64,000 nt of DNA from Murinocardiopsis flavida (GTDB lineage: Bacteria > Actinomycetota > Actinomycetes > Streptosporangiales > Streptosporangiaceae). The stretch's first letter is position 1. Each line of letters starts with the position of its first letter. This document shows, in pieces, positions 1 to 64,000 of the stretch. The notes under the pieces were generated by a model. The model was not told the DNA's origin. It did no database searches and was given only the letters and a program-made list of their open reading frames with translations. Made by a program: the position numbers and the translations under genes. The stretch covers positions 248,001 through 312,000 of the forward strand of contig NZ_PYGA01000004.1 in the NCBI RefSeq assembly GCF_003014485.1, in the 5' to 3' direction.

Positions 1-1
1 G

Positions 2-1195
2 CTGCGCACCGACATCGCGAAGGCCGCCATCAGGCAGGACCTCCTCGACAGCATGGGGTCACTGCTGACCGTGTGCGGGTTGACCCGCTATGACGCCGCC
101 CGCAGGGTCGCCGCACTCGCCGAGCGCGGAATTGATCCGGGCGCGAGTGACGACGTCGGCGCGGACATCGCGGTGCAGAACAGCCGGGACCTGCTGAACG
201 AGGCCGCGAGGCGTGATGCGAACGACCCGGTCCGAATGACGGTCCGCGACTTCTTGGACCGGTGGGGCCTGGTCCGGCGCGGGTCCACCTCCGTCGAACG
301 CGTCACGGCCGACCTGGCCGAGCAGGGCTTGACCACGCGGCCTCCGTTCCCTGACGTCGGCATCGACAGCACGATCGACATCATCCAAGTGGGCGAAGAG
401 CCCACTCTGAAGTTCGCGCTGACCGAGGCGCAGACGGCCGAGGACACCAAGGACGCCTCCGAGATGCCGTCGGTGAGCCTGCACGTTGGTGCGCTGCCCG
501 CCGCCAACCAAGGGGTGGCGAGCGTGCGCCCGGACGACACGCTCAAGCAGGCCACGACCACGATGCTGACCAAGCGGTACTCACAGCTGGCCGTGATCGA
601 CGGGGACGGCAAGCTACACGGCGCGGTGAGCTGGCAGTCCATCGCCGAAGCGTGGATCAATGATCCTGGGGCACCGCTCACGAAGGCCATCGCACGATCG
701 AAGCCGGCCGCCTTCGACGAACCGCTGCTGGACCTCATCAAACCGATCTCGGAAAACGACTTCGTGTTCGTGCTCGGCGCGGACAAGGTCAGCATCGTTG
801 GAATCGTGACCGCAGCAGACCTCACCCAGCGGTTCGGCGATCACGCCGGACCGTTCGTCCTACTGGAGGAGATCGAGCGCCGCTTGCGGCAGGTGGTGGA
901 CAACAGTGTGCCGCGCGATCAGATCACGAAGCACGCCCGCGACAAGAAGCTCGCGAGCCTGCACGGTGCGTCCGCACTGACGATGGGAAACTACTGCCGC
1001 CTGCTGAGTGATGCGGACAACTGGCAGCGCCTGGCCTGGAGCATCGACCACGCTCTCTTCCTCCATGAACTGGATGAGGTGCGCAATATCCGCAACGAAA
1101 CCATGCATTTCAGCGCGGACCCGATCCAGAAGGATCACATCAGGCGGCTCGACGGCTTCCTCAATCTCATCAGGACCGTCACCCCGGATTTCTGA
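2..1195 (+). CDS. CBS-domain protein with C-terminal HEPN-like domain (5' partial)
   Basis: The frame is open to the left edge. The first internal ATG, at 53, has no purine-rich site before it, so the true start is probably outside the window. From the ATG at 53 there are 380 residues. About 145-260 form a CBS pair (motifs such as SVRPDDTLKQA and QLAVIDGDGKLHGAVS), which in other proteins binds adenine nucleotides. The last ~110 residues are helical and carry IRNETMHF, an R-x4-H motif like that of HEPN ribonucleases, followed by a conserved-looking helix up to the stop. The N-terminal part is unrecognised but helical and may be a winged helix. Its job is unproven; a nucleotide-sensing RNase or stress effector is an inference. 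It stands upstream of other defence-like genes on the same strand. The CBS call is firm; the HEPN call is moderate. Confidence 0.7.
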   Translation: MRTDIAKAAIRQDLLDSMGSLLTVCGLTRYDAARRVAALAERGIDPGASDDVGADIAVQNSRDLLNEAARRDANDPVRMTVRDFLDRWGLVRRGSTSVERVTADLAEQGLTTRPPFPDVGIDSTIDIIQVGEEPTLKFALTEAQTAEDTKDASEMPSVSLHVGALPAANQGVASVRPDDTLKQATTTMLTKRYSQLAVIDGDGKLHGAVSWQSIAEAWINDPGAPLTKAIARSKPAAFDEPLLDLIKPISENDFVFVLGADKVSIVGIVTAADLTQRFGDHAGPFVLLEEIERRLRQVVDNSVPRDQITKHARDKKLASLHGASALTMGNYCRLLSDADNWQRLAWSIDHALFLHELDEVRNIRNETMHFSADPIQKDHIRRLDGFLNLIRTVTPDF

Positions 1196-1307
1196 CCGGC
1201 CCGGGGTCGGCGGGCGTCCTTGTGCCGCCCAGCGTGTTCCGGCGCCGTCGTCCACAGGCCCTGACTTGCGCTGGCCGAGCGGTTCTCCCGGGCCGCATGG
1301 TTGCACC

Positions 1308-2246
1308 ATGGCACGGTCCCTTTCACTGCCGAGCGACCTCATGCGGACCGCTGCCGCCCAGCACGGCCTGGTCACGCGGCGGCAGGCGTTCTTCCAGGGC
1401 CTCAACGACACCGGGATCAAGCGGCTCCTGCGCGAGGGCCGCCTGCAACGGTGGCACCCCGGCGTCTACGCCGTGCGCGCACTGACCGGCGAGGGCAGCG
1501 CCGCCGGTGACCTCCGCACCGCGGTCATGGCCGCCCAGCTCGCCATCGGCCCGGCCGCGGTCGCGGTCGGGCCCACCGCCGCGTCCCTGTGGGGCATGCA
1601 GGGGCTTGCTGCCCGAGACGGAGGGCCGGTCCACGTGAGCGTTCCCGGCAGCGCGCGCTTCCTCCTCTCCGGGGTGGCCGTCAACGCCGGCGCCGTCCAC
1701 GCCGACGAAACCGTCCGCCGGGCCGGCATCCGCATCACCACGCCGGGGAGAACACTGCGCGACACGGTCCTGTCCACGCCCCGAGAGGTGGCGGTGTCCC
1801 TGATGGACTCCGCGCGCAACGGCGGGATGCTCAGCGAGGCGGAGTTCGCGTCGCTGCGGTCGGCCAACGCCGGGCGGCGCGGGCAGCGCGCGTCGGCGCC
1901 GTGGTGGGCACTCTCCGACCCCCGCGCGCAGAGCCCGCTGGAGACCCGAATCCGGCTCATCTGCACCGACGCCGACCTGCCGCCCGACGACCTCCAGCAC
2001 CCGCTGCGCCTGCCCGGGGGCCGCTCGACCGCCTACGGCGACCTGTGGTGGGACCGGGGACCGGTGCTGGTGGAGGCCGACGGCGCCGGCCCCCACTCCC
2101 GTCCCGATGCCCTGTTCCGCGACCGGCACCGGCAGAACGCCTTGCTCCACGCCTACCCGGGGCTGCGCCTGCTCCGCTTCAGCTGGCGGGACCTCCGCCA
2201 CCCGCGCGCCCTGGTCGCGGAGATCGCGCGGGCGGGGGCGGGGTAG
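1308..2246 (+). CDS. AbiEi-like antitoxin domain / DUF559 endonuclease-fold protein
   Basis: 312 residues from ATG 1308. The N-terminus (about 1-60: LPSDLMRTAAAQHGLVTRRQ, then LLREGRLQRWHPGVYAV) is the winged-helix AbiEi-type antitoxin domain common in actinobacteria. The C-terminus (about 215-312) has the DUF559/Vsr-like restriction fold: LVEADG, then FRDRHRQNALL and LRFSWRDL. In this family the acidic residue and following charged residues are nuclease-like, but activity is rarely shown. No AbiEii nucleotidyltransferase partner is next to it, so this is a solitary member and not a complete type IV toxin-antitoxin pair. The ORF extends upstream in frame to 1008, but that stretch overlaps the preceding gene and is not coding-like. 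The family call is firm; the function is unknown. Confidence 0.8.
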   Translation: MARSLSLPSDLMRTAAAQHGLVTRRQAFFQGLNDTGIKRLLREGRLQRWHPGVYAVRALTGEGSAAGDLRTAVMAAQLAIGPAAVAVGPTAASLWGMQGLAARDGGPVHVSVPGSARFLLSGVAVNAGAVHADETVRRAGIRITTPGRTLRDTVLSTPREVAVSLMDSARNGGMLSEAEFASLRSANAGRRGQRASAPWWALSDPRAQSPLETRIRLICTDADLPPDDLQHPLRLPGGRSTAYGDLWWDRGPVLVEADGAGPHSRPDALFRDRHRQNALLHAYPGLRLLRFSWRDLRHPRALVAEIARAGAG

Positions 2247-2290
2247 ATGGTGGGTGCACGGGCGGTGCAGGAGGCAGGGTAAGGGCGTTG

Positions 2291-2780
2291 GGTCTGCTGG
2301 GCGGCCTTGTCCGCGGGCGGTGGCCCCGCACCTGTGGGGAAAGCAGCGCCAAAGGCGGGAGCGGGGGCCGGTGGGCGGTCATCCGCGGCGCTCCCGGTGC
2401 CAGGGTTCAAGCGGGCAGCAAAGGCGGGTGGTGGTCCGGGTCCGCGGTCATCCGCAGGCCCTCAGGAGGAGAAAGCGGACATAGGGCGCATCTCACTGGC
2501 TGGTGGGCATCGAGACTGACGGAGCGTGCAGTCTCGATGCCTGAAGCTGACGGTGATGCAGTCTCGGTGCGGAATGGCGCGACGGGAGACCGCGGTACCG
2601 CCCACGCAGGGCCGCAGGCGACCGCCGAGCCGGACCACCACCTGCCTTTGCTGCCCGCTTGAACCCCGGCACCCGGGACGCTACGGGCGACCGCCCACCG
2701 GTCCCCGCTCCCGCCTTTGGTGCTGCTTTTCCCCACAGGACACCCGGCAGGCGCCCGCGGACAAGGCCGCCCAGCAGACC
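2291..2780. repeat. long imperfect inverted repeat, 172-bp arms
   Basis: Left arm 2291-2462 and right arm 2608-2780 are imperfect reverse complements. The outer ends match exactly over 29 bases, and inner blocks around the CAAAGGCGGGAGCGG and GGGCAGCAAAGGC motifs also match. The 145-bp centre carries its own hairpin at 2507-2540. No convincing gene lies in 2247-2845. The element separates the AbiEi-like gene (+) from the ATPase gene (-) and could fold as a long hairpin in RNA read from either side. Confidence 0.8.
2507..2540. repeat. perfect 12-bp-arm hairpin in the centre of the inverted repeat
   Basis: GCATCGAGACTG and CAGTCTCGATGC flank a 10-base loop. A third partial copy (TGCAGTCTCGGTGC) follows at about 2557. 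It may be a remnant of an insertion or a protein-binding site; no family is recognised. Confidence 0.6.
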
Positions 2781-2845
2781 TGACGCCCGCCCCGCCCCCG
2801 CAGGCGTGGGGGCGGGGCCCGACCCGGGTGGCCGACCGGGCGGCC

Positions 2846-3433
2846 TCAGGCCGCGCCCCAGGCGCTGTCCGCGAGGTCGTAGGCCAGGTGGAACCAGACG
2901 TGGCGGTAGGACTGGCCCCCGAAGTCGCCCCACGCGGTGGACAGCGCGTCCACCAGGGCGAGGCCGCGGCCGTGCTCGGCGCCGGTGGCGCCGGTGGCAC
3001 CGCCGTCATCGCCCATGACCAGGGCACCGGCGTACAGGGGGCGGGGGTCCTGCGCGGGTCCGCGTCGGCCCGGGGCGATGACGCCCTCGTCGCGGCAGGT
3101 GAGGGTGAGGCCACCGGTTCCGCGGCGGACCACGAGGGCGTAGGTGCCGCCCGGACGGCCGGAACGGGAGTGCACAAGGGAGTTCGAGGCCAGCTCGCAG
3201 CCGAGGAGGGTGAACACGTAGCGGTAATCGGTGTCGTGCTCGGCGGCGCAGGTGTCCAGGAACGCCCGGACGAGGGGGAGGAAGCCGCGGTGGCCAGGGA
3301 AGTCGTACCGGCGCAAGGTGTAGTAGGGGCGGTCTGGGAAGCCGCTGAAGTAGTGCTGGTACAGGGGTGGAACCAGGTCGCCGAGGGCAACGGTCACCGA
3401 AGGCAGCGGCGGAATCGGGTCGAGCGCGGGCAT
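2846..3433 (-). CDS. HATPase_c (anti-sigma/RsbW-like) ATP-binding protein
   Basis: 195 residues. ATG 3433 is chosen because AGGAGGAG lies about nine bases upstream; a longer open frame begins at 3505. The GHKL ATPase N-box is seen as ELASNSLVHS at about residues 80-90, a D-E-G element follows (CRDEGV), and GRGLALVDALSTAWG supplies the G box. Such single-domain ATPases act as anti-sigma kinases or accessory regulators. In actinomycetes they are often neighbours of DUF5753/HTH and DUF397 genes, as here, where the divergent pair starts 220 bp away. No anti-anti-sigma gene is visible. The ATPase fold is clear; the partner and target are unknown. Confidence 0.85.
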   Translation of the reverse strand: MPALDPIPPLPSVTVALGDLVPPLYQHYFSGFPDRPYYTLRRYDFPGHRGFLPLVRAFLDTCAAEHDTDYRYVFTLLGCELASNSLVHSRSGRPGGTYALVVRRGTGGLTLTCRDEGVIAPGRRGPAQDPRPLYAGALVMGDDGGATGATGAEHGRGLALVDALSTAWGDFGGQSYRHVWFHLAYDLADSAWGAA

Positions 3434-3591
3434 GGGGCACACTCCTCCTGGCAGCAGGAAGTAGGCGGAAGGACCGGAGGCGCCCGCACGAGTCGACGAG
3501 TTCACCGTTCAGGGCAACGGACACCGGAGTAGCGTGACCGGGAGAGACCGAGGGTGATGGGGTGGTCACTGGCTACATCATCAGCTTGAAA

Positions 3592-3631
3592 CTCGATATT
3601 CGAATTGTCAAGCTAGTTCTCGATATTCGAG
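3592..3631. promoter_or_regulatory. paired near-palindromic operators upstream of the HTH gene
   Basis: CTCGATATTCGA occurs twice, at 3592-3603 and 3619-3630, one turn-compatible spacing of 27 bases apart. Each has TCGA arms round TAT. The first is also framed by GCTTGA and TCAAGC. The stretch is AT-rich compared with its surroundings and ends 25 bases before the HTH gene start. It is the natural candidate for autoregulation by the HTH protein and possibly for control of the divergent ATPase gene. Confidence 0.6.
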
Positions 3632-3655
3632 CACGAGGAACGTAGACTTCCTGCC

Positions 3656-4522
3656 ATGCCTCGCCCCTTCAGCCCGACAGTCCGCCGCAAACGGCTCGCC
3701 CGCGAACTGCGGCGCCTGCGTGAATCACACGACCTCAAGCTCTCGATAGCCGCGAAGCAGGCGGACGTACCGCAGTCGACCCTGAGCAACATCGAGAGCG
3801 CCGAAGCCCGCCGCATCAAGCCCCGCGACATCGATGCTCTGGCCGACCTGTACGAAGCCTCTGCCGACGTACGGAAGGCGCTGCACGAACTGGCCCGCGA
3901 GTCGAAGGAGCAGGGCTGGTGGTCCAAGTACAGGGACGTCTTCAGGGGCAACGCGCTGCCCGACTTCGAGGTCGAAGCGTCCATGATCAGGACGTATCAG
4001 AGCCAGGTCGTTCCGGGCTTGTTGCAGACCCCTGAATACAGCGAGGCAGTCTTCAGCGGTGGCGGCGCCTACACCTCCGAGGAGATCAAGCGGCACGTCG
4101 ACGCCCGGCTACGCCGACAGCAGATCCTCAACCGGCGACACCCGCCGCACCTGTGGGCCGTGATCGATGAAGCCGCGCTACGACGCGAACTCCCCGACGC
4201 TGAGATAATGCGCGAGCAACTTCAGCACCTCGTCAACCTGGCCACTCACCACAACATCGACATCCAGGTACTACCGTTCAGCGCGGGCATGCACGCCGGC
4301 CTCGCGGGGTCGTTCCTCCTCTTCGACTTCCCGAGCGAAATCGACCCCTCGGTCGTCTACACGGAGACCGCGACAGATAGCCTCTTCGTCCAGGATGCCG
4401 ACTCAGTGAGCCGCTTCGTCACGATCTTCTCCCACCTGAATGCGGCTGCACTTCGGACACCCGAGACCGTCAACTACATCCGCGCCATCCTGGAGATGCA
4501 CGACCGACATGGAAATTTCTGA
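3656..4522 (+). CDS. XRE-family regulator with DUF5753 (Scr1-type)
   Basis: 288 residues. The N-terminal HTH (about 10-65) includes LSIAAKQADVPQSTLSNIES. The rest is the DUF5753 domain, opening with WWSKYRDVF and IRTYQSQVVPGLLQTPEY and followed by RRQQIL and VLPFSAGMHAG. This architecture matches the Scr1/BldB-associated family, which is paired with small DUF397 proteins. The DUF397 gene downstream begins inside this gene (14-bp overlap), so the two are translationally coupled. The family is known from Streptomyces developmental control and proposed antitoxin-toxin pairing; which role applies here is not shown. Two CTCGATATTCGA sites just upstream suggest autoregulation. Confidence 0.92.
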   Translation: MPRPFSPTVRRKRLARELRRLRESHDLKLSIAAKQADVPQSTLSNIESAEARRIKPRDIDALADLYEASADVRKALHELARESKEQGWWSKYRDVFRGNALPDFEVEASMIRTYQSQVVPGLLQTPEYSEAVFSGGGAYTSEEIKRHVDARLRRQQILNRRHPPHLWAVIDEAALRRELPDAEIMREQLQHLVNLATHHNIDIQVLPFSAGMHAGLAGSFLLFDFPSEIDPSVVYTETATDSLFVQDADSVSRFVTIFSHLNAAALRTPETVNYIRAILEMHDRHGNF

Positions 4523-4700
4523 CCAACTCGCGTTCTACAAGTCCACATACAGCAGCGACCGGGTCGACTGCGTCGAGGTCGCTGACCTTCCGCTTGGCTC
4601 CGCCATCCGCGACTCCAAGCGTGCGGACGAAGGCCACCTCGCGTTCCCGGCCGCCGAGTGGGACGCGTTCCTCACAGCTGCGAAGGCTGCCCACCTCTGA
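4509..4700 (+). CDS. DUF397 protein (Scr2-like partner)
   Basis: 63 residues from ATG 4509, overlapping the end of the HTH gene by 14 bp. The DUF397 pattern is visible: FYKSTYSS, DCVEVADLP at about 20-28, IRDSKRADEGHLAF and EWDAFL near the end. In related pairs the DUF397 protein binds the DUF5753 regulator and tunes it; some are treated as toxin-antitoxin-like. The overlap supports stoichiometric production. The family is confident; the regulatory outcome is not known. Confidence 0.9.
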   Translation: MEISDQLAFYKSTYSSDRVDCVEVADLPLGSAIRDSKRADEGHLAFPAAEWDAFLTAAKAAHL

Positions 4701-4704
4701 CCGG

Positions 4705-4727
4705 GGGCGCGCGATGCCTGTGCGCCC
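4705..4727. terminator. possible bidirectional terminator
   Basis: GGGCGC and GCGCCC pair across an 11-base loop in the 36-bp gap between two convergent genes. The stem is short and lacks a T run, so this is weak. Confidence 0.35.
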
Positions 4728-4736
4728 GCGATTCCA

Positions 4737-7700
4737 CTAGGGATTCCCGTCCCACTCCCCGCTCGCCTTGGCGCGCTCGACACGCTCGGTGAAGTAGGCG
4801 TGCGCCTGACGGTATTCGCCCTCCCGGTCGGCCTTGTAGAAGGGGGCCGTGTATCCCTCGGGCGGGGTTGCGCCCCCTTCCTTCTCCTGGAAATTCATGA
4901 ACTGCTTGTAACTCTCCTTGGTCTGGATCTGGCCGTGCGTCCGGTGGTACCCGGCCAGTTTCCATCCGTTCGCGTCGAACCAGGTCGTTTCCTCAAACCG
5001 GTTAAGCACGGGGAAGCGCGCCCGGTAGGCGGCGATTAGGGCGTCGACATCCATCCGCAGCCAGACGGCAACCAACGCATCGATCTCGACCAGAGCCGAA
5101 CGTCGAGCGCGTTCGCTGCGCAATGGAATCTGGTACTCCCACACGGAGCCAACCTCACCGAGCGGCTGAATTCCGGGCCATTCACATGCCCAAGATTCCT
5201 TCGCCCAATCCGCGTCGTAGAGCTCCTGCCAGAGATCGGAATAAGCGTTTGTCAAGCAGTTTAGCCGCGCAGTTCGAAGCACGAGTGACTTAGACAACGG
5301 GTGTTCGAGGTGTCCAACCAGCAAGCTCCGGGCATTGGAAGTATCCAAATGCCCGACTCCAGTAACGCGCAGGAAATAGTCGAGGGGAACTGAACTCCAA
5401 AAGCCTGCCGACAAGACGGTCATTTCGTCACTTGCAACCCAGGAACTTCGAACACTATGAACATGTGAAACACTACCAGGAATAATCGATGCATAAAGAC
5501 TGCGTTCAGTATCAGGTGCAATCATTTCTCGCCACGCCAACCGATAAAATTCGGTGTAACGCCGCATGGCCTTCGCAATCAGGCGATCCCGAATCTGTGC
5601 TTCGGTGACATCGCCCTTGTTAATCTCCAAAACCTCACTAATTGCAACCCGTGCCGACTCCACCTCGTCCGGATTGTCAAGGATCCGGTTCAGTCTTTGG
5701 TAATCCAACCAGCGTGACTGCGCCTTCTGGAAAACACTTGTGCTGGCGACCCGCCTGTACTCGGTTTCCGGGACGGCGTCCTCTGGCAGGGTCATCAGGT
5801 TGACGCCGAGCACGTCATTACTCCCGGCCGTCGGGGATTTGAAGAGCGGTGTGGCGACCCCGATCTGAACACCCTTGAGGATCACCTCGGACCAGTCGCC
5901 AGGTGCGGAGAGGTTGTACCCGATCAGCCCTTCGTTCTTCGCTCCGCTTTCGTGGTAGCCGGATGAGATCTGCGGTTGGAACTGGCCGAGCCGAACCGGG
6001 TACTCCGCCAGTGCCTTGATCGCGTCGTTCTCCGCCGTGCTCACCGGTGTCAGCAATCTGGCCTGCTCGACAGGTTTTCCGTCTTCTCCGGTGAGTGACT
6101 GCCATAGGGCGAGGAGGTCGGGGGTCACCCGGATGACGCGGGATCGGTGCGGGCGCTCGTCCAGTTGCCCTTTGTACCGGACTCCCGGCGGATCTCCTGA
6201 ACCGTCGTGGTCGAATGATTTCCGGAGTGCGTCGGCGCTGAACAGCCAGCAGAGGTGATCGAACCCGATTTCCCCGTCCGCACCGTAGATGTGCATTCCG
6301 AAGTGGCTGGACTCGCCGACCGGCTCGGGGAAGAAGCGATGCCCCGGGTTGACGAAATCACCGTGCACGCGGAGCCGACGGTAGGCGGCGGTGCGGAGCG
6401 CTCCTTCATTGTCACCGGAGAAATGGGTATCCGGGTGGAGCAGGCCGACGACTCCAACGAGGGCCGCGTTTCCCCAGGTGCGGATCATGAAGCAGCGGTA
6501 GACGTCCGGCTGCGTCCCTGTCACCAACGGGTACACCTGCTCCGAGCTGAAGAAGGCCACCATTCCGCTGGTGCCGGTCCGCTCGTCGAGAAGCCGGTGG
6601 CTGATAGAAGAGGATCCGAGGACGCTCGCCTTGCGCTGCTGCTTGACCTCCAACGACGGTTTCTCGACCAACTTGAACCACGGATCACTCTCCGCGAGCA
6701 CAGCACTCTCGTCCCACCTCGGCCGCACCCACGGCGGGTTGCCCACCTGGATGTCGAAGCCGCCCCGTGCGAAGACCTGGGCGAACATCAGTTCCCAATG
6801 GAAGAACCCCTGCTTTGCCGCGATCTGCTCCGCCTTGTGCAGCCAGGGGAAACGCTCTCCCAGCTTTACCTCGTCCTCCATGCCCATCAGCAGCGGCAGC
6901 TGCTGCTCGGCGTCGTCCAACTCCGCGAGGGTGGCCAGTTCCGAGAACAGCGATCCTTCGGGGATGTCGACGCGGCCGAGCAGGGCCTCGGCGAAGTCCA
7001 GCCAGTCGGTCAGGTCCCGCAGCGGTGTGCCTACCGGGTCGCCGCCGAACAGGGAGCCCTCGCCCCCCGGAACGCTGAGTTCGCCGACCTTCCCGAGGCG
7101 CCGGTACTCCTCGTCCGACCCGTTGAGCAGGCCCACGTCCTGCACCGGCCAGAACCACAGCGCGCACCACGCGTCCATCAGGGTCTTCAGCCGCCAGAAT
7201 GGGGTGCCCTTCTCCTGGAGGTCCCGCAGGACCTCCTCGCGCGGGACCACGCTCTCCGGGTGTTCGATACCCTCGGCACCCCACACCTCGATGGGGCGGC
7301 TGATCTCCCGTTCCGATACCTGGAGCCGCCTGATCACCAGCTCCCACAGGTACTCGACCCGCCCCGCCAGCGCCTTGAGCCGGTTGGTCTGGGACTTCTT
7401 GCCGTTGCCGCCGGTGGGCTGCTTGCGCATCCCGGTACGCCACTTCGCCAGGGCCTTCGCCTGTTCCGGGGCGAGGTTCTTCGCCTCCTTCTCCTTGGAG
7501 ACGACGCCCCACCCGTGCGCCGGCAGCAGGAAGTGGTGGATGCCGCCGTCGGGCCGCACTCCGTCGCGGAACGGTACGTCCAGCGGCGCGGACGTCAGCC
7601 ACGCACCCTTCTTCAGCTCCTCCGGCCGGTAGAACCGGCGCCCGCACCCCACCAGCGAGTTGCCGCGCCGCAGGTGCAATCCGAACCACGGCGCCTGCAA

Positions 7701-9776
7701 GCCCCGGTGCATCACGTTCAACCACAGCGACACCTCTGCCAGTTCGACGGCGGTCTCGTTGAGGTCCACCCCGTAGGAGTTGTGCAGGGCGATGTAGGCC
7801 TTGGCCTTCTGCAACTCCTCCAGGCGCTCCTCGGGGTCCAGGTGCTCGCCCAGCTCGGCTTCGCGCCGCTTCACATACTCCTCGGCGACCTGGTTGATCG
7901 CCTCGTTGAGGAACGCACCCGATCCCAGCGCGGGCTCGCAGATCGTCCAGTCCAGGAGTTCGCGCGCCGGGGTCGTCTCCCCGTCCTGGTCCAGCCGCTC
8001 CCGCAGGGTCAGCTCGACCGTCAGCCGGGTCAGCGACTCGGGTGTGTAGTAGGACGCGCTGGTCTCCCGGTCGCGGCCCGCCAACCGGTACACGAACGCC
8101 CCCGGCCGGTACTCCACCCGCTCGTCGGTGGCCTTGCCGTCCTCGTCCTTGGCCTTGACGAACACCTCGTTGAGGAAGTCGTCGGCCTTGGAGTGCGGCA
8201 CCATCCACGAGCCGTCCTTGGGGTTGCCGTTCTTGGCGACCTCGTACAGGGCCTCATCGGCGATGAACCCGGTGTAGGACATCAGCCCCTCGTACACCGC
8301 GCCCAGCTGGTTGATGCCGAGCTGGGCGTAGGAGATGAACCCGCCGCGCTCCTTGCGGCGGCCGCGCGACAGCATGAGCAGGCGCAGGACCTTGTGTAGC
8401 GCGGTGTCGCGCAGCCGGGTGTCCAGGCGCGGCATGCGGGGCTCGTCGAGGTCGTCGTCCGGGTGCTGGAGGCCGCGCCCGATGAGGCGAGTGCGCTCCG
8501 GGTCGAACAGGTCGGCCTTCAGCGGTTCGAACCGCAGCCCCTCCCCCTCCGACAGGCCCTCGGCCTCCTCCTCGGTGAGGACGTGCCCGCGCGGGCGGTG
8601 CCCCTTGTCGACCATGCGGAACAGCACGTCCAGCGACTCGTACAGGTGGAAGCCGGTACGCGCCTCCTCCCCCACCAGGTCGTGCACGACGAGGTCGCCC
8701 AGGCGGGCCATACTGTAACCGCGGACGTAGGCCTCGTCCTTGGCGGGCACCACGCCCAGGTCGGGGCGGGCCTCGGCGTACAGCAGGAACAGGACCCGGT
8801 ACAGGTAGCGCAGCGACTGGCGGGCCAGGTCGTCGGCGAACGCCTTGGTCGAGCCAGTGACCTGCTGCGGGGTGACGCCCTGCTCCCGCAACCGGTCCAG
8901 AACTTCGTTGGCGATGATCTCAACCGAGCGCTGCAAGCCTTCGCGCAGGTCCTTGGAGACGCCCACCGCATGGTCGCGCGACGCCTTGCCCAGCACGGCG
9001 AGCGGATCCTCGCCGCCCTCCTCGGGCGGGCGGAGCTGCTCGGCGCTGAACAAGGCGGCGATCATGGCGAGTTCGTCGTCGCCGTTACGGCCGAACGCGA
9101 CGTCCAGGCTCACCGCGAGGTAGCGGCCCTCCCCCCACACGGTGCGATCGGCGAGCACGACGACCCCGCCGGCGAGGAGCAGGACGTAGCGCAGGTGCTC
9201 ATCGGCGGCGAACAGCGCCGAGACGAGCTTGGTGGCGTGCGTGATCCGCTCCCGCCCGCCCAGCTCCACCGGGGTGAGCAGCAGTCCGGCGCCCTCGGGG
9301 TCCATCGCGGCGTCGGTCTCCGTGGCCCAGCCGCATTCCACGGCGGCGATCGTGGGCTCGCGCAGGGCCAGTACCGCCGGCGAACCGCCCGCGCCGAGGT
9401 CGAACGTCGGCGGGTCTCCGTGCGCCGCCGCCTCGAAGCCTAGCCCTGCCATCAGCTCCGCGTGCAGCTTGTGCAGGCGGTCGGTGTAGAGGGCGTCGTC
9501 GGCGGGGCGGCCCACTCCGGTGTTCCGGTTCTCGGTGTACTCCGCGAAGAACGACCGCTCGTCGACGTAGCGCGAGCGGTAGCCGCGCAGCCCCTGGCGC
9601 GGGGTGACCCGGTTCGGACGCCCGCCTTCGCGCTTCACCCGGGCGCGCTCGGCCGCCTCGCGCTCCGCCCACGCGGCGTAGGGTCCGTCCTTGCCTTTGA
9701 GCCGCTTGGGCAGGACCTCCGCGAGGTAGTGCGCGGAGAAGTAGTCGCCCCGATTGGCGATCGAGTCATAGGACAT
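4737..9776 (-). CDS. large N6-adenine DNA methyltransferase (Eco57I/DrmMI-like)
   Basis: 1679 residues; AGGA sits six bases before the ATG. Methylase motif I is CEPALGSGAFL at about residue 612, followed by GVDLNETAVELAEVSLWL. Catalytic motif IV is NPPW at about 1012, with an unusually long spacer between them, as in Eco57I-type and DISARM DrmMI proteins. The N-terminal ~560 residues include RYLYRVLFLLYAEAR, a conserved helical element of type IIG/BREX-like methylases. I see no clear D-x-E-x-K nuclease motif there. The C-terminal part (about 1300-1560) should contain target recognition. It is encoded by DNA much poorer in GC than the rest of the gene. The SNF2-like helicase ends nine bases upstream, so the two are co-transcribed. 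Likely role: host-DNA marking in a phage-restriction system; specificity unknown. Confidence 0.85.
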   Translation of the reverse strand: MSYDSIANRGDYFSAHYLAEVLPKRLKGKDGPYAAWAEREAAERARVKREGGRPNRVTPRQGLRGYRSRYVDERSFFAEYTENRNTGVGRPADDALYTDRLHKLHAELMAGLGFEAAAHGDPPTFDLGAGGSPAVLALREPTIAAVECGWATETDAAMDPEGAGLLLTPVELGGRERITHATKLVSALFAADEHLRYVLLLAGGVVVLADRTVWGEGRYLAVSLDVAFGRNGDDELAMIAALFSAEQLRPPEEGGEDPLAVLGKASRDHAVGVSKDLREGLQRSVEIIANEVLDRLREQGVTPQQVTGSTKAFADDLARQSLRYLYRVLFLLYAEARPDLGVVPAKDEAYVRGYSMARLGDLVVHDLVGEEARTGFHLYESLDVLFRMVDKGHRPRGHVLTEEEAEGLSEGEGLRFEPLKADLFDPERTRLIGRGLQHPDDDLDEPRMPRLDTRLRDTALHKVLRLLMLSRGRRKERGGFISYAQLGINQLGAVYEGLMSYTGFIADEALYEVAKNGNPKDGSWMVPHSKADDFLNEVFVKAKDEDGKATDERVEYRPGAFVYRLAGRDRETSASYYTPESLTRLTVELTLRERLDQDGETTPARELLDWTICEPALGSGAFLNEAINQVAEEYVKRREAELGEHLDPEERLEELQKAKAYIALHNSYGVDLNETAVELAEVSLWLNVMHRGLQAPWFGLHLRRGNSLVGCGRRFYRPEELKKGAWLTSAPLDVPFRDGVRPDGGIHHFLLPAHGWGVVSKEKEAKNLAPEQAKALAKWRTGMRKQPTGGNGKKSQTNRLKALAGRVEYLWELVIRRLQVSEREISRPIEVWGAEGIEHPESVVPREEVLRDLQEKGTPFWRLKTLMDAWCALWFWPVQDVGLLNGSDEEYRRLGKVGELSVPGGEGSLFGGDPVGTPLRDLTDWLDFAEALLGRVDIPEGSLFSELATLAELDDAEQQLPLLMGMEDEVKLGERFPWLHKAEQIAAKQGFFHWELMFAQVFARGGFDIQVGNPPWVRPRWDESAVLAESDPWFKLVEKPSLEVKQQRKASVLGSSSISHRLLDERTGTSGMVAFFSSEQVYPLVTGTQPDVYRCFMIRTWGNAALVGVVGLLHPDTHFSGDNEGALRTAAYRRLRVHGDFVNPGHRFFPEPVGESSHFGMHIYGADGEIGFDHLCWLFSADALRKSFDHDGSGDPPGVRYKGQLDERPHRSRVIRVTPDLLALWQSLTGEDGKPVEQARLLTPVSTAENDAIKALAEYPVRLGQFQPQISSGYHESGAKNEGLIGYNLSAPGDWSEVILKGVQIGVATPLFKSPTAGSNDVLGVNLMTLPEDAVPETEYRRVASTSVFQKAQSRWLDYQRLNRILDNPDEVESARVAISEVLEINKGDVTEAQIRDRLIAKAMRRYTEFYRLAWREMIAPDTERSLYASIIPGSVSHVHSVRSSWVASDEMTVLSAGFWSSVPLDYFLRVTGVGHLDTSNARSLLVGHLEHPLSKSLVLRTARLNCLTNAYSDLWQELYDADWAKESWACEWPGIQPLGEVGSVWEYQIPLRSERARRSALVEIDALVAVWLRMDVDALIAAYRARFPVLNRFEETTWFDANGWKLAGYHRTHGQIQTKESYKQFMNFQEKEGGATPPEGYTAPFYKADREGEYRQAHAYFTERVERAKASGEWDGNP

Positions 9777-9785
9777 ATCGGTTCC

Positions 9786-12632
9786 TCACGCGCCCTTCAC
9801 CACGGCGAGGATCCGCAGCAGCGGCTCGCCCATGGTCCGCATCTTCCGCATCAGCTGCTGCTGCTCGGCCACCGTCGCATCGACCTCGCCGCGCCGGTTG
9901 GCGCGGCGCCAGTCCTCGCCGAGGCCGTCGAGCGCCATCTGCTCGAAATCCGCGAGGCGCTCTTCGGGGGCCCGCAGGTCGCGCTCGATCTGCGCGTCGT
10001 AGACCGCGCGCTGCGCGTCCAGGTGAACGCGTGCGGCGTCCACAGCAGGACCGACGAGCTCCTGGAGCGCGGCGAGGTCGCCCGGCGCGCCCGTGTTGAT
10101 CATGCCGGGTCCGATGCCGGCCGCGCGCACCACCTCGAACATGTCGCCCACGCGCGGGGCGTCAGGCAGCCCGGTGACGGCCATCCACTCCACGACGGTG
10201 GGCTGGCCCAGCTCATTGGAGTAGACCCCCTGCACCAGGAACACCGGCGACGGGACGTCGGCCCGGATGACGGGGGCCTGGCTGCGGTGCAGCCGGACCT
10301 GGAGCTTGTCGACCAGCCACTCCACGAGCGGGTGGAGGTCGCTGGCGTAGCCGATCTCCGGCCACGCCGACCTGGTGGTCCGCGCCTCGTCGCGCTTCTC
10401 CGCGGCGAGATGCCGGTCGAAGGTGACCTTGAGCCGGGCGGTGACCGCGCGCTCCTTCAAATACGAGGCGGGCAGCGCCTTGAAGCGGTGCGCGAGGTCC
10501 TCGGGAGGGGCGAAGGCGAGCATTCCGTCCTCGAAGTTCACCTCGGTCTCGGGGGCGACCACCGGCAGCCCGGTGAGGACGAACTCCTCGGTGGAGGAGA
10601 ACAGCCGCGGCACTGGGGCATACTCCGGTTCGGGCAGGTCGTCCTGCGGGTCGGAGTCGCCGAAGAACCCCGCCATCGACGCGACCTCCACCGCAGCCTC
10701 CTCCGCGGCCTCCGCCGATGCCACCGACTCCTCGACAGTGCGGCCGGCCAGCAGGTCGCGCAGCAGCCGGTCCTCCTCGCTCTTCGCGGTGTACTCGCCG
10801 ATCACCGCCTCGACGCTGCCGATGCTGCGGTGGGCGGCGTCCTCCCGTTCGAGCAGCTTCTCCGCCACCGTCCGATCGTCGAAGGCGCCCTCGGTCTCCG
10901 AGGTCAGCACCAGGGCGCTGAACTGCGGCTGGTGCTCCTGGCCGTAGCGGTCGATGCGGCCGTTGCGCTGCTCGATGCGGATCATGCTCCACGGCAAGTC
11001 GTAGTGGATGAGCTGGTGGCACTGCTGGTGCAGGTTCACCCCCTCGGAGGCGATGTCGCTGGTGAAGAAGATGCGGACCTTGGAGTCGGCCAGTTCGAAG
11101 TCCGCAAGGACCTGCTGCTGCATGGTGTCGGGGAGTTCGCCGTGCAGCAGCGCCGTCTCCGCCTCGGTCATGCCGAGCGCGCCGGGCACGGTCGCCCGCA
11201 GCCACTTCAGGGTGGGCCGAGACTCGGAGAAGACGACCACGCGTTCGGGGCTGCGCGGCCCGACGCCGATCTCGCGGAGCTTTGCGATCAGGGCGGCGCG
11301 CTTGGCGGAATCGTCGTCGCCGACCCCCTTGGCCGTCTCCTTGAGGCGCAGCAGCGCCGCGTGCTCCTTGTGCCTGGCGGGGTCCTTGAGTGTGCCGCCG
11401 TCCGGGCCGGTGAGGGCGGTCAACCGTGCCTCAACGGTGGTCTCCAGCGCCTTGTGCGAGGACAGGAACGCCTTCACCAGGGTGTAGGGGAAGAGACGGC
11501 GCTCCTTGGTGACGACCGGGCCGCCGTCGAGGGGAGCGGCGCCCAGCCAGGTGCCGGCCAGTTCGGCGAACACGCGCTCCTCGGCATCGGACGCGGCGCA
11601 GTTCACCGGCCGGGACGGGCCGCGCTCGGGCCACTCCTCCCCCATCTGGTCGCGCACCTCGTCATTGGCCTTGGTGCGGCGGATGTAGAGGTGGGAGATG
11701 TCTGGGGGCGAGTAGCGGTCGGGGTCGGCGATGGCGGCGGGGTCGAGGAGGCGGATCAGCTCGGCGAAGGAGCGGGTGTCGCCATTGTGCGGGGTGGCGC
11801 TGGCCAGCAGCAGGGCATCGGTGTGACGGGCGAGCAGCCGGGCCAGCTTGTTGCGCAGATTCCCCTGGTTGATGAGGTTGTGCGACTCGTCGATGACGAC
11901 GGCGTCCCAACTCGTGTTACGCAGATGCTGGCCGTACTTGCCCTGGTTCTTCAGAGTGTCGACGGAGATGATGGCCCGCTTGAAGTACAGGAATGGGTTG
12001 CGCCCGGCCGGTATCTCGCGCTGCACCCGTTCCAGGCCGACCGAGTCCAACCGCACCAGCGGGATGGCGAAGCGTGTCCACAGTTCGCGCTGGAACTGCT
12101 CCAGCACCTGTTGGGGAGTGACGACGAGGATGCGCTCGCCGCGGCCGCGGCGGATCAGCTCGGCGAGGATGAGCCCGATCTCCAGGGTCTTGCCCAGGCC
12201 GACCACGTCGGCGATCAGGATGCGCGGGCGAAGTCCCCGCAACGCGAGCTCGGCCGGGCGCTGCTGGTAGACCTTCCGGTCGAGCAGGAACGCGTCGGAC
12301 ATGGCGAGTCGGCGCTCGGTCTGCGGCAGCGGGGTCCGACGCAGCACCGACTCCAGGAACAGCCGGCTCGTGGTGAACCGGTCCGAGAGGTCGGGAACGA
12401 GCCGGGTGTCCTCAGGGCGCAGCGGACGCACCTCGTCGATGCCGGTGAAGAAGACCGCGTCCTCCTCGCGTACCAGCTCCGATACCCCGGACGCGCGAAT
12501 CACCCACCCGTCCTCATCGAAATCGTGCGCCCGGGTGCAGGTGCGCACCATCCACTCGGTGTCGCGCACCTCGATGCGCGCACCCGGCGCGTACGGGTCG
12601 GCCTGAGGGTTGTCCTGACCGGTCTCCACCAC
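9786..12632 (-). CDS. SNF2-family helicase/translocase (DrmD-like)
   Basis: 948 residues from GTG 12632, chosen because GAGG lies eight bases upstream; ATGs at 12671 and 12734 would only add low-complexity residues. Walker A is VVGLGKTLEIGLILAEL at about 144, the DEAH box is VVIDESHNL at about 247, motif III is SATPHNGD at about 279, and motif VI is QRNGRIDRYGQ at about 560. The N-terminal FAPG-like segment (APGARIEVRDTEW) and LRPEDTRLVPD are typical of the large SNF2 proteins that accompany N6-adenine methylases, including DISARM DrmD. It lies between a Ser/Thr kinase gene and the methylase gene on the same strand. Likely role: DNA translocase of the restriction module. No nuclease is encoded beside it. 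Confidence 0.88.
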   Translation of the reverse strand: MVETGQDNPQADPYAPGARIEVRDTEWMVRTCTRAHDFDEDGWVIRASGVSELVREEDAVFFTGIDEVRPLRPEDTRLVPDLSDRFTTSRLFLESVLRRTPLPQTERRLAMSDAFLLDRKVYQQRPAELALRGLRPRILIADVVGLGKTLEIGLILAELIRRGRGERILVVTPQQVLEQFQRELWTRFAIPLVRLDSVGLERVQREIPAGRNPFLYFKRAIISVDTLKNQGKYGQHLRNTSWDAVVIDESHNLINQGNLRNKLARLLARHTDALLLASATPHNGDTRSFAELIRLLDPAAIADPDRYSPPDISHLYIRRTKANDEVRDQMGEEWPERGPSRPVNCAASDAEERVFAELAGTWLGAAPLDGGPVVTKERRLFPYTLVKAFLSSHKALETTVEARLTALTGPDGGTLKDPARHKEHAALLRLKETAKGVGDDDSAKRAALIAKLREIGVGPRSPERVVVFSESRPTLKWLRATVPGALGMTEAETALLHGELPDTMQQQVLADFELADSKVRIFFTSDIASEGVNLHQQCHQLIHYDLPWSMIRIEQRNGRIDRYGQEHQPQFSALVLTSETEGAFDDRTVAEKLLEREDAAHRSIGSVEAVIGEYTAKSEEDRLLRDLLAGRTVEESVASAEAAEEAAVEVASMAGFFGDSDPQDDLPEPEYAPVPRLFSSTEEFVLTGLPVVAPETEVNFEDGMLAFAPPEDLAHRFKALPASYLKERAVTARLKVTFDRHLAAEKRDEARTTRSAWPEIGYASDLHPLVEWLVDKLQVRLHRSQAPVIRADVPSPVFLVQGVYSNELGQPTVVEWMAVTGLPDAPRVGDMFEVVRAAGIGPGMINTGAPGDLAALQELVGPAVDAARVHLDAQRAVYDAQIERDLRAPEERLADFEQMALDGLGEDWRRANRRGEVDATVAEQQQLMRKMRTMGEPLLRILAVVKGA

Positions 12633-12758
12633 TACGACGACCTCACTATCCACGAATTTCCGCGCATCCATTCTCCGGCGCGTCGGGCATGCTCCGGCAC
12701 GGGAGCGGGCCGACGGAGTCACTGTCGGGCCCATCCCGGCGGGGACCCCCTACGGCGG

Positions 12759-13796
12759 TCAGGCCGCTTTGGGACGCGCGTAGTCCCGACGCAGCCGCTC
12801 CGCGACACGTACGACCACTCCGTCCTCCGTTCCGACCTGCGGCGACGGGCGCACTGGAGGAGGCAGCGGGGGCACCGGGCCATCAGTGACGACGCCGCCG
12901 GCCGCATCATCCGGATCGGGCACATAGCAGGCACGGGCGAGTTCGGCCCGCGCCGCCGCCGGCGTGCGTCCGGAAGCGGCCACCATCTCGCGCAGCGCGG
13001 TGCGGACCGCACCGAGATCGGGCCGGTCCGCAGGATCGAACGCGAGCATGGCCGCGAACAGCGGCTCCAGCGGAGCGGGCAGCCCCGACAGGTCACGCGG
13101 CACGGCCGACGTGGCGACGGCGGCGAGCAGTGCGTCCCTGGAGTCCCGCTGCACGGGGAAGTGCCCGGTCGCGGCGAAAAGCACAGTGGCACCGAGTCCG
13201 TAGACGTCTGCGGCCTCGGACACCGCCTTCGGGTCCGTGATCTGTTCCGGGGCCATGCACAGCGGAGTCCCCAATGTCGTGGTGCTCCCGGTCAGCTCGC
13301 CTCCGGCACCGCCGATGGCGACCAGTCCGAAGTCGATGACCTTGGGGCCGTCCGGGCCCATCATGACATTGGTCGGTTTCAGATCGCGGTGCAGGATCCC
13401 GGCGTCGTGCACCGCCGCCAGGGCCTCTGCCAGCAGCAGGCCGAGCGCGGCCGCCGCCTCGACGTCGAGCAGTCCACTGCGATCGACGTGCTCGCGCAGT
13501 GTCAGACCGGGGACGTATTCCATCGCCAACCATGCCGGGCTCTCGCCCGGTTCCGAGGAGGTCATCAGTTCCGAGGTCCCCGGCGACTGGACCATCCCCA
13601 TCGCCGCGATCTCCCGTTCGAATCGTTCGACGACAGCAGTCTTGTCGGTGTGGGCGTAGTGCACGGTCTTCACCGCGACCCGGTCGCCGTCCTCAGTCCG
13701 GCCGAGGTAGACGCGGCCCATCCCGCCCTCGCCGAGCCGGCCCAGGATTCTGATGTCGCCGACGACCTGTGGGTCGGTGTCCTTGCGAGGGTGCAC
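12759..13796 (-). CDS. soluble Hanks-type Ser/Thr protein kinase
   Basis: 345 residues. Kinase landmarks: GEGGMGRVYLG (P-loop), VAVKTV (ATP-binding Lys), HRDLKPTNVMM (catalytic loop), VIDFGLV (metal-binding Asp) and CMAPEQI. The C-terminal ~80 residues are Pro/Arg-rich, with no transmembrane helix, PASTA or sensor domain, so it is a short soluble kinase. It is the first gene of a minus-strand series and ends 126 bp before the chosen helicase start (24 bp before the longest possible one), so co-transcription is plausible. Kinases do feature in some phage defences (Pgl/BREX-2 PglW, Stk2), but this one lacks the extra domains of PglW. Its link to the restriction genes is positional only. Confidence 0.9.
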   Translation of the reverse strand: MHPRKDTDPQVVGDIRILGRLGEGGMGRVYLGRTEDGDRVAVKTVHYAHTDKTAVVERFEREIAAMGMVQSPGTSELMTSSEPGESPAWLAMEYVPGLTLREHVDRSGLLDVEAAAALGLLLAEALAAVHDAGILHRDLKPTNVMMGPDGPKVIDFGLVAIGGAGGELTGSTTTLGTPLCMAPEQITDPKAVSEAADVYGLGATVLFAATGHFPVQRDSRDALLAAVATSAVPRDLSGLPAPLEPLFAAMLAFDPADRPDLGAVRTALREMVAASGRTPAAARAELARACYVPDPDDAAGGVVTDGPVPPLPPPVRPSPQVGTEDGVVVRVAERLRRDYARPKAA

Positions 13797-13978
13797 AGCC
13801 AGCCTCCATTGCCGCGATGGCCGAGAGGCCGTCCGGCTCCGTCCGGAGCGTCAGCCTAATCCGTATACCCGGCGCCATGGGGTGAGAGGCGATCCGCGGC
13901 TGCTCCGGGGGCGGGCCGTAGGGTGGTCGTGGGTGCCGGGACGGTCGGTGCGGTGGGGCGCGACGAGGGGTGCGGGCG

Positions 13979-14458
13979 ATGGAGTTCGACATGGTGGTGG
14001 AGATCCCGCAGGGGTCCCACAACAAGTACGAGATGGACCATTCCATCGGGCGGATCCGGTTGGACCGCACACTGTTCACCGCGACCCAGTACCCGGCCGA
14101 CTACGGCTACATCCCCGACACCCTCGCCGAGGACGGCGACCCGCTGGACGCGATCGTGCCGCTCGACCGGCACACCTTCCCCGGGTGCGCCGTGCACGTG
14201 CGGCCGGTGGCGGTGTTCTGGATGCGCGACGAGCGCGGCCCCGACGCCAAGGTGCTGTGCATGCCGGCGGGCGACCCGCGGGTCGAGCACGTCCAGGACC
14301 TGCGCGACATGCCCGTCTTCCAGCTCAACGAGATCAGCCACTTCTTCGAGATCTACAAGCGGCTCGAACCGCACAAGAGCAGCGAGGTGCGGGGCTGGCA
14401 GGACCGCGCCGCCGCCGAGGCCGCGGTCACCGACGCCCGCCACCGCGCCGCCCCCTGA
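13979..14458 (+). CDS. ppa: inorganic pyrophosphatase
   Basis: 159 residues of the family I soluble pyrophosphatase, hydrolysing pyrophosphate to phosphate in the cytoplasm to pull biosynthetic reactions forward. The signature EDGDPLDAIVPL supplies the metal-binding aspartates. FDMVVEIPQGSHNKYE at the N-terminus and HFFEIYKRLEPHK near the C-terminus are also standard. ATG 13979 is preferred over the in-frame GTG at 13970 because the GAGG at about 13965 is correctly spaced only for the ATG. It is divergent from the kinase gene and convergent with the P450 gene, so it is probably a single-gene transcript. Confidence 0.96.
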   Translation: MEFDMVVEIPQGSHNKYEMDHSIGRIRLDRTLFTATQYPADYGYIPDTLAEDGDPLDAIVPLDRHTFPGCAVHVRPVAVFWMRDERGPDAKVLCMPAGDPRVEHVQDLRDMPVFQLNEISHFFEIYKRLEPHKSSEVRGWQDRAAAEAAVTDARHRAAP

Positions 14459-14486
14459 CCCGCAGCGTCGCTCGGTCTCCGCTCGC

Positions 14487-15689
14487 TCAGGCCGGGCCCG
14501 TCAGGACCGGGAGGGTGCGGGGGTGGTTCATGATCGGGGAGGGTTCGGGGATGTCCTGGTCCGGGGCGAGCCGGAGGTCGGGGAAGCGCGCGAAGATCCC
14601 CGGCAGCGCGATGGACAGCTCCAGTTCCGCCAGCGGGCGGCCGAGGCAGTGGTGGACGCCGTGCCCGAACGCCAGGTGCGACTGGTGCGCGGCGACGGCG
14701 TCGAACGCGGTGGCGGCGGGCCCGTGGCGGTCGGGGTCGTGGTTGGCGGCCATGAAGCACAGCAGGACCGCGTCGCCGGCCCTGATGACCTCCCCGCCCG
14801 GGTAGTGGACGTCCTCGGTGGCGAACAGCCAGCCCAGCGTGTTGACCGGCCCGTCGTAGCGCAGCCCCTCCTCGACGACCTGCCCCCACGTGGTGGCACC
14901 GGAGCGGACCGCGGCGAGCTGCTCGGGGTGCTCGAGCAGTGCGCGCACGATGTTGGTCAGCGCGCCCATCGTGGTCTCGAACCCCGCTGAGACGAGCAGC
15001 ATGGCGTTGGCGGTCAGCTCCGCGTCCGACAGCGGCGCGCCGTCGGCGTCGCGGGCGGTGAGCATGTGGGACAGGATGCGGTCGTCGGGCGCCGCGCGCT
15101 TCTCCGCCAGCACGTCGGTGACGAAGGTGCGCACCGCGGCGTTGGCGGTCTCGTCCTGCTGGTTGAACGCGCGGCGGATGTGCTCGCCCATCTCCGGGAT
15201 GTGCTGGGCGTCGAGGCCCAGCAGGTGGCACAGGACGCGCACGGTCAGCGGGAACGACAGCGCGGCCTTGAGGTCGACGGGCTGCGGTGCGCGGGCGACG
15301 TCGTCCAGGAGCTCGTCGAGGATCGCGGAGACGATCGGCCGCAGCGCCTCCATCGGCCGCCGGGTGAAGCCCGGTTGCAGGATCTTGCGCAGGCGCAGGT
15401 GGTCGTGCCCGTTGGCGGTGAGCATGTGGTCGACGTTCATGAACTGCACGATGGGGTGCTCGGTGTCGATCTCCCCCTCGGTGTACGCGCGCCAGTGCCG
15501 GATGCCGCGGACGAAGCGGGGGTCGGTCAGCGCGGCGCGCAACTCGGCGTCGCGGGTCAGCGCCTTGACCACGATCCCGCCGGGGAACTCCACGGTCGGC
15601 ACGGGGCCGGCCTCGTAGAGTTCGCGCGCCATGGCGTGCGCGGGGCGGTCGGCAGAGGTGTGGATGGAGATCCGGTCGGTGCGTTGCAT
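14487..15689 (-). CDS. cytochrome P450
   Basis: 400 residues from ATG 15689, preceded by GAAGG; an in-frame extension to 15782 looks non-coding. The I-helix oxygen-binding motif [10 protein letters not shown], the K-helix E-x-x-R (EEGLRYDGP) and the haem loop [15 protein letters not shown] with the axial Cys are all present. The length and N-terminal sequence match soluble bacterial class I P450s of the CYP105/CYP107-like type, which take electrons from a ferredoxin. No ferredoxin, reductase or biosynthetic cluster is adjacent, so the substrate cannot be inferred. Haem-dependent monooxygenation in the cytoplasm is the expected activity. Confidence 0.95.
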
Positions 15690-16126
15690 GGCAGTGGCCT
15701 TCGGCAGGGAGCCGGGCGGGGCCGGGGCGGCCCGCGCTACCGGGAGAATCAGAATTTTCCGGGATCCCGCGGCGGCGGACAATGCGTTTGCCCGGGCCGG
15801 GTGCGGCCACGGTCCGGGCGGCGCCCCGTCCGCGGTCCCTTCCCCGTGTGCGGCCCCGCCGCGTTCCCGGCACTCGGCGCTGGGACGGCGCCCGGTGGCG
15901 GGCCGGGGAGCACGCGGTCGGCGCCCGGTGCCGGGAAGCCCCGCGCCCGGCGCCCGGTGCGGGCGCGCTGACCCCGCGACCGGTCGATCCGACCGGTTCC
16001 GGCCGGACGCCCACCACCGCCGAACCCGCCGTCACCGATGGCGACCGGCCTACCAGAGCGGCCCGGGCGGCGCATAACCGGCGGCGCCCAGGGGCCGGGC
16101 GCGGTGGACTCTGCGATCCTTGGCGC
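15690..16126. other. 437-bp divergent intergenic region
   Basis: It must hold the promoters of the P450 (-) and DUF2071 (+) genes. An AT-richer patch (AGAATCAGAATTTTCC at about 15746-15761) sits nearest the P450 side. The rest is very GC-rich with short internal palindromes round GCGCCCGGTGCCGGG. I see no gene or recognisable operator. Confidence 0.5.
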
Positions 16127-16861
16127 ATGCCGACCGCGTCAACCGAACCCGTCAGCGCCGATCCGCCGCACGCCATCGCGCGCCCGCTGCTCACCCAGTC
16201 GTGGCGCGATCTCGCGTTCGTCCACTGGGCGGTCGACCCTGCCGCGGTCGCGCCCCTGCTGCCGCCCGGGACGGCGCCCGACACCGTCGACGGACGCACC
16301 TACGTGGGCCTGGTGGCGTTCCGGATGCACCGGGTGGGCTGGTTCAACCTGCCCGGAATCCCCTACCTGGGCAGCTTCCCAGAGACCAACGTCCGCCTCT
16401 ACTCGGTGGACGGCCGCGGGCGGCGCGCCGTGGTGTTCCGCTCGCTCGACGCCTCCCGGCTGATCCCGGTCGCGGTCGCGCGGGCCGTCTTCCGCCTGCC
16501 CTACGTGTGGTCGCGCATGGCGGTGCGGACCAGCGGCGCCACCGTCCGCTACGCGAGCGTGCGGCGCTGGCCGGGACCGCGCGGTGCGTCCAGCCGCCTC
16601 GCGGTCCGGGTGGGCGAGCGCATCGCGGCGCCCAGCCCGCTGGAGGACTTCCTCACCGCGCGGTGGGGCATGCACAGCGCGTTCGGCGGCCGGACGATGT
16701 ACCTGCCCAATGCGCACCCCCGGTGGCCGCTGTACCAAGCCGAACTGCTGGCGTGCGACGAGGACCTGGTCGCGGCGGCGGGGCTGCCCGCCCCGCTCGG
16801 GGACCCGGTGAGCGTGCTGTACTCGCCCGGCGTCGCGGTGCGCTTCGGCGGACCCCGTTGA
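16127..16861 (+). CDS. DUF2071 (YqjF-like) protein
   Basis: 244 residues from ATG 16127. The family opening is clear: LLTQSWRDLAFVHWAVDP, then LLPPGTAPDTVDGRTYVGLV and PETNVRLYSVDG. Near the C-terminus, YLPNAHPRWPLYQAEL and DPVSVLYSPGV are also typical. The fold is acetoacetate-decarboxylase-like, and the biochemical role is not established; some relatives respond to xenobiotics. It is divergent from the P450 and ends in a degenerate repeat tract. The larger open frame upstream is not supported. No partner gene is evident. Confidence 0.88.
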   Translation: MPTASTEPVSADPPHAIARPLLTQSWRDLAFVHWAVDPAAVAPLLPPGTAPDTVDGRTYVGLVAFRMHRVGWFNLPGIPYLGSFPETNVRLYSVDGRGRRAVVFRSLDASRLIPVAVARAVFRLPYVWSRMAVRTSGATVRYASVRRWPGPRGASSRLAVRVGERIAAPSPLEDFLTARWGMHSAFGGRTMYLPNAHPRWPLYQAELLACDEDLVAAAGLPAPLGDPVSVLYSPGVAVRFGGPR

Positions 16862-16940
16862 CTCTGTTGGCTCCGTTGGCTCTGTTGGCTCCGTTGATTT
16901 CGCTGACTTCGCGGGCTCCGCTGACCCCGCTGGCCCGCTG
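16856..16940. repeat. degenerate short tandem repeat after DUF2071 gene
   Basis: An 18-base unit (CTCTGTTGGCTCCGTTGG) appears twice and decays into 9-base variants (TTCGCTGAC, TCCGCTGAC). It starts at the stop codon of the DUF2071 gene and is probably slippage-derived. Confidence 0.7.
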
Positions 16941-17022
16941 ATTCCGCCCCCGCCTGCTCCGCCGGCCGCACTGACCCCCCTGTCCGCGGATCCGCTGAGA
17001 ACCCCGGCCCCGCAATGCCGGC

Positions 17023-17064
17023 GATCCTGCGGGGCCCGGCGCGTCGGCCGGGCCCCGCGGGATC
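17023..17064. terminator. strong bidirectional terminator hairpin
   Basis: Two 18-base arms (GATCCTGCGGGGCCCGGC with its near-complement, one mismatch) surround a six-base loop between the convergent DUF2071 and sialidase genes. It ends five bases before the sialidase stop codon. Confidence 0.75.
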
Positions 17065-17068
17065 GGGT

Positions 17069-18316
17069 TCAGCGCCGCAGGGGTACCGGCAGGAAGGCGA
17101 TGCGCTCGTAGAGCCCCGACTCCCCCGTCTCGTAGAGGACCCCGACGGAGCGCCCGCCGAGTGCCACCAGGTCGGAGTAGCCGGCCGGGCCGGGCGGTGC
17201 CGCGTGGGCGTCGGCCCAGCTCTCCCCGTTGTCGCTGCTCGCACGCAGCACCAGGTCCGCGCGGGCGTCGGCGCGGCCGGGCCCGGAGAACAGCAGCGGG
17301 CCGCCCCGGGGTTGCAGCACGCTGCCTTGCACGACCGGGCCGACCAGGTCCGGCGCCATCGTCGGCGGGGACGCGAAGCTCTCGCCGCCGTCCGTGCTCA
17401 GGCTGACCGCCCGCGTGCCCGCCGCCGTCCCGTTCTGGTCGCGGTGGTTGACGTGCAGTCGGCCGTCCGGGAGTTCGGCGACAGTGGACTCGTTGGTGTT
17501 GACCTCGCCTTCGTAGGAGTCGTCCACCGCGCCGATGTGCCAGCTCGCACCGGCGTCGTCGCTGTAGAGCAGGTGTGCCCCGTAGTACTTCGCCTCGTCG
17601 CCCTGGTCGCCGCTGCCCGGAGCGGGGGCGGCGGAGTGGTTCGCCGGGACGACGAGGCGCCCGGCGTGCGGCCCGCTGCGCAGGGCGATCCCGTGCACCG
17701 GGCCGGTGGCGTACCAGCGCCAGTCGCCGCGCTTGGCGTCGCCGGTGATGTCGCGCGGCGCGCTCCAGGTGCCGCCGTTGTCGTCGGAGTGCTGGACCCA
17801 CACCCGGCGGGTCTCCTCCGCGCTCGCCTCGCCCCGCAGGATCTGGTCTTCGTCCACCGTCCCCGCGTTGTGCGTGCTCAGCAGCACCACCCGGCCGGTG
17901 CGGGGGACCACGACGGGGACGGGGTTGCCGAAGGTGTTCGCGCCGTTGTCGCCCACGACCGTGAGCGGGCCCCAGGTGCGGCCCTTGTCCGCCGAGCGTT
18001 TGAGGACGAGGTCGATGTCGCCGGTGTCGGACGGGCCGCCCTTGCGCCCTTCGGCGAAGGCCAGCAGGTCCCCGTTTGCGGCGGCGACGACAGCCGGGAT
18101 GCGGAAGCTCGCGTACCCTTCGCCGCCCGCTGCGAAGACCGTTGCGGCTGCGGGCGCCGGTCCCCGCTCACCCCCGCCGCCCGTCCCATTGTCGGCCCCT
18201 ATGACCGCCGCTGTGTCCGCCGCCGCGGGCGGCACCGCGGTGGCCGCGGCCGCGGCCACCGAGACCGCCAGGACCGCCGCCGATCCCAGGAGGCGCGCGG
18301 CGCGCACCCGGCTCAC
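17069..18316 (-). CDS. secreted exo-alpha-sialidase (GH33)
   Basis: 415 residues from GTG 18316, whose GTGA overlaps the stop of the upstream lyase gene by 4 bp. The N-terminus is a signal peptide (Arg-rich, then LLGSAAVLAVSVAAAAA, cleavage likely after PPAAA at about 33). The sialidase fold is marked by the FRIP motif at about 70 and five Asp-box sequences: SADKGRTW, SDDNGGTW, SDDAGASW, STDGGESF and SSDNGESW. The probable nucleophile Tyr is in GYSDL, and a Glu in NTNESTV fits the catalytic pair. There is no C-terminal sorting signal or carbohydrate module, so it should be released. It cleaves terminal sialic acids for the co-encoded transporter and lyase. Confidence 0.93.
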   Translation of the reverse strand: MSRVRAARLLGSAAVLAVSVAAAAATAVPPAAADTAAVIGADNGTGGGGERGPAPAAATVFAAGGEGYASFRIPAVVAAANGDLLAFAEGRKGGPSDTGDIDLVLKRSADKGRTWGPLTVVGDNGANTFGNPVPVVVPRTGRVVLLSTHNAGTVDEDQILRGEASAEETRRVWVQHSDDNGGTWSAPRDITGDAKRGDWRWYATGPVHGIALRSGPHAGRLVVPANHSAAPAPGSGDQGDEAKYYGAHLLYSDDAGASWHIGAVDDSYEGEVNTNESTVAELPDGRLHVNHRDQNGTAAGTRAVSLSTDGGESFASPPTMAPDLVGPVVQGSVLQPRGGPLLFSGPGRADARADLVLRASSDNGESWADAHAAPPGPAGYSDLVALGGRSVGVLYETGESGLYERIAFLPVPLRR

Positions 18317-19323
18317 GCGTCGTCCCCCTCGGTGGGCAGCCCCGCCGCGGCGAGGTGCTCGCGCACCACCGCCCGCTCGGCGTCGTCCAGGGCGACCATG
18401 GGCAGGCTGGTGGTCGCGGCGCCGATGACGCCGCGCAGCCGCAGCCCCTCCTTGAACGCGCCGATCGCCGAGGAGTAGGGCCCCATGCGCGCCGGGTTGC
18501 CCGCCTTGACCAGGCGGAACAGCGCACGGAGGCGGACCTGTTCGCGCTCTGCGGCCGTCCAGTCGCCGCGCCGCGCCGCGTCGTAGAGCCGCACGTAGCC
18601 GTGCGGGTCGACGTTGCCGAGGCCGGGGACGATGCCGTGCGCGCCGATCCGCAGGCCGAGGTCGGCGACCACCTCGGAGCCGGTGAAGACGCGCAGGCCG
18701 GGCGGTGCGAGCTCCAGGACGGCGCGCAGCGCGTCGAGGTCGCCGCTGCTGTCCTTGAGCCCGTCGATCGTGCCCTCCTCCGCGAGTTCGACCACGGTCT
18801 CGGCGTCGAGTTTGGTGTGGGTGAAGGACGGGATGTCGTAGGCGTACAGCGGCAGGTCCGCCGCCGCGCGCACCGCGCGGAAGTGCGTCCGGATCTCGGC
18901 GGGGTGGGTGGGCACGTAGAACGGTGCGGTGGCGACCAGGGCGTCGGCGCCGCCCGCCTTCGCGGCCGCGGCGTGCGCGGCGACGCGCGGGGTCGCGGTG
19001 TCCACGATCCCGGCGAGGACGGGGACCTGCCCTGCCGCCGCCGCTGCGACCACCTCCAGGGTGCGGCCCCGCTGCTCGTCGGTGAGGTAGGCGACCTCGC
19101 CGGTGGACCCGGCGACGAACAGGGCCGCCGCGCCCGCCTCGATCTGGAATGCGACGAGGCGCTCCAGGGCGGGCGCGTCGACCGCGCGCTCGGGCGTCAG
19201 GGGTGTGCACAGCGGCGGGACGACACCGCTGAGGGCGTCGGCGCGCGCGGTGTTCGGTCCGGGCGCCGGGGCGCCCGGGGTGCTCGGCGAGTCCGAGGTG
19301 TTCGGCGTGCTCGGCGTGCTCAT
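18313..19323 (-). CDS. nanA: DapA-family lyase, probable N-acetylneuraminate lyase
   Basis: 336 residues. Class I aldolase of the DapA/NanA family: [13 protein letters not shown] (carboxylate-binding G-x-x-G-E), YAYDIPSFT (catalytic Tyr) and [10 protein letters not shown] (Schiff-base Lys). The family alone does not separate dihydrodipicolinate synthase from sialate lyase. The NanT-like transporter upstream and sialidase downstream, both with 4-bp stop/start overlaps, argue for splitting N-acetylneuraminate to N-acetylmannosamine and pyruvate in the cytoplasm. The first ~30 residues are a Ser/Thr/Pro-rich extension not needed for the fold. ATG 19323 overlaps the transporter stop as ATGA. Confidence 0.85.
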
Positions 19324-20843
19324 GGTGTGGTGGGCTCCGTTCCGTCGGGAGGGGTGGTTCCGGTCGGTCCGCTGTGCGGGGCGGCTGCGGCGCGCAGCTC
19401 GGGGGCGACCTGGTCGGCGTCTGTGGTGCGGTCGACCATGACCTCGGTGTCGGGTGTGAACAGCCGCTGGACGCGCGCCGGTGCGTCGATCGCGATGAGG
19501 ACGATGACGACGAAGGTGAGGCCGAAGGCGAGCCCGCCGAGGGCGACGGCGAGGCTGGTGCGCTCGGCGATCTGCGCGCCGATCACCGGTGCCGCCGCGC
19601 CGCCGAGCGCACCCACGTTGTAGGTGAACCCGAGCCCGGCCGCGCGCTGGGAGGTGTCGAAGTAGCCTCCGATGAGCTTGGGCAGCAGCCCGGAGATGCC
19701 CTGGCCGAACGCCTGCTGGAGGAAGAGCAGCGCACCGAGCAGCAGGAGCAGGTCGCCGCCCATAGCGAACACCGGCAGGATGAAGACCAGGGAGATCCCC
19801 AGGCTGATGACGTAGGCGTACCGGGTGCCGAGCCGGTCGCCGAGGAAGCCGCCCATCCAGCAGCCGACCATCGTGCCCAGCCCTGAGAACGCCAGGACGC
19901 CGCTGACCTGGCCGGGGGTGTAGTCGAGTTCGGTTTGGAGGTAGGTCGGCAGCAGCGCCTGGATGGGCCAGGAGTACAGGAACGCGCAGAACACCACGAC
20001 CATGAGGGTGATCATCATCGGGGTGCGGGAGCGGGCGAACTGCGCGGCGAACCCGATGAGCCCCGCGGCGGCGACCGCGATGAGCAGCCACACGGCCCAG
20101 CCCGACGCCCCGAGCGCGAAGATCCCGAACAGGGCGCCGAACACGGCGATACTCGCGAGGACGTTGAACGGCGCGACCCGCCCGGTGTAGAGGACCTCGA
20201 TGAAGGAGTCCTCGCGCTTGGCGGCCGCCTGGTGCTGCCAGTCGGGCGCCTCGGGGATGCCGCGGCGCAGCCACAGCGCGAGCGCGATCGGCAGGATCCC
20301 GATGAAGAACAGGGACCGCCAGCCCAGCGCCGGCACGACCAGCGCGTAGGCCTGCGCCGCGAGCACGCCGCCCAGGGAGAAGCCCGAGATGAGGAATCCG
20401 CTGGCCCGGTTGCGCAGGGCGCGGGGCCAGCTCTCGATGACGTAGGTCGCGCTGGCGCTGTACTCGCCGGCCATGCCGAGTCCGACGACGAGCCGGGCGG
20501 CGAACAGCGTCCAGTACCCGACGGCGAGCCCGCACGCGAAGGTGCCCACCGAGTACAGGACGATGCTCAGGACCATCGCGGGACGCCGGCCGTAGCGGTC
20601 GCCGACGGCGCCCAGCGCGAGGCCGCCGAACCAGCGGGAAATGAACGCGGCGGACACCAGGGTCGCGACCGTGACCGTGTCGAGGTGGAACTCACGGCCG
20701 ATCTCGGTGAGGACCAGTGTGATCAGGACGAAGTCGAAGCCGTCCATGGCGTAGCCGAGCCACGCCGCGAAGAACGCCTTCCAGTCCTTTCGGGACAGTT
20801 GCCGGTACCACCGTGTGGTCGGTGGGCGTGCGGGGGGAGCCAT
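19320..20843 (-). CDS. nanT: MFS sialic acid transporter NanT-like
   Basis: 507 residues, many hydrophobic helices. The opening matches E. coli NanT as I know it: [46 protein letters not shown] and GDRYGRR. The central [17 protein letters not shown] and [18 protein letters not shown] are close as well. It should import free sialic acid with protons across the cytoplasmic membrane. It is first in the nanT-nanA-sialidase unit, 98 bp from the divergent FadR-type regulator gene, with a perfect palindrome between them. No N-acetylmannosamine kinase/epimerase or NagAB genes are in the window, so the later steps must be encoded elsewhere. Confidence 0.92.
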
Positions 20844-20868
20844 GTGCGCCTCCTGGCCGTGCCTCGTG

Positions 20869-20897
20869 ACTCATCCCACATGGGACATGGGATGAGT
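20869..20897. promoter_or_regulatory. palindromic operator between nanT and its regulator
   Basis: ACTCATCCCA and TGGGATGAGT form perfect 10-base arms round a nine-base centre. It lies in the 98-bp divergent promoter region, 45 bases before the regulator start and 26 from the transporter start. It is the likely site for the FadR-type regulator, possibly relieved by a sialic-acid metabolite. Confidence 0.75.
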
Positions 20898-20941
20898 AGG
20901 TACCGTAATCTCGGAACCACCGGCTGACAAGAGGGAGATCG

Positions 20942-21628
20942 ATGAGAGCCAACGGGCCAGAGCTCCAGGACCGGATCATCGACCTGATCCTCGACCGCGG
21001 ATTCGCCCCTGGCGCGGCCATGCCATCGGAGCCCCGGCTGGTCGAGGAGCTGGGTGCGAGCCGCAACTCCGTCCGCGAAGCACTGCGCGCCCTGCACACC
21101 CTCGGAATCGTGGAGATCCGGCACGGCTACGGCACGTTCGTCGGGCAGGCACCGCTCACCGCGTTCGCCCCCGGCCTGCTGTACAGCACCCGCCAGTCCG
21201 TCCGCTCCGACCCCGCGGCGCTGGGCGAGCTGCTGGAGGTCCGGCGCATCCTCGAAGCGACCCTGATCGAGCAGGTCGTGGAGCGCGCCGACGACGCGTT
21301 CCTCGCCGAGTTGGACGACGCGGTCACCGCCATGGACGCAGAGGGGCTCTCGTCGGCCGACCGGAACTTCCACCAACTCCTGTACCGGCCGCTGCACAAC
21401 CGGTTCGCCGGACAGCTCATCGAGCTGTTCTGGGTCGTGTACCACCAGGTCGAGTCGGAACTCGAACCCGCGGGCGATCCCGAGGAGATCCGGCGCGGGC
21501 ACCGCGGCATCGTCGACGCCGTGCGCGCGGGCGACCCCGCCGCCGCGAAGGCCGCCATGACCCGCCACTTCACCGACATCGAAGCCAGAGTCGCCCGCGT
21601 ACGCGCCCACCACCACGCCCCCGCCTGA
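20942..21628 (+). CDS. GntR/FadR-family regulator of the sialic-acid genes
   Basis: 228 residues. N-terminal winged helix (about 5-75): MPSEPRLVEELGASRNSVRE then IVEIRHGYGTFVG. C-terminal FCD domain (about 95-220) with the metal-ligand pattern expected from DRNFHQLLYRPLHN (His), H in RRGHRGIVDAV and H in MTRHFTDIEARV. GAGGGAG precedes the ATG. It is transcribed away from nanT with a perfect inverted repeat between, so it probably represses the sialate genes and itself, comparable in position to NanR of E. coli. The ligand is inferred from context only. Confidence 0.9.
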   Translation: MRANGPELQDRIIDLILDRGFAPGAAMPSEPRLVEELGASRNSVREALRALHTLGIVEIRHGYGTFVGQAPLTAFAPGLLYSTRQSVRSDPAALGELLEVRRILEATLIEQVVERADDAFLAELDDAVTAMDAEGLSSADRNFHQLLYRPLHNRFAGQLIELFWVVYHQVESELEPAGDPEEIRRGHRGIVDAVRAGDPAAAKAAMTRHFTDIEARVARVRAHHHAPA

Positions 21629-21986
21629 CCCGCCGGTGCGGCAACCCGGTACGCGGGATCGGGGGGCGTGGTGTCCGGTTTTCGCGGGTGGGGCGAGCCT
21701 GCGGCAAGGCGGGGTGACCACCCAGACGTCATGCGGATGCTGTCTAGATTGTCCCTCCCATCGACTTCTCACGATGTGAGACGCGAGGAGTAATGGGGTG
21801 CCGCACCCGGGCCGCTGACCTGCCCTTCTGTGCAGGGCGATGCGCCGACCCCACCCAATGCCGTGGACTCAACGGGAACGACGGCGTGCTCACGCACCCT
21901 GCGACTCGGGCGCCAGAAGGACTGCCGCTGCGCGGCACCGTGCGGAAGCGGGCACGGGCACCCGGAGACGAGACCGTCCCAGAAGC

Positions 21987-22321
21987 CAGGCGCCCGCGGG
22001 CGAGGGCGTCCTTGCCCCCAAGGGACGGTGCCCAGGCTGCCGGGGTGCCTGCGCAGCAGCGACGGCCGACACACATCCCGCACCTCGACCGCCAGGCCCG
22101 ACGCCGCGCGGAACCCACCGCAACCACGCCCGGGCGCCCCGCCCGCACCAACACCACAGCACTGTCAGTGACAAGCACCCCCGGTCGCGCGCTCAGTACG
22201 CGGCGGGCCTTGGGCGTCCACCCCGGCGTCTGCTTCGGCCGTCGCTGCTGCGCAGGCTCCCCGGCAGCCCAGCCCAGGTCCGCTGGGGGCAAGGACGCTC
22301 TCGGCACCCACCCCCGGCATG
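21987..22321. repeat. dispersed ~335-bp element A with inverted arms
   Basis: The left arm (about 21987-22069) and right arm (about 22235-22304) are imperfect reverse complements, sharing a core CTGCGCAGCAGCGACGGCCGA. The loop holds GGAACCCACCGCAACCACGCC. A second, similar element lies at about 34665-34976 with the same arms, loop motif and right end (CACCCACCCCCGGCATG). No supported gene lies in 21629-22633. The conserved fold suggests a structured noncoding repeat or MITE-like element; no family is recognised. Confidence 0.75.
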
Positions 22322-22476
22322 AATACGCGGCCCGCCGACAAGGCCGCGCAGCAGACGAACCGACCACCCCGGAAGCCGGATCGATACCGCCGAACCCCGA
22401 CCCCTCGCCGCCGTTGGCGCTGCTTCTGACCACAGACCACACGTCCGCGGACCAGCGAGAAGGCCGCCCCGCGGAC
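22322..22476. repeat. fragment related to the 2.3-2.8 kb inverted repeat
   Basis: GACAAGGCCGCGCAGCAGAC at about 22337 and GCCGTTGGCGCTGCTTCTG at about 22410 resemble parts of the 2608-2780 arm, in changed order. It ends with a hairpin of GTCCGCGG and CCGCGGAC (22443-22476). The match is short and imperfect. Confidence 0.45.
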
Positions 22477-22633
22477 GGGCCGAGCCGACAGTCCACTTGT
22501 TCACCAAGTCAACGGAACGGGGGTGGTGCGGCGGCCTTCGGCATCGCGGAGGCGACGGGGCATGGCGAGCCCGGTGCTCCTTCGGTGCCATGGCGCCTGG
22601 GTCCGCGCCGCGCGAAACACGGGCGGGCCGGGC

Positions 22634-23551
22634 TCAGGTCCCCGGTGCCGTCAAGGCGCGGCGGGCCGAGTCTCGCAACGTCGCCACCACGGCCGGAACC
22701 GGGTCGGGCGGACGGCGGCGGTGGACCACGTAGATCTCCCGTGCGAGAGCCGACTCCGGCAGCGGGCGCGCGGTCCAGCCTCCGGGCGGGGCCGCGCCCA
22801 GGATGCTGCTCGGCACGAGTCCGACCCCGACCCCGGCGCGGATCAGCGCGAGCATCACCTCGTAGTCGCGGGTCTCGTACGCGACCTCGACCGACACCCC
22901 TTCGGCGCGCGCGGCCGCCTCCAGCGCGACCCGGTTGGAGATGCCGGGGGCGCCGCAGATCCACTCCTCACCGGCGACGTCGCCCAGGCCCGGCCGGGCG
23001 CTGCGCGCCGCCGGGTGGTCCTCCGGGAGCACGAGCAGCAGCGGGTCGACCAGGATCTGCTCGCGGTGCAGCCCCGTTGCGGCGGGCAGGGTGACGCCCG
23101 GATAGCGGTGGGTGACCAGGAGGTCGAGGTCGCCGGACGTGACCAGCCCGTACCCGTCGGGCGGCTCGACGTCGGACAGTGCCAGGCGCACGTGCGGGTG
23201 TGTCCGGCCGAACGCCACGATCGCCCCGGGGACCAGTACCTTGCCCGCGCTGGCGAAGGCGCCCAGCGCCAGCCGGCGCGGCGCCTCGCCCGCCGCCGCG
23301 CGCACCGCGGCCTCGGCGTCGCGCAGTTCGCCGAGGACCCGCTCGCCGTAGGCGAGCAGCACCCGCCCCGCCCCGGTGAGCCGGACGCCGGTGCGGCCGC
23401 GCTCGACCAGGACGCAGCCCACCTCCCGCTCCAACTTGGTGAGCTGCTGGGAGAGCGCGGGCGGTGTGAACGACATGCGCTCGGCAGCGCCCGAGATGGA
23501 TCCGGCGTGTGCGACCTCCACGAGCACGCGCAACCGGTTGGCGTCTAGCAC
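22634..23551 (-). CDS. LysR-family transcriptional regulator
   Basis: 305 residues from GTG 23551. The HTH opens directly: LDANRLRVLVEVAHAGSISG, then PPALSQQLTKLEREVG. The rest is a LysR substrate-binding domain (about 90-295) with FGRTHPHVRL, LDLLVTHRYPG and GVGVGLVPSSILG. The frame stays open upstream to 23767, but that extension is encoded by an in-frame 66-bp tandem repeat. It is unlike any LysR N-terminus, so I exclude it. The divergent neighbour is a PLP-dependent dehydratase, its likely target. A T-N11-A palindrome lies in the shared promoter region at 23797-23809. Confidence 0.9.
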   Translation of the reverse strand: MLDANRLRVLVEVAHAGSISGAAERMSFTPPALSQQLTKLEREVGCVLVERGRTGVRLTGAGRVLLAYGERVLGELRDAEAAVRAAAGEAPRRLALGAFASAGKVLVPGAIVAFGRTHPHVRLALSDVEPPDGYGLVTSGDLDLLVTHRYPGVTLPAATGLHREQILVDPLLLVLPEDHPAARSARPGLGDVAGEEWICGAPGISNRVALEAAARAEGVSVEVAYETRDYEVMLALIRAGVGVGLVPSSILGAAPPGGWTARPLPESALAREIYVVHRRRPPDPVPAVVATLRDSARRALTAPGT

Positions 23552-23556
23552 GGCGG

Positions 23557-23755
23557 CCCCGCGGTCGTGCGTCCACGCGGACGGGACCCGGCCCGCTTCC
23601 GCAGAAGGGCCCGGCGCACCGGCCCCGGAGTCGTGCGTCCACGCGGATGGGGCCCGGCCTGCTGCCGCCGGAGAACTCGGCGCACTGGCCCCGCGGTCGT
23701 GCGCCCGCGCGAACCGGGTCCGGCCCGCTGCCGCCGGGCGGCCGGGCGCGGACCG
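23557..23755. repeat. 66-bp tandem repeat, three copies
   Basis: Copies start at 23557, 23623 and 23689; the first two share the block TCGTGCGTCCACGCGGA and the third a variant. The 66-base period equals 22 codons, so the minus frame stays open and would encode a repeated THD-containing peptide before the LysR protein. It lies in the LysR/dehydratase intergenic region. Confidence 0.8.
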
Positions 23756-23796
23756 GGTCCGCCGCACCTACGCACGCTCCGCACCGACCTCCAAGC

Positions 23797-23809
23797 TAAG
23801 CACTGCTTA
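23797..23809. promoter_or_regulatory. LysR-type operator TAAGCACTGCTTA
   Basis: Perfect 13-bp palindrome of the T-N11-A form used by LysR regulators. A half-site (CTAAGCAG) follows at 23816, near a possible minus-10 (TTATCT, about 23831) for the plus-strand dehydratase gene. Confidence 0.65.
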
Positions 23810-23865
23810 ATCATCCTAAGCAGCGCCAACTTTATCTTATGGCTGGATCGGGGCAGAGTAGGGGC

Positions 23866-24792
23866 ATGAGACCGAGCACGGCAGTCCCGACGCGTATCCC
23901 TACCGCTGTCGACGTCCTCGCCGCGGCCGACCGCATCGCCGCCCACGCGCGCCGCACCCCGCTGCTGCACAGCGAGATCGACGGCCGCCCGGTCACCCTG
24001 AAACTGGAGCACCTCCAGCTCACCGGGGCGTTCAAACTCCGAGGGGCGCTCAACGCGCTGATCGCCGGAGGCATCACCGACCGGGTCGTCACCGCCTCTG
24101 GCGGCAACCACGGCCTGGGCGTCGCCACGGCGGCCGCCCGCCTCGGCGTCTCCGCCGTCGTCTACGTGCCCGAGACCGTCCCCGACGCCAAGGCGCGCCC
24201 GCTCGCCGCCACCGGCGCAGAGATCGTCCGGGTCGGCGACCACTACGCCGAGGCCGCCGCGGCGGCACGCGCCCGCGCCGAGACCGAAGGGGTGCGCTAC
24301 CTGCACGCCTACGACGACCCCGACGTCGTCGCCGGGCAGGGCACCATCGGCTACGAGATCGCCGCCGACGCACCCGAGTGCGACACCATCGTCGTGGCAG
24401 TGGGCGGCGGCGGCCTTGCCGCGGGCGTCCGGCAGGGCTGCGGCGACCGGCTCGTGGTCGGCGCCGAGCCCGAGGGGTGCCAGAGCCTGCACGCCGCACT
24501 GGCGGCCGGCCACCCCGTCGACACCACCGTCGACTCCGTGGCCTCGTCGGCGCTCGGCGCCGCCCGCCTCGGCGACATCCCCTTCGCCGTACTGGAGGCG
24601 AACCCCATCACACCGGTCCTGGTCGACGACGCGGAGATCATCGCGGCGCGCGACCGGCTCTGGACGGAGTTCCGCATCGCCGCCGAACCCGCCGCCGCCG
24701 TCCCGTTCGCCGCATGGCTGGCCGGACGCGTCCCCGGCGAGCACCCGTGCCTCGTGGTGTGCGGCGCCAACGCCGAGTGGACCCCGGCCTGA
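23866..24792 (+). CDS. PLP-dependent threonine/serine dehydratase-like enzyme
   Basis: 308 residues from ATG 23866; an ATG at 23839 is possible, but a TTATCT minus-10-like box sits right before it. PLP Lys is in GAFKLRGALNAL, phosphate and substrate loops are SGGNHGLG and GGGGLAAG. The fold type II enzyme deaminates threonine, serine or a hydroxy-aspartate-like substrate to a keto acid. It lacks the C-terminal ACT regulatory domain of biosynthetic IlvA, so a catabolic role fits. It is divergent from a LysR gene with an operator-like palindrome between. A second enzyme of the same family lies at 36089-37060. Confidence 0.88.
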   Translation: MRPSTAVPTRIPTAVDVLAAADRIAAHARRTPLLHSEIDGRPVTLKLEHLQLTGAFKLRGALNALIAGGITDRVVTASGGNHGLGVATAAARLGVSAVVYVPETVPDAKARPLAATGAEIVRVGDHYAEAAAAARARAETEGVRYLHAYDDPDVVAGQGTIGYEIAADAPECDTIVVAVGGGGLAAGVRQGCGDRLVVGAEPEGCQSLHAALAAGHPVDTTVDSVASSALGAARLGDIPFAVLEANPITPVLVDDAEIIAARDRLWTEFRIAAEPAAAVPFAAWLAGRVPGEHPCLVVCGANAEWTPA

Positions 24793-24811
24793 CCCGCAGC
24801 GGACTCCCACG

Positions 24812-24826
24812 CCCCGCCCGGCGGGG
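24812..24826 (+). terminator. weak terminator after dehydratase
   Basis: CCCCGCC and GGCGGGG form a tight stem 20 bases after the stop codon. There is no T run. Confidence 0.35.
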
Positions 24827-25005
24827 AAGGCGCCCCGACTCCGAGACGGGTACGCCATCCACACCCGCCTCGCGCTCGATCCGCACCCGACCCGCGCCCT
24901 GACACGTACCGGACACACGGTCAGCGGGGCGCCCATTCGCGATCTGGCACACGCCGGACGCGGGCTCGGTCGGGGTACCGGTCTGGTCGACCCCGACCAG
25001 GACGT

Positions 25006-25045
25006 CCTTCGGCGGTCGCTGCTGCGCAGCAGCGACCGCCGAAGG
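25006..25045. repeat. perfect 40-bp palindrome sharing the dispersed-element core
   Basis: The sequence CCTTCGGCGGTCGCTGCTGC is followed directly by its exact reverse complement. The centre matches the core of the arms at 21987-22321 and 34591-34976. It lies in the gene-free stretch 24793-25195 between a plus-strand and a minus-strand gene, so it could also stop transcription. Nothing else is recognised in that stretch. Confidence 0.85.
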
Positions 25046-25195
25046 CTACCCCATCGCCCGAAAGCGGGACCGGCGGCGACGCAGGACCCGGTATCCCGGC
25101 GTCCGTTCAGCAGGGCCCGGCCACACCTCGTGTGCCCTCGCACTCTCCGGGCGCCCTTTGCCGCCGCGTGCCGTACCGGACGGGCGGCGCCGGTG

Positions 25196-25504
25196 TCAGC
25201 CGTCCGGGGTCGACTGCGATCCGGCACCCTCGATGGCCTGCTCGATGCGCGCGGCGATCTCCACGTCCTGCGCGGTGACACCGCCCGCCTCGGGCGTCGC
25301 CACCCGCAGGACGACGCCGTTGGGCGTCTCCACGGTGGCGACGTGGTCGCGGGCGTCACCGCTCACCTGCGCGACGACCATGCGGAACTCCGCCACGCGG
25401 TCGGTCGGCGCGAGCCGGGCCAGGCTGTCCACCTGGTGCTCCCAGTTGGCAAGGCCGACCAGTGCCGTTGCGACGTCCTCGTCACTCAGTGGTTCCGCTG
25501 TCAT
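25196..25504 (-). CDS. pterin-4a-carbinolamine dehydratase-like protein, active site degenerate
   Basis: 102 residues from ATG 25504, with GAGGAGAGG about ten bases upstream. It follows the PCD/DCoH fold: LSDEDVATALVGLANWEHQ at the start, LARLAPTDRVAEFRMVVAQV in the middle, and TPEAGGVTAQDVEIAARIE at the end, equivalent to the THDxGGLTxxDIxLA pattern. The usual catalytic His-His-Pro segment is replaced by DHVATVE, so dehydratase activity is doubtful. It may be a structural or binding relative. It is divergent from the PlsC gene, with no pterin-dependent hydroxylase nearby. Confidence 0.72.
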   Translation of the reverse strand: MTAEPLSDEDVATALVGLANWEHQVDSLARLAPTDRVAEFRMVVAQVSGDARDHVATVETPNGVVLRVATPEAGGVTAQDVEIAARIEQAIEGAGSQSTPDG

Positions 25505-25841
25505 GGCTGCTGCCTCTCCTCGGTCGGGCGCGTGCGCGCGGTTCCCGCCTTCGGGGACCCCGCTCTCGCCCGGGCCTCTACCCGGCGCCGCGCACGCCAT
25601 CCCCGCCATCCCCGCCGTCCCCGCACCCCCGCGTCCCAGCGCCCGGTGTTTCCACCCCTGCTTCCACCCCTCGCGCGCCCCATGCCCGCACGCATCTGCA
25701 CATCCCGCCGCAGCACAGCGGGGCCTCGGTCCGCTGCGGAACCGCCGCCCGGGTGCCGGCCGGGGACGCCGTGCGGGTAGGTTGCCAACTGTTCACCGGT
25801 ACGGCCCCCACCGCCCGGACCTGCGCGACGAGGAGGCAGCA
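25505..25841. other. 337-bp divergent intergenic region
   Basis: It lies between the PCD-like (-) and PlsC (+) genes and must contain both promoters. It is proline-codon-like C-rich sequence (runs such as CCATCCCCGCCATCCCCGCC at about 25600) without a gene, clear minus-10 or palindrome. Confidence 0.4.
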
Positions 25842-26516
25842 GTGCTCTACAGGACGATCCGGCGGACCTGTTCGGCGCTCGCGCGAGCCGTCTACCGGCC
25901 CCGGATCGAGGGCCTGCACCACGTCCCGACCCGCGGCCAGGTGATCCTCGCCAGCAACCACCTGTCGTTCTGCGACAGCGTGGTGATCCCGCTCGCCGTG
26001 CCCCGCCGGGTGCGGTTCCTCGCCAAGTCCGACTACTTCGACGGCCCCGGGCTGAAGGGCCTGGCGTCCAAGGCGACGTTCGGCGCGCTCGGCGCGATGC
26101 CGGTCAGGCGCGGCACCGGGCGCGACGCGATGACCGCCCTTGAGGACGGCCTGAACGTGCTGAACAACGGCGAGGTGTACGCCATCTACCCCGAGGGCAC
26201 CCGGTCCCGCGACGGCCGCCTGTACCGGGGTCGCACCGGGGTGGGGTTCCTGGCGCTGGCGTCCAAGGCGCCGGTGGTTCCGGTGGCACTGTGGGGCACT
26301 CAGGAGATCCAGCCCATCGGGGCGCGGATGCCGCGGGTGCGCCCGATCCGGGTCCGGTTCGGCGCGCCCCTGGACTTCTCCGCCGGGTACGACCACCTGG
26401 CGTCGGGGAAGGCGCGCCGGGTGGTCACCGACGAGATCATGGACGCCGTGCACAGCCTGTCGTGCCAGGAGCGCGCCGACATCTACAACGAGCACGCCGA
26501 CCGCGATGCCCTGTGA
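25842..26516 (+). CDS. plsC: 1-acyl-sn-glycerol-3-phosphate acyltransferase
   Basis: 224 residues from GTG 25842, five bases after AGGAGG; the open frame upstream is not coding-like. The acyltransferase H-x4-D motif is NHLSFCDS at about 41, the phosphate-binding motif is YPEGTRSRDG at about 116, and VPVALWGTQEI is the later conserved block. It transfers an acyl chain to lysophosphatidic acid at the inner face of the membrane to make phosphatidic acid. It is convergent with the aminopeptidase gene and has no lipid-synthesis neighbours. Confidence 0.92.
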   Translation: MLYRTIRRTCSALARAVYRPRIEGLHHVPTRGQVILASNHLSFCDSVVIPLAVPRRVRFLAKSDYFDGPGLKGLASKATFGALGAMPVRRGTGRDAMTALEDGLNVLNNGEVYAIYPEGTRSRDGRLYRGRTGVGFLALASKAPVVPVALWGTQEIQPIGARMPRVRPIRVRFGAPLDFSAGYDHLASGKARRVVTDEIMDAVHSLSCQERADIYNEHADRDAL

Positions 26517-26562
26517 CCCGGCCCGGCCGCCGCCGGGCCCGGTCAGCGGCCGGGCCCGGTCG
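26517..26562. terminator. GC-rich bidirectional terminator region
   Basis: Overlapping stems built on CCGGGCCCGG repeats (for example CGGGCCCG, nine-base loop, CGGGCCCG) lie between the convergent plsC and pepP genes. Confidence 0.5.
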
Positions 26563-26572
26563 CGGTCGGTCC

Positions 26573-28081
26573 TCAGCCCTGCGGGGCGACGCGCGCCATC
26601 CACGCCTCGACGTCGGCGGCGGTGCGCGGCAGCCCGTCCGACAGCACCCTGTTCCCCTCCGGGGTCACCAGCACGTCGTCCTCGATGCGCACACCGATCC
26701 CGCGCAGTTCCTCGGGCACCGTGAGGTCGTCGGGCTGGAAGTACAGCCCCGGCTCGACGGTCAGCACCATCCCCGCTGCGAGGCGGCCGTCGATGTAGTC
26801 CTCGGTGCGGGCGACGGCGCAGTCGTGGACGTCGAGGCCGAGCATGTGGCCGGTGCCGTGCAGGGTGTAGCGCCGTTGCAGGCCCAGTTCGACGACGCGC
26901 TCCACGGGACCGTCGAGCAGGCCCCACGCGATGAGCCCTTCGGCGAGGATCCGCTGCGCGGCGTCGTGGAAGTCGCGGTAGGCGCGGCCCGGCGCGACGG
27001 CGGCGATCCCGGCCTCCTGCGCGGCGAACACCAGGTCGTAGACGCGGCGCTGGGTGTCGGTGAACGTGCCGCCGATGGGGATGGTGCGGGTGACGTCGGC
27101 GGTGTAGAGGGTGGTGGTCTCCACACCGGCGTCGAGCAGCAGGAGTTCGCCGGAGCGCACGGCGCCGTCGTTGCGCATCCAGTGCAGGGTGGTGGCGTGC
27201 GGCCCGGCGGCGGCGATGGTGCCGTAGCCGACATCGTTGCCCTCGACCCGGGCGCGCAGGAAGAACGTGCCCTCGATGTAGCGCTCGGAGGTGGCCTGCG
27301 CGGCGTCGAGGGTGCGCACGACGTCCTCGAACCCGCGGACGGTGGAGTCGACGGCGCGCTGCAACTGGCCGATCTCCCAGTCGTCCTTCACCAGGCGGGC
27401 GTCGTCGATGTGGATGGCGAGTTCCGCGTCGGCATCGTCGGTCGTGTCGGCGTCGGCATCGGCGCGCAGCTCGGCGAGGGCCTGGTCGAGTTTCGCGTCG
27501 TGGCCCCGGACAATGCGCGTGGGGGCGGCGGGCGCCTCGCGCAGCACGGTGTCGAGGGTGCGGACGTCGGCGGCGTGCACACCGAGGAGGCGGCCCGCTT
27601 CGGTCAGGCTGTCGCGGCGGCCCGACCAGAGTTCGCCGTGCGCGTCGAGCCAGAACTCGCCGTTATCGCGGTTGGAACGGGGGCGCAGGTAGACGGTCGC
27701 GTCGTGGCCGCCGTCGGGGCGCGGTTCGAGCACCAGGCAGCCGTCGTCGGACTGGTCGCCGGTGAGGTAGACGTAGTCGCAGGCGGCGCGGAACGGGTAC
27801 TCGGTGTCGTTGGAGCGGGTCTTCAGTCCGCCCGCCGGGATGACGAGCCGCTCCCCGGGGAAGCGGGCGCTGAGTGCGGCGCGGCGCTTGGCGGCGTAGG
27901 GCGCCTGCTCGATCGGCTCCAGTTCGCTGCGCTCGGTGTCGGCCCAGCCGGTGCGCATCCACGCGGACAGTTCGTCGGAGACGCTGCGGTACACGCCGTT
28001 CTTGCGGGACTTGAACACCGGGGCGCCGTCGGCCGCTGCGGTGTCGGGGGGCGGCTGCTGCTGTCCCTGGTGTTCGGTCAC
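26573..28081 (-). CDS. pepP: Xaa-Pro aminopeptidase (aminopeptidase P, M24B)
   Basis: 502 residues from GTG 28081, eight bases after AGGAGG; an upstream in-frame ATG at 28129 is less well placed. The N-terminal half is the aminopeptidase P creatinase-like domain. The C-terminal metallopeptidase has all five dinuclear-metal ligands: Asp in LLLDAGVETTTLYTADVTR (two), His in HGTGHMLGLDVHD, Glu in TVEPGLYF and Glu in GVRIEDDVLVTPEG. It removes N-terminal residues preceding proline in the cytoplasm. It is convergent with plsC and stands alone. Confidence 0.95.
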   Translation of the reverse strand: MTEHQGQQQPPPDTAAADGAPVFKSRKNGVYRSVSDELSAWMRTGWADTERSELEPIEQAPYAAKRRAALSARFPGERLVIPAGGLKTRSNDTEYPFRAACDYVYLTGDQSDDGCLVLEPRPDGGHDATVYLRPRSNRDNGEFWLDAHGELWSGRRDSLTEAGRLLGVHAADVRTLDTVLREAPAAPTRIVRGHDAKLDQALAELRADADADTTDDADAELAIHIDDARLVKDDWEIGQLQRAVDSTVRGFEDVVRTLDAAQATSERYIEGTFFLRARVEGNDVGYGTIAAAGPHATTLHWMRNDGAVRSGELLLLDAGVETTTLYTADVTRTIPIGGTFTDTQRRVYDLVFAAQEAGIAAVAPGRAYRDFHDAAQRILAEGLIAWGLLDGPVERVVELGLQRRYTLHGTGHMLGLDVHDCAVARTEDYIDGRLAAGMVLTVEPGLYFQPDDLTVPEELRGIGVRIEDDVLVTPEGNRVLSDGLPRTAADVEAWMARVAPQG

Positions 28082-28335
28082 GGTCAGGACCTCCTCGGTC
28101 GGTTCGGCCGCAGGAAGCGCGGCGTGCACACCCCCGATGGTAGGACGTGTCCGCTGTGTGCGCTTTCACCACTCCGGCGACCCAGTCGTTGCGGGGACGG
28201 CCGTCACAGGGGGTTGGGCTGCCGTCGCGGCTCACGGTCCGTTCCCCGGGCCGACCCGGGGCCGTTGAGGGCTGGGGACGGATCCTAGACTGGCGCCGAC
28301 GCTCCCGTTGGGCGGAGCACCGTTGTGGGGGCGTG

Positions 28336-28980
28336 ATGGTCGACGCGAGCGCTTTTGCGGGGATCGCCTTGGTGGGGCTCGGACTGGTGCTGACCCCCGG
28401 GCCGAACATGGTCTACCTGGTGTCGAGGTCGGTGACCCAGGGGCGGCGGGCCGGGTTCGTCTCGCTGGCGGGCGTCGCGGTGGGGTTCTTCGTGTACCTG
28501 GCCGCCGCCGCGCTGGGCATCGCGGCGCTGTTCGCCGTGGTGCCGCAGCTCTACCTCGCGGTCAAGCTCGCGGGAGCGGCGTACCTGCTCTGGCTCGCGT
28601 GGCAGACCGTGCGCCCCGGTGCCAGGTCGGTGTTCGACCCGCAGCCGCTGCCGACGGAGCCCGCGCGGCGGCTGTTCGCGATGGGGCTGCTCACCAACCT
28701 GCTCAACCCGAAGATCGCCATCCTGTACGTGTCGCTGCTGCCGCAGTTCGTCGACCCCTCCCACGGCAATGTCGCGGCGCAGAGCCTGGTGCTCGGGCTG
28801 GTGCAGATCGCGGTCGCCCTTGCCGTCAACGGGCTGATCGTCCTCACGGCGGGGACCTTGGCGGCGTTCCTGGGCAGGCGGCCGCTGTGGCTTCGGGTCC
28901 AGCGCTACGTCATGGGCTCCGTGCTCGCGGGACTGGCCGTGCACGTGGCCACCGACCGGTCGCGCGCCGCCGTCGCCTGA
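28336..28980 (+). CDS. LysE/RhtB-family amino-acid exporter
   Basis: 214 residues from ATG 28336 (GGGGG five bases upstream; an adjacent GTG at 28333 is also possible). The N-terminal signature LTPGPNMVYLVSRS identifies the RhtB branch. About six hydrophobic helices follow, with LLNPKIAILYVSLLPQFV in the middle. Members export amino acids or their analogues from the cytoplasm. The substrate cannot be told from sequence. Transcribed alone; short direct repeats follow. Confidence 0.92.
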   Translation: MVDASAFAGIALVGLGLVLTPGPNMVYLVSRSVTQGRRAGFVSLAGVAVGFFVYLAAAALGIAALFAVVPQLYLAVKLAGAAYLLWLAWQTVRPGARSVFDPQPLPTEPARRLFAMGLLTNLLNPKIAILYVSLLPQFVDPSHGNVAAQSLVLGLVQIAVALAVNGLIVLTAGTLAAFLGRRPLWLRVQRYVMGSVLAGLAVHVATDRSRAAVA

Positions 28981-29012
28981 GTCCGGGCCCGGAGCCGCCC
29001 GCAACGACACTC

Positions 29013-29075
29013 CAGGGCGGTGCTGCTCGAGGGCAGTACGGCCACAGGGCGGTACCGCTTAAGGGCAGTGCGGCC
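29013..29075. repeat. two direct copies of a 32-bp unit
   Basis: CAGGGCGGT...GGGCAGT(A/G)CGGCC occurs at 29013 and 29045 in the 177-bp gap before the molybdopterin oxidoreductase gene. The two copies differ at several positions. Confidence 0.65.
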
Positions 29076-29157
29076 GGAGGTCGGCGCGGCCGGAGCGCGG
29101 TGGTGCCACCCGACAATGTTGCTACAGGTGTAGCGGAATCTCTGGTAGAAATGCGCC

Positions 29158-31263
29158 ATGAGCGGCGAGCGGACGCGCCATGGCGCGTGCACCCTGTGCG
29201 AGGCCATGTGCGGCCTGCGGGTCGGCACCAGCGGCGACCGCATCACCGCCATCCGCGGCGATCCCGACGACCCCCTGTCCCGCGGGCACATCTGCCCCAA
29301 GGCCCTCGCCCTCCAGGACGTCCGGGACGACCCCGACCGGCTGCGCCGACCCGTCCGGCGCACCGCCACCGGATGGCAGGAGATCTCCTGGCCCGAGGCG
29401 ATCGCGATCACCGCCGACGGCCTGGCCGCCGCCCGGCGCGACCACGGCGCCGACGCCGTGGCCAGCTACCTCGGCAACCCCGGCGTGCACAGCCTCGGCA
29501 CGATGACGCACGCCCCGCCGTTCGTGCGCATGCTGGGCAGCCGCAACCGGTTCACCGCCACCTCACTCGACCAGCTCCCGCACCACGTCGTCAGCAGGCA
29601 CCTCTACGGGCACCAGTGGCTGCTGCCCGTCCCCGACATCGACCGCACCGATCACCTGCTGGTCTTCGGCGCCAACCCCGCGGTCTCCAACGGCAGCCTC
29701 ATGACCGCCCCCGGGATCGTGCGCCGGATCCGCGCGCTGCGCGAACGCGGCGGGACCCTCGTCCTGTTCGACCCCCGCAGGACCGAGACCGCCCGGCTCG
29801 CCGACGAGCACCACTTCGTGCGGCCCGGCACCGACGCCGCGCTGCTGCTCGCCATGGTCCGCGTCATCCTGGACGAGGGCCGCGCCGCCCCGGCCGCCTA
29901 CGTCGACGGCCTCGACCGGGTGGGCGCGGCCGTCGACCCGTTCACCCCGGACCGCGCCGCCGCGGCCACCGGGGTGGCGGCGGCGACCATCGTCCGGGTC
30001 GCCCGCGACTTCGCCGCCGCCGGAGCGGCCGCCGCCTACGGCCGCACCGGGGTGTCCACCCAGCGCCACGGCGCACTGTGCCATTGGGGGATCCAGCTCC
30101 TCAACGTGGTCACCGGCAACCTGGACCGGCCCGGCGGCACCCTGCTCTCCCGCCCCGCGGTCGACCCGATCCGATCGGGCCTGCTCGACTCCGGGCACGG
30201 CGGCCGCTGGCACAGCCGCGTCCGCGGCCTGCCCGAGTTCGGCGGCGACCTGCCCGCGAGCGCCCTCGCCGAGGAGATCGGCACGCCGGGCCCGGGCCGG
30301 GTGCGGGCGCTGCTCACCGTGGCCGGCAACCCGGTCCTGTCCGCACCCGGCGGCCGGCGGACGGACGCCGCGCTGGCGGGGCTGGACTTCATGGCGGCCG
30401 TGGACTTCCACATCAACGAGACGACCAGGCACGCCCACGTCATCCTGCCGCCGACGGCCCCGCTCGAACGCGACCACTACGACCTGGTGTTCCACATGCT
30501 CGCCGTGCGCGACACCGCCCGCTACACCCCCGCTCCCCTCCCCCGGCCCGAGGACGCGCTGCACGACTGGGAGATCCTGCGCGACCTGTCCCGCGCCTAC
30601 CGCCGCCGCGTCCGCCGCGCCGGACGCTGGGCGGACCGGCTGGCACTCGCCTGTTCACCCGCCCTGCTGGTCGACCTGGGCCTGCGCGCGGGCCCCTACC
30701 GGTTGTCGCTGCGCGCGCTCGCCGCGCACCCCAGCGGTGTCGACCTCGGGCCGCTGAAACCGTCCCTGCCGAAGCGGCTCGCGACCCGCGGAAAGCGCGT
30801 CGACGCCGGGCCGGCGGAGCTGACCGGCGCTGCGGCGGACGCCGCCGGCGCGCTCCTCGCCCCCGCGGACGGAGGGCTGCTCCTCATCGGCCGCCGCCAC
30901 GTGCGTGCGAACAACTCCTGGATGCACAACCATGCGCGGCTGGTCAAGGGTGCGCCGCGGCACCACCTCCTCGTCCACCCCGATGACCTGGCCGAGCGCG
31001 GGATCGCCGACGGCGAGCGGGTCCGGCTCCGTTCGGCCGAGGGCGCCGTGGAGGTCGAGATCGCGGCCAGCGCCGACGTGATGCCCGGTGCGGTGAGCCT
31101 GCCGCACGGGTACGGCCACGACCGGCCCGGTGTCCGGCTCGGCGTCGCCGCCGCGGTGGCGGGCGCCAGCGCCAACGACGTCACCGACCCCGCCGAGACC
31201 GACGCTGCCTCGGGCGCCGCGGTGCTCAACGGCGTCCCGGTCACCGTGGAGCGGATCGCGTGA
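29158..31263 (+). CDS. molybdopterin (bis-MGD) oxidoreductase with one 4Fe-4S cluster
   Basis: 701 residues. The N-terminal iron-sulfur domain has C11-x2-C14-x3-C18-x27-C46 (CTLCEAMC ... GHICPKA). The Mo-bisMGD catalytic domains follow (LLVFGANPAVSNGS, LFDPRRTETARLAD, TGNLDRPGGTLL, HINETTRHAHVILPPTAPLE). The C-terminal dinucleotide-binding domain starts near RRHVRANNSWMHNHARLVKG. This is the formate dehydrogenase/NasA-like DMSO-reductase superfamily. No selenocysteine codon or Tat signal is seen, so it is cytoplasmic. No beta subunit, ferredoxin or membrane partner is adjacent; the electron partner and substrate are unknown. Confidence 0.9.
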   Translation: MSGERTRHGACTLCEAMCGLRVGTSGDRITAIRGDPDDPLSRGHICPKALALQDVRDDPDRLRRPVRRTATGWQEISWPEAIAITADGLAAARRDHGADAVASYLGNPGVHSLGTMTHAPPFVRMLGSRNRFTATSLDQLPHHVVSRHLYGHQWLLPVPDIDRTDHLLVFGANPAVSNGSLMTAPGIVRRIRALRERGGTLVLFDPRRTETARLADEHHFVRPGTDAALLLAMVRVILDEGRAAPAAYVDGLDRVGAAVDPFTPDRAAAATGVAAATIVRVARDFAAAGAAAAYGRTGVSTQRHGALCHWGIQLLNVVTGNLDRPGGTLLSRPAVDPIRSGLLDSGHGGRWHSRVRGLPEFGGDLPASALAEEIGTPGPGRVRALLTVAGNPVLSAPGGRRTDAALAGLDFMAAVDFHINETTRHAHVILPPTAPLERDHYDLVFHMLAVRDTARYTPAPLPRPEDALHDWEILRDLSRAYRRRVRRAGRWADRLALACSPALLVDLGLRAGPYRLSLRALAAHPSGVDLGPLKPSLPKRLATRGKRVDAGPAELTGAAADAAGALLAPADGGLLLIGRRHVRANNSWMHNHARLVKGAPRHHLLVHPDDLAERGIADGERVRLRSAEGAVEVEIAASADVMPGAVSLPHGYGHDRPGVRLGVAAAVAGASANDVTDPAETDAASGAAVLNGVPVTVERIA

Positions 31264-31318
31264 GCAGCACGCTCCCGGGATGGGCGTGACGGGGTCCGCG
31301 CGGGTACGACTAACGGGG

Positions 31319-32134
31319 ATGGACACGAACCGCATCTTCTCCGAGCGGCGGGGGCACGGCAGCCCATTGGTGCTGCTGCACGGGCTGGGGCACCGGGGGC
31401 AGGCGTGGTACCCGGCGCTGAACGCCCTCAGCGCCCGGCACGAGGTCTTCGCGATCGACCTCCCGGGTTTCGGCCGCTCCCCGGCACCTGATCCCAACGA
31501 GCCGTATACGGTCCTCTCGCTGACCGACACCATCCAGGAGTGGTGCGCGGGCATGGGGTTGGACCGGCCCCACCTGGCGGGCAACTCACTCGGCGGCGCG
31601 ATCGCCCTGGAACTCGCGGTGCGCGGCGCTGCGGCGTCGGTGACCGCGCTGGCGCCGATCGGCTTCGGGTCGCCGCGCAGCGAGGCCCGGACCCGGCTGC
31701 TCGCGCTCGGCGCCCCGGTCGCGGCGCTCATCCCCGAGTCCGTCCGGCTCGCCGCGGCGGGCAGCCGGCCGGGCCGGGCACTGGCGCGGCGGGTCCTGCG
31801 CGGCAGCATCACCGGCGCGCACACCCGCCAGGTGACCTTCGACGCGCGGGCGCTGTCGAGCGGGTCGTCCCTCGTCCGCCTCGCCCGCGAGGTCGCGGCC
31901 TACCACTACCGGCAGCGGGAGATCGCCTGCCCGGTGACCATCGCCTGGGGCGACGGCGACCGAGTGCTGCCGCCCGGGAACGCGCGGCGCGCCCTGCGCC
32001 GGGTCCCCCACGCGCACCTGGTGGTCCTGCTGGGGTGCGGCCACATCCCCGTCGCCGACGCGCCCGGCGTGGTCGCCGACACCATCCTGCGCACCTGCGC
32101 CGAGGCGGAGGGTCACCGCGCGTTGGGCCCGTAG
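31319..32134 (+). CDS. alpha/beta hydrolase
   Basis: 271 residues from ATG 31319. Oxyanion loop LLHGLGHRG, nucleophile elbow GNSLGG (Ser), acid in WGDGDRVLPP and catalytic His in GCGHIPVADAPG: a complete triad. The overall form resembles MhpC/haloperoxidase-type esterases of the cytoplasm; the substrate is not predictable. It starts 55 bp after the molybdopterin oxidoreductase and may share its transcript. The 3' end overlaps a convergent small membrane-protein gene by 22 bp. Confidence 0.9.
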   Translation: MDTNRIFSERRGHGSPLVLLHGLGHRGQAWYPALNALSARHEVFAIDLPGFGRSPAPDPNEPYTVLSLTDTIQEWCAGMGLDRPHLAGNSLGGAIALELAVRGAAASVTALAPIGFGSPRSEARTRLLALGAPVAALIPESVRLAAAGSRPGRALARRVLRGSITGAHTRQVTFDARALSSGSSLVRLAREVAAYHYRQREIACPVTIAWGDGDRVLPPGNARRALRRVPHAHLVVLLGCGHIPVADAPGVVADTILRTCAEAEGHRALGP

Positions 32135-32331
32135 CGGGTGTCGACCTCACCCGGATCGTCGGGGTCGCCGGAGTTGCCGACGATGGCGGCGATCGGCGGC
32201 AGCACCATGGCGACCAGGCACATCGCCAGGGCCCACCCGGTACCGGCGAGGTACCACACGGGCAGCGACCCCGCGAACAGCACCAGGCAGGCCGTCATGA
32301 GCCAGGCGTACCTCCGCACCCGCCGCTTCAT
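32113..32331 (-). CDS. small two-helix membrane protein, DUF3099-like
   Basis: 72 residues: Arg-rich start (MKRRVRRYAW), two hydrophobic helices (about 11-30 and 33-52) separated by a short turn, then a charged tail (GDPDDPGEVDTRYG). The pattern fits the small DUF3099-type actinobacterial membrane proteins. Its ATG overlaps the stop of the upstream DUF2236 gene by 4 bp, indicating coupling. The 3' end overlaps the convergent hydrolase gene. Function unknown. Confidence 0.7.
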   Translation of the reverse strand: MKRRVRRYAWLMTACLVLFAGSLPVWYLAGTGWALAMCLVAMVLPPIAAIVGNSGDPDDPGEVDTRYGPNAR

Positions 32332-33275
32332 GCCTCCAGGCTACGCCTGCGCCCCGGCGGCGCCGGGTCCGCGCGCCGGCCAGGTGTCGGCCAGGTGTCG
32401 GGGTCGCCCAACCCCACGAACCCGCGCCGCAGGTCATAGCCTGCCGCCACCAGCCGCTCCCGCGCCGCGACCGAGCGGCGGATGGTGACCTCGTCGAACA
32501 GCTTGTTGTAGAGCGCCTGCGGGCTCGCGTGCAGGACCGAGCGCAGCACGCCCAGGGCGGCGGTCGCCGCAGGCTGCGTACCGGGGACCTCGGGCAGGAC
32601 CGCGTAGGCGCGGCGGGCCCACGCGGGGAGGGTGTGGTAGGCGAGCGCGCCCACCGGGAACCACAGCGGTTTCAGCGGCGCCAGCCCCTTCAGCCGCTCC
32701 GGTACGGCCGGCCACAGCAGGAACCGGACGGCCCGCACCGCCTCAGGGGTCGCGCGCAGTACCGGCCGCACCCCGGCCAGGTAGCGGCGCATCTCCGGCA
32801 CCGAGGCGGGGACGTCGACGGGGCGCAGCCCGACGTAGGCCGCCATGCGGGCCTGCTCGGCGAAGTAGCGGTCGGCGTCGCCCGGTGCGAGCCGCAGCCC
32901 GGCCCGCACGACCACCTCCAGGTAGGACACGACCTCGGCGCAGTGGACCCACAGGAGGAGGTCGGGATCGTCGGGGCGGTGCCGCCGGCCGGTCGCGGGG
33001 TCGGTGAACCCGAGCCGGCGGTGGACGGCGCGCACCCGCCCGGCCAGCGTCTCGGCCTCCGCGGGGCTGCCGTAGGTGGTGGTTGCGACGTAGTCGGCCG
33101 TGCGCAGCAGCCGCCCGGTCGGGTCGGCCATGAAGTCCGACCGCTGCCATACCCCCTGCATGGCGACCGGGTGCAGCGCCTGGAGCATCAGGCTGCGCAC
33201 ACCGGCCACCCACATGGCGCGGTCCAGGTGCACCCGCCAGGTGACGCTCTGCGGTGCCGCGACGGTGGGCTCCAT
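32328..33275 (-). CDS. DUF2236 / MpaB-family oxygenase-like protein
   Basis: 315 residues. The family is recognised by SVTWRVHLDRAMWVAGVRSL, LMLQALHPVAMQGVWQRS with its conserved His, DPDLLLWVHCAEVVSYLEV (second His) and the long helical C-terminal part. Members are haem-containing relatives of latex-clearing protein and fungal MpaB; most have no known substrate. There is no signal peptide. The small membrane-protein gene downstream starts inside this gene's stop codon, which suggests a membrane-associated complex. A 14-base direct repeat (TTCCGGCTACGTTT) occurs upstream near 33300. Confidence 0.88.
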   Translation of the reverse strand: MEPTVAAPQSVTWRVHLDRAMWVAGVRSLMLQALHPVAMQGVWQRSDFMADPTGRLLRTADYVATTTYGSPAEAETLAGRVRAVHRRLGFTDPATGRRHRPDDPDLLLWVHCAEVVSYLEVVVRAGLRLAPGDADRYFAEQARMAAYVGLRPVDVPASVPEMRRYLAGVRPVLRATPEAVRAVRFLLWPAVPERLKGLAPLKPLWFPVGALAYHTLPAWARRAYAVLPEVPGTQPAATAALGVLRSVLHASPQALYNKLFDEVTIRRSVAARERLVAAGYDLRRGFVGLGDPDTWPTPGRRADPAPPGRRRSLEA

Positions 33276-33448
33276 GGCCGACGGCTCCCTTCTCCGCTTC
33301 CCGGCTACGTTTTCCGGCTACGTTCCCCTGCTCCGGTGCGGTCCGCCGGTCCCATGGCGCGCCGCGGGACCATCCGATCACCGGCCGCGCCGCGGTGTCC
33401 AGGCGCGCCCGGGCGGGCCACCCCGTGGAGAAGGGTCGACCACCGCGC

Positions 33449-34486
33449 TCAGAGTCCGGCGGCGATCCCCGCGACCACATCGGCGGCGGGACCGGCCGCA
33501 GCGGACCGGAAGGACGTCCCGGCCCACAGGTGCAGGGTGTCGGCGTCGCCGACCCGGGCCGCCTCGGCGCGCAGCGGTCCGGTGAGGTAGTGCACGTGCG
33601 GATAGGCGGCCGGGGCGTGCGCGCTGTGGCGGCGCAGGAACGCGTTGGCGAGACCGCGCGCGCTGCGGCCGCTGAACGCCCGTGTCACGGCGGTGCGCTG
33701 GAAGCGTTCGTCCGCGAGCGCGTCCTTGTGGGTCGCTTTGGCTCCGCTCTCCGCCGTCCGCAGGAACGCGGTGCCCGCCTGGGCGGCGACGGCGCCCGCG
33801 GCGCGGACCGAGTGCGCCGCGTCGGCATCGGCGATCCCGCCCGCCGCGACGAGGGGCAGGGCGACGGCGGCGCGCACCTCCGCCAGCACCTGCTCCAGGG
33901 TGGCCGCGGCGCCGCGGCGGCCGGTGTCATCGAAGGTCCCGCGGTGCCCGCCCGCTTCCGGGCCCTGGACGCACAGTGCGTCGGCACCGGATCGGGCCGC
34001 CGCCGACGCCTCGGCGGCGCTGGTGACCGTGACGGTCACGACGGTCCCGGCCTTGCGCAGCGCCGCCACGGCGCGCTCGGGCGGGAGGCCGAAGGTGAAA
34101 CCGACGTGCGGCACCGGGTCGGCGATCAGGGCGTCGACCTTGGCGGCGAAGTCGTCGTCGTGCCAGCGGGGCTCGCCCAATTCGACGCCGAGCGTGCGGG
34201 CCTCGGGTTCGAGGCGGGCCCGGTAGGCGCGCAGCGCCGCCGGGTCGGCGCGGTCGGGTCCGGGCACGAACAGGTTGACGCCGAACGGGCGGTCGGTGCG
34301 CAGGCGGGTCAGCCGGATCTGCTCGGCCATGGCCTCGGTGCTGCGGTACCCGGCGGCGAGGAAGCCGAGCGCCCCCGCTCCCGCGACGGCGGCGACGAGG
34401 TCCGGTGTGCTCGCCCCGCCCGCCATCGGCGCCGCGATCAGCGGCACGTCGACGCCGTCGAGGACACCACCCGAACCGCGCACCAT
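33449..34486 (-). CDS. nitronate monooxygenase (NPD family)
   Basis: 345 residues, an FMN TIM barrel. VPLIAAPMAGGASTPDLVAA opens the barrel; GADALCVQGPEAGGHRG carries the catalytic-type His; VAAGGIADADAAHSVRAAGA and AGTAFLRTAESG bind FMN phosphate. It oxidises nitroalkanes such as propionate-3-nitronate to carbonyl products and nitrite in the cytoplasm. It stands alone; the adjacent downstream gene in the same direction is 173 bp away. Sequence is fully typical. Confidence 0.92.
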   Translation of the reverse strand: MVRGSGGVLDGVDVPLIAAPMAGGASTPDLVAAVAGAGALGFLAAGYRSTEAMAEQIRLTRLRTDRPFGVNLFVPGPDRADPAALRAYRARLEPEARTLGVELGEPRWHDDDFAAKVDALIADPVPHVGFTFGLPPERAVAALRKAGTVVTVTVTSAAEASAAARSGADALCVQGPEAGGHRGTFDDTGRRGAAATLEQVLAEVRAAVALPLVAAGGIADADAAHSVRAAGAVAAQAGTAFLRTAESGAKATHKDALADERFQRTAVTRAFSGRSARGLANAFLRRHSAHAPAAYPHVHYLTGPLRAEAARVGDADTLHLWAGTSFRSAAAGPAADVVAGIAAGL

Positions 34487-34590
34487 GACCCCCAGTCTCG
34501 ACCGCCGCCCGGCCGACCTGCGTCCCGATCAAGGTCACCGCCGGGGGTGATCGGGACGCACCGCGACTCGTGGATCAATGGTAGAAGACG

Positions 34591-34976
34591 CAGGTGTCCG
34601 GGCGCGAGGACACCCTTACCCCAAGAGGACAGTGCCCAGGCTGCCACTGCGCGGAACAGCCGCAGGCGTCCGGGGGCGAGAACGTCCTAGCCCCAAGGGA
34701 CAGGAGCCAGGCTGCCGGAAAGCCTGCGCAGCAGCGACGGTCGACGCACACCCGCGCTATGACCGTCGGGCCCGGCGCCGCACGGAACCCACCGCAACCA
34801 CGCCCATTACCAAATCCGCGCCAGCACCGCAGCACCCCGCCACGCGATCAGTGCGTGGCAGGGCCTGAGCACCGAACCTCAACGTCTGCTTCGGCCGTCG
34901 CTGCTGCGCAGCCGCCTGGCAGCCCAGCCCAGGTCCGCTGGGGGCAAGGACGCTCTCGGCACCCACCCCCGGCATG
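34591..34976. repeat. dispersed element B with inverted arms and a duplicated left arm
   Basis: The left arm occurs twice in tandem (from about 34591 and about 34665, each beginning CAGG(T/C)GTCCGGG). The right arm (about 34885-34955) is the reverse complement and includes TTCGGCCGTCGCTGCTGCGCAG. The loop contains CGGAACCCACCGCAACCACG, as in the element at 21987. The right end CACCCACCCCCGGCATG is identical in both. No gene is seen in 34487-35195. Codon-like reading frames across it are by-products of repeat identity. Confidence 0.75.
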
Positions 34977-35128
34977 CAGCCGAGGCCACGACCCACCCAC
35001 CCCCGTACCAGGCCAAGACCCGCCCTCGAAGTCAACGGCATGGGAGACGTGCGGAACCGGATCACATGACGCAGTTCACTTTCAAGAACAGTGCATGCTT
35101 TGGTGAACGGTGATTACTCTTGATCTCA

Positions 35129-35156
35129 GGCCGGTTCGCGGATCCGCGAACCGGCC
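35129..35156. promoter_or_regulatory. perfect 28-bp palindrome before a small membrane-protein gene
   Basis: GGCCGGTTCGCGGA is followed directly by its reverse complement, ending 39 bases before the ATG at 35196. An AT-richer stretch (about 35080-35127) that could hold a promoter precedes it. It may be an operator or 5'-leader hairpin; no regulator is known. Confidence 0.55.
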
Positions 35157-35195
35157 GGTCCCAGCAACGATCCCCCGCAAGAGAGGCGGCAGCGC

Positions 35196-35396
35196 ATGGT
35201 CGACGGAGAACTCATCAGCACCGGGCTCGTCCTCCTCTGCGTCGGCATCGCCGTCGTCTTCGCGGGCGGGGTCGCGCTGATCGTCAGGCAGGCGCTCGCG
35301 CCCGACGACGGCGGGGCGCCCGAGAGGCCCGAGGCCGCGGACGCCCCCGGCGCCCGTCCGGCCCCCGCCCCCGAGCGCGTCCACGCGGCGGTCTGA
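35196..35396 (+). CDS. small single-pass membrane protein
   Basis: 66 residues. One hydrophobic helix at about 8-30 (GLVLLCVGIAVVFAGGVALIV) is followed by a Pro/Ala/acidic tail (about 35-66). Upstream, GAGAGG lies about nine bases before the ATG. No family is recognised. A perfect palindrome lies 39 bases before the start. The C-terminal tail would be cytoplasmic if the positive-inside rule holds (Arg-Gln after the helix). Real coding status is likely but not certain. Confidence 0.6.
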   Translation: MVDGELISTGLVLLCVGIAVVFAGGVALIVRQALAPDDGGAPERPEAADAPGARPAPAPERVHAAV

Positions 35397-35450
35397 CCGC
35401 GCCGCCACCGTCGTCCCCGCCGTCGCCGATCCCGCGCCGCCCCCGCGGCG

Positions 35451-35936
35451 CTACGCCGATCCGGCGAGCAGGTCCGAGCGCCACGCGTCGACGTCGCGGC
35501 CGATGACGATGTGGCGGTGGAAGCTCTCCCGCTCGTGCCCGATCACGGCCAGCTCCCACAGGCACGGCCCCACGCCCAGGGACGTCTGGCGCAGCGCGCC
35601 CGGGTCGGCGCGCGGCCCGGTGAACGTGGTCAACCGGGTCATGAACCCGGTGGTCCAGTTCATGACGACGACGTAGTCGCCGTCGGCGCCGCGGTGCACC
35701 AGTGCGGCCCCGAGCCCCGTCCCGCCCAGTTCCGCGTCGAGGGCGGACTGCGCCACCGCGAGGACGCGCGCCCGTTCCAGCAGCGCGTGATCCGGCCAGT
35801 CGGCGGGCGCCGCGATCGCGTAGGCCTTCAGCAGCCGGTCCCCGTCGTCCCATACGCCGACGCCGCGGATGTCGCGCGGCGCGTACGCCCGGCTCATCTC
35901 CGCCAGCGCCTGCTGGTCGATGCCGTGTGCACCCAT
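35451..35936 (-). CDS. hypothetical protein
   Basis: 161 residues with no membrane segment or signal peptide. I recognise no family. Visible blocks: MSRAYAPRDIRGVGVWDDGD near the start, GLGAALVHRGADGDYVVVMN in the middle, and CLWELAVIGHERESFHRHIV near the end. The mixed alpha/beta character with several Trp/His residues is globular. GGGGGAAG lies upstream of the ATG. It has no operon partner; the downstream gene is on the other strand and convergent at 55 bp. Confidence 0.72.
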   Translation of the reverse strand: MGAHGIDQQALAEMSRAYAPRDIRGVGVWDDGDRLLKAYAIAAPADWPDHALLERARVLAVAQSALDAELGGTGLGAALVHRGADGDYVVVMNWTTGFMTRLTTFTGPRADPGALRQTSLGVGPCLWELAVIGHERESFHRHIVIGRDVDAWRSDLLAGSA

Positions 35937-36047
35937 TGTTGTACTTCCCCCGTTGTGTTCGTCGGTTTCCGACCGCCGCGGCCCGGACCGGGCCGTCCCG
36001 GTCCGGGGCGTCCGGGCGGCCGCGCACCTGCTTGTTCGTAGCCGGCC

Positions 36048-36102
36048 TTCTTGTGGCCGGTTGTACGTGGCCGGTTGTACGTGGCCGGCTATGCGTGGCC
36101 GG
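36048..36102. repeat. 14-bp tandem repeat, about four copies
   Basis: TTGTACGTGGCCGG and variants repeat at 36061, 36075 and 36089, with a degenerate copy before. The last copy overlaps the stop codon of the dehydratase gene at 36089. Confidence 0.75.
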
Positions 36103-37060
36103 TCGGCGGCACCAGGGTCTCGGCGAGCAGTGCCGGTTCGACGTTGCCGCCCGAGACCACGGCGACGGTGCGCCCGGCCGGTGCCTCCTCGGCCGTGACA
36201 CGTCCCGCGAGGAACGCGGCCGAGGCGAGTGCCCCACTCGGTTCGGCCACGATCCGGGCGTCGCGTGCCAGCGCGGCCATCGCGGTGCGGATCTCATCTT
36301 CGGTGACCGTCACGATTTTCTCAATTCGGGCCCGTACATGCGCGAACGTCCGTTCCGAGAGGCCGACGCGCACCCCGTCGGCGATGGTGCGGTGCGTGCG
36401 TTCGGGCGGCCAGGGCACGAGCCGCCCCGCGGCGAGGCTCTCCGCGGCGTCGGCGGCGAGTTCGGGCTCGACGCCGATGACCGCGACGTCGGGGCGCAGC
36501 GCCCGCACCGCTGTGGCGACCCCCGACGCCAGTCCCCCGCCGCCCACGGGCACCAGCACGGTGGCGACGTCGGGGACGTCGGCCAGGACCTCCAGGCCGA
36601 TCGTCCCCTGCCCGGCGATGACATCCGGATGGTCGAAGGGCGGGATCGGGGTCAGGCCCCGCTCGGCCGCCAGCCGTGCGACGGTCGGCTCGCGTTCCGC
36701 CGGCGGCACCAGCACGACCTCGGCGCCGAAGCGGCGCATGGCGGCCACCTTCACCGGCGGCGCGTTCTCCGGGGTCACCACCGTGCAGCTCACCCCGGCG
36801 GCGCGGGCGGCGTAGGCGAGCGCCTGCCCGTGGTTACCCGAGGAGTGGGTGACCACTCCGGCGGCGCGGATGCCCGGTTCCAGGCACGCCAGGGCGTTCG
36901 TCGCGCCGCGCAGCTTGAACGCGCCGACCTGTTGCAGGTTCTCCGGTTTCACCCACAGCCCGCCGCGCGCGGTGTCGCAGTGCAGGACCGGTGTGCGCAG
37001 GACCTTGCCCTGCACGCGTTCCGCGGCGGCCCGGACGTCGTCGATCGAGATGAGTTCCAT
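36089..37060 (-). CDS. threonine/serine dehydratase (PLP fold type II)
   Basis: 323 residues from ATG 37060; the ORF could start at 37120, but the extension is not conserved-looking. PLP Lys is in QVGAFKLRGATNAL, phosphate loop SSGNHGQALA, glycine loop PVGGGGLASGV and PLP-ring region VVSGGNVEPALL. The form resembles serine racemase/threonine dehydratase without an ACT domain, hence catabolic or racemase type. It deaminates threonine or serine to an oxo-acid and ammonia in the cytoplasm. A paralogue lies at 23866-24792. Its 3' end contains 14-bp repeats; upstream begins a transposon-scarred region. Confidence 0.9.
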   Translation of the reverse strand: MELISIDDVRAAAERVQGKVLRTPVLHCDTARGGLWVKPENLQQVGAFKLRGATNALACLEPGIRAAGVVTHSSGNHGQALAYAARAAGVSCTVVTPENAPPVKVAAMRRFGAEVVLVPPAEREPTVARLAAERGLTPIPPFDHPDVIAGQGTIGLEVLADVPDVATVLVPVGGGGLASGVATAVRALRPDVAVIGVEPELAADAAESLAAGRLVPWPPERTHRTIADGVRVGLSERTFAHVRARIEKIVTVTEDEIRTAMAALARDARIVAEPSGALASAAFLAGRVTAEEAPAGRTVAVVSGGNVEPALLAETLVPPTGHA

Positions 37061-37190
37061 CCCCGCAGTATGCAAGGCGGCACGACACGGCTCCTGCGAA
37101 GGCGGGACGCGGCACCCCAAGGCCGTAGACTAAGGGCTTGCTTTTTGGATCCGCTGCGGCATGAGAATTTTGCCTGCAAGGATAGCTATC

Positions 37191-37240
37191 GTGTTCCGAC
37201 GCCATGAACTCAGCGACGCCGAGTGGCGAGGTGCCCCGAG
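37191..37240 (+). pseudogene. IS5-like transposase N-terminal remnant
   Basis: GTG at 37191 reads FRRHELSDAEW, the characteristic opening of IS5/IS4-type transposases of actinomycetes. It then leaves the family within a few codons. Only ~15 codons remain. Confidence 0.5.
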
Positions 37241-37292
37241 GTTTCCGGACAGGCACCCAATACGATGGACTTACAAGGAGACGAGGGGGAAA

Positions 37293-37560
37293 TTGGCCAA
37301 GGCCACCAACTAATCGCCGGAATTCCGCGAGGAAACAGTCAAGCAGGTCATCGAGACGCTGCACCCGATCAAGCAGGTCGCACGCGACCTGGATATCAGT
37401 TCTGAGACCCTGCGAAACTGGGTCCGCACGCACAGCGGGAGATCCCCAAGGAAATTCCCGTCCTCGACACGACGGACCGCGCCCGGCTGAGGAAACTCGC
37501 GACCTCAGGACCAACCTCGCCGCGAGAATTTATCGGAAGGCCGCCCAGACGATACCCCTT
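37293..37560 (+). pseudogene. IS3-family transposase OrfA remnant
   Basis: TTG at 37293, preceded by a GAGGGGG-type site, reads LAKATN, then a TAA stop where the family has Tyr. It continues SPEFREETVKQVIETLH and the helix-turn-helix VARDLDISSETLRNWVR. A frame change near 37435 is needed to continue through EIPVLDTTDRARLRKL, and another to reach LRTNLAARIYRKAAQ. No OrfB follows. The element is dead and, with the IS5 scrap just upstream, marks an old insertion hotspot. Confidence 0.75.
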
Positions 37561-37661
37561 CTGCCTTGTAAGTTCGATTGATTCCCGCAGTTCGGCTGAA
37601 CTTCATCAGCGATCACGAAGTCCAGAGCCACGCCAATCGTCTGCCCTCCTAACTTACCAAT

Positions 37662-37931
37662 CTAACGTTCTAGATGATTTCGCAGCACTACCTGAATATC
37701 AGCTCGACCTACACGTGGAATTACTAGCCAATAGTCAACGCCTTCATATTCAATCAAGATTGAAATAGTTCTCCGTATTACTACGGGAGTCTGGCATACC
37801 ACTCTCAATGTTGACCCACCCACAATGTGAGCAATTGGACCGTTGTTGCTTACACAAATGCTCCACACGGAAGGGGAAATAACGTGGAATACGGCTCCGA
37901 TCACCCACCATTCCTGCTTTGTTGATATCAT
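37662..37931 (-). CDS. unknown 89-residue protein of a low-GC cassette
   Basis: 89 residues, encoded by AT-rich DNA (roughly 45% GC) unlike its neighbours. Its ATG overlaps the stop of the 204-residue gene upstream by 4 bp. The sequence appears beta-rich (LRVVCQTPVVIRRTISILIE then YWLVIPRV) and has no obvious membrane helix or known motif. The tight coupling suggests it works with the membrane-anchored partner. I do not recognise either protein. Confidence 0.6.
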   Translation of the reverse strand: MISTKQEWWVIGAVFHVISPSVWSICVSNNGPIAHIVGGSTLRVVCQTPVVIRRTISILIEYEGVDYWLVIPRVGRADIQVVLRNHLER

Positions 37932-38542
37932 TTCAAGTCCTCATTGAATAGAATATCGAAGACTTGACCATCTTTGAACTGGTCCAACTTAGGAACCGGA
38001 CTCATTGGCGCCTTGAGAGCAAGCCTTGGAGTGGATGACGTTTCCTTTTCGAGTCCAAGATAGATTCGCATTCTCAATTGGAAATAGGCTATTGCCTCTA
38101 TAGTTTCTTCCCTAATGCGCATGACTCCTTTTTTGGCACTAATATCGCCTAGCAAATGGAGCGCACATTCCACCAGGATGAGTGAAGCCTGGTTTGTATC
38201 ATCGTCTGCGTACAGCCGCAGCTTGCCATTGAGAATACTAATACGCCGAAAATGGACCATCGCCTCAGCATGGATCGCCAAAATCTCGTCTGGTCTGGCC
38301 CTACGAAGTCGCTCCGAGGCATCTGTTGCCCAGTAATGGAAATCTGCATTCGCGCCAATGAATTCTTCGGCAATTGGCACTGCTCCAGCCCTCCGATTCT
38401 CAAGGTTCTGGATTTGCAGCTTATCGATCTCAAGTTTTCGAGTTCCCGATTGAGCTAGATATGTCGCCACTAGTGTCGCAGTTACGCTAATAAGAACGAC
38501 CAGAATTTGGGTTGCTGCGACTACCAAATTAGGTGCTTTCAT
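37928..38542 (-). CDS. unknown membrane-anchored protein of a low-GC cassette
   Basis: 204 residues. One N-terminal hydrophobic helix (about 5-29: NLVVAATQILVVLISVTATL ...) is followed by a charged, coiled-coil-like stretch (RKLEIDKLQIQNLENRRAG) and a helical cytoplasmic domain ending near DILFNEDLK. No catalytic motif is visible. Base composition and codon use are clearly foreign. It lies between dead IS fragments and a decayed phage terminase and is coupled by ATGA overlap to an 89-residue protein. Such anchored helical proteins are frequent in mobile defence cassettes, but nothing here proves that role. Confidence 0.7.
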   Translation of the reverse strand: MKAPNLVVAATQILVVLISVTATLVATYLAQSGTRKLEIDKLQIQNLENRRAGAVPIAEEFIGANADFHYWATDASERLRRARPDEILAIHAEAMVHFRRISILNGKLRLYADDDTNQASLILVECALHLLGDISAKKGVMRIREETIEAIAYFQLRMRIYLGLEKETSSTPRLALKAPMSPVPKLDQFKDGQVFDILFNEDLK

Positions 38543-38590
38543 TGAAGGGGACGGCCATCAGCAAGCGTTCTCTCGAGCTGCGGCATTATC

Positions 38591-39160
38591 ATGGACGATG
38601 CAACGTGTTATAAACACATAGATCATACATGTTCCCCGCGAGTTGATCACGCGATTTCCTTCTTTGCGGAGCTAACTGTACACACCCAAGGCGCGATGGA
38701 TCGCCACCCGTTCCGGCTCGCCGAGTGGCAGGAACATGAGATCCTGAGGCCGTTGTTCAGCGAGGTAACGTGGGATATCCAGGCTCAATATTACGTCCGT
38801 CGCTTCCGAAACGATTACCTTTCGATATCCCGGAAATGCGGCAAGTCGGAGCTGGCCGCCGGGGTCGCCCTGTACCTCCTCGTCGCCGTTGGCTAGAAGG
38901 GCACGGAGATCTACGATGACGCCAGCGACCACTACCAGGCAGGAAGGTCTTCGACGTCGCGGCCCGCATGGTTCGGCTCTATCCTGTGCTGTCGCAACGA
39001 GTGGTCGTGAAGGCGCACGCCAAGCGCATCGTTCAGGCGACAACCTCGGCCACAACCCGCATGGCTACATCCATGATGAGCTGCTGACCGCGCCGGATAG
39101 TTCGCTGTGGGACGCGATGCGTACTGGCGTCGGTGCTCGTACACAGCATGGTGCTTCGCA
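38591..39160 (+). pseudogene. decayed phage terminase large subunit
   Basis: From about 38650, FFAELTVHTQGAMDRHPFRL and EWQEHEILRPLF match the opening of phage terminase large subunits. RKCGKSELAAGVALYLL is a Walker-A-like continuation, then a TAG stops the frame at 38894. Beyond it, GTEIYDDASDHYQAG and, in another frame, GHNPHGYIHDELLTAPDSSLWDAMRTG (39050-39130; the family element IFDELLT) show that coding continued before decay. No head, portal or integrase genes are near, so only a scrap of prophage is left. Confidence 0.7.
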
Positions 39161-39262
39161 CCGGCGGGTGCTCCCCAACCCCGGCGACAGCTCACCCCTT
39201 CACCAGGTCACCGGAGCGAGACAACACCCGCCCCCGTCAAGTCAACGGCTTTGGGCGGCCGC
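39151..39262. repeat. single arm of a third dispersed repeat family
   Basis: GGTGCTTCGCACCGGCGGGT and the following CGACAGCTCACCCC match the arm at 61011-61062. CCGTCAAGTCAACGGC further on resembles the ends of the 34.6 kb and 61 kb elements. It lies between the terminase remnant and the TauE gene. Confidence 0.6.
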
Positions 39263-39389
39263 CGTGATCCCCGCCACCGGTCGCGCGCCCGGTTCCGCGG
39301 CGGAACACGCCCTGACCTGGCCTTACCTCGCCCGAGCCGCGAAGCGGGCCGGACAGCGCGCGGCGGCCCCGTCACTAGGCTTACTCCCC

Positions 39390-40166
39390 ATGATGGTGGC
39401 GTTATTCCTGGTCGGCGCGGGTGTCCTCGCCGGGCTCACCGGGTCGATCGCGGGACTCGCGTCCCTGGTGTCCTACCCCGCTCTGCTGGCGGTCGGCCTG
39501 TCCCCCGTCGCCGCGAACGTGACCAACACGGTGTCCGTGGTGTTCAGCGGGGTGGGGTCCGTCGCCGGGTCCCGGACCGAACTGCGCGGGCAGGGCCCCC
39601 GGCTGCGCCGCCATGCGCTGACCGCCGCGCTGGGCGGCGCACTCGGCGGCAGCCTGGTGCTGGTCACCTCGGCGGACGCCTTCGAGTCCGCGGTGCCGGT
39701 GCTGGTCGGCGGCGCCTCGCTCGCCGTGCTCCTGCGGCCGCGCGCTCGGGCCGGCGGCGCGGAGCCGCCGCAGGGCCGCGGCGCCCGGCGGATCGCGCGG
39801 GTGCCGAGGGAGCTCAGGAGCACCGTCGCGGTGTTCGCGATCGGCGTGTACGGCGGCTACTTCGGCGCCGCTGCCGGTGTCATGATGCTCGCGCTGCTGC
39901 TCACCCTGCTGTCCGACACCCTGAGCCGGGTCAACGCGCTGAAGAACGCGGTGCTGCTGGCGCCCAACGCCGTCGCCGCGGTCGCGTTCGCGCTGTTCGG
40001 GCCGGTCCACTGGGCGTACGTGGGCCCGCTGGCGGCGGGGTTCCTGCTGGGCGGGATCGCGGGCCCGGCCGTGGTCCGGCGCCTGCCCGCGGCCCCGCTG
40101 CGCATCGCCATCGGGCTGGCGGGGCTCGGGCTCGCGGTGCACCTGGGCTGGGACGCCTGGGCCTGA
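39390..40166 (+). CDS. TauE/SafE-family sulfite/organosulfonate exporter
   Basis: 258 residues, about eight hydrophobic helices. The start GAGVLAGLTGSIAGLASLVS with the following SPVAANVTNT and the mid-protein repeat GVYGGYFGAAAGVMMLALL are the duplicated TauE half-motifs; NALKNAVLLAPN belongs to the second half. Members move sulfite, sulfonates or related anions across the membrane, often untested. ATG 39390 begins the first helix; the upstream open frame crosses repeats. It borders the foreign island on its left and is convergent with the next gene. Confidence 0.9.
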   Translation: MMVALFLVGAGVLAGLTGSIAGLASLVSYPALLAVGLSPVAANVTNTVSVVFSGVGSVAGSRTELRGQGPRLRRHALTAALGGALGGSLVLVTSADAFESAVPVLVGGASLAVLLRPRARAGGAEPPQGRGARRIARVPRELRSTVAVFAIGVYGGYFGAAAGVMMLALLLTLLSDTLSRVNALKNAVLLAPNAVAAVAFALFGPVHWAYVGPLAAGFLLGGIAGPAVVRRLPAAPLRIAIGLAGLGLAVHLGWDAWA

Positions 40167-40188
40167 CCGCTCATCGGGGGCGGGGCGG

Positions 40189-40863
40189 TCACTCCACGAG
40201 GCCCACCGTCGGCATCGGGAAGACGTGCAGGTACTCCAGGACGGTGCCGACCGGCCCCTCCCACGGCAGCGCCAGCGCCTGGGCGCGGCTGCGGCGGCCG
40301 ATGAGCAGCCGGGCGACGTCGAACACCCGGGCGCGCAGCCGCACGCCCGGCCGCCCCGGGCCCACCGTCCACCGGGCCTCGGCGTCGATGCACTCGATGC
40401 GCACCGCGGGGAGGTCCTCGGGCCACCCACCGCTCAACCCGGCGACGACGACGTCGGTCACCTCCGCGGCATCGCGGCGGCCGCCGGGGAAGCGCAGCGC
40501 GCCGCGGATGTCCTGCTCGTGGTGCCAGGCGTCGACGGCGGTCAGCGCCGAGCCGAGCCCCGACCGCGCGCCCAGGTGGTCCTTCATCGCCGCGGCGTTG
40601 CCGGCCCACTCGGCACGGATCTGCGCGAGGCGGCGGTCGGCGCGCTCGGAGACGTGGCGCGCGGTCCACTGGTCGTCGCCGATGTCGGCGGGCGTGGCGC
40701 CGGAGAGCACATCGGCGCTCACCCCAGCCAGGTGCGCATAGGTGTCCTTGATGGTCCACCCGGGCAGTGCCGGGACGGGCACGGCGCCGCCGTCCTCGCC
40801 GATGTCCCCCGCGATCTCCAGGAGGCGGTCCTGCGCTTCGACGTACACACGTGCGGTATCCAT
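40189..40863 (-). CDS. MDMPI-family (mycothiol-dependent isomerase-like) protein
   Basis: 224 residues. N-terminal DinB/MDMPI four-helix domain (about 10-140) with metal-ligand His residues in TYAHLAGVSADV and WHHEQDIRGAL. The C-terminal ~80 residues are the MDMPI_C-like SCP2-type domain. Members of this family use mycothiol, bacillithiol or other thiols; most actinobacterial ones are annotated maleylpyruvate isomerase family. No gentisate-pathway genes are near, so that activity should not be assumed. It is downstream of the pao genes but separated by a strong terminator. Confidence 0.85.
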   Translation of the reverse strand: MDTARVYVEAQDRLLEIAGDIGEDGGAVPVPALPGWTIKDTYAHLAGVSADVLSGATPADIGDDQWTARHVSERADRRLAQIRAEWAGNAAAMKDHLGARSGLGSALTAVDAWHHEQDIRGALRFPGGRRDAAEVTDVVVAGLSGGWPEDLPAVRIECIDAEARWTVGPGRPGVRLRARVFDVARLLIGRRSRAQALALPWEGPVGTVLEYLHVFPMPTVGLVE

Positions 40864-40935
40864 AGGCCCAAAATTAGCCGCCCGCTCGACAGGGCGCGCC
40901 GCGAACCCGGCGGAAACTGCCCGGGGACCAGCAGC

Positions 40936-40960
40936 GGGGCCCGCCTCCGAGGCGGGCCCC
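40936..40960 (-). terminator. terminator of the aldehyde oxidoreductase operon
   Basis: Perfect 11-base arms (GGGGCCCGCCT / AGGCGGGCCCC) and a three-base loop, 59 bases after the stop of the molybdenum subunit. Upstream in the minus direction is a second, weaker stem with a CTTTTT run (about 40978-40982). Confidence 0.75.
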
Positions 40961-41018
40961 GCCTGGTGTCTGCGCCGGAAAAAGCGCCGGCACAGCAAGG
41001 TGGCGGCGCAGAAAGGCG

Positions 41019-43142
41019 CTAGCGCAGGAAGTGGTCGAGCGTCATCGGCAGCGCCCGCACCCGCACCCCCGTCGCGTGGTGGGCCGCGTTGACGATGGCG
41101 GCGGCGGTCCCCGTGATGCCGATCTCCCCGATGCCCTTGGCGCCCATGGGGTTGACGTGCGGGTCGTGCTCCTCCACCCAGTACGCCTGCACGTCGCCGA
41201 TGTCGGCGTTCGCGGCGACGTGGTACGAGGCGAAGTCGTGGTTCACCACGTGCCCGAACCGCGGGTCGATGACGCTCTCCTCGTGCAGCGCCATGGACAC
41301 CCCCATCGTCATCCCGCCGATGAGCTGGGAGCGCGCCGTGCGCGGGTTGATGATGCGCCCCGCGGCGAACACCCCCAGGACCCGCGGCACCCGCACCTCC
41401 CCGGTGTCGGCGCGCACCCGCACCTCGGCGAACTGGGCGCCGAAGGCGTGGGTGGAGTACCCGCGGGTGTCGGGCGGCCGCTTGAGGACGGTCGTGAGTT
41501 CCGCGCCGGCAGCGGGCTCGGTGCCGTGGCTGTCGACGAACGCCCGCGCGGCCTGGACGATGGCGGTGCCCCACGAACTGGTCCCGGCCGAACCGCCCGC
41601 GACGGTCGCGGCGGGCAGCGCCGAGTCGCCCAGCGCCAGGGCGACGTCCTCCACCGGCACCGACAGCGCGTCGGCGGCGATCTGGGTGAGCGCCGTCCAG
41701 GAACCCGTGCCGATGTCGGCCGCCCCGATCGACACCTCGTAGCGGCCCTCCCCCGCGAAGCGGATGCGCGCCGCCGAGCCGGGCATCGTGAACGCGGGGA
41801 ACGTGGACGCCGCCACCCCGGTGCCGACCAGCCAGCCGTCCTCCTCGCGGACGCCGGGCCGCGGGTCGCGCCCCTCCCAGCCGAACCGGCTCGCGCCCTC
41901 GCTCAGGCAGTCGAGCAGGCCGCGGCTGGAGTAGGGCAGCCCGCTGACCGGGTCGGTGCCGGGTTCGTTGCGGACCCGCAGCTCGATCGGGTCGAGCCCG
42001 CACGCCTCCGCCAACTCGTCCATCGCCACCTCCAGCGCGAACATGCCCGGCGCGTGGCCGGGTGCGCGCATGAACGTGGCGGGGCTGATGTCGAGTTCGG
42101 CGACGCGGTGCCCGATACTGCGGTTCTCGCCCGCGTACATCATCGCGGCGCTGCCGCCCGCGTTCTCCACGAACCGCTTCAGGCGCGAGGTGTGGGTGGT
42201 CACGTCGTTGCCGACCGCGCTGATGCGGCCCTCGGCGTCGGCGCCCAACCGGACCCGCTGGACCGTCGGCGGCCGGTAACCGACGAGCTCGAACATCTGC
42301 CGCCGGGTGAGGGCGATCTTCACCGGGCGGCCCTCCAGGACCGTCGCCGCCAGGCAGGCCAGCACCAGGGGCGCGTGCACCGACCCCTTGGCGCCGAACC
42401 CGCCGCCCACGTAGGGACCGATGACCTGCACGCGCTCGGCGTCCAGCGAGAACAGGGCCGCGAGGATCCGCCGCACGATGTGCACGGCCTGGGTCCCCTC
42501 GAAGACGGTCAGCGCGCCGCCCGACCGCACCACCGTGGTGGCGTGCGGCTCCATGGGGTTGTTGTGCTGGATGGGGGTGCTGTACGCGGCGTCGACGGTG
42601 ACCGCGGCCGCTGCCATGGCGGCGGCGACGTCGCCCAACTCCGTGTCGACGGTCGGCTCGGGCAGGTCGGCGCTGTCGGGCGAGAACGCGGCGTCGTGCG
42701 GCTCGGCCGCATAGTCGACGCCCACCAGCCGCGCCGCCTCGCGCGCCGTCTCCGGGGTGTCGGCGACCACCGCCGCGACGATCTGGCCCCGGTAGGACAC
42801 CTCGTCGGACTGGAGCACGAGGAGCTCGCGGTCGTCGGAGGTCTGGATCATCGCCACATCGGAGTCGTCCTCCGGTGTGAGCCGCGGCGCGTTCTCGTGG
42901 CTGAGCACCGCGGCGACCCCCGGCAGCGCGGCGGCGCGCTCCCCGTGCACGGCCGTCACCCGGCCCTTGGCGATCGTGGACTGCACCGGGTGGATGTACA
43001 GAGGCGCGTGCGCGCGCTCGTCGAACGCGTGCTGCTCGAAGGCGTAGGGCGCCTGCCCGGTGACCTTGGCGAGGCCGTCGACCCGCTCCAGGTCGGCGCC
43101 CATGGCCTTCGCGTTCAGCAGGTCTGCGGTGGTCTCGGTCAT
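41019..43142 (-). CDS. paoC: molybdenum-binding subunit, PaoC/XdhA-like aldehyde oxidoreductase
   Basis: 707 residues from ATG 43142, overlapping the FAD-subunit stop by 4 bp. Xanthine-oxidase-family large subunit: [17 protein letters not shown] start, [20 protein letters not shown] (Mo-cofactor binding), [20 protein letters not shown] and the C-terminal [20 protein letters not shown] with the catalytic Glu. Close to E. coli PaoC/YagR by its partners: the neighbouring FAD subunit carries the extra Fe-S site of PaoB. It should oxidise aromatic or other aldehydes to acids using Mo-MCD. No MCD-insertion chaperone (PaoD/XdhC type) is encoded next to it. Confidence 0.9.
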
Positions 43143-44200
43143 CGGCCCTCCCCTTCCACTGCGTTCTCCGTGGAGTCCGCGGGATCTGCGGGTTCTGCGG
43201 GTTCCTGTGCGGGTCCCGCGGCGAGTTCCCGCAGGACGGACCCGAGCGTCGCGCGGACCAGGTCGACCTTGAACGCGTTGCCGGGCAGCGGCCGCGCCGC
43301 CGCCACCGCGGCGGTGGCCGCCGCGGCGATGCGCTCCTCGCCGGGCGCGCCGCCGCGCAGCGCGTCCTCCGCCGCGCGGGCGCGCCACGGCTTGTGCGCC
43401 ACCCCGCCCAGGGCGATGCGCACGTCGCGCACCGCGCCGCCGCCGTCCAGGTCGAGCACCGCGGCGACGGAGACCAGGGCGAACGCGTAGGACGCGCGGT
43501 CGCGCACCTTGCGGTAGGTCGAGCGCGCCGCACCGGCGGGGGCGGGCAGCTCCACAGCGGTGATGAGCTCACCGTGCTCCAGCACGGTGTCGCGGTCGGG
43601 CGCGTCGCCCGGCAGCCGGTGGAACTCGTCCAGCGGGATCGTGCGCTCGCCGCCGGGCCCCAGCACGCGCACCTCGGCGTCGAGCGCGTTCAGCGCCACC
43701 GCCATGTCGGAGGGGTGCGTGGCCGCGCAGTGCTCGGAGGCGCCCAGGATCGCGTGGTAGCGCGTGAACGGCCCCTCCAGCGCCGAGCAGCCCGTGCCGG
43801 GCGCGCGCTTGTTGCACGGCGTGGTGACGTCCTCGAAGTACACGCAGCGCGTGCGCTGCATCAGGTTGCCGCCCGTGGTGGCGGCGTTGCGCAGCTGCCC
43901 CGACGCCCCGCTCAGCAGCGCCCGCGACAGCGCCGGGTAGCGGCCGCGGACCAGCGGGTGCGCGGCGAGGTCGCTGTTGCGCACCCCCGCCCCGATGCGC
44001 ACGCCGCCGCCGGGCAGCTCGGCGACGTCGTCAAGGCCGATGCGGGTGACGTCGACCAGCCGGTGCGGGGCCGCCACGCCCAGCTTCATGTGGTCGACCA
44101 GGTTGGTACCGCCGCCGAGGAAGCGCGCGTCGGGGTCGGCGGCGACAGCGGCGACGGCGCCCGCGGCGTCCTCGGCCCGCTGGTAGTCGAACGGGATCAT
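43139..44200 (-). CDS. paoB: FAD-binding subunit with 4Fe-4S site, PaoB-like
   Basis: 353 residues. FAD sites [16 protein letters not shown] and [13 protein letters not shown] are standard for CO-dehydrogenase-type FAD subunits. A Cys-rich insertion ([20 protein letters not shown], then GC) matches the additional 4Fe-4S cluster known in PaoB/YagS, as does [20 protein letters not shown]. Together with the 4-bp overlaps on both sides, this assigns the operon to the PaoABC type and not to plain xanthine dehydrogenase. The C-terminal tail after residue 330 is acidic/Ala-Pro rich and variable. Confidence 0.92.
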
Positions 44201-44784
44201 CGGACCTCCGCCCCTCCGGCCGGTGCGGCCTCACTGGTGACACTGTCGGCGCTGTCGGTGTTGCCGGTGTTGCCAGCGCTGTCGGCCGCGGCCTCGCGCA
44301 CGGCCGCGACGATGTTGACGTAGGCGCCGCAGCGGCACAGGTTGCCGCTCATGCGCTCGCGGATCTCGGCGTCGTCGAGAACCGGTTCGGCCGCGACGTC
44401 GCCGGTCGCCGCGCTCGGCCACCCCGCTGCGGCCTCCTCCAGCATGCCCACCGCCGAGCAGACCTGCCCCGGCGTGCAGTACCCGCACTGGAACCCGTCG
44501 TTGTCGAGGAACGCGCGCTGCACCCGGTGCGGCGCGCCGTCGGCGCCGAGCCCCGCCGCGGTGACGACCTCGGCGCCGTCCTGGGCGACCGCGAACGTCA
44601 GGCACGCGTTCACCCGCCGGCCGTTCAGCAGCACCGTGCAGGCGCCGCACTGGCCGTGGTCGCACCCCTTCTTCGGTGCGGTCGCGTCGAGCTTCTCGCG
44701 CAGCGCGTCCAGCAGTGTGGTGCGGGTGTCGACCCGCACCACCCTTGTCGTGCCGTCCACTCGGAGAGTGACATCGGCTTCCAT
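44197..44784 (-). CDS. paoA: 2Fe-2S subunit, PaoA-like
   Basis: 195 residues. Plant-type ferredoxin centre [21 protein letters not shown] and the second 2Fe-2S centre CGYCTPGQ ... CRCGAY give both expected clusters. E. coli PaoA has a Tat signal for periplasmic export; here the protein starts at [11 protein letters not shown] with no signal, so this complex should be cytoplasmic. First gene of the paoABC unit, coupled by ATGA to the FAD subunit. The last ~25 residues are a Gly/Asn/Asp/Ser extension with a [11 protein letters not shown] repeat. Divergent from the WYL regulator, which may control it. Confidence 0.93.
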
Positions 44785-44962
44785 GTATCCGCCCTTTAGC
44801 CTCGGGAACTGCTTTGCCAGCGCTCAGCCCACCACCAACACCCGGGGCGAGTAAAGCCCGCGCGGCCGCTGTTCGCGCGAAGCGGCACGGTTCGCCGGGG
44901 CGTCCACGGCCCGGACCGGGGCCCGGACGTGTCCCCGTCCGCGGGACGGCGGCGCCGGACAC

Positions 44963-44982
44963 GGACGGCCCCGGGGCCGTCC
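44963..44982. repeat. 20-bp perfect palindrome in the paoA/WYL promoter gap
   Basis: GGACGGCCCCGGGGCCGTCC in the 274-bp divergent region; operator or hairpin role not known. Confidence 0.5.
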
Positions 44983-45016
44983 CCTGCTCCCCCGACTCCC
45001 CGCCCCCGGGGCCCGG

Positions 45017-45039
45017 TTCCTGACGTCTGCTGTCAGGAA
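45017..45039. promoter_or_regulatory. WYL-regulator operator candidate
   Basis: TTCCTGAC, seven-base spacer, GTCAGGAA: perfect inverted arms just before the regulator start. Similar TGAC/GTCA-type repeats are seen upstream of YafY-like regulators, so autoregulation is likely. Confidence 0.65.
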
Positions 45040-45058
45040 CATGGGCAACACTGGAGGC

Positions 45059-46105
45059 ATGCGCGCCGGCCGACTCCTGTCCCTCCTGCTCCTGCTCCAG
45101 AACCGCGGGCGCCTCACAGCGGCCCAGCTCGCCGCGGAGCTGGAGGTGTCCGAACGCACCGTGTACCGCGACGTCGAGTCGCTCGGCGCGGCCGGGATCC
45201 CCATCTACGCCGACCGCGGCACCGGCGGCGGGTACCGGCTCCTCGACGGGTACCGCACCCGGCTGACCGGCCTCACCGGCGCCGAAGCCGACTCCCTCTT
45301 CCTCGCCGGACTGCCCGAGGCGGCCGCCGAACTCGGCCTCGGCGCCGAGATGGCCGCCGCGCACCTGAAACTGCTCGCCGCCCTCCCCGAGGGCCTGCGC
45401 GAACGCGCCGAACGCGTCCGCTCCCGGTTCCACCTCGACACCACCCGCTGGTTCGGCACCACCGAGCCCGCCCCCCACCTCGCCCCGCTGGCGACCGCGG
45501 TGTGGGAGCAGCACACCCTCGACCTCACCTACCGCCGCAACGACGGCCAGGTCGTCGACCGCACCATCGACCCCCTCGGCCTCGTCCTCAAGAGCGGCGC
45601 CTGGTACTTCATCGCGCGCGTGCACAGCAGCCGCCCCGGCACCCCCTACTCCAGCACGGGGCCCCGCACCTTCCGCGCGGCCCGGATCGCGCACCTCGCC
45701 GACACCGGCCGGGTCTTCGAGCGGCCGGCCGGCTTCGACCTCGACACCACATGGGCCGCGTCGGCGTCGCAGTTCCAGGCGGGGATGCGGAACCTGCGGA
45801 CACGGGTGCGGCTCACCCCCCGCGGGCTGGCGCTCGTCCGCGAACTGTCGGCGCCGCTCACAGCGGCCGACCTGCCGCCACCCGGCACCCCCGCCGACCC
45901 CGACGGCAGGACCACCGCGGTCCTGCACATGGAGTCCGTCTACCACGCCATGGTGGAGTTCGCCTCCTACGGCCCCGACATCGAGGTCGTGGAGCCAACC
46001 GAACTGCGCGACCGGCTCGGCGCCTACCTCCGCGCCGCCGCGGAGCGCTACGGCGCCCCGCCCGGAGAGCCCGGAGAGAACGCCCCTCCCGGAAATCCCG
46101 CTTGA
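45059..46105 (+). CDS. WYL-domain (YafY-like) transcriptional regulator
   Basis: 348 residues. ATG 45059 is preferred by family length (MRAGRLLSLLLLLQNRG); an ATG at 45041 adds six residues and would be leaderless-compatible. HTH at about 10-60 (LTAAQLAAELEVSERTVYRD then YADRGTGGGYRLLDGYRTRL). WYL domain at about 140-230 (LTYRRNDGQVVDRTIDPLGL, GAWYFIARV), then the WCX-type C-terminal part. WYL proteins respond to ligands or nucleic acid and regulate nearby genes. It is divergent from paoABC and 25 bp upstream of a MerR gene on the same strand. Confidence 0.9.
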   Translation: MRAGRLLSLLLLLQNRGRLTAAQLAAELEVSERTVYRDVESLGAAGIPIYADRGTGGGYRLLDGYRTRLTGLTGAEADSLFLAGLPEAAAELGLGAEMAAAHLKLLAALPEGLRERAERVRSRFHLDTTRWFGTTEPAPHLAPLATAVWEQHTLDLTYRRNDGQVVDRTIDPLGLVLKSGAWYFIARVHSSRPGTPYSSTGPRTFRAARIAHLADTGRVFERPAGFDLDTTWAASASQFQAGMRNLRTRVRLTPRGLALVRELSAPLTAADLPPPGTPADPDGRTTAVLHMESVYHAMVEFASYGPDIEVVEPTELRDRLGAYLRAAAERYGAPPGEPGENAPPGNPA

Positions 46106-46130
46106 CCCTCCACCTACGGGAGACTCCACG

Positions 46131-47096
46131 ATGGAGCCAATGGAACCGCAGTACGGCCTGGCCACGATCGGCGACATGGCCAAACGCACGGGTCTGCCGG
46201 TGAAGACCATCCGGTATTACGCCGATGAGGGCGTCGTCGCTCCCACCGCGCGCAGTAGCGGCGGCTACCGCCTCTACGACACCGCGGCGGCGGCCCGCCT
46301 CGACCTCGTGCGCACACTGCGCGACCTCGGCATCGACCTCGCCACCATCCGCCGGATCATCGCCAGCGAATGCGAGCTCGCCGAGGTCGCCGCGGCGAAC
46401 GCCGAGGCGCTCGACGCGCAGATCCGGGTGCTGCGCACCCGCCGGGCGGTACTGCGGACCATCGCGAGGACGGCACACACCGGGGCGACGGAAAGGGACA
46501 TCACCCTCATGACCAAGCTGGCACGGCTCTCCGCCGAGGAGCGCCGGCACATCATCGACGAATACCACGACGCCGTGTTCGGCGGCCTGGAGCTCGACCC
46601 CGACTTCGAGGCCCGGATGCGGGCGACGCGGGTGGACCTGCCCGACGACCCCACCCCCGAGCAGGTCGACGCGTGGGTGGAACTCGCCGAACTCGTCCGG
46701 GACCCCGACTACCGCGACCGTGTCCGCACCATGGCGGAGTGGCAGCAGGCCGCCGTCGCCGAAGGCACCATGCAGGCGCAGTACGAGGCCGGGCAGCGGG
46801 CCATGCCGCTGATCCTCGAACACGCCGGTAAGGCGCACGCCGCGGGGACCGCCCCCGACTCCGCCGAGGCCGCCGCGGTCATGGCCGGACTCGCCCCCGC
46901 TGTCGCCGCGGCGGTCGGCACCGCCGACACACCGCAGTGGCGCGCATCCTACGCCGACGACCTGGACGTCATGACCGACGCCCGGAGCGAGCGCTACTGG
47001 CAGCTGGTCGGCGTCATCAACGAATGCGCGCCATTCGAGCCCATGGTGCCGACGATGCAATGGTTCATCGCCGCCCTCCGCGCCACCTCCACCTGA
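46131..47096 (+). CDS. MerR-family regulator
   Basis: 321 residues. N-terminal MerR HTH: YGLATIGDMAKRTGLPVKTI, then RYYADEGVVAP, SGGYRLYD and DLGIDLATIRRIIA. After the dimerisation helix (about 75-105), a ~210-residue C-terminal domain follows with repeated acidic/aromatic helices. No metal-binding Cys pattern is present, so it probably binds an organic ligand; the domain is unlike the ~110-residue TipAS type by length. GGGAG lies about ten bases before the ATG. It follows the WYL gene by 25 bp and may be co-transcribed. Confidence 0.9.
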   Translation: MEPMEPQYGLATIGDMAKRTGLPVKTIRYYADEGVVAPTARSSGGYRLYDTAAAARLDLVRTLRDLGIDLATIRRIIASECELAEVAAANAEALDAQIRVLRTRRAVLRTIARTAHTGATERDITLMTKLARLSAEERRHIIDEYHDAVFGGLELDPDFEARMRATRVDLPDDPTPEQVDAWVELAELVRDPDYRDRVRTMAEWQQAAVAEGTMQAQYEAGQRAMPLILEHAGKAHAAGTAPDSAEAAAVMAGLAPAVAAAVGTADTPQWRASYADDLDVMTDARSERYWQLVGVINECAPFEPMVPTMQWFIAALRATST

Positions 47097-47148
47097 CCCA
47101 CCCCCGCACCCAGCAACACCCTCACCTACGGGTGGTACCCTATATGGC

Positions 47149-47391
47149 ATGATCAAGACGACGGTCTACCTTCCCGCGGAACTCGAAGTACGCCTGGACG
47201 CCGAGGCGAGTGCCACCGGAACCAGCAAGGCCGAGCTGATCCGGCAAGCCATCGCCCAGCTCCTGGACAACTCGACACGCCCGCGAAACGCCCGTTCGCT
47301 GCCTGTCTTCAACAGCGGACGGCAGCGGAGCGCGGAGACCATGGACGAGGAGATCTACGACCACATCAAGCAGCAGTCGGCACGACGTTGA
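47149..47391 (+). CDS. vapB: ribbon-helix-helix antitoxin (VapB-like)
   Basis: 80 residues. RHH fold: MIKTTVYLPAELEVRLDAEA strand and helix, then TSKAELIRQAIAQLLDN. The C-terminal ~35 residues are flexible and basic/acidic, as expected for toxin neutralisation. A CTATAT minus-10-like box ends a few bases before the ATG, so the mRNA may be leaderless. It overlaps the PIN toxin gene by 4 bp. It is the autoregulator and antitoxin of a type II pair. Confidence 0.88.
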   Translation: MIKTTVYLPAELEVRLDAEASATGTSKAELIRQAIAQLLDNSTRPRNARSLPVFNSGRQRSAETMDEEIYDHIKQQSARR

Positions 47392-47825
47392 TCATCGTTG
47401 CGGACACATCCGCCCTCTTCGCCGCATTCGACGCTGCTCAACCCGAGCACCCGGCCGCCGCCGACATCGTCGGTCGCCAGACCCTCGCAATCTCTCCCAT
47501 GGTGATCACCGAACTCGATCATCTGATCCATCGCGATCTCGGATTCCCTGCCGCCATGGCGGTCATGGAGGCGCTCAACGACCGAATGGCCGATGGGCAG
47601 TACAAACTCGCCGACCTCAGGCCGGACGACCTCGCGTCCGCCCATGAGATCCGCGCGAAATACGAAGGGCTGCGCTTGGACGTCGCCGACGCCGTCGGCG
47701 TCGTCCTCGCCGACCGGTACCGGACCGACCGGATATTCACGTTGGACCAGCGCGACTTCCGTGCGATAACGCCGCTCACTCACGGGTTTTCGGCGTTCCG
47801 GATCCTGCCCGCGGACTCCGTGTAG
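47388..47825 (+). CDS. vapC: PIN-domain toxin (VapC-like ribonuclease)
   Basis: 145 residues, TTG start inside the antitoxin stop (TTGA). Four acidic PIN residues are seen: IVADTSALFAAFD, VITELDHLI, LRLDVADAVGVVLAD and RIFTLDQRDF. VapC RNases cleave specific tRNAs or rRNA when free of antitoxin. The 3' end overlaps the convergent DUF817 gene by 46 bp, so the two transcripts are antisense there. No degenerate active-site residue, so it should be functional. Confidence 0.9.
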   Translation: MIIVADTSALFAAFDAAQPEHPAAADIVGRQTLAISPMVITELDHLIHRDLGFPAAMAVMEALNDRMADGQYKLADLRPDDLASAHEIRAKYEGLRLDVADAVGVVLADRYRTDRIFTLDQRDFRAITPLTHGFSAFRILPADSV

Positions 47826-48631
47826 GCGCGCTTCCAGCCGGCGACCAGGACGAACGACACCGTCACGAGCAGCGCCCACGCGCCGAACTTCGACACGTGC
47901 ACCATCGCCCACGCGTCGACCTGGTGCGGGTAGCGCCACGCGCTCGCCAGCGTCGACAGGTTCTCCGCCACCCACAGGAAGAAGCCGATCAGCACGAACG
48001 ACAGCGCCAGCGGCATCCGGTACCGCTCCGTGCCCACCGTGAAGTACACCCACGCGCCCCACGTCACCGCCACCATCGCCACCGCGAGGAACAGCCGGGC
48101 GTCGGGCAGCCAGTGGTGGGTGAGGAAGTTGGCGTAGATCGCCGCGGCCACGCACGCGGTCGCCAGCGGCCGGTAGCCGCGCAGCCCCAGGTTCAGCAGC
48201 GACCACGCCCGCACCACGTAGCTGCCCACGGCCGCGTACATGAACCCCGAGTACAGCGGCACCCCGGCGACCTTCGTCCACGCCTGCTCCGGGTACTCCC
48301 ACGAGCCCATGTGCACCTTGAACAGCTCGAACACCAGGCCCACGATGTGGAAGCCGAGGATCGCCAGGATCTCGCGACCGCTCTCCAGCCGCAGCCCCCA
48401 GAACACGGCGGTCACCGCGATGCCGTACGCGAGCAGGGCGTCGTAGCGGGCGACCGGCAGCGGCAGCAGGGTCGACAGCGCCAGGCCGGTCAGGATGCAC
48501 ACGGCGAACGCGCACGCCCACGCCTGCACGAGGCCGAACCGGACCAGTTGGGCGGCCCAGTGGCGCCACTGGCTGGCCGCGGGCCACCGCCACCGGCGTG
48601 CGGACCACCGCCACGCGTCGACTCTGATCAC
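47780..48631 (-). CDS. DUF817 membrane protein
   Basis: 283 residues from GTG 48631 (another GTG at 48637); a longer frame to 48844 reads Arg-rich and non-coding. About eight hydrophobic helices, with VCILTGLALSTLLPLPVARY, RLESGREILAILGFHIVGL and LWVAENLSTLASAWRYPHQ. DUF817 proteins are polytopic integral membrane proteins without known activity. A KVHMGSWEYPEQAWTKVAGV loop is well conserved in the family as I know it. The 3' end overlaps VapC antisense. Confidence 0.86.
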   Translation of the reverse strand: MIRVDAWRWSARRWRWPAASQWRHWAAQLVRFGLVQAWACAFAVCILTGLALSTLLPLPVARYDALLAYGIAVTAVFWGLRLESGREILAILGFHIVGLVFELFKVHMGSWEYPEQAWTKVAGVPLYSGFMYAAVGSYVVRAWSLLNLGLRGYRPLATACVAAAIYANFLTHHWLPDARLFLAVAMVAVTWGAWVYFTVGTERYRMPLALSFVLIGFFLWVAENLSTLASAWRYPHQVDAWAMVHVSKFGAWALLVTVSFVLVAGWKRAYTESAGRIRNAENP

Positions 48632-48816
48632 TCCCACTGAGAGCGTGCCCCGCGGGCCCTGGTTCGCCGCCGCCGGGAACCGGCCGGATCCGGACACCGA
48701 ACCGGGCGATGCCCGTCCCCGGCACCGGAACCGCAACGCCTGCCCGGAACGGCTACCGGCCACCCGCCTCCTGGGGTACAACTGCCCCATCGGACGACGA
48801 CGGTGAGGATGGGCCC

Positions 48817-49323
48817 GTGCCGAGCGACACCGAGGATCCCGCACCGCCCGCCCGACCGTGGTGGCGGCGGTTCGCCGCCGCCCTGCTGCGCGCGGTCGTC
48901 CTGCTCGCGGCCTTCGCCGCCATGGTGGCGTTCGCGGTGCTCCTCGCCCGGGTCACCCTGACCCCGGTGCCCGGCGCGGTCGGCACCGTCCACCACAACC
49001 TGCACCCGGGCGAATCGCTGCGGTTCTACCTCGACGCCCCCGCGCGCGACGCCATCAGGCAGGTCGGCGGCAACGTCCTCCTCGGCACACCGTTCGGGGT
49101 GCTGCTCCCGCTGCTGCTGCCGGGCGTCCGCGGCACCGTCAAGACCCTGCTCGCCACGGCCACCGCCATGCTGCTCGTCGAGATCGTGCAGGGCACGATC
49201 GTGACCGGCCGCGCCTTCGACATCGACGACGTCATCCTCAACACCACGGGGGCGCTGCTCGGCTACCTGCTCCTCGGCCGGCGGATCTCCCGCGCGGTCC
49301 ACCGAAGAACGGGGCGGCCCTGA
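48817..49323 (+). CDS. VanZ-family membrane protein
   Basis: 168 residues from GTG 48817, with GAGG about eight bases before. Four hydrophobic helices. The VanZ fingerprint is present: NVLLGTPFGVLLPLLLPG, LLVEIVQGTIVTGRAFDIDD with the conserved Glu and Asp, and ILNTTGALLGYLLLGRR. VanZ relatives give low-level teicoplanin resistance in enterococci, but chromosomal actinobacterial members are of unknown function. It is upstream of and convergent with the Ser/Thr kinase gene, with a hairpin over its stop codon. Confidence 0.88.
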   Translation: MPSDTEDPAPPARPWWRRFAAALLRAVVLLAAFAAMVAFAVLLARVTLTPVPGAVGTVHHNLHPGESLRFYLDAPARDAIRQVGGNVLLGTPFGVLLPLLLPGVRGTVKTLLATATAMLLVEIVQGTIVTGRAFDIDDVILNTTGALLGYLLLGRRISRAVHRRTGRP

Positions 49324-49334
49324 CCGGCCGCCCC
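49311..49334. terminator. bidirectional terminator between vanZ-like and kinase genes
   Basis: Perfect nine-base arms (GGGGCGGCC / GGCCGCCCC) with a six-base loop, spanning the VanZ stop codon and ending 12 bases before the kinase stop. Confidence 0.7.
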
Positions 49335-49345
49335 GCGGCAGGGGG

Positions 49346-51103
49346 TCAGCCGAAGAACCCGAAGTTCCACAATGCGGCGTTGGTGCCGACGATGACGATC
49401 GCCGCCAGCACGATGCCGGTGACGAAGCCGGTGCGCATCGACCGCACCAGGTACTCAAGGGTCACCAGGTTGTTGAACAGGAAGTAGCCGAGCATCAGGG
49501 CGTGGTAGAAGCCCTCGGCGCTGAGGAACTCGGGGGCGTACCAGGGCGCGTCCCAGTAGAGCTCGGTCGAGGTGAACCACTGCCAGCCGTAGGCCGCGGC
49601 GTAGCCCAGCGGGATCTGCGCGATCGGGATGATGAGCAGCGGCAGGAGCTTCACGAAGCCCCACACGCCGGGCTGGTCGGCCGAGCGCGCGTGGGACTGC
49701 GCCCGGCGCGCGGCCGACCGCTCGGCCCTGATGCGCTCCTGGTGGGCGCGTTCGGCCTCCTGGCGGCGGCGCTGCTCCTCGCGCTCCTCGCGTTCGCGGG
49801 ACTCGCGGCGGCGCTCCTCCTCGCGCTGCCGTGCCTCCTCCTGCTCTCTTTGCTCCCTGGCGCGCCGGGGATCGTCGCGGCGCGCCCCGCCGTACAGGTC
49901 GGAGTAGGCGTCGCCGCCCGCTGTGCGCTGCCCTGCGGCGTAGGGGTCGACCGACGTGGCTCCCGCGCCCGCCGTGTGCTGCCCCGCAGCGTAGGGGTCG
50001 ACCGAGGTCGCGCCCGCGCCCGCCGTGTGCTGCCCCGCAGCGTAGGGGTCGACCGACGTGGCGCCCTGGTTCACGGCGGTGGGGTACTGCCCCCCGGCAC
50101 GGGTGGCCTGGTCGTCGCCGAGCATGCCCGCTGCCGCCGCGCCCGCTGCCGCGCCGCCCACGGCCCCGGCAGCAGCCGCGCCGAACGCCGAGGTCCTGCC
50201 GCCGGTGTCGGCGCCGGTGGCGGGCGCCCCGCTCAGTGCGGCGTTGACCGTGCCGATCTGCTCCTGCACCCCGCGCGCCATCGCCGGCGGCAGCCAGGAC
50301 TCGCTGATGGGGACGTCGCCGAGGTAGTCGAGGACGTCGCCGGGCCCCGGCCGCCGGCGCTCGTCCTTGGCGAGGCAGGCCGCGACCATGCGCTGCAAGG
50401 ACGGCGGGACGGCGGAGATGTCGGGCTCGTGCTGCATGATGCGCATCACCATCGTGTGCATCGCGCCCTCGCCGAACGGGCCGACTCCCCCTGCGGCGTG
50501 GACCATCACCGCGCCGAACGCGAAGATGTCGCTGCGCGGGGTCATGGCCGCGCCCTGGATCTGCTCGGGCGACATGAACCCGGGCGTGCCGATGATCGAC
50601 TGGGTGGCGGCGGTGCCCTCGGTGGCGCGGGCGATGCCGAAGTCGATGACCCGGGGGCCGTCCTCGGCGAGGAGCACATTGCCCGGCTTCAGGTCGCGGT
50701 GGATCAGGCCGACCCGGTGGATCTCGGTGAGCGCCTCGGCGAGGCCGGCTGCGAGCACCCGCAGAGTGGGCTCGGGCAGCGGCCCATGGGCGTGCACCGC
50801 CTCGTCGAGCGGCAGCGAGGGGACGTAGGAGGTGACCAGCCACGGCACCTCGCTCTCGGGGTCGGCGTCGATGACCGGCGCGGTGAAGGCGCCGCTCACC
50901 TGGCGCGCGGCGGCGACCTCGCGGGCGAAGCGCTGCCGGAACGAGGGGTCGGCCGCCATGTGCGGATGGATCCGCTTGATCGCGACCGCCCGCCCACCGG
51001 CGGACCTGCCGAAGTAGACCTGGCCCATGCCTCCGGCGCCCAGTCTCCCGATCAGCCGGTAGCGGCCGATCCGCTCCGGGTCGCCGTGTTCAAGCGGTCC
51101 CAC
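49346..51103 (-). CDS. membrane Ser/Thr kinase with 17-residue repeats and coiled coil
   Basis: 585 residues from GTG 51103, six bases after GGAGG. N-terminal Hanks kinase (about 12-270): LGAGGMGQVYFG, VAIKRI, HRDLKPGNVLL, VIDFGIA, GFMSPEQI. Then a Gly/Ala linker and three 17-residue repeats (ATSVDPYAAGQHTAGAG), a strongly charged Glu/Arg coiled coil (about 410-475), and three hydrophobic helices at the C-terminus. No PASTA domain, so it is not a classical PknB. The kinase domain is cytoplasmic, tethered at its C-terminus. The target is unknown; the repeats and coiled coil suggest a scaffold function. Confidence 0.93.
   Translation of the reverse strand: MGPLEHGDPERIGRYRLIGRLGAGGMGQVYFGRSAGGRAVAIKRIHPHMAADPSFRQRFAREVAAARQVSGAFTAPVIDADPESEVPWLVTSYVPSLPLDEAVHAHGPLPEPTLRVLAAGLAEALTEIHRVGLIHRDLKPGNVLLAEDGPRVIDFGIARATEGTAATQSIIGTPGFMSPEQIQGAAMTPRSDIFAFGAVMVHAAGGVGPFGEGAMHTMVMRIMQHEPDISAVPPSLQRMVAACLAKDERRRPGPGDVLDYLGDVPISESWLPPAMARGVQEQIGTVNAALSGAPATGADTGGRTSAFGAAAAGAVGGAAAGAAAAGMLGDDQATRAGGQYPTAVNQGATSVDPYAAGQHTAGAGATSVDPYAAGQHTAGAGATSVDPYAAGQRTAGGDAYSDLYGGARRDDPRRAREQREQEEARQREEERRRESREREEREEQRRRQEAERAHQERIRAERSAARRAQSHARSADQPGVWGFVKLLPLLIIPIAQIPLGYAAAYGWQWFTSTELYWDAPWYAPEFLSAEGFYHALMLGYFLFNNLVTLEYLVRSMRTGFVTGIVLAAIVIVGTNAALWNFGFFG
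49919..50072. repeat. 51-bp in-frame tandem repeat in the kinase gene
   Basis: Three copies at 51-base period (marker GTAGGGGTCGACC at 49940, 49991, 50042), coding for the ATSVDPYAAGQHTAGAG unit. Confidence 0.85.
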
Positions 51104-51466
51104 ACCAAACCTCCACGTCGGCGTCGTCGGTTGAGAGAACCCTTGTGATCGTAACGAAGCCGCCGGGTGCCCACGCCGGGCCGTCGCCGAAGAGCGGGGT
51201 CTGAGCCACGGGGGCGGGCGCGGAGGGTTCGCTCTCCCACCGACCAGCTTAGGCCGCTTTCCCAACCCACGCCTTTACAATGTAGATTTTGGATTCCGGG
51301 ATGGATCGGGATGGATTCCGCCCGGCGCAGCCCGGCGCAGCGCCGGTGTGCCCCGAAGCCCCAGCGCCGCGGGGGCCCGCGGGGCGTCGACGGCCGCCGC
51401 TGCGCGTGCAGCGTGAGCGGTGCGCGGCGTCGCGCGGTCCGCCGCGCACCGGTTAGCCTGCGGCCC
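51104..51466. promoter_or_regulatory. 363-bp divergent promoter region
   Basis: Mostly GC-rich, but with an AT-rich patch around 51271-51290 (TTTACAATGTAGATTTTGG). TACAAT reads as a minus-10 box on the plus strand for the NUDIX gene, though it is 186 bases from its ATG. A GGATGGATCGGGATGGATTC direct repeat follows. No gene seen. Confidence 0.5.
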
Positions 51467-51934
51467 ATGGCTCCCCTCCTCCCCGCCGCCGAATGGTTCG
51501 CGTCACTGCCGACCGCCTACCTCTCGGCGTTCGGGCTCATCACCGACCCCGCCGGCGCCGTCCTGATGGTCGACCCCAACTACAGGGAGCACTGGACGCT
51601 GCCGGGCGGCGTGGTCGAGGACGGCGAGGCCCCGCACCTGGGCTGCGAGCGCGAGGTCGCCGAGGAGGTGGGGCTGTCCCTCCTGGCCGGGCCGCTGCTC
51701 TGCGTGCACTGGAGCGCGCCGCACGGCGACCGGCCCAAGCCCTTCCTCGCGCTCGTGTTCGACTGCGGGACGGTCCCCGAGGACACCCCCGTGTCCGTGC
51801 AGGAGTCCGAGCTCGACGGCTACACGTTCGCGCCGCCCGACCAGGCGGTGGGGCTCATGCACCCCGGCCTCGCGCCGCGCCTGGAGACCGCCCTCAGGGC
51901 GCGCGCCGCCGGCCGCACCGCCTACATCGGCTGA
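51467..51934 (+). CDS. NUDIX hydrolase
   Basis: 155 residues from ATG 51467. The Nudix box is GGVVEDGEAPHLGCEREVAEEVGL (G-x5-E-x7-REVxEEVG), complete with metal-binding Glu residues. Start MAPLLPAAEWFASLPTAYLS is family-like. Members hydrolyse nucleoside diphosphates linked to another moiety; the substrate is not predictable. No upstream Shine-Dalgarno is strong. A six-copy 15-base repeat follows directly after the stop codon. Confidence 0.92.
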   Translation: MAPLLPAAEWFASLPTAYLSAFGLITDPAGAVLMVDPNYREHWTLPGGVVEDGEAPHLGCEREVAEEVGLSLLAGPLLCVHWSAPHGDRPKPFLALVFDCGTVPEDTPVSVQESELDGYTFAPPDQAVGLMHPGLAPRLETALRARAAGRTAYIG

Positions 51935-52026
51935 ACCGCCCGCATCCGAACCGCCCGCAAATGAACGGCCTGCGTCTGAACCGCCCGCCTCCACCGAACG
52001 GCCCGCATCGGCTGAAACGCCCGATC
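51933..52026. repeat. 15-bp tandem repeat, about six copies
   Basis: GAACCGCCCGCATCC and variants, spacing 15 then 18 bases, starting at the NUDIX stop codon. The GAAC...CCGCC rhythm is in multiples of three, so extended reading frames remain open. Confidence 0.75.
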
Positions 52027-52127
52027 CGGGACCTCCCGGCCACGCCTCCCACACCCCGGCGTCCGCTCGGTTCATGCTGATCAGAGGTCACACGCAGCGC
52101 ACCCGAACGATGATGCGAGAGGTCCCG

Positions 52128-52793
52128 ATGCACACCGCTGCCGAGTTCCAGCCCGAGCACAGCGGATGGGAGGCGCGGCTGATCCGCGCGAACCCGTTCG
52201 CGACGTTCGTGAGCACCGGGTCACCGGAGCCCGGATCGTCGGGGATCCAGGTCTCGCACCTGCCGATGGTCCTCGACGGCGACCCCGGCGACGGCACCGA
52301 GCCGGACCTCCAGGGCCGCACCCTGCTCGGCCACATGGCGCGCACCGGCCCGCAGTGGCCGGCGCTGCTGCGCGACCCGATCGCCACCGCGATCTTCCGC
52401 GGCCCCCACGGCTACGTCTCCCCCGCCGTCCGCGGCGACGCGCCGCCCGCACCGGCGTGGAACTACACCGCCGCGCACGTCCGGGGCCGGGTCCGGCTGC
52501 TGCACGAGGCCGACGACGTGCTCCGGGTCCTCACCGAGACGACCGCGGTCGGAGAGGCCGGGCGCGCCCGGCCCGACGGGAGCGGGCCGCCCCTGGACGC
52601 CTTCCGCGCCCTGCTGCCGCACGTCATCGCGTTCTCCATGCGCATCACCTCGGTGGAGTCCCTGGTGGAACTCGGCCAGGGCGATCCCGCCGACCTGCGC
52701 GACAAGGTGCGCGCCGACCTCGCGGCGAGCCCGCGCGGCTGCGACCGCGACCTCGCCGCGGTGCTCGCGGGCACAGCGGCGGCCACCGGCTGA
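52128..52793 (+). CDS. paiB: PaiB-like FMN-binding protein
   Basis: 221 residues from ATG 52128 with AGAGG six bases before; an in-frame ATG at 52074 lacks support. PaiB/FMN-binding split-barrel: LIRANPFATFVSTG, VSHLPMVLDGD, LLGHMARTGPQWPAL, IFRGPHGYVSP and VPAWNYTA-like PAWNYTAAHVRG. FMN-binding negative transcriptional regulators of this type include B. subtilis PaiB of sporulation and degradative-enzyme control; direct DNA binding is uncertain. It follows a repeat tract and precedes the isomerase gene by 173 bp. Confidence 0.9.
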   Translation: MHTAAEFQPEHSGWEARLIRANPFATFVSTGSPEPGSSGIQVSHLPMVLDGDPGDGTEPDLQGRTLLGHMARTGPQWPALLRDPIATAIFRGPHGYVSPAVRGDAPPAPAWNYTAAHVRGRVRLLHEADDVLRVLTETTAVGEAGRARPDGSGPPLDAFRALLPHVIAFSMRITSVESLVELGQGDPADLRDKVRADLAASPRGCDRDLAAVLAGTAAATG

Positions 52794-52966
52794 ATGCCGG
52801 TGCGCGCCCGGCCGCGGACCCCGGAATCGCCCTCGGGCCATGCTCTACGCGCGGACCTGCGCGTTTCCCCGGCACGGGCGGGCGGCTGCTCCTAGACTGG
52901 ACGGCATCCGCACACCACCCCGGGGCCGCGGCAGCGCCCCGGGGCCGCTCGTGAAAGGGCATCGCA

Positions 52967-53563
52967 GTGAACAGCGCCGACCCCGGCCCCTCCGGCGCAC
53001 CCGACGGTGCCGCCGACTGCGCAGCTGACAGTGCCGCCGACAGCGAAGCTGAATCTGTCGTGCTCCTCGACTCCGCCCACCGCCCGTCCGGGACCGCGCC
53101 GAAGGCCACCGTGCACCACGCGGAAACCCCGCTGCACCTCGCGTTCTCCTGCTACGTGTTCGACCCCGCCGGGCGGCTGCTGGCGACCCGCAGGTCGCTC
53201 GGCAAGACCGCGTGGCCGGGGGTGTGGACCAACTCCGTGTGCGGCCACCCCGCGCCCGGTGAGGCCGCCGAGGACGCGATCCGCCGGCGGGCCCGCCAGG
53301 AACTGGGCCTGGAGGTCCACCGGATCCGGCTGCGGCTCCCCGACTTCCGGTACCGGGCCGTCGACGCGAGCGGCGTCGTGGAGAACGAGTTCTGCCCGGT
53401 GTACGAGGCCCACGCCACCGACGACCCCCGGCCCGAACCCGCCGAGGTCGCCCAGTGGGAGTGGACGGACTGGGCGGCCTTCGTCGCGCTCGCCGACCGC
53501 ACCCCGTGGGCCATCAGCCCCTGGGCCGCCGAACAGGCCCCGCTGCTGGCCCGCGCCGACTGA
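52967..53563 (+). CDS. idi: isopentenyl-diphosphate delta-isomerase (type I)
   Basis: 198 residues from GTG 52967, AAAGGG seven bases upstream. NUDIX-fold isomerase: LHLAFSCYVFDPAGRLLATR, TNSVCGHPAPGE (catalytic Cys and metal-ligand His), RRRARQELGLEV, VENEFCPVYEAH (Glu). It interconverts IPP and DMAPP in the cytoplasm for isoprenoid synthesis. The first ~35 residues are an acidic Ala/Asp/Glu low-complexity extension (ADCAADSAADSEAES). A very strong hairpin follows the gene. No other isoprenoid gene in the window. Confidence 0.95.
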   Translation: MNSADPGPSGAPDGAADCAADSAADSEAESVVLLDSAHRPSGTAPKATVHHAETPLHLAFSCYVFDPAGRLLATRRSLGKTAWPGVWTNSVCGHPAPGEAAEDAIRRRARQELGLEVHRIRLRLPDFRYRAVDASGVVENEFCPVYEAHATDDPRPEPAEVAQWEWTDWAAFVALADRTPWAISPWAAEQAPLLARAD

Positions 53564-53614
53564 CTGCCGCACGGGCGTCACCCGTCACCGCCCCGGCCGC
53601 GAGCGCGCACAGGC

Positions 53615-53662
53615 GGTCCGTTCCGGCCCGCACCGGGTACCCGGTGCGGGCCGGAACGGACC
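53615..53662. terminator. perfect 48-bp palindrome, bidirectional terminator
   Basis: GGTCCGTTCCGGCCCGCACC runs on to the centre and is then repeated exactly in reverse complement. It lies between the convergent idi and membrane-protein genes, six bases from the latter's stop. Confidence 0.8.
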
Positions 53663-53668
53663 CTGGCG

Positions 53669-54832
53669 CTACGGGCGGTCGCAGGTGGCGCACGCCGGGA
53701 GCCGGCGGTGGTGGTAGGCGAGCGTCGCCGCCGCCAGCGCCACACCCCACAGCGGCCACAGCAGGCCCGGGGCCGAAGCCATGAAGTCGGTCTCCAGCGG
53801 CGTCACGGCCCGGGCGTACCCGGTCCACATCGCGAAACCGCCGACAGTGACCAGGACTGAGACGAAGGAGGCCGGGATCACCGCCAGCGACACCGGCACC
53901 CGGCGCCCGGCGAGTCCGACCATCCACCGGGGGAACACCTCGCCCCATTTCTGGAACAGGCCGAGTGTCAGGACCGCACCCACGACCCCGAAGCTCGCCA
54001 GGAACGAGCCGGCGAGCCACATCCCGGCCTCCTGGCCCTGGCGCAGGAACTCCTCACTGATACCGAGGGGGATGCCGAGCGCCCACGCGTAGCGGGTGAC
54101 GGCGTAGAGCACCGGGATCACCGCGGCGATGAGCGCCGCGACCCGGCCCCATCGCGCCGCTGCGGGCGGGCTCAGCCAGCCGTCGGCGGCCGCGCCGCGT
54201 CCGCAGTCCGCGCACACGTCCCCGGTGCGCCGCGCGTAGCCGAGGACCGCGCGCGCCCACAGCAGCCCGCCGAGGACGCACAGCATCCCGTGCAGCAGCG
54301 GCCACTCCGTGATGACGGCCAGGAACACGCCACCGACCTCGTGCCCCGTGATCAGCCCGTACACCCCGAACGGCAGGTAGCCGACCGACGCCAGCAGGTT
54401 GACGTCCGTCATCGCCAGCAGCAGGATCCCCGCGAGCGCCGCACCGGCCCCGATGAGCAGCGGCCGCCCCGCCCGGGAGCCGCGCAGCAGCACCAGGGCG
54501 AGCAGCACCGCGGGCAGCCCAGCCAGCACGACGGCGGCCTCCGCCGTCCCCGTCAGCGCGACGAGCGACGCGCCCGGCTCGTCGCCCCCTCCCGCGGCGT
54601 AGGGGAACGCGTTCCCGGAGAACCACCAGTACGCGCCGAACACGGCGTACAACGCCGACCACGCCAGCGCCGCGACCTGGGCGGCGCGGTCCTTGCGGTG
54701 GACGGGCGGATCGACGCCCGCGCCGTGCTCCGGACCGTGCTCCGGCCCGTGGGGCCGCGCTCCGCCTTCGGTGGCGGCGGTCGTACTCGGCTCTGTGTTC
54801 GCCTCTGTGTTCGCCTCTGTGTTCGCTCGCAA
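53669..54832 (-). CDS. polytopic membrane protein, unknown function
   Basis: 387 residues from TTG 54832, six bases after GAGGGAG. The N-terminus is a repeat (EANTEANTEANTEP) encoded by a 12-bp tandem unit, then His/Pro/Gly-rich; about nine or ten hydrophobic helices follow. Two Cys pairs occur, CADC (about residue 208) and CATC at the C-terminus, which could form a metal or disulfide site. ALYAVFGAYWWFSGNAFPYA and YAVTRYAWALGIPLGIS are the most distinctive blocks. I recognise no transporter family. It is convergent with idi and separated from the ABC operon by 290 bp of GC-rich sequence. Confidence 0.78.
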   Translation of the reverse strand: MRANTEANTEANTEPSTTAATEGGARPHGPEHGPEHGAGVDPPVHRKDRAAQVAALAWSALYAVFGAYWWFSGNAFPYAAGGGDEPGASLVALTGTAEAAVVLAGLPAVLLALVLLRGSRAGRPLLIGAGAALAGILLLAMTDVNLLASVGYLPFGVYGLITGHEVGGVFLAVITEWPLLHGMLCVLGGLLWARAVLGYARRTGDVCADCGRGAAADGWLSPPAAARWGRVAALIAAVIPVLYAVTRYAWALGIPLGISEEFLRQGQEAGMWLAGSFLASFGVVGAVLTLGLFQKWGEVFPRWMVGLAGRRVPVSLAVIPASFVSVLVTVGGFAMWTGYARAVTPLETDFMASAPGLLWPLWGVALAAATLAYHHRRLPACATCDRP

Positions 54833-55122
54833 CGGGCGCTCCCTCGTCCCCGTGCCCGCGCCTGTGGCGGACGACGACCGGAGACCTGATGAGAGCCTCG
54901 CAACTGGGCGGAACGCGCACCTCCCGCCCCAGAGGGGACCATGGCGCCCCCGCTCCCCCGCGAGAGGGACACCCGCACGGGGACGCCCCGCGGGGGCGGC
55001 CCCGCAGCCGTCACGGCGGGCGCCGCGACGGCTCCCGCCGGGACGCCCGGCGGCCGAGCGCGCGCCGGGGGCGGGCCACGATGGCGCCGCCCCCGGCGCC
55101 GGGACCGTGTCAGTCCCGGCTG

Positions 55123-57114
55123 TCAGTCCCGATCCGCGAACTCCTCGACCTCGTCCTTGCCGACGACGGTCACCGGGATCTCCGTGGCCGTGCCGGGGCC
55201 GCCGCCCTCGCCGTCAGCGCCGTCAGCGCCGTCCTTACCGCCCTCGCCGTCCTTGACCGACTTGACGGCCGCCCGCACCGCCGCCTCGCCGAGCAGCTCC
55301 GGCTGCTGGGCGACCGTGGCGCTGAGCGTGCCCTCGCGGACGGCGTCGAGCCCCTCGGGGGTGCCGTCGAAGCCGATGACCTTCACCTCGTCGCCGGCCT
55401 TCGCGCCGAGCGCCTTGGCCGCGCCCAGCGCCATCTCGTCGTTGGCGGCGAACACCCCCTTGATGTCGGGGTTCGCCTGGACGATGTTCTGGGTGACGTT
55501 GAGGCCCTTGGTCCGGTCGAAGTCCGCCGGCTGGGAGGCCGCCACCTCGATGCCGGGGTGCTCGGCGATCCCCTCGGTGAACCCGGTGCCGCGGTCGCGG
55601 GCCGCCGACGTGCCCGGCTGGCCCTCCAGCACCGCGATCGGGCCGGAACCGACCAGCTCGGCCAGCTTCTCCGCCGCGAGTCGGCCGCCCTCCAAGTTGT
55701 CGGAGGCGACCGTGGTGACGACCTGGCCGTCACTGGGCGCGCGGTCCACGGCGACCACGGGGATGTCCGCCCGGTTCGCGGCCCGCACCGACGGCACGAC
55801 CGCGTCGGAGTCGACCGGGTTGACGATGAACGCGTCCACGTTCTGCGCGATGTAGTTCTGCGCGGCGTCGGCCTGCTGGGAGGAGTCGTCGGAGGCGTTG
55901 TGGATCCGCAGGTCGACGCCCTGCGCACGCGCTTCCGCAATGGCGCCGTCGCGCACGCCGACGAAGAACGGGTTGTTCAGCGTGGACAGCGACAGCGCGA
56001 CCGTCGGCCGCTCCGGGCCGCCGCCCTGGCGCTGGAAGACGGCCCAGCCCGCGCCGATCAGCAGCAGCACGAGCACCGCCGCGACGCCGCGACGCAACGC
56101 GGGGTCGAGCCGCGGGGCGCCGCCGGAACGGCGGCGGCGCAGCGTGTCCGACAGCACCGCCGCCGCGATCACCAGGCCGATGATGACCTGCTGCCAGAAC
56201 GCAGATACGTCCAGCAGGTTGAGTCCGTTGCGCAGCACACCGAGGATGAGGGCGCCGACGAAGGTCCCCAGCGCGGTGCCCGCACCGCCCGCCAGGCTCG
56301 CCCCGCCGATCACCACCGCCGCGATGGCGTCCAGCTCGTACCCGGTTCCCGCCTCGGGCTGGGAGGACGCCAGCCGCGCCGCCAGCAGCACCCCGGCGAC
56401 GGCGGCGAACAGCCCCGACAGGGCGTAGACGACGAGCTGCTGGCGGCCGACCTTGATCCCGGAGAGGCGGGCCGCCTCGCGGTTGCCGCCGATGGCGTAC
56501 ATCGCGCGCCCGGAGTAGGTGCGGCGCAGGATGAACGCCGTCAGCAGGCCCAGCACGAGCATGATCAGCACCGGGTACGGGAGCACGCCCAGCAGCGCGC
56601 CGCCGCCGAGGTCGGCCAGCCAGCCGTCGAACGTGATCGGCTTGCCGTCCGAAACGACCAGCGCCAGGCCGCGCGCGACGCTCAGCATCGCCAGGGTGGC
56701 GATGAACGGCGGCACCCGGCCCAAGGTGATGAGCAGCCCGCTGGCGACGCCCGCGATCGCACCGGCGGCGAGCCCCAGCAGGACGGCCAGCCACATGGGC
56801 AGGCCGCCGCTGGCGATCGTCCACCCGGTGACGATGCCCGACAGGCCCGCGACGCTGCCGACCGAAAGGTCGATCCCGCCGCTGACGATCACGAACGTCA
56901 TGCCGAACGCGAGGATCGCCACCACCGACGCCTGCACGCCGACGTTGAGCAGGTTGTCACCTGTCAGGAAGTCGGGTGAGGCGATGGAGAGCAGCGCGAC
57001 CAGGACGAGCAGCCCGCCCAGTGCTCCACTGTTGCGCACGAACGCGGGGAAGCGTTCGGCCAGGCCCCGCCCCGCGGCCCCGCTCGCCCCGCCTGCCTTG
57101 CCCGCCTCAGCCAT
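55123..57114 (-). CDS. ribose-type ABC permease fused to its substrate-binding protein (RbsC-RbsB)
   Basis: 663 residues. Residues about 1-335 are an RbsC-like permease (NVGVQASVVAILAFGMTFVI, SGGIDLSVGSVAGLSGIVTG, TVIGGNREAARLSGI-like YAIGGNREAARLSGIK). A further helix at about 340-360 (RGVAAVLVLLLIGAGWAVFQ) crosses the membrane and leads to a complete RbsB-like binding protein (about 370-663: LSLSTLNNPFFVGVRDGA, FDGTPEGLDAVREG). The extra helix would place the binding domain outside. This removes the need for a lipoprotein signal. RbsA, eight bases of overlap upstream, supplies ATPase. Imports a pentose or similar sugar. Confidence 0.93.
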   Translation of the reverse strand: MAEAGKAGGASGAAGRGLAERFPAFVRNSGALGGLLVLVALLSIASPDFLTGDNLLNVGVQASVVAILAFGMTFVIVSGGIDLSVGSVAGLSGIVTGWTIASGGLPMWLAVLLGLAAGAIAGVASGLLITLGRVPPFIATLAMLSVARGLALVVSDGKPITFDGWLADLGGGALLGVLPYPVLIMLVLGLLTAFILRRTYSGRAMYAIGGNREAARLSGIKVGRQQLVVYALSGLFAAVAGVLLAARLASSQPEAGTGYELDAIAAVVIGGASLAGGAGTALGTFVGALILGVLRNGLNLLDVSAFWQQVIIGLVIAAAVLSDTLRRRRSGGAPRLDPALRRGVAAVLVLLLIGAGWAVFQRQGGGPERPTVALSLSTLNNPFFVGVRDGAIAEARAQGVDLRIHNASDDSSQQADAAQNYIAQNVDAFIVNPVDSDAVVPSVRAANRADIPVVAVDRAPSDGQVVTTVASDNLEGGRLAAEKLAELVGSGPIAVLEGQPGTSAARDRGTGFTEGIAEHPGIEVAASQPADFDRTKGLNVTQNIVQANPDIKGVFAANDEMALGAAKALGAKAGDEVKVIGFDGTPEGLDAVREGTLSATVAQQPELLGEAAVRAAVKSVKDGEGGKDGADGADGEGGGPGTATEIPVTVVGKDEVEEFADRD

Positions 57115-58600
57115 CGTCCTGTCCTTCCGTCACGGCCAGAGCCATGACCTTCTCCTGGGTTGCCTCCGCGCGGCCGAGTTCGCCGCGCAGCCGTCCGTCC
57201 GCCATGACCAGCACCCGGTCGCTCATCCCGAGCAGCTCGGTCAGGTCGCTGGAGACGATGAGGACGGCGGCGCCGCCCTCGGTGAGCCGGTTGATCAGCT
57301 CGTAGATCTCGACCTTGGCGCCCACGTCGATACCGCGCGTGGGCTCGTCCATGATCAGCACCTTGGGCTCGCTGAGCAGCCACTTGCCGATGACGATCTT
57401 CTGCTGGTTGCCGCCCGACAGGGTGCCGACCGCCTGGCCGGGCCCTGCCGTGCGGATGCGCAGGCGCTCGATGGACGCCACAGCGGCGCCGCGCTGCCCG
57501 GCGAGGTCCACCAGGCCGTGCCGGGTGCGCCGGGACAGCGTCGCCAGGCCGATGTTCTCCTCGACCGACGCGCCCAGGACAAGGCCCTGGCCGGCGCGGT
57601 CCTCGGGGACCAGGGCGAGCCCGGCGTCGCGGGCGGCCCGGATGTCGCCGGGCGGGACGCTCCGCCCCGCCACCCGGACCTCCCCGGCGTCGGCGCGGTC
57701 CGCACCGAACACGGTCCGCACGAGTTCGGTGCGGCCGGCGCCCACGAGCCCGCCGATGCCGACGACCTCCCCGGCGCGGACGCTGAACCCGACCCCGGCG
57801 AACTCCCCGGTGCGGCCGAGCCCGCTGACCTCCAGCAGGACATCGCCCGGGCGCTGCTCCCTGTGCGGGTACTGCTGCTCGATGGAGCGGCCGACCATGA
57901 GCCGCACCAGCTCCTCCGCGGAGGTGGCGGCGTCGACCTCGGCCACCTTCGCGCCGTCGCGCAGCACGGTGACCCGGTCGCCGATCTCGGCGACCTCGTC
58001 GAGCAGGTGCGAGATGAAGACGACGCCGACCCCGCGCTCGGTGAGGTCGCGGACGATCCCGAAGAGCCGCTCCGCCTCGGACCGGCTGAGCACCGCCGTG
58101 GGCTCGTCCATGATCAGGAAGCGGGTGTCGAGGCTGAGCGCCTTGGCGATCTCCACCGTCTGGCGCTGGGCGACGCCGAGCCCGCCCACGACCGCGTCGA
58201 CGTCGAGCGACAGGCCCATGCGGGCGACGACGGCCGCGGCGTCGCGCCGCATCCGCGCCCGGTCGACCACGCCGAACCGGCGCGGCGGGCGGCCCAGGTA
58301 GATGTTCTCGGCGACGGTGAGCTGCGGGACCAGCGCCATCTCCTGGTGGATGGTGGAGATGCCGCGCTTCTCCGCGGCGTCGGGCCCGTTGAACCGCACC
58401 GCGGCGCCGTCGACCCGCAGTTCCCCGGTGTCGGGGCGGTGCACCCCGGCGAGCATCTTGATCAGGGTGGACTTCCCTGCCCCGTTCTCGCCGAGGAGGA
58501 CGTGCACCTCCCCGGCGCGCAGGTCGAAGTCGACCTCCCGGAGCGCCTTGACGCCGGGGAACTCCTTCGAGGCCCCGATCAGTTCCAAGCGGCCCTTCAT
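57107..58600 (-). CDS. rbsA: sugar ABC transporter ATPase, RbsA-like
   Basis: 497 residues from ATG 58600, which overlaps the LacI-gene stop by 4 bp. Two nucleotide-binding domains as in RbsA: first Walker A GENGAGKSTLIKMLAG with DEPTAVLSRSEAE; second starts GIGGLVGAGRTELVRTVFGA with signature LSGGNQQKIVIGKW and DEPTRGIDVGAK. The first-domain signature is degenerate (LGVAQRQTVEIAKAL), as in the family. It powers the fused permease/binding protein on the cytoplasmic side. Its gene overlaps the permease gene by 8 bp. Confidence 0.95.
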   Translation of the reverse strand: MKGRLELIGASKEFPGVKALREVDFDLRAGEVHVLLGENGAGKSTLIKMLAGVHRPDTGELRVDGAAVRFNGPDAAEKRGISTIHQEMALVPQLTVAENIYLGRPPRRFGVVDRARMRRDAAAVVARMGLSLDVDAVVGGLGVAQRQTVEIAKALSLDTRFLIMDEPTAVLSRSEAERLFGIVRDLTERGVGVVFISHLLDEVAEIGDRVTVLRDGAKVAEVDAATSAEELVRLMVGRSIEQQYPHREQRPGDVLLEVSGLGRTGEFAGVGFSVRAGEVVGIGGLVGAGRTELVRTVFGADRADAGEVRVAGRSVPPGDIRAARDAGLALVPEDRAGQGLVLGASVEENIGLATLSRRTRHGLVDLAGQRGAAVASIERLRIRTAGPGQAVGTLSGGNQQKIVIGKWLLSEPKVLIMDEPTRGIDVGAKVEIYELINRLTEGGAAVLIVSSDLTELLGMSDRVLVMADGRLRGELGRAEATQEKVMALAVTEGQDDG

Positions 58601-59607
58601 CCCTCTCCTCCCGGTACCGGCTCCCCGCACGACGCGCGGGTGACGAGCGTGCACGGCAGCGCGTGCGAACGGGCCGGACGCCCGTCCAAGAGCGCGACGA
58701 GCTCGCGGACCGCCGTGCGGCCGATCCGCTCGGTCTGCTGCCTGATCGCGGTGATGGGCGGTTCGACGTACTCGAACCACGGCAGGTCGTCGAAGCTCGC
58801 CAGCGCGATGTCGGTGCCGAGCCGCAGTCCGCGCTCGTGGACGCAGCGCAGCGCGCCCAGCGCCATGAGGTTGTCGGCGGCGAAGACCGCGGTGGGCGGC
58901 TCGGGCTGGTCGAGGAGGGAGCGCATCGCCGCGACACCGCTGTCCATCTGGAAGTCGCCCACCCGCACGCGCGACTCGGGCAGGCCGATGCCGTGCGTCG
59001 CGAGCGCGTCGCGGAAGGCGGCGAGGCGCTCGCGGCCGGTGCTCAACCCGGTGGGACCGGAGATGATGGCGGGGTCGCGGTGGCCCAGGCGCACCAGGTG
59101 GTCGACCAGCGCGGTCACCGGAAGGCGGCTGTCGCTGCGCACCACCGGGACGTCGAGGCCGTCGATCTCGCGGTCGACGAACACGACCGGGCGGCCGCCG
59201 CGCACGACGTCCGCCACGAGAGGGGACACCTCGGCGGTGGGGCACAGCAGCAGCCCGGCGACGCGGCGGTCGAGCAGGATCGAGAGGTACTCGTCCTGGC
59301 GGTCGGGGTCCTCGTCGGCGTTGCCGATGACGACGTAGTAGCCGTGCGCGCGCGCCTCGTTCTCGACCGCCCGGGCGAGCTCGCTGAAGAACGGGTTGAC
59401 CACGTCGCCGACGACCAGGCCGAGCGTCGACACGTCAGCGGAGCGCAGGGTGCGCGCGGCGGAGTTGGGGTGGTAGTCGAGGCGCTGAATGGCGTCCTGG
59501 ACCGCGGCACGGGTCGCGGCGGTGACCGAGGGGTGGTCGTTGAGCACCCGGGAGACCGTTGCCGTGGACAGCCCCGCGGCGCGGGCGACGTCCTTGATGG
59601 TGGCCAT
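58597..59607 (-). CDS. LacI-family repressor of the ABC operon
   Basis: 336 residues. HTH: TIKDVARAAGLSTATVSRVL with the following NDHPSVTAATRAAV. The periplasmic-binding-protein-like core (about 60-330) binds the sugar inducer: VVNPFFSELARAVENEARAH, VFVDREIDGLDVPVVRSDS, TAVFAADNLMALGALRC. First gene of the operon. A TGTAATCGATTACA palindrome lies ten bases before its ATG. It should repress its own operon until the transported sugar (ribose-like) is present. Confidence 0.94.
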   Translation of the reverse strand: MATIKDVARAAGLSTATVSRVLNDHPSVTAATRAAVQDAIQRLDYHPNSAARTLRSADVSTLGLVVGDVVNPFFSELARAVENEARAHGYYVVIGNADEDPDRQDEYLSILLDRRVAGLLLCPTAEVSPLVADVVRGGRPVVFVDREIDGLDVPVVRSDSRLPVTALVDHLVRLGHRDPAIISGPTGLSTGRERLAAFRDALATHGIGLPESRVRVGDFQMDSGVAAMRSLLDQPEPPTAVFAADNLMALGALRCVHERGLRLGTDIALASFDDLPWFEYVEPPITAIRQQTERIGRTAVRELVALLDGRPARSHALPCTLVTRASCGEPVPGGEG

Positions 59608-59616
59608 GGCCAGTAA

Positions 59617-59630
59617 TGTAATCGATTACA
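59617..59630. promoter_or_regulatory. LacI-family operator TGTAATCGATTACA
   Basis: Perfect 14-base palindrome in an AT-rich island right before the repressor start, followed by a second imperfect site (ATGTAAACGATTCC, 59636-59649). Confidence 0.85.
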
Positions 59631-59831
59631 AGATCGATGTAAACGATTCCACGCAATCCCTTCACACCGCAGCCCACGACCCGAAAACGCCGCCGCACCA
59701 AGGGATCCGCCGCGTGCGGCACACGTATCGACGGGAGCAGAGGCGGCGGATCGTGATGCGGACGTGATCCCCGCCCTCGGGATCACCCCGGTTCACAGCG
59801 ACAGTGGCGGCCCGCGGGGCACGACCTCCCG

Positions 59832-60551
59832 CTATTCGACCACCTGGATCCCCACGCCCGACAGCAGCATCGTGGCCTGGTCGGGCGCGATGGTCGCGCC
59901 GCTCAGCGGGGCGACCTGGGCGAGGTCGATCTCACCGAGGTCGGCGCCGCGCAGGTCGGCGCCCTGCATCCGGGCGCCCGCCAGCACCGCGCCGCGCAGC
60001 CGGGACTCGTACCAGACGGTCTCGCGCAGGTCGGCCTTTGTGAGGTCGGCTTCGTCCATGCGCAGGCCGCGCAGGGTCTGACCGCGCATGCTGATGCCCT
60101 TGAGGCGGGCCAGCATCAGGTTGCACTCGGCGAAGGTGTAGTCGATCCCCCGGCAGCCGCCGAAGTTCGCCCCGGTCAAGCGGCACCCCGTGAACGCGGC
60201 GCCGGTCAGCAGCGTGCCCGACCACTGGGTGTTGGCGAGGTCGACGCGCGTGAAGCGGCCGTCGGCGGCCTCGGCCGCGGTGAACACCGCCCCCGCGGCG
60301 CTGCCGCCGGTGAAACGGGCGCCGTCGAGCGCGGCGCTCTCCAGGCGCGCGCCGTCGAGTCGGCAGTCGGTGAACTCCGCCTCGATGAGGAAGGTATCGC
60401 GCAGATCGGCGCCGCTCAGGTCGCAGCGGGAGAACACGCGCGGCACCCCGGGGTCGGCGCCGAGCAGCCGCCGGAGGTCGGAATCCCCCAGGTCGACGCC
60501 CTCCAGCGGTGCGCCACTGCGCAGCGCCTCCTCGATCTCGCCGACTGCCAT
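59832..60551 (-). CDS. pentapeptide-repeat protein
   Basis: 239 residues from ATG 60551, with AAGGGG five bases upstream. After a ~30-residue helical start, about 30 pentapeptide units A(D/N)LXX follow: CDLSGADLRDTFL, DCRLDGARLESAALDGARF, GANFGGC, ADLTKADL, MQGADLRGADLGEIDL. These build a right-handed quadrilateral beta-helix that mimics DNA in MfpA/Qnr proteins, protecting gyrase; other members have other roles. It ends 225 bp from the LacI gene start, oriented toward it. No partner known. Confidence 0.9.
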   Translation of the reverse strand: MAVGEIEEALRSGAPLEGVDLGDSDLRRLLGADPGVPRVFSRCDLSGADLRDTFLIEAEFTDCRLDGARLESAALDGARFTGGSAAGAVFTAAEAADGRFTRVDLANTQWSGTLLTGAAFTGCRLTGANFGGCRGIDYTFAECNLMLARLKGISMRGQTLRGLRMDEADLTKADLRETVWYESRLRGAVLAGARMQGADLRGADLGEIDLAQVAPLSGATIAPDQATMLLSGVGIQVVE

Positions 60552-60662
60552 GCGTTCCCCTTCTCCGCGACGTCCTCGGTCCGGGCCGACGCTATCGGCC
60601 CCCACCGACACGCCACCGCCGCTCCACCCCGGCCCGATCACCTGGCGCCTATGGCGACAGCG

Positions 60663-61062
60663 GGTGGGCTGCCGTCGCGGGCCCCCGCTGCGCGATACTC
60701 CGCGAAGCGGGCGCAGTAGGGGAGTGCGAAGCACCCGGCGGCACGAAACACCACGCTGTACCGTCCGCACCAGACCCGGGCCACCGCGGGCGGCGGTCCT
60801 GCGCCCGGGACATGGCAGCAATGGCAGGCCGTGGTTTTGCGTTCCGAGTCGGTGTCCGGTCACCTGAGAAACCCGGGACATCCCTCGACCACGGTCCGCC
60901 CCCGCGACGTTGAAGACTTCCGCTCCGCGGGGAACGCGAGCGGGCCCGCCGCACCCGACCCCAGGCACGGTTCCGCCCGTCACTGCGGACAGGACTGGCG
61001 GGAAAACTCCAGCGTGGTGCTTCGCGCCGCCGGGTGCTTCGCATCCGCGACGGCAACTCACC
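60663..61062. repeat. inverted repeat of the third dispersed family
   Basis: The right arm 61011-61062 (GGTGCTTCGCGCCGCCGGGT ... GCGACGGCAACTCACC) is matched in reverse by 60724-60757 plus 60663-60680. A 43-base hairpin-like insertion splits the left arm. A single copy also lies at 39151-39262. No gene is supported in 60552-61168; the stretch between arms holds nothing else recognisable. Confidence 0.75.
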
Positions 61063-61110
61063 CCCTGCTCCCGCGACACGAGGCTGTGCGAGCACCCGCC
61101 CTTACTCCCG

Positions 61111-61138
61111 GGGCGGAGGTTGGGGGCAACCTCCGCCC
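61111..61138 (-). terminator. terminator of the PucR gene
   Basis: Perfect 12-base arms (GGGCGGAGGTTG / CAACCTCCGCCC) and a four-base loop, 30 bases after the PucR stop in the minus direction. Confidence 0.75.
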
Positions 61139-61168
61139 GTTGGGTCAACGGCATCGCGGGGGCGGGGG

Positions 61169-62848
61169 TCAGTTGCGGAGTTTGAGGGCGAGGAACAGGT
61201 CGACCCGGTGTTCCAGGTTGGACAGGTCGCGCCGGGTCAGCTCCTCGACGCGGCCGATCCGGTAGCGGAGGGTGTTGACGTGGACGTGCATGGCCGCGGC
61301 GCACCGCTGCCAGGAGCCGGAGTGCTCCAGGAAGGTCGTCAGGGTCGCCACCAGGTCGGAGCGGTGGTCACGGTCGTATTCGATCAGCGGGCCGAGCATC
61401 CGGTCGCGGTAGGAGGACTGCACGTCCTCGGGTACCGACGCCAGCAGCAGCTCGTGGGAATCGATCTCGGCGCCCTCGACGACCTGGGAGCGCCCGCCGC
61501 GCAGGTCGGCGAGGCGGCGCGCGTGCCGCGCCTCGACCACCGCGCCGCGCAGCCCGCGGACGTCGCGCGCCGTGGAGCTGATGCCGATGGTGAGCCGGTG
61601 GTCGGCGAGCCCCGGCTCCAGAAGGCGGGCCCCGTGCTCGATCTCGGCGCGCAAGGCCTCTTCCACGGGAAGGGAGCCGCCGTCGGTGCTCGACCCGCCA
61701 CTGCCCGCTCCGCCGCTGCCAGGCCCGCCGCTGTCCGACCGGTCTGTGCCCGTTCCGCCACTGTCCGGCCCGCCGGTGCCCGGGCCGGCGCGGACGATCG
61801 CCATGGCGTCGTTGTCGCCGACCACGACCGCGCCGGGCCGCCCGCCCACCAGTTCGGCGGTGATGCGCCGCGCGAGGTCGGAGCGGCGCGGTTCGGGGAC
61901 GAGCGCGGCGCTGACGACGACATAGCCCTGCCCCGCCCGGGTGGCGGCCGGTCCGCCGACGACGCGCAGCAGCTCCGCTGCCTCGCCGAAGCGCTGCGCG
62001 GCGAGCAGTTTCGGCAGATGCTCCAGATGCCGTGCGTCGGTGTCGGAGTGCTCTTCGTCGCGGCTGCGCGCGAGCACCGCGATCGACAGCAGTTCGGCGA
62101 CTGCCTCGTGCGTCTCCTCGGTCCACGCGCGGTGGTCGCCGGTGCACACGAGGACCCAGCTGGGGAGGGGGTGCGCGCCGGGGGTGCGCACCGGCAGCAG
62201 GGTGACCGCGCGCTCCGCTGCGCCCTCCGAGGCCGGCAGGACGCCGCCGTGCGGGAAGTCGGTCCAGTTCAGCAGGTGTTCCGAGAGCCATTCGCGGTCG
62301 GCCGCGGAGAGTTCCGGGCCGGCGGCGGCGACGGCACGCCCGGTGCTGGAGAGCACCCACGCGGACACCCCGGCCTCGGCGGCTGCCGCGGCGAACACTT
62401 CGGGGAAGTCGGCGCCCGCGGCGACCTCCGCCATGAGCCTGCGGTGCCGGTCGCGGTTCTCGGCGATGGCGCTGAAGCGGTGCCGGGTGAGCAGCCCGAG
62501 GACCTCCTCGGTGACGGCGCCGAACGAGGTCTCGGTCGGCACCTCGATGAGCGGCAGCCCGTGCGCCTCGCACGCCGCGATGAGGTCGGGCGGGATCTCG
62601 CCCAGAGCGGTTCCGGCCGCCGCGCACACCACCCCGGCGTCGACCAGCGAGCGGACGAAGACCTCGGAGTCGCCGGGCCCGGTGCGCCACATCATGCCGG
62701 TCAGGACCAGCTCGCCGCCGGACAGGTAGCGGCGGGGTTCGAGCAGGTCGGTGGTGTAGGCCCAGCGGACCTCGCGGTGCGCGTGCTCGGCCCCGCTGAG
62801 GAACCGCAGTCGCAGGCGCTTGATGGCCATCAGCTCACTGATGTGCAT
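61169..62848 (-). CDS. PucR-family transcriptional regulator
   Basis: 559 residues from ATG 62848, six bases after GAGGG; the frame extends to 62932. N-terminal PucR domain (about 1-125: HISELMAIKRLRLRFLSGAE, TTDLLEPRRYLSGGELVLTG), a central GGDEF-like/CdaR region, and the C-terminal PucR-type HTH (about 500-555: MHVHVNTLRYRIGRVEEL). A Gly/Ser/Thr/Asp-rich low-complexity insert (about 350-390, GGPDSGGTGTDRSDSGGPGS) breaks the central region. PucR activates purine-catabolic genes in B. subtilis; here it is divergent from a xanthine-dehydrogenase-type operon, supporting that role. Confidence 0.92.
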   Translation of the reverse strand: MHISELMAIKRLRLRFLSGAEHAHREVRWAYTTDLLEPRRYLSGGELVLTGMMWRTGPGDSEVFVRSLVDAGVVCAAAGTALGEIPPDLIAACEAHGLPLIEVPTETSFGAVTEEVLGLLTRHRFSAIAENRDRHRRLMAEVAAGADFPEVFAAAAAEAGVSAWVLSSTGRAVAAAGPELSAADREWLSEHLLNWTDFPHGGVLPASEGAAERAVTLLPVRTPGAHPLPSWVLVCTGDHRAWTEETHEAVAELLSIAVLARSRDEEHSDTDARHLEHLPKLLAAQRFGEAAELLRVVGGPAATRAGQGYVVVSAALVPEPRRSDLARRITAELVGGRPGAVVVGDNDAMAIVRAGPGTGGPDSGGTGTDRSDSGGPGSGGAGSGGSSTDGGSLPVEEALRAEIEHGARLLEPGLADHRLTIGISSTARDVRGLRGAVVEARHARRLADLRGGRSQVVEGAEIDSHELLLASVPEDVQSSYRDRMLGPLIEYDRDHRSDLVATLTTFLEHSGSWQRCAAAMHVHVNTLRYRIGRVEELTRRDLSNLEHRVDLFLALKLRN

Positions 62849-63123
62849 GGAGACCCTCGCATTGAACTCAGGAGCGCGCCGTTCGGCGCGTTCTGCGCGG
62901 GCAGCACCGGTTCGGGCCACCGTAGCCGACACATGCCTTGGAGGAAAATACGAACGGCGGCCGCTGAACGGGTAGGTACTTCATGTCATCGCGTGCTAGT
63001 TCGCGCTCTTTTCGCAGTGGTGTACTTCACAAAGACGCCGAGAAGCCGGGGCACCCGGCACGAGCAGGTCCCGTTGCCTTCCGCTTCTACGTTTCCGCGA
63101 CACGTCGACGAACGAGGATGAGT

Positions 63124-63993
63124 ATGGACTTCCTGAGCCCTTCCACCTGGGAGGAGGCGCTCGCCGTCAAGAGTGCGCACCCCGATGCGGTGCCCATCAT
63201 GGGCGGCACCGACGTGATGGTGGAGTTGAACTTCGACAAGCACCGCCCGCCGGCGCTGATCGACCTCACCCGCGTGCCGGAGCTCACCCGGTGGGCGCCC
63301 GAGGGCGACGGCGTCCTGATGGGCGCCGGGCTCTCCTACACGCGGATCATCGGCGAACTCGCGGGGCACGCGCCCGCGCTGGCCCAGGCGTCCCGGTCGG
63401 TCGCCTCGCCGCAGATCCGCAACCGCGGCTCGGTCGGCGGGAACCTGGGCGGCGCGTCGCCGTCCGGTGAGGCGCACCCGCCCCTGCTGGCCACCGACGC
63501 GGTCATCGAGCTCGCCTCGGTGCGCGGCACCCGCCGCGTCCCCGCCAGGGAGTTCTACCTCGGCCTCCGCCACACCGCGCGGGCCGAGGACGAGCTCATC
63601 GCCGCCGTGCTGCTGCCGCGGCCGGCCGGCCCGCAGTACTTCGCCAAGATCGGCACGCGCAACGCGATGGTCATCGCGGTCGCGTCGTTCGCCATCGCCC
63701 TCGACGCCGCGACCCGGACGGTGGGCACCGGGGTGGGCTCGTGCGCCCCGACACCGATCCGCGCGGTCGAGGCCGAGGAGTTCATCGCCGGAGAGCTGGA
63801 CTGGGACGGCGGCAGTCCCCTGGCGCCCGGCGCCGTCACGCGCTTCGGCGAGTTGGTGGCCTCGGTCGCCCGCCCCATCGACGACGTCCGCGGCAGCGCC
63901 GACTACCGCAAGCACGCCTTGTCGGTCATGGCCCGGCGCACCCTCGCCTGGGCCGTCACCGACCACCGGAAGGGAATCGAGCAGTGCGCGTGA
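63124..63993 (+). CDS. FAD-binding subunit of a xanthine dehydrogenase-type enzyme
   Basis: 289 residues from ATG 63124, six bases after GAGG; ATG 63118 is also in frame but too close to it. CO-dehydrogenase FAD domain: IMGGTDVMVELN, NRGSVGGNLGGASPSGEAHP, ALIDLTRVPELTRW and the C-terminal MARRTLAWAV. It lacks the 4Fe-4S insert of the PaoB paralogue at 43139, hence the plain XDH type. First gene of an operon starting divergent from PucR; the next gene begins inside its end. It carries electrons from the Fe-S subunit to NAD+. Confidence 0.9.
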   Translation: MDFLSPSTWEEALAVKSAHPDAVPIMGGTDVMVELNFDKHRPPALIDLTRVPELTRWAPEGDGVLMGAGLSYTRIIGELAGHAPALAQASRSVASPQIRNRGSVGGNLGGASPSGEAHPPLLATDAVIELASVRGTRRVPAREFYLGLRHTARAEDELIAAVLLPRPAGPQYFAKIGTRNAMVIAVASFAIALDAATRTVGTGVGSCAPTPIRAVEAEEFIAGELDWDGGSPLAPGAVTRFGELVASVARPIDDVRGSADYRKHALSVMARRTLAWAVTDHRKGIEQCA

Positions 63994-64000
63994 GTTTTGA
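63984..64000 (+). CDS. start of next subunit gene (partial, probable 2Fe-2S subunit)
   Basis: GTG at 63984 (MRVSF...) overlaps the FAD-subunit stop by 10 bp, with AAGGGAA upstream. The order and the first residues fit a 2Fe-2S XDH subunit, but only five codons are visible. Confidence 0.4.

Follow-up and report, generated by a model that had tools for sequence, protein, structure and literature searches.

Likely MITE-like palindromic elements, nested in one another and apparently private to one genome, at gene ends in Murinocardiopsis flavida

The stretch of the Murinocardiopsis flavida genome analyzed here, a window of 64,000 nucleotides, contains two elements at 21987-22321 and 34591-34962 and a perfect palindrome at 25006-25045, all of which belong to one family of noncoding hairpin sequences. 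We consider it likely that the family consists of non-autonomous, MITE-like palindromic mobile elements that are private to this genome, are nested in one another and are tolerated, or used, as hairpins at the 3' ends of genes. The repeats have no coding capacity.

The initial annotation had described two elements of about 330 bp with common arms and a common loop motif, and both were present, with the middle motif GGAACCCACCGCAACCACG located at 22110-22128 (+) in element 1 and at 34784-34802 (+) in element 2. Element 1 (21987-22321, +) lies between a gene at 20942-21628 (+) and a convergent LysR gene at 22634-23527 (-), and is a nested inverted repeat of the type B-x-A-mid-A-x-B, in which A and B are half-sites and x is the 6-bp centre TGCGCA. 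Its left B half-site (22035-22049, +, GGCTGCCGGGGTGCC), left centre (22050-22055) and A half-site (22056-22069, +, GCAGCGACGGCCGA) are followed, after the middle motif, by a second A half-site on the minus strand (22235-22248, reading TCGGCCGTCGCTGC on the plus strand), the right centre (22249-22254) and the right B half-site (22255-22269, +, GGCTCCCCGGCAGCC). The unit of about 330 bp exists, but it belongs to a longer noncoding repeat at approximately 21668-22490, with about 655 bp plus a right extension common to copies L005, L006 and L007. Element 2 (34591-34962, +), which is of the same type, lies downstream of a gene at 35451-35936 (-) and upstream of a nitronate monooxygenase gene at 33449-34486 (-), with its left and right centres at 34725-34730 and 34905-34910. 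The additional tandem left arm reported for one of the elements was seen here as a degenerate B arm at about 34597-34646 (+). The right ends, described as identical, are shared by the two elements but are only near-identical.

Inspection of the sequence bore out that the 40-bp palindrome at 25006-25045 (centre TGCGCA at 25023-25028) is perfect and carries the same core as the two elements. Its description as the minimal form of the 330-bp element did not hold; it is instead the centre of an A-type palindromic element of the class of about 115 bp. This element, at 24964-25090, has a visible left inverted repeat (GGGGTACCGGTC) and a degraded right end, and lies between convergent genes at 23866-24792 (+) and 25196-25504 (-).

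The existence of additional copies had been set beforehand as a check on the two elements, and such copies proved numerous. Element 1, used as a BLAST query against its own genome, gave 121 matches, about 14 of them full length, and a search for the 21-bp core CTGCGCAGCAGCGACGGCCGA that allowed 3 mismatches or fewer found 103 places, as compared to 3 for a reversed control. A query with the palindrome added further places, and merging by position yielded about 76 loci, a few of which may be chance matches, on 31 contigs of the 7.4-Mb genome, whose assembly comprises 75 contigs. The 26-bp core of the palindrome was found with at most 2 mismatches at 16 places, including 25006-25045, and the middle motif GGAACCCACCGCAACCACG occurs 3 times genome-wide.

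All members of the family are built from two half-sites around TGCGCA, where A is GCAGCGAC(CG or GG)CCGA and B is GGC(TTT/TCC/ACC)CCGGCAGCC-like or GCCGCCTCGCAGCC. These modules were observed in three arrangements: A-x-A palindromes of about 115 bp; A-x-B-loop-B-x-A composites, which measure 300-500 bp and have loops with no sequence relationship to one another; and the inside-out B-x-A-mid-A-x-B form of elements 1 and 2. Once oriented, the full-length copies of the last type that were compared have a single fixed polarity. Four of the B-x-A copies, including the window's, are part of a longer noncoding repeat that exceeds 1.2 kb in three of them and has a further outer inverted repeat; other B-x-A copies have different outer shells in common, and the outer limits vary between copies. 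The repeat of more than 1.2 kb (L005 1257-2583, L006 ~760-2070 and L007 ~770-1985) has outer inverted repeats beginning GGGCGGCCTTCTCRC, includes a conserved stretch with TTGACC and could be transcribed. Additional variation was noted in several copies (L013, L014, L015, L018, L019, L022, L025, L113 and L121), in which a third hairpin module, CGCCCCTACTGCGCCGCTTCGCGATTGTCGCGCAGCGGGG, stands beside TGCGCA in one arm only, and in the composites L077 and L079, whose loops contain tandem repeats that are unrelated between the copies. In a single case (L026 1562-1590), the order B-TGCGCA-GC-AGCGCA-B, with two copies of x around 2 nt, looks like an excision footprint of the A-mid-A part.

The A elements terminate in inverted repeats GNGGCTGTTGGGGTRCC and are flanked by direct repeats of 3-5 bp in a CTNAG target. 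With respect to the features by which MITEs are recognized, the A-type elements carry GNGGCTGTTGGGGTRCCGG at both ends, and roughly half of 20 copies show a clear target-site duplication (CTNAG/TNA), while A elements L077, L078, L080, L094 and L168 have no matching duplication. When offsets outside the inverted repeats of the 20 elements were scanned, identical 4-mers peaked at offsets 10/9 (6/20), as compared to 0.17 on average for the 676 offset pairs, and the exact 5-bp flanking pairs were CTGAG, CTCAG and CGTAG. Left and right ends, with end anchors and end sequences set by eye, matched each other more often than under shuffled pairing (p about 0.001 or lower for the triplet). A target of C-TNA-G in which TNA is duplicated would fit this pattern best. 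Flanking duplications, proposed in the initial annotation as a sign of mobility, were found for the A family; the B-x-A copies end at different outer shells. Altogether, terminal inverted repeats, target duplications and dispersal beside unrelated genes support mobility of the A, or palindrome, family in this one genome, the genus being represented by a single species. The ends and mobility of the B-x-A type of elements 1 and 2 would follow from its kinship with the A family and from its dispersal. Mini-forms that have A ends and lack the TGCGCA core were also observed (L187 ~2210-2280, L181 ~2225-2300 and L179 ~2475-2500), and that of L187 begins at the stop codon of a gene; L182 carries a further mini-form.

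Profile searches of the genome for IS4/IS5-type transposases of families PF01609, PF13340 and PF13359 found none, and no autonomous copy with A ends was seen in an end-pattern search. Matches to the 17-bp end pattern were below background at 3 mismatches, and those with 1-2 mismatches led to the mini-forms and to no IS. The genome has an apparently single Y1 transposase (PF01797; L172, G000:C31:10500-15500), whose gene adjoins a divergent tnpB-like gene as in an IS605-like pair. As searches with PF01609, PF13340, PF13359, PF01797 and the end pattern found no autonomous parent with matching ends, our claim is limited to 'MITE-like'.

Gene neighborhoods, predicted with our own codon-usage gene finder, placed the elements 3' of genes or between convergent genes. 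Among 62 entries, 33 were convergent, 26 co-directional and 3 divergent (two window loci being entered twice, and 'divergent' at 34591 being based on a weak ORF), compared to a background of 13, 23 and 13, respectively, in the window. Additionally, 18/47 A-element ends have the stop codon of the adjoining gene at the boundary of the element; in 14 of these the register is identical, with the stop codon placed 10 nt from the inverted-repeat anchor. Counted by element, 17/26 have a stop codon at a boundary, whereas noncoding CTNAG sites would predict about 25% (p about 1e-5). The genes that end there are mutually unrelated, and their C-termini, as judged by eye, are natural-looking. These observations are most simply read as insertion into C-TGA-G with duplication of the stop, which would leave the gene unharmed because the duplication restores its stop codon.

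Both elements fold more stably than dinucleotide shuffles (z -7.9 for the element at 21987 and -6.3 for that at 34591). Identity between copies of the A elements is 95% in the core and 73% in the arms. The initial annotation had held that conservation of arms and loop pointed to selection or mobility of the structure and not to GC richness arising by chance, and had proposed covariation as a check. The first statement stood, but a constraint on pairing did not emerge: for 18 A elements the RNAalifold covariation term was about zero (+0.59), with a double change in 9/34 pairs, so that what is conserved in the arms is their sequence, and not demonstrably their pairing. Both arms changed together in L105 and L106, and the centre was lost symmetrically in L166-L168.

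The family was searched for beyond its own genome. The 26-bp palindrome core was found in 0/249 other genomes of the taxonomic family, and exact scans for either core pattern found neither in a GTDB contig collection of 84,980 species, from which the source genome or near ones may be omitted. The terminal inverted repeat of the A elements was at background level in 119 relatives, BLAST in 40 genomes gave only short matches at chance level, and no family sequences were found in plasmids and phages. An exact 19-bp core, GCTGCTGCGCAGCAGCGAC, occurs in a viral metagenome contig (L228 10822-10840) and may be a chance match. Literature searches turned up no earlier account of the family. Judged by these comparisons, the elements appear private to the Murinocardiopsis flavida genome.

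Amongst the other explanations, the elements may be functional bidirectional terminators or 3'-end stabilizing hairpins that were multiplied and kept by selection and are not selfish, a reading that we regard as possible though not probable. The sites 3' of genes or between convergent genes, with only 3/62 divergent, the very stable folds and the better conserved cores would all suit it. However, the sequence is private to the genome, whereas terminators require no common sequence, and the target duplications at A ends, the missing covariation signal in the 18 A elements and the majority of other gene ends without elements argue against it. A structured noncoding RNA, to which the common middle motif, the strong folding and the noncoding sequence of more than 1 kb common to the larger copies could point, seems very unlikely, given composite loops that are mutually unrelated, near-zero covariation of the A elements and an Rfam scan of 20000-37000 with no family above threshold and only weak, chance-level matches.

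Two further readings take TGCGCA itself as the site of action. Its centres could be active integration sites at which palindromes insert mid-element and concentric shells grow, with a dedicated enzyme that recognizes the half-sites, which we hold to be unlikely. We consider it quite unlikely that TGCGCA is the site of a site-specific recombinase or transposase, with circles or inserts bounded by A/B half-sites integrating at a 6-bp symmetric spacer and with A-x-A as attP/attB and A-x-B as hybrid attL/attR. The exact joining of A-x-A, A-x-B...B-x-A and B-x-A...A-x-B at TGCGCA, and half-sites and x that are far better conserved than the loops, would agree with such an enzyme. Yet no intact B-x-B site was found: B-x-B palindromes were considered as intact integration sites and dropped because they carry A remnants or deletions (L026, L098), resembling internal deletions. 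The fixed polarity of full-length B-x-A copies is explained by one event in an ancestor whose product was then copied, and the changes in the two x copies of L106 (TGCGAA/TTCGCA) are those of complementary arms and not of direct repeats. Least probable is a REP/BIME family moved by a RAYT (IS200/IS605-like) transposase, which is disfavoured, although extragenic palindromes near gene 3' ends, their mosaic combinations and the one Y1 transposase recall such systems (PMC3733652, PMC2817692). REP sequences are defined as palindromes of 20-40 bp with a GTAG/CGTC tag at one end (PMC3733652). The class was rejected here, the elements being 115-650 bp long, bounded by symmetric inverted repeats with target duplication and free of the tag. 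The REP-type transposase that the initial annotation had suggested looking for nearby showed no association with them, as no TGCGCAG core was found around the lone Y1 gene with its tnpB-like neighbor. IS200/IS605 elements are not known to make a target duplication.

The preferred reading, MITE-like mobile elements, can be compared with known systems. Bacterial MITEs such as Correia/NEMIS, ERIC/IRU and RUP are short and noncoding, with terminal inverted repeats, a small target duplication and strong hairpins, and the present family resembles them in its dispersed extragenic noncoding copies, inverted-repeat ends, small duplication and hairpins. It differs from them in its unrelated sequence, in concentric nesting around TGCGCA, in insertion often exactly in stop codons and in that no parent transposase was found. 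IS5-type elements (IS1031/ISL2 groups) and PIF/Harbinger have a 3-bp target duplication of TNA/TWA type in a CTNAG-like target, as do the A elements with TNA duplicated in CTNAG, but this genome lacks a transposase of the IS4/IS5-type Pfam families searched. We infer that the elements may have been moved by a transposase of the DDE type that has since been lost, or is unassembled or unrecognized. Many A elements entered stop codons of the form C-TGA-G or C-TAA-G, a copy of which would have been made by the duplication. The concentric forms, the B-x-A-mid-A-x-B elements among them, would have been built at the TGCGCA centre of one palindrome by repeated insertion or internal rearrangement; insertion into TGCGCA, site-specific recombination there, or rearrangement followed by copying of the product could each produce them. 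If transcribed, the long GC-rich hairpins would probably halt transcription from both directions or stabilize 3' ends, a role that would partly account for the survival of copies at gene ends. Position and fold make a terminator role plausible.

The concentric nesting of palindromes is unusual. Insertion into a stop codon with duplication of that stop would offer a mobile element a near cost-free route to colonize a gene-dense genome. The family may represent a genome-private radiation that has placed terminator-like hairpins at many gene ends, and would allow the idea that mobile DNA reshapes the 3' ends of genes to be tested.
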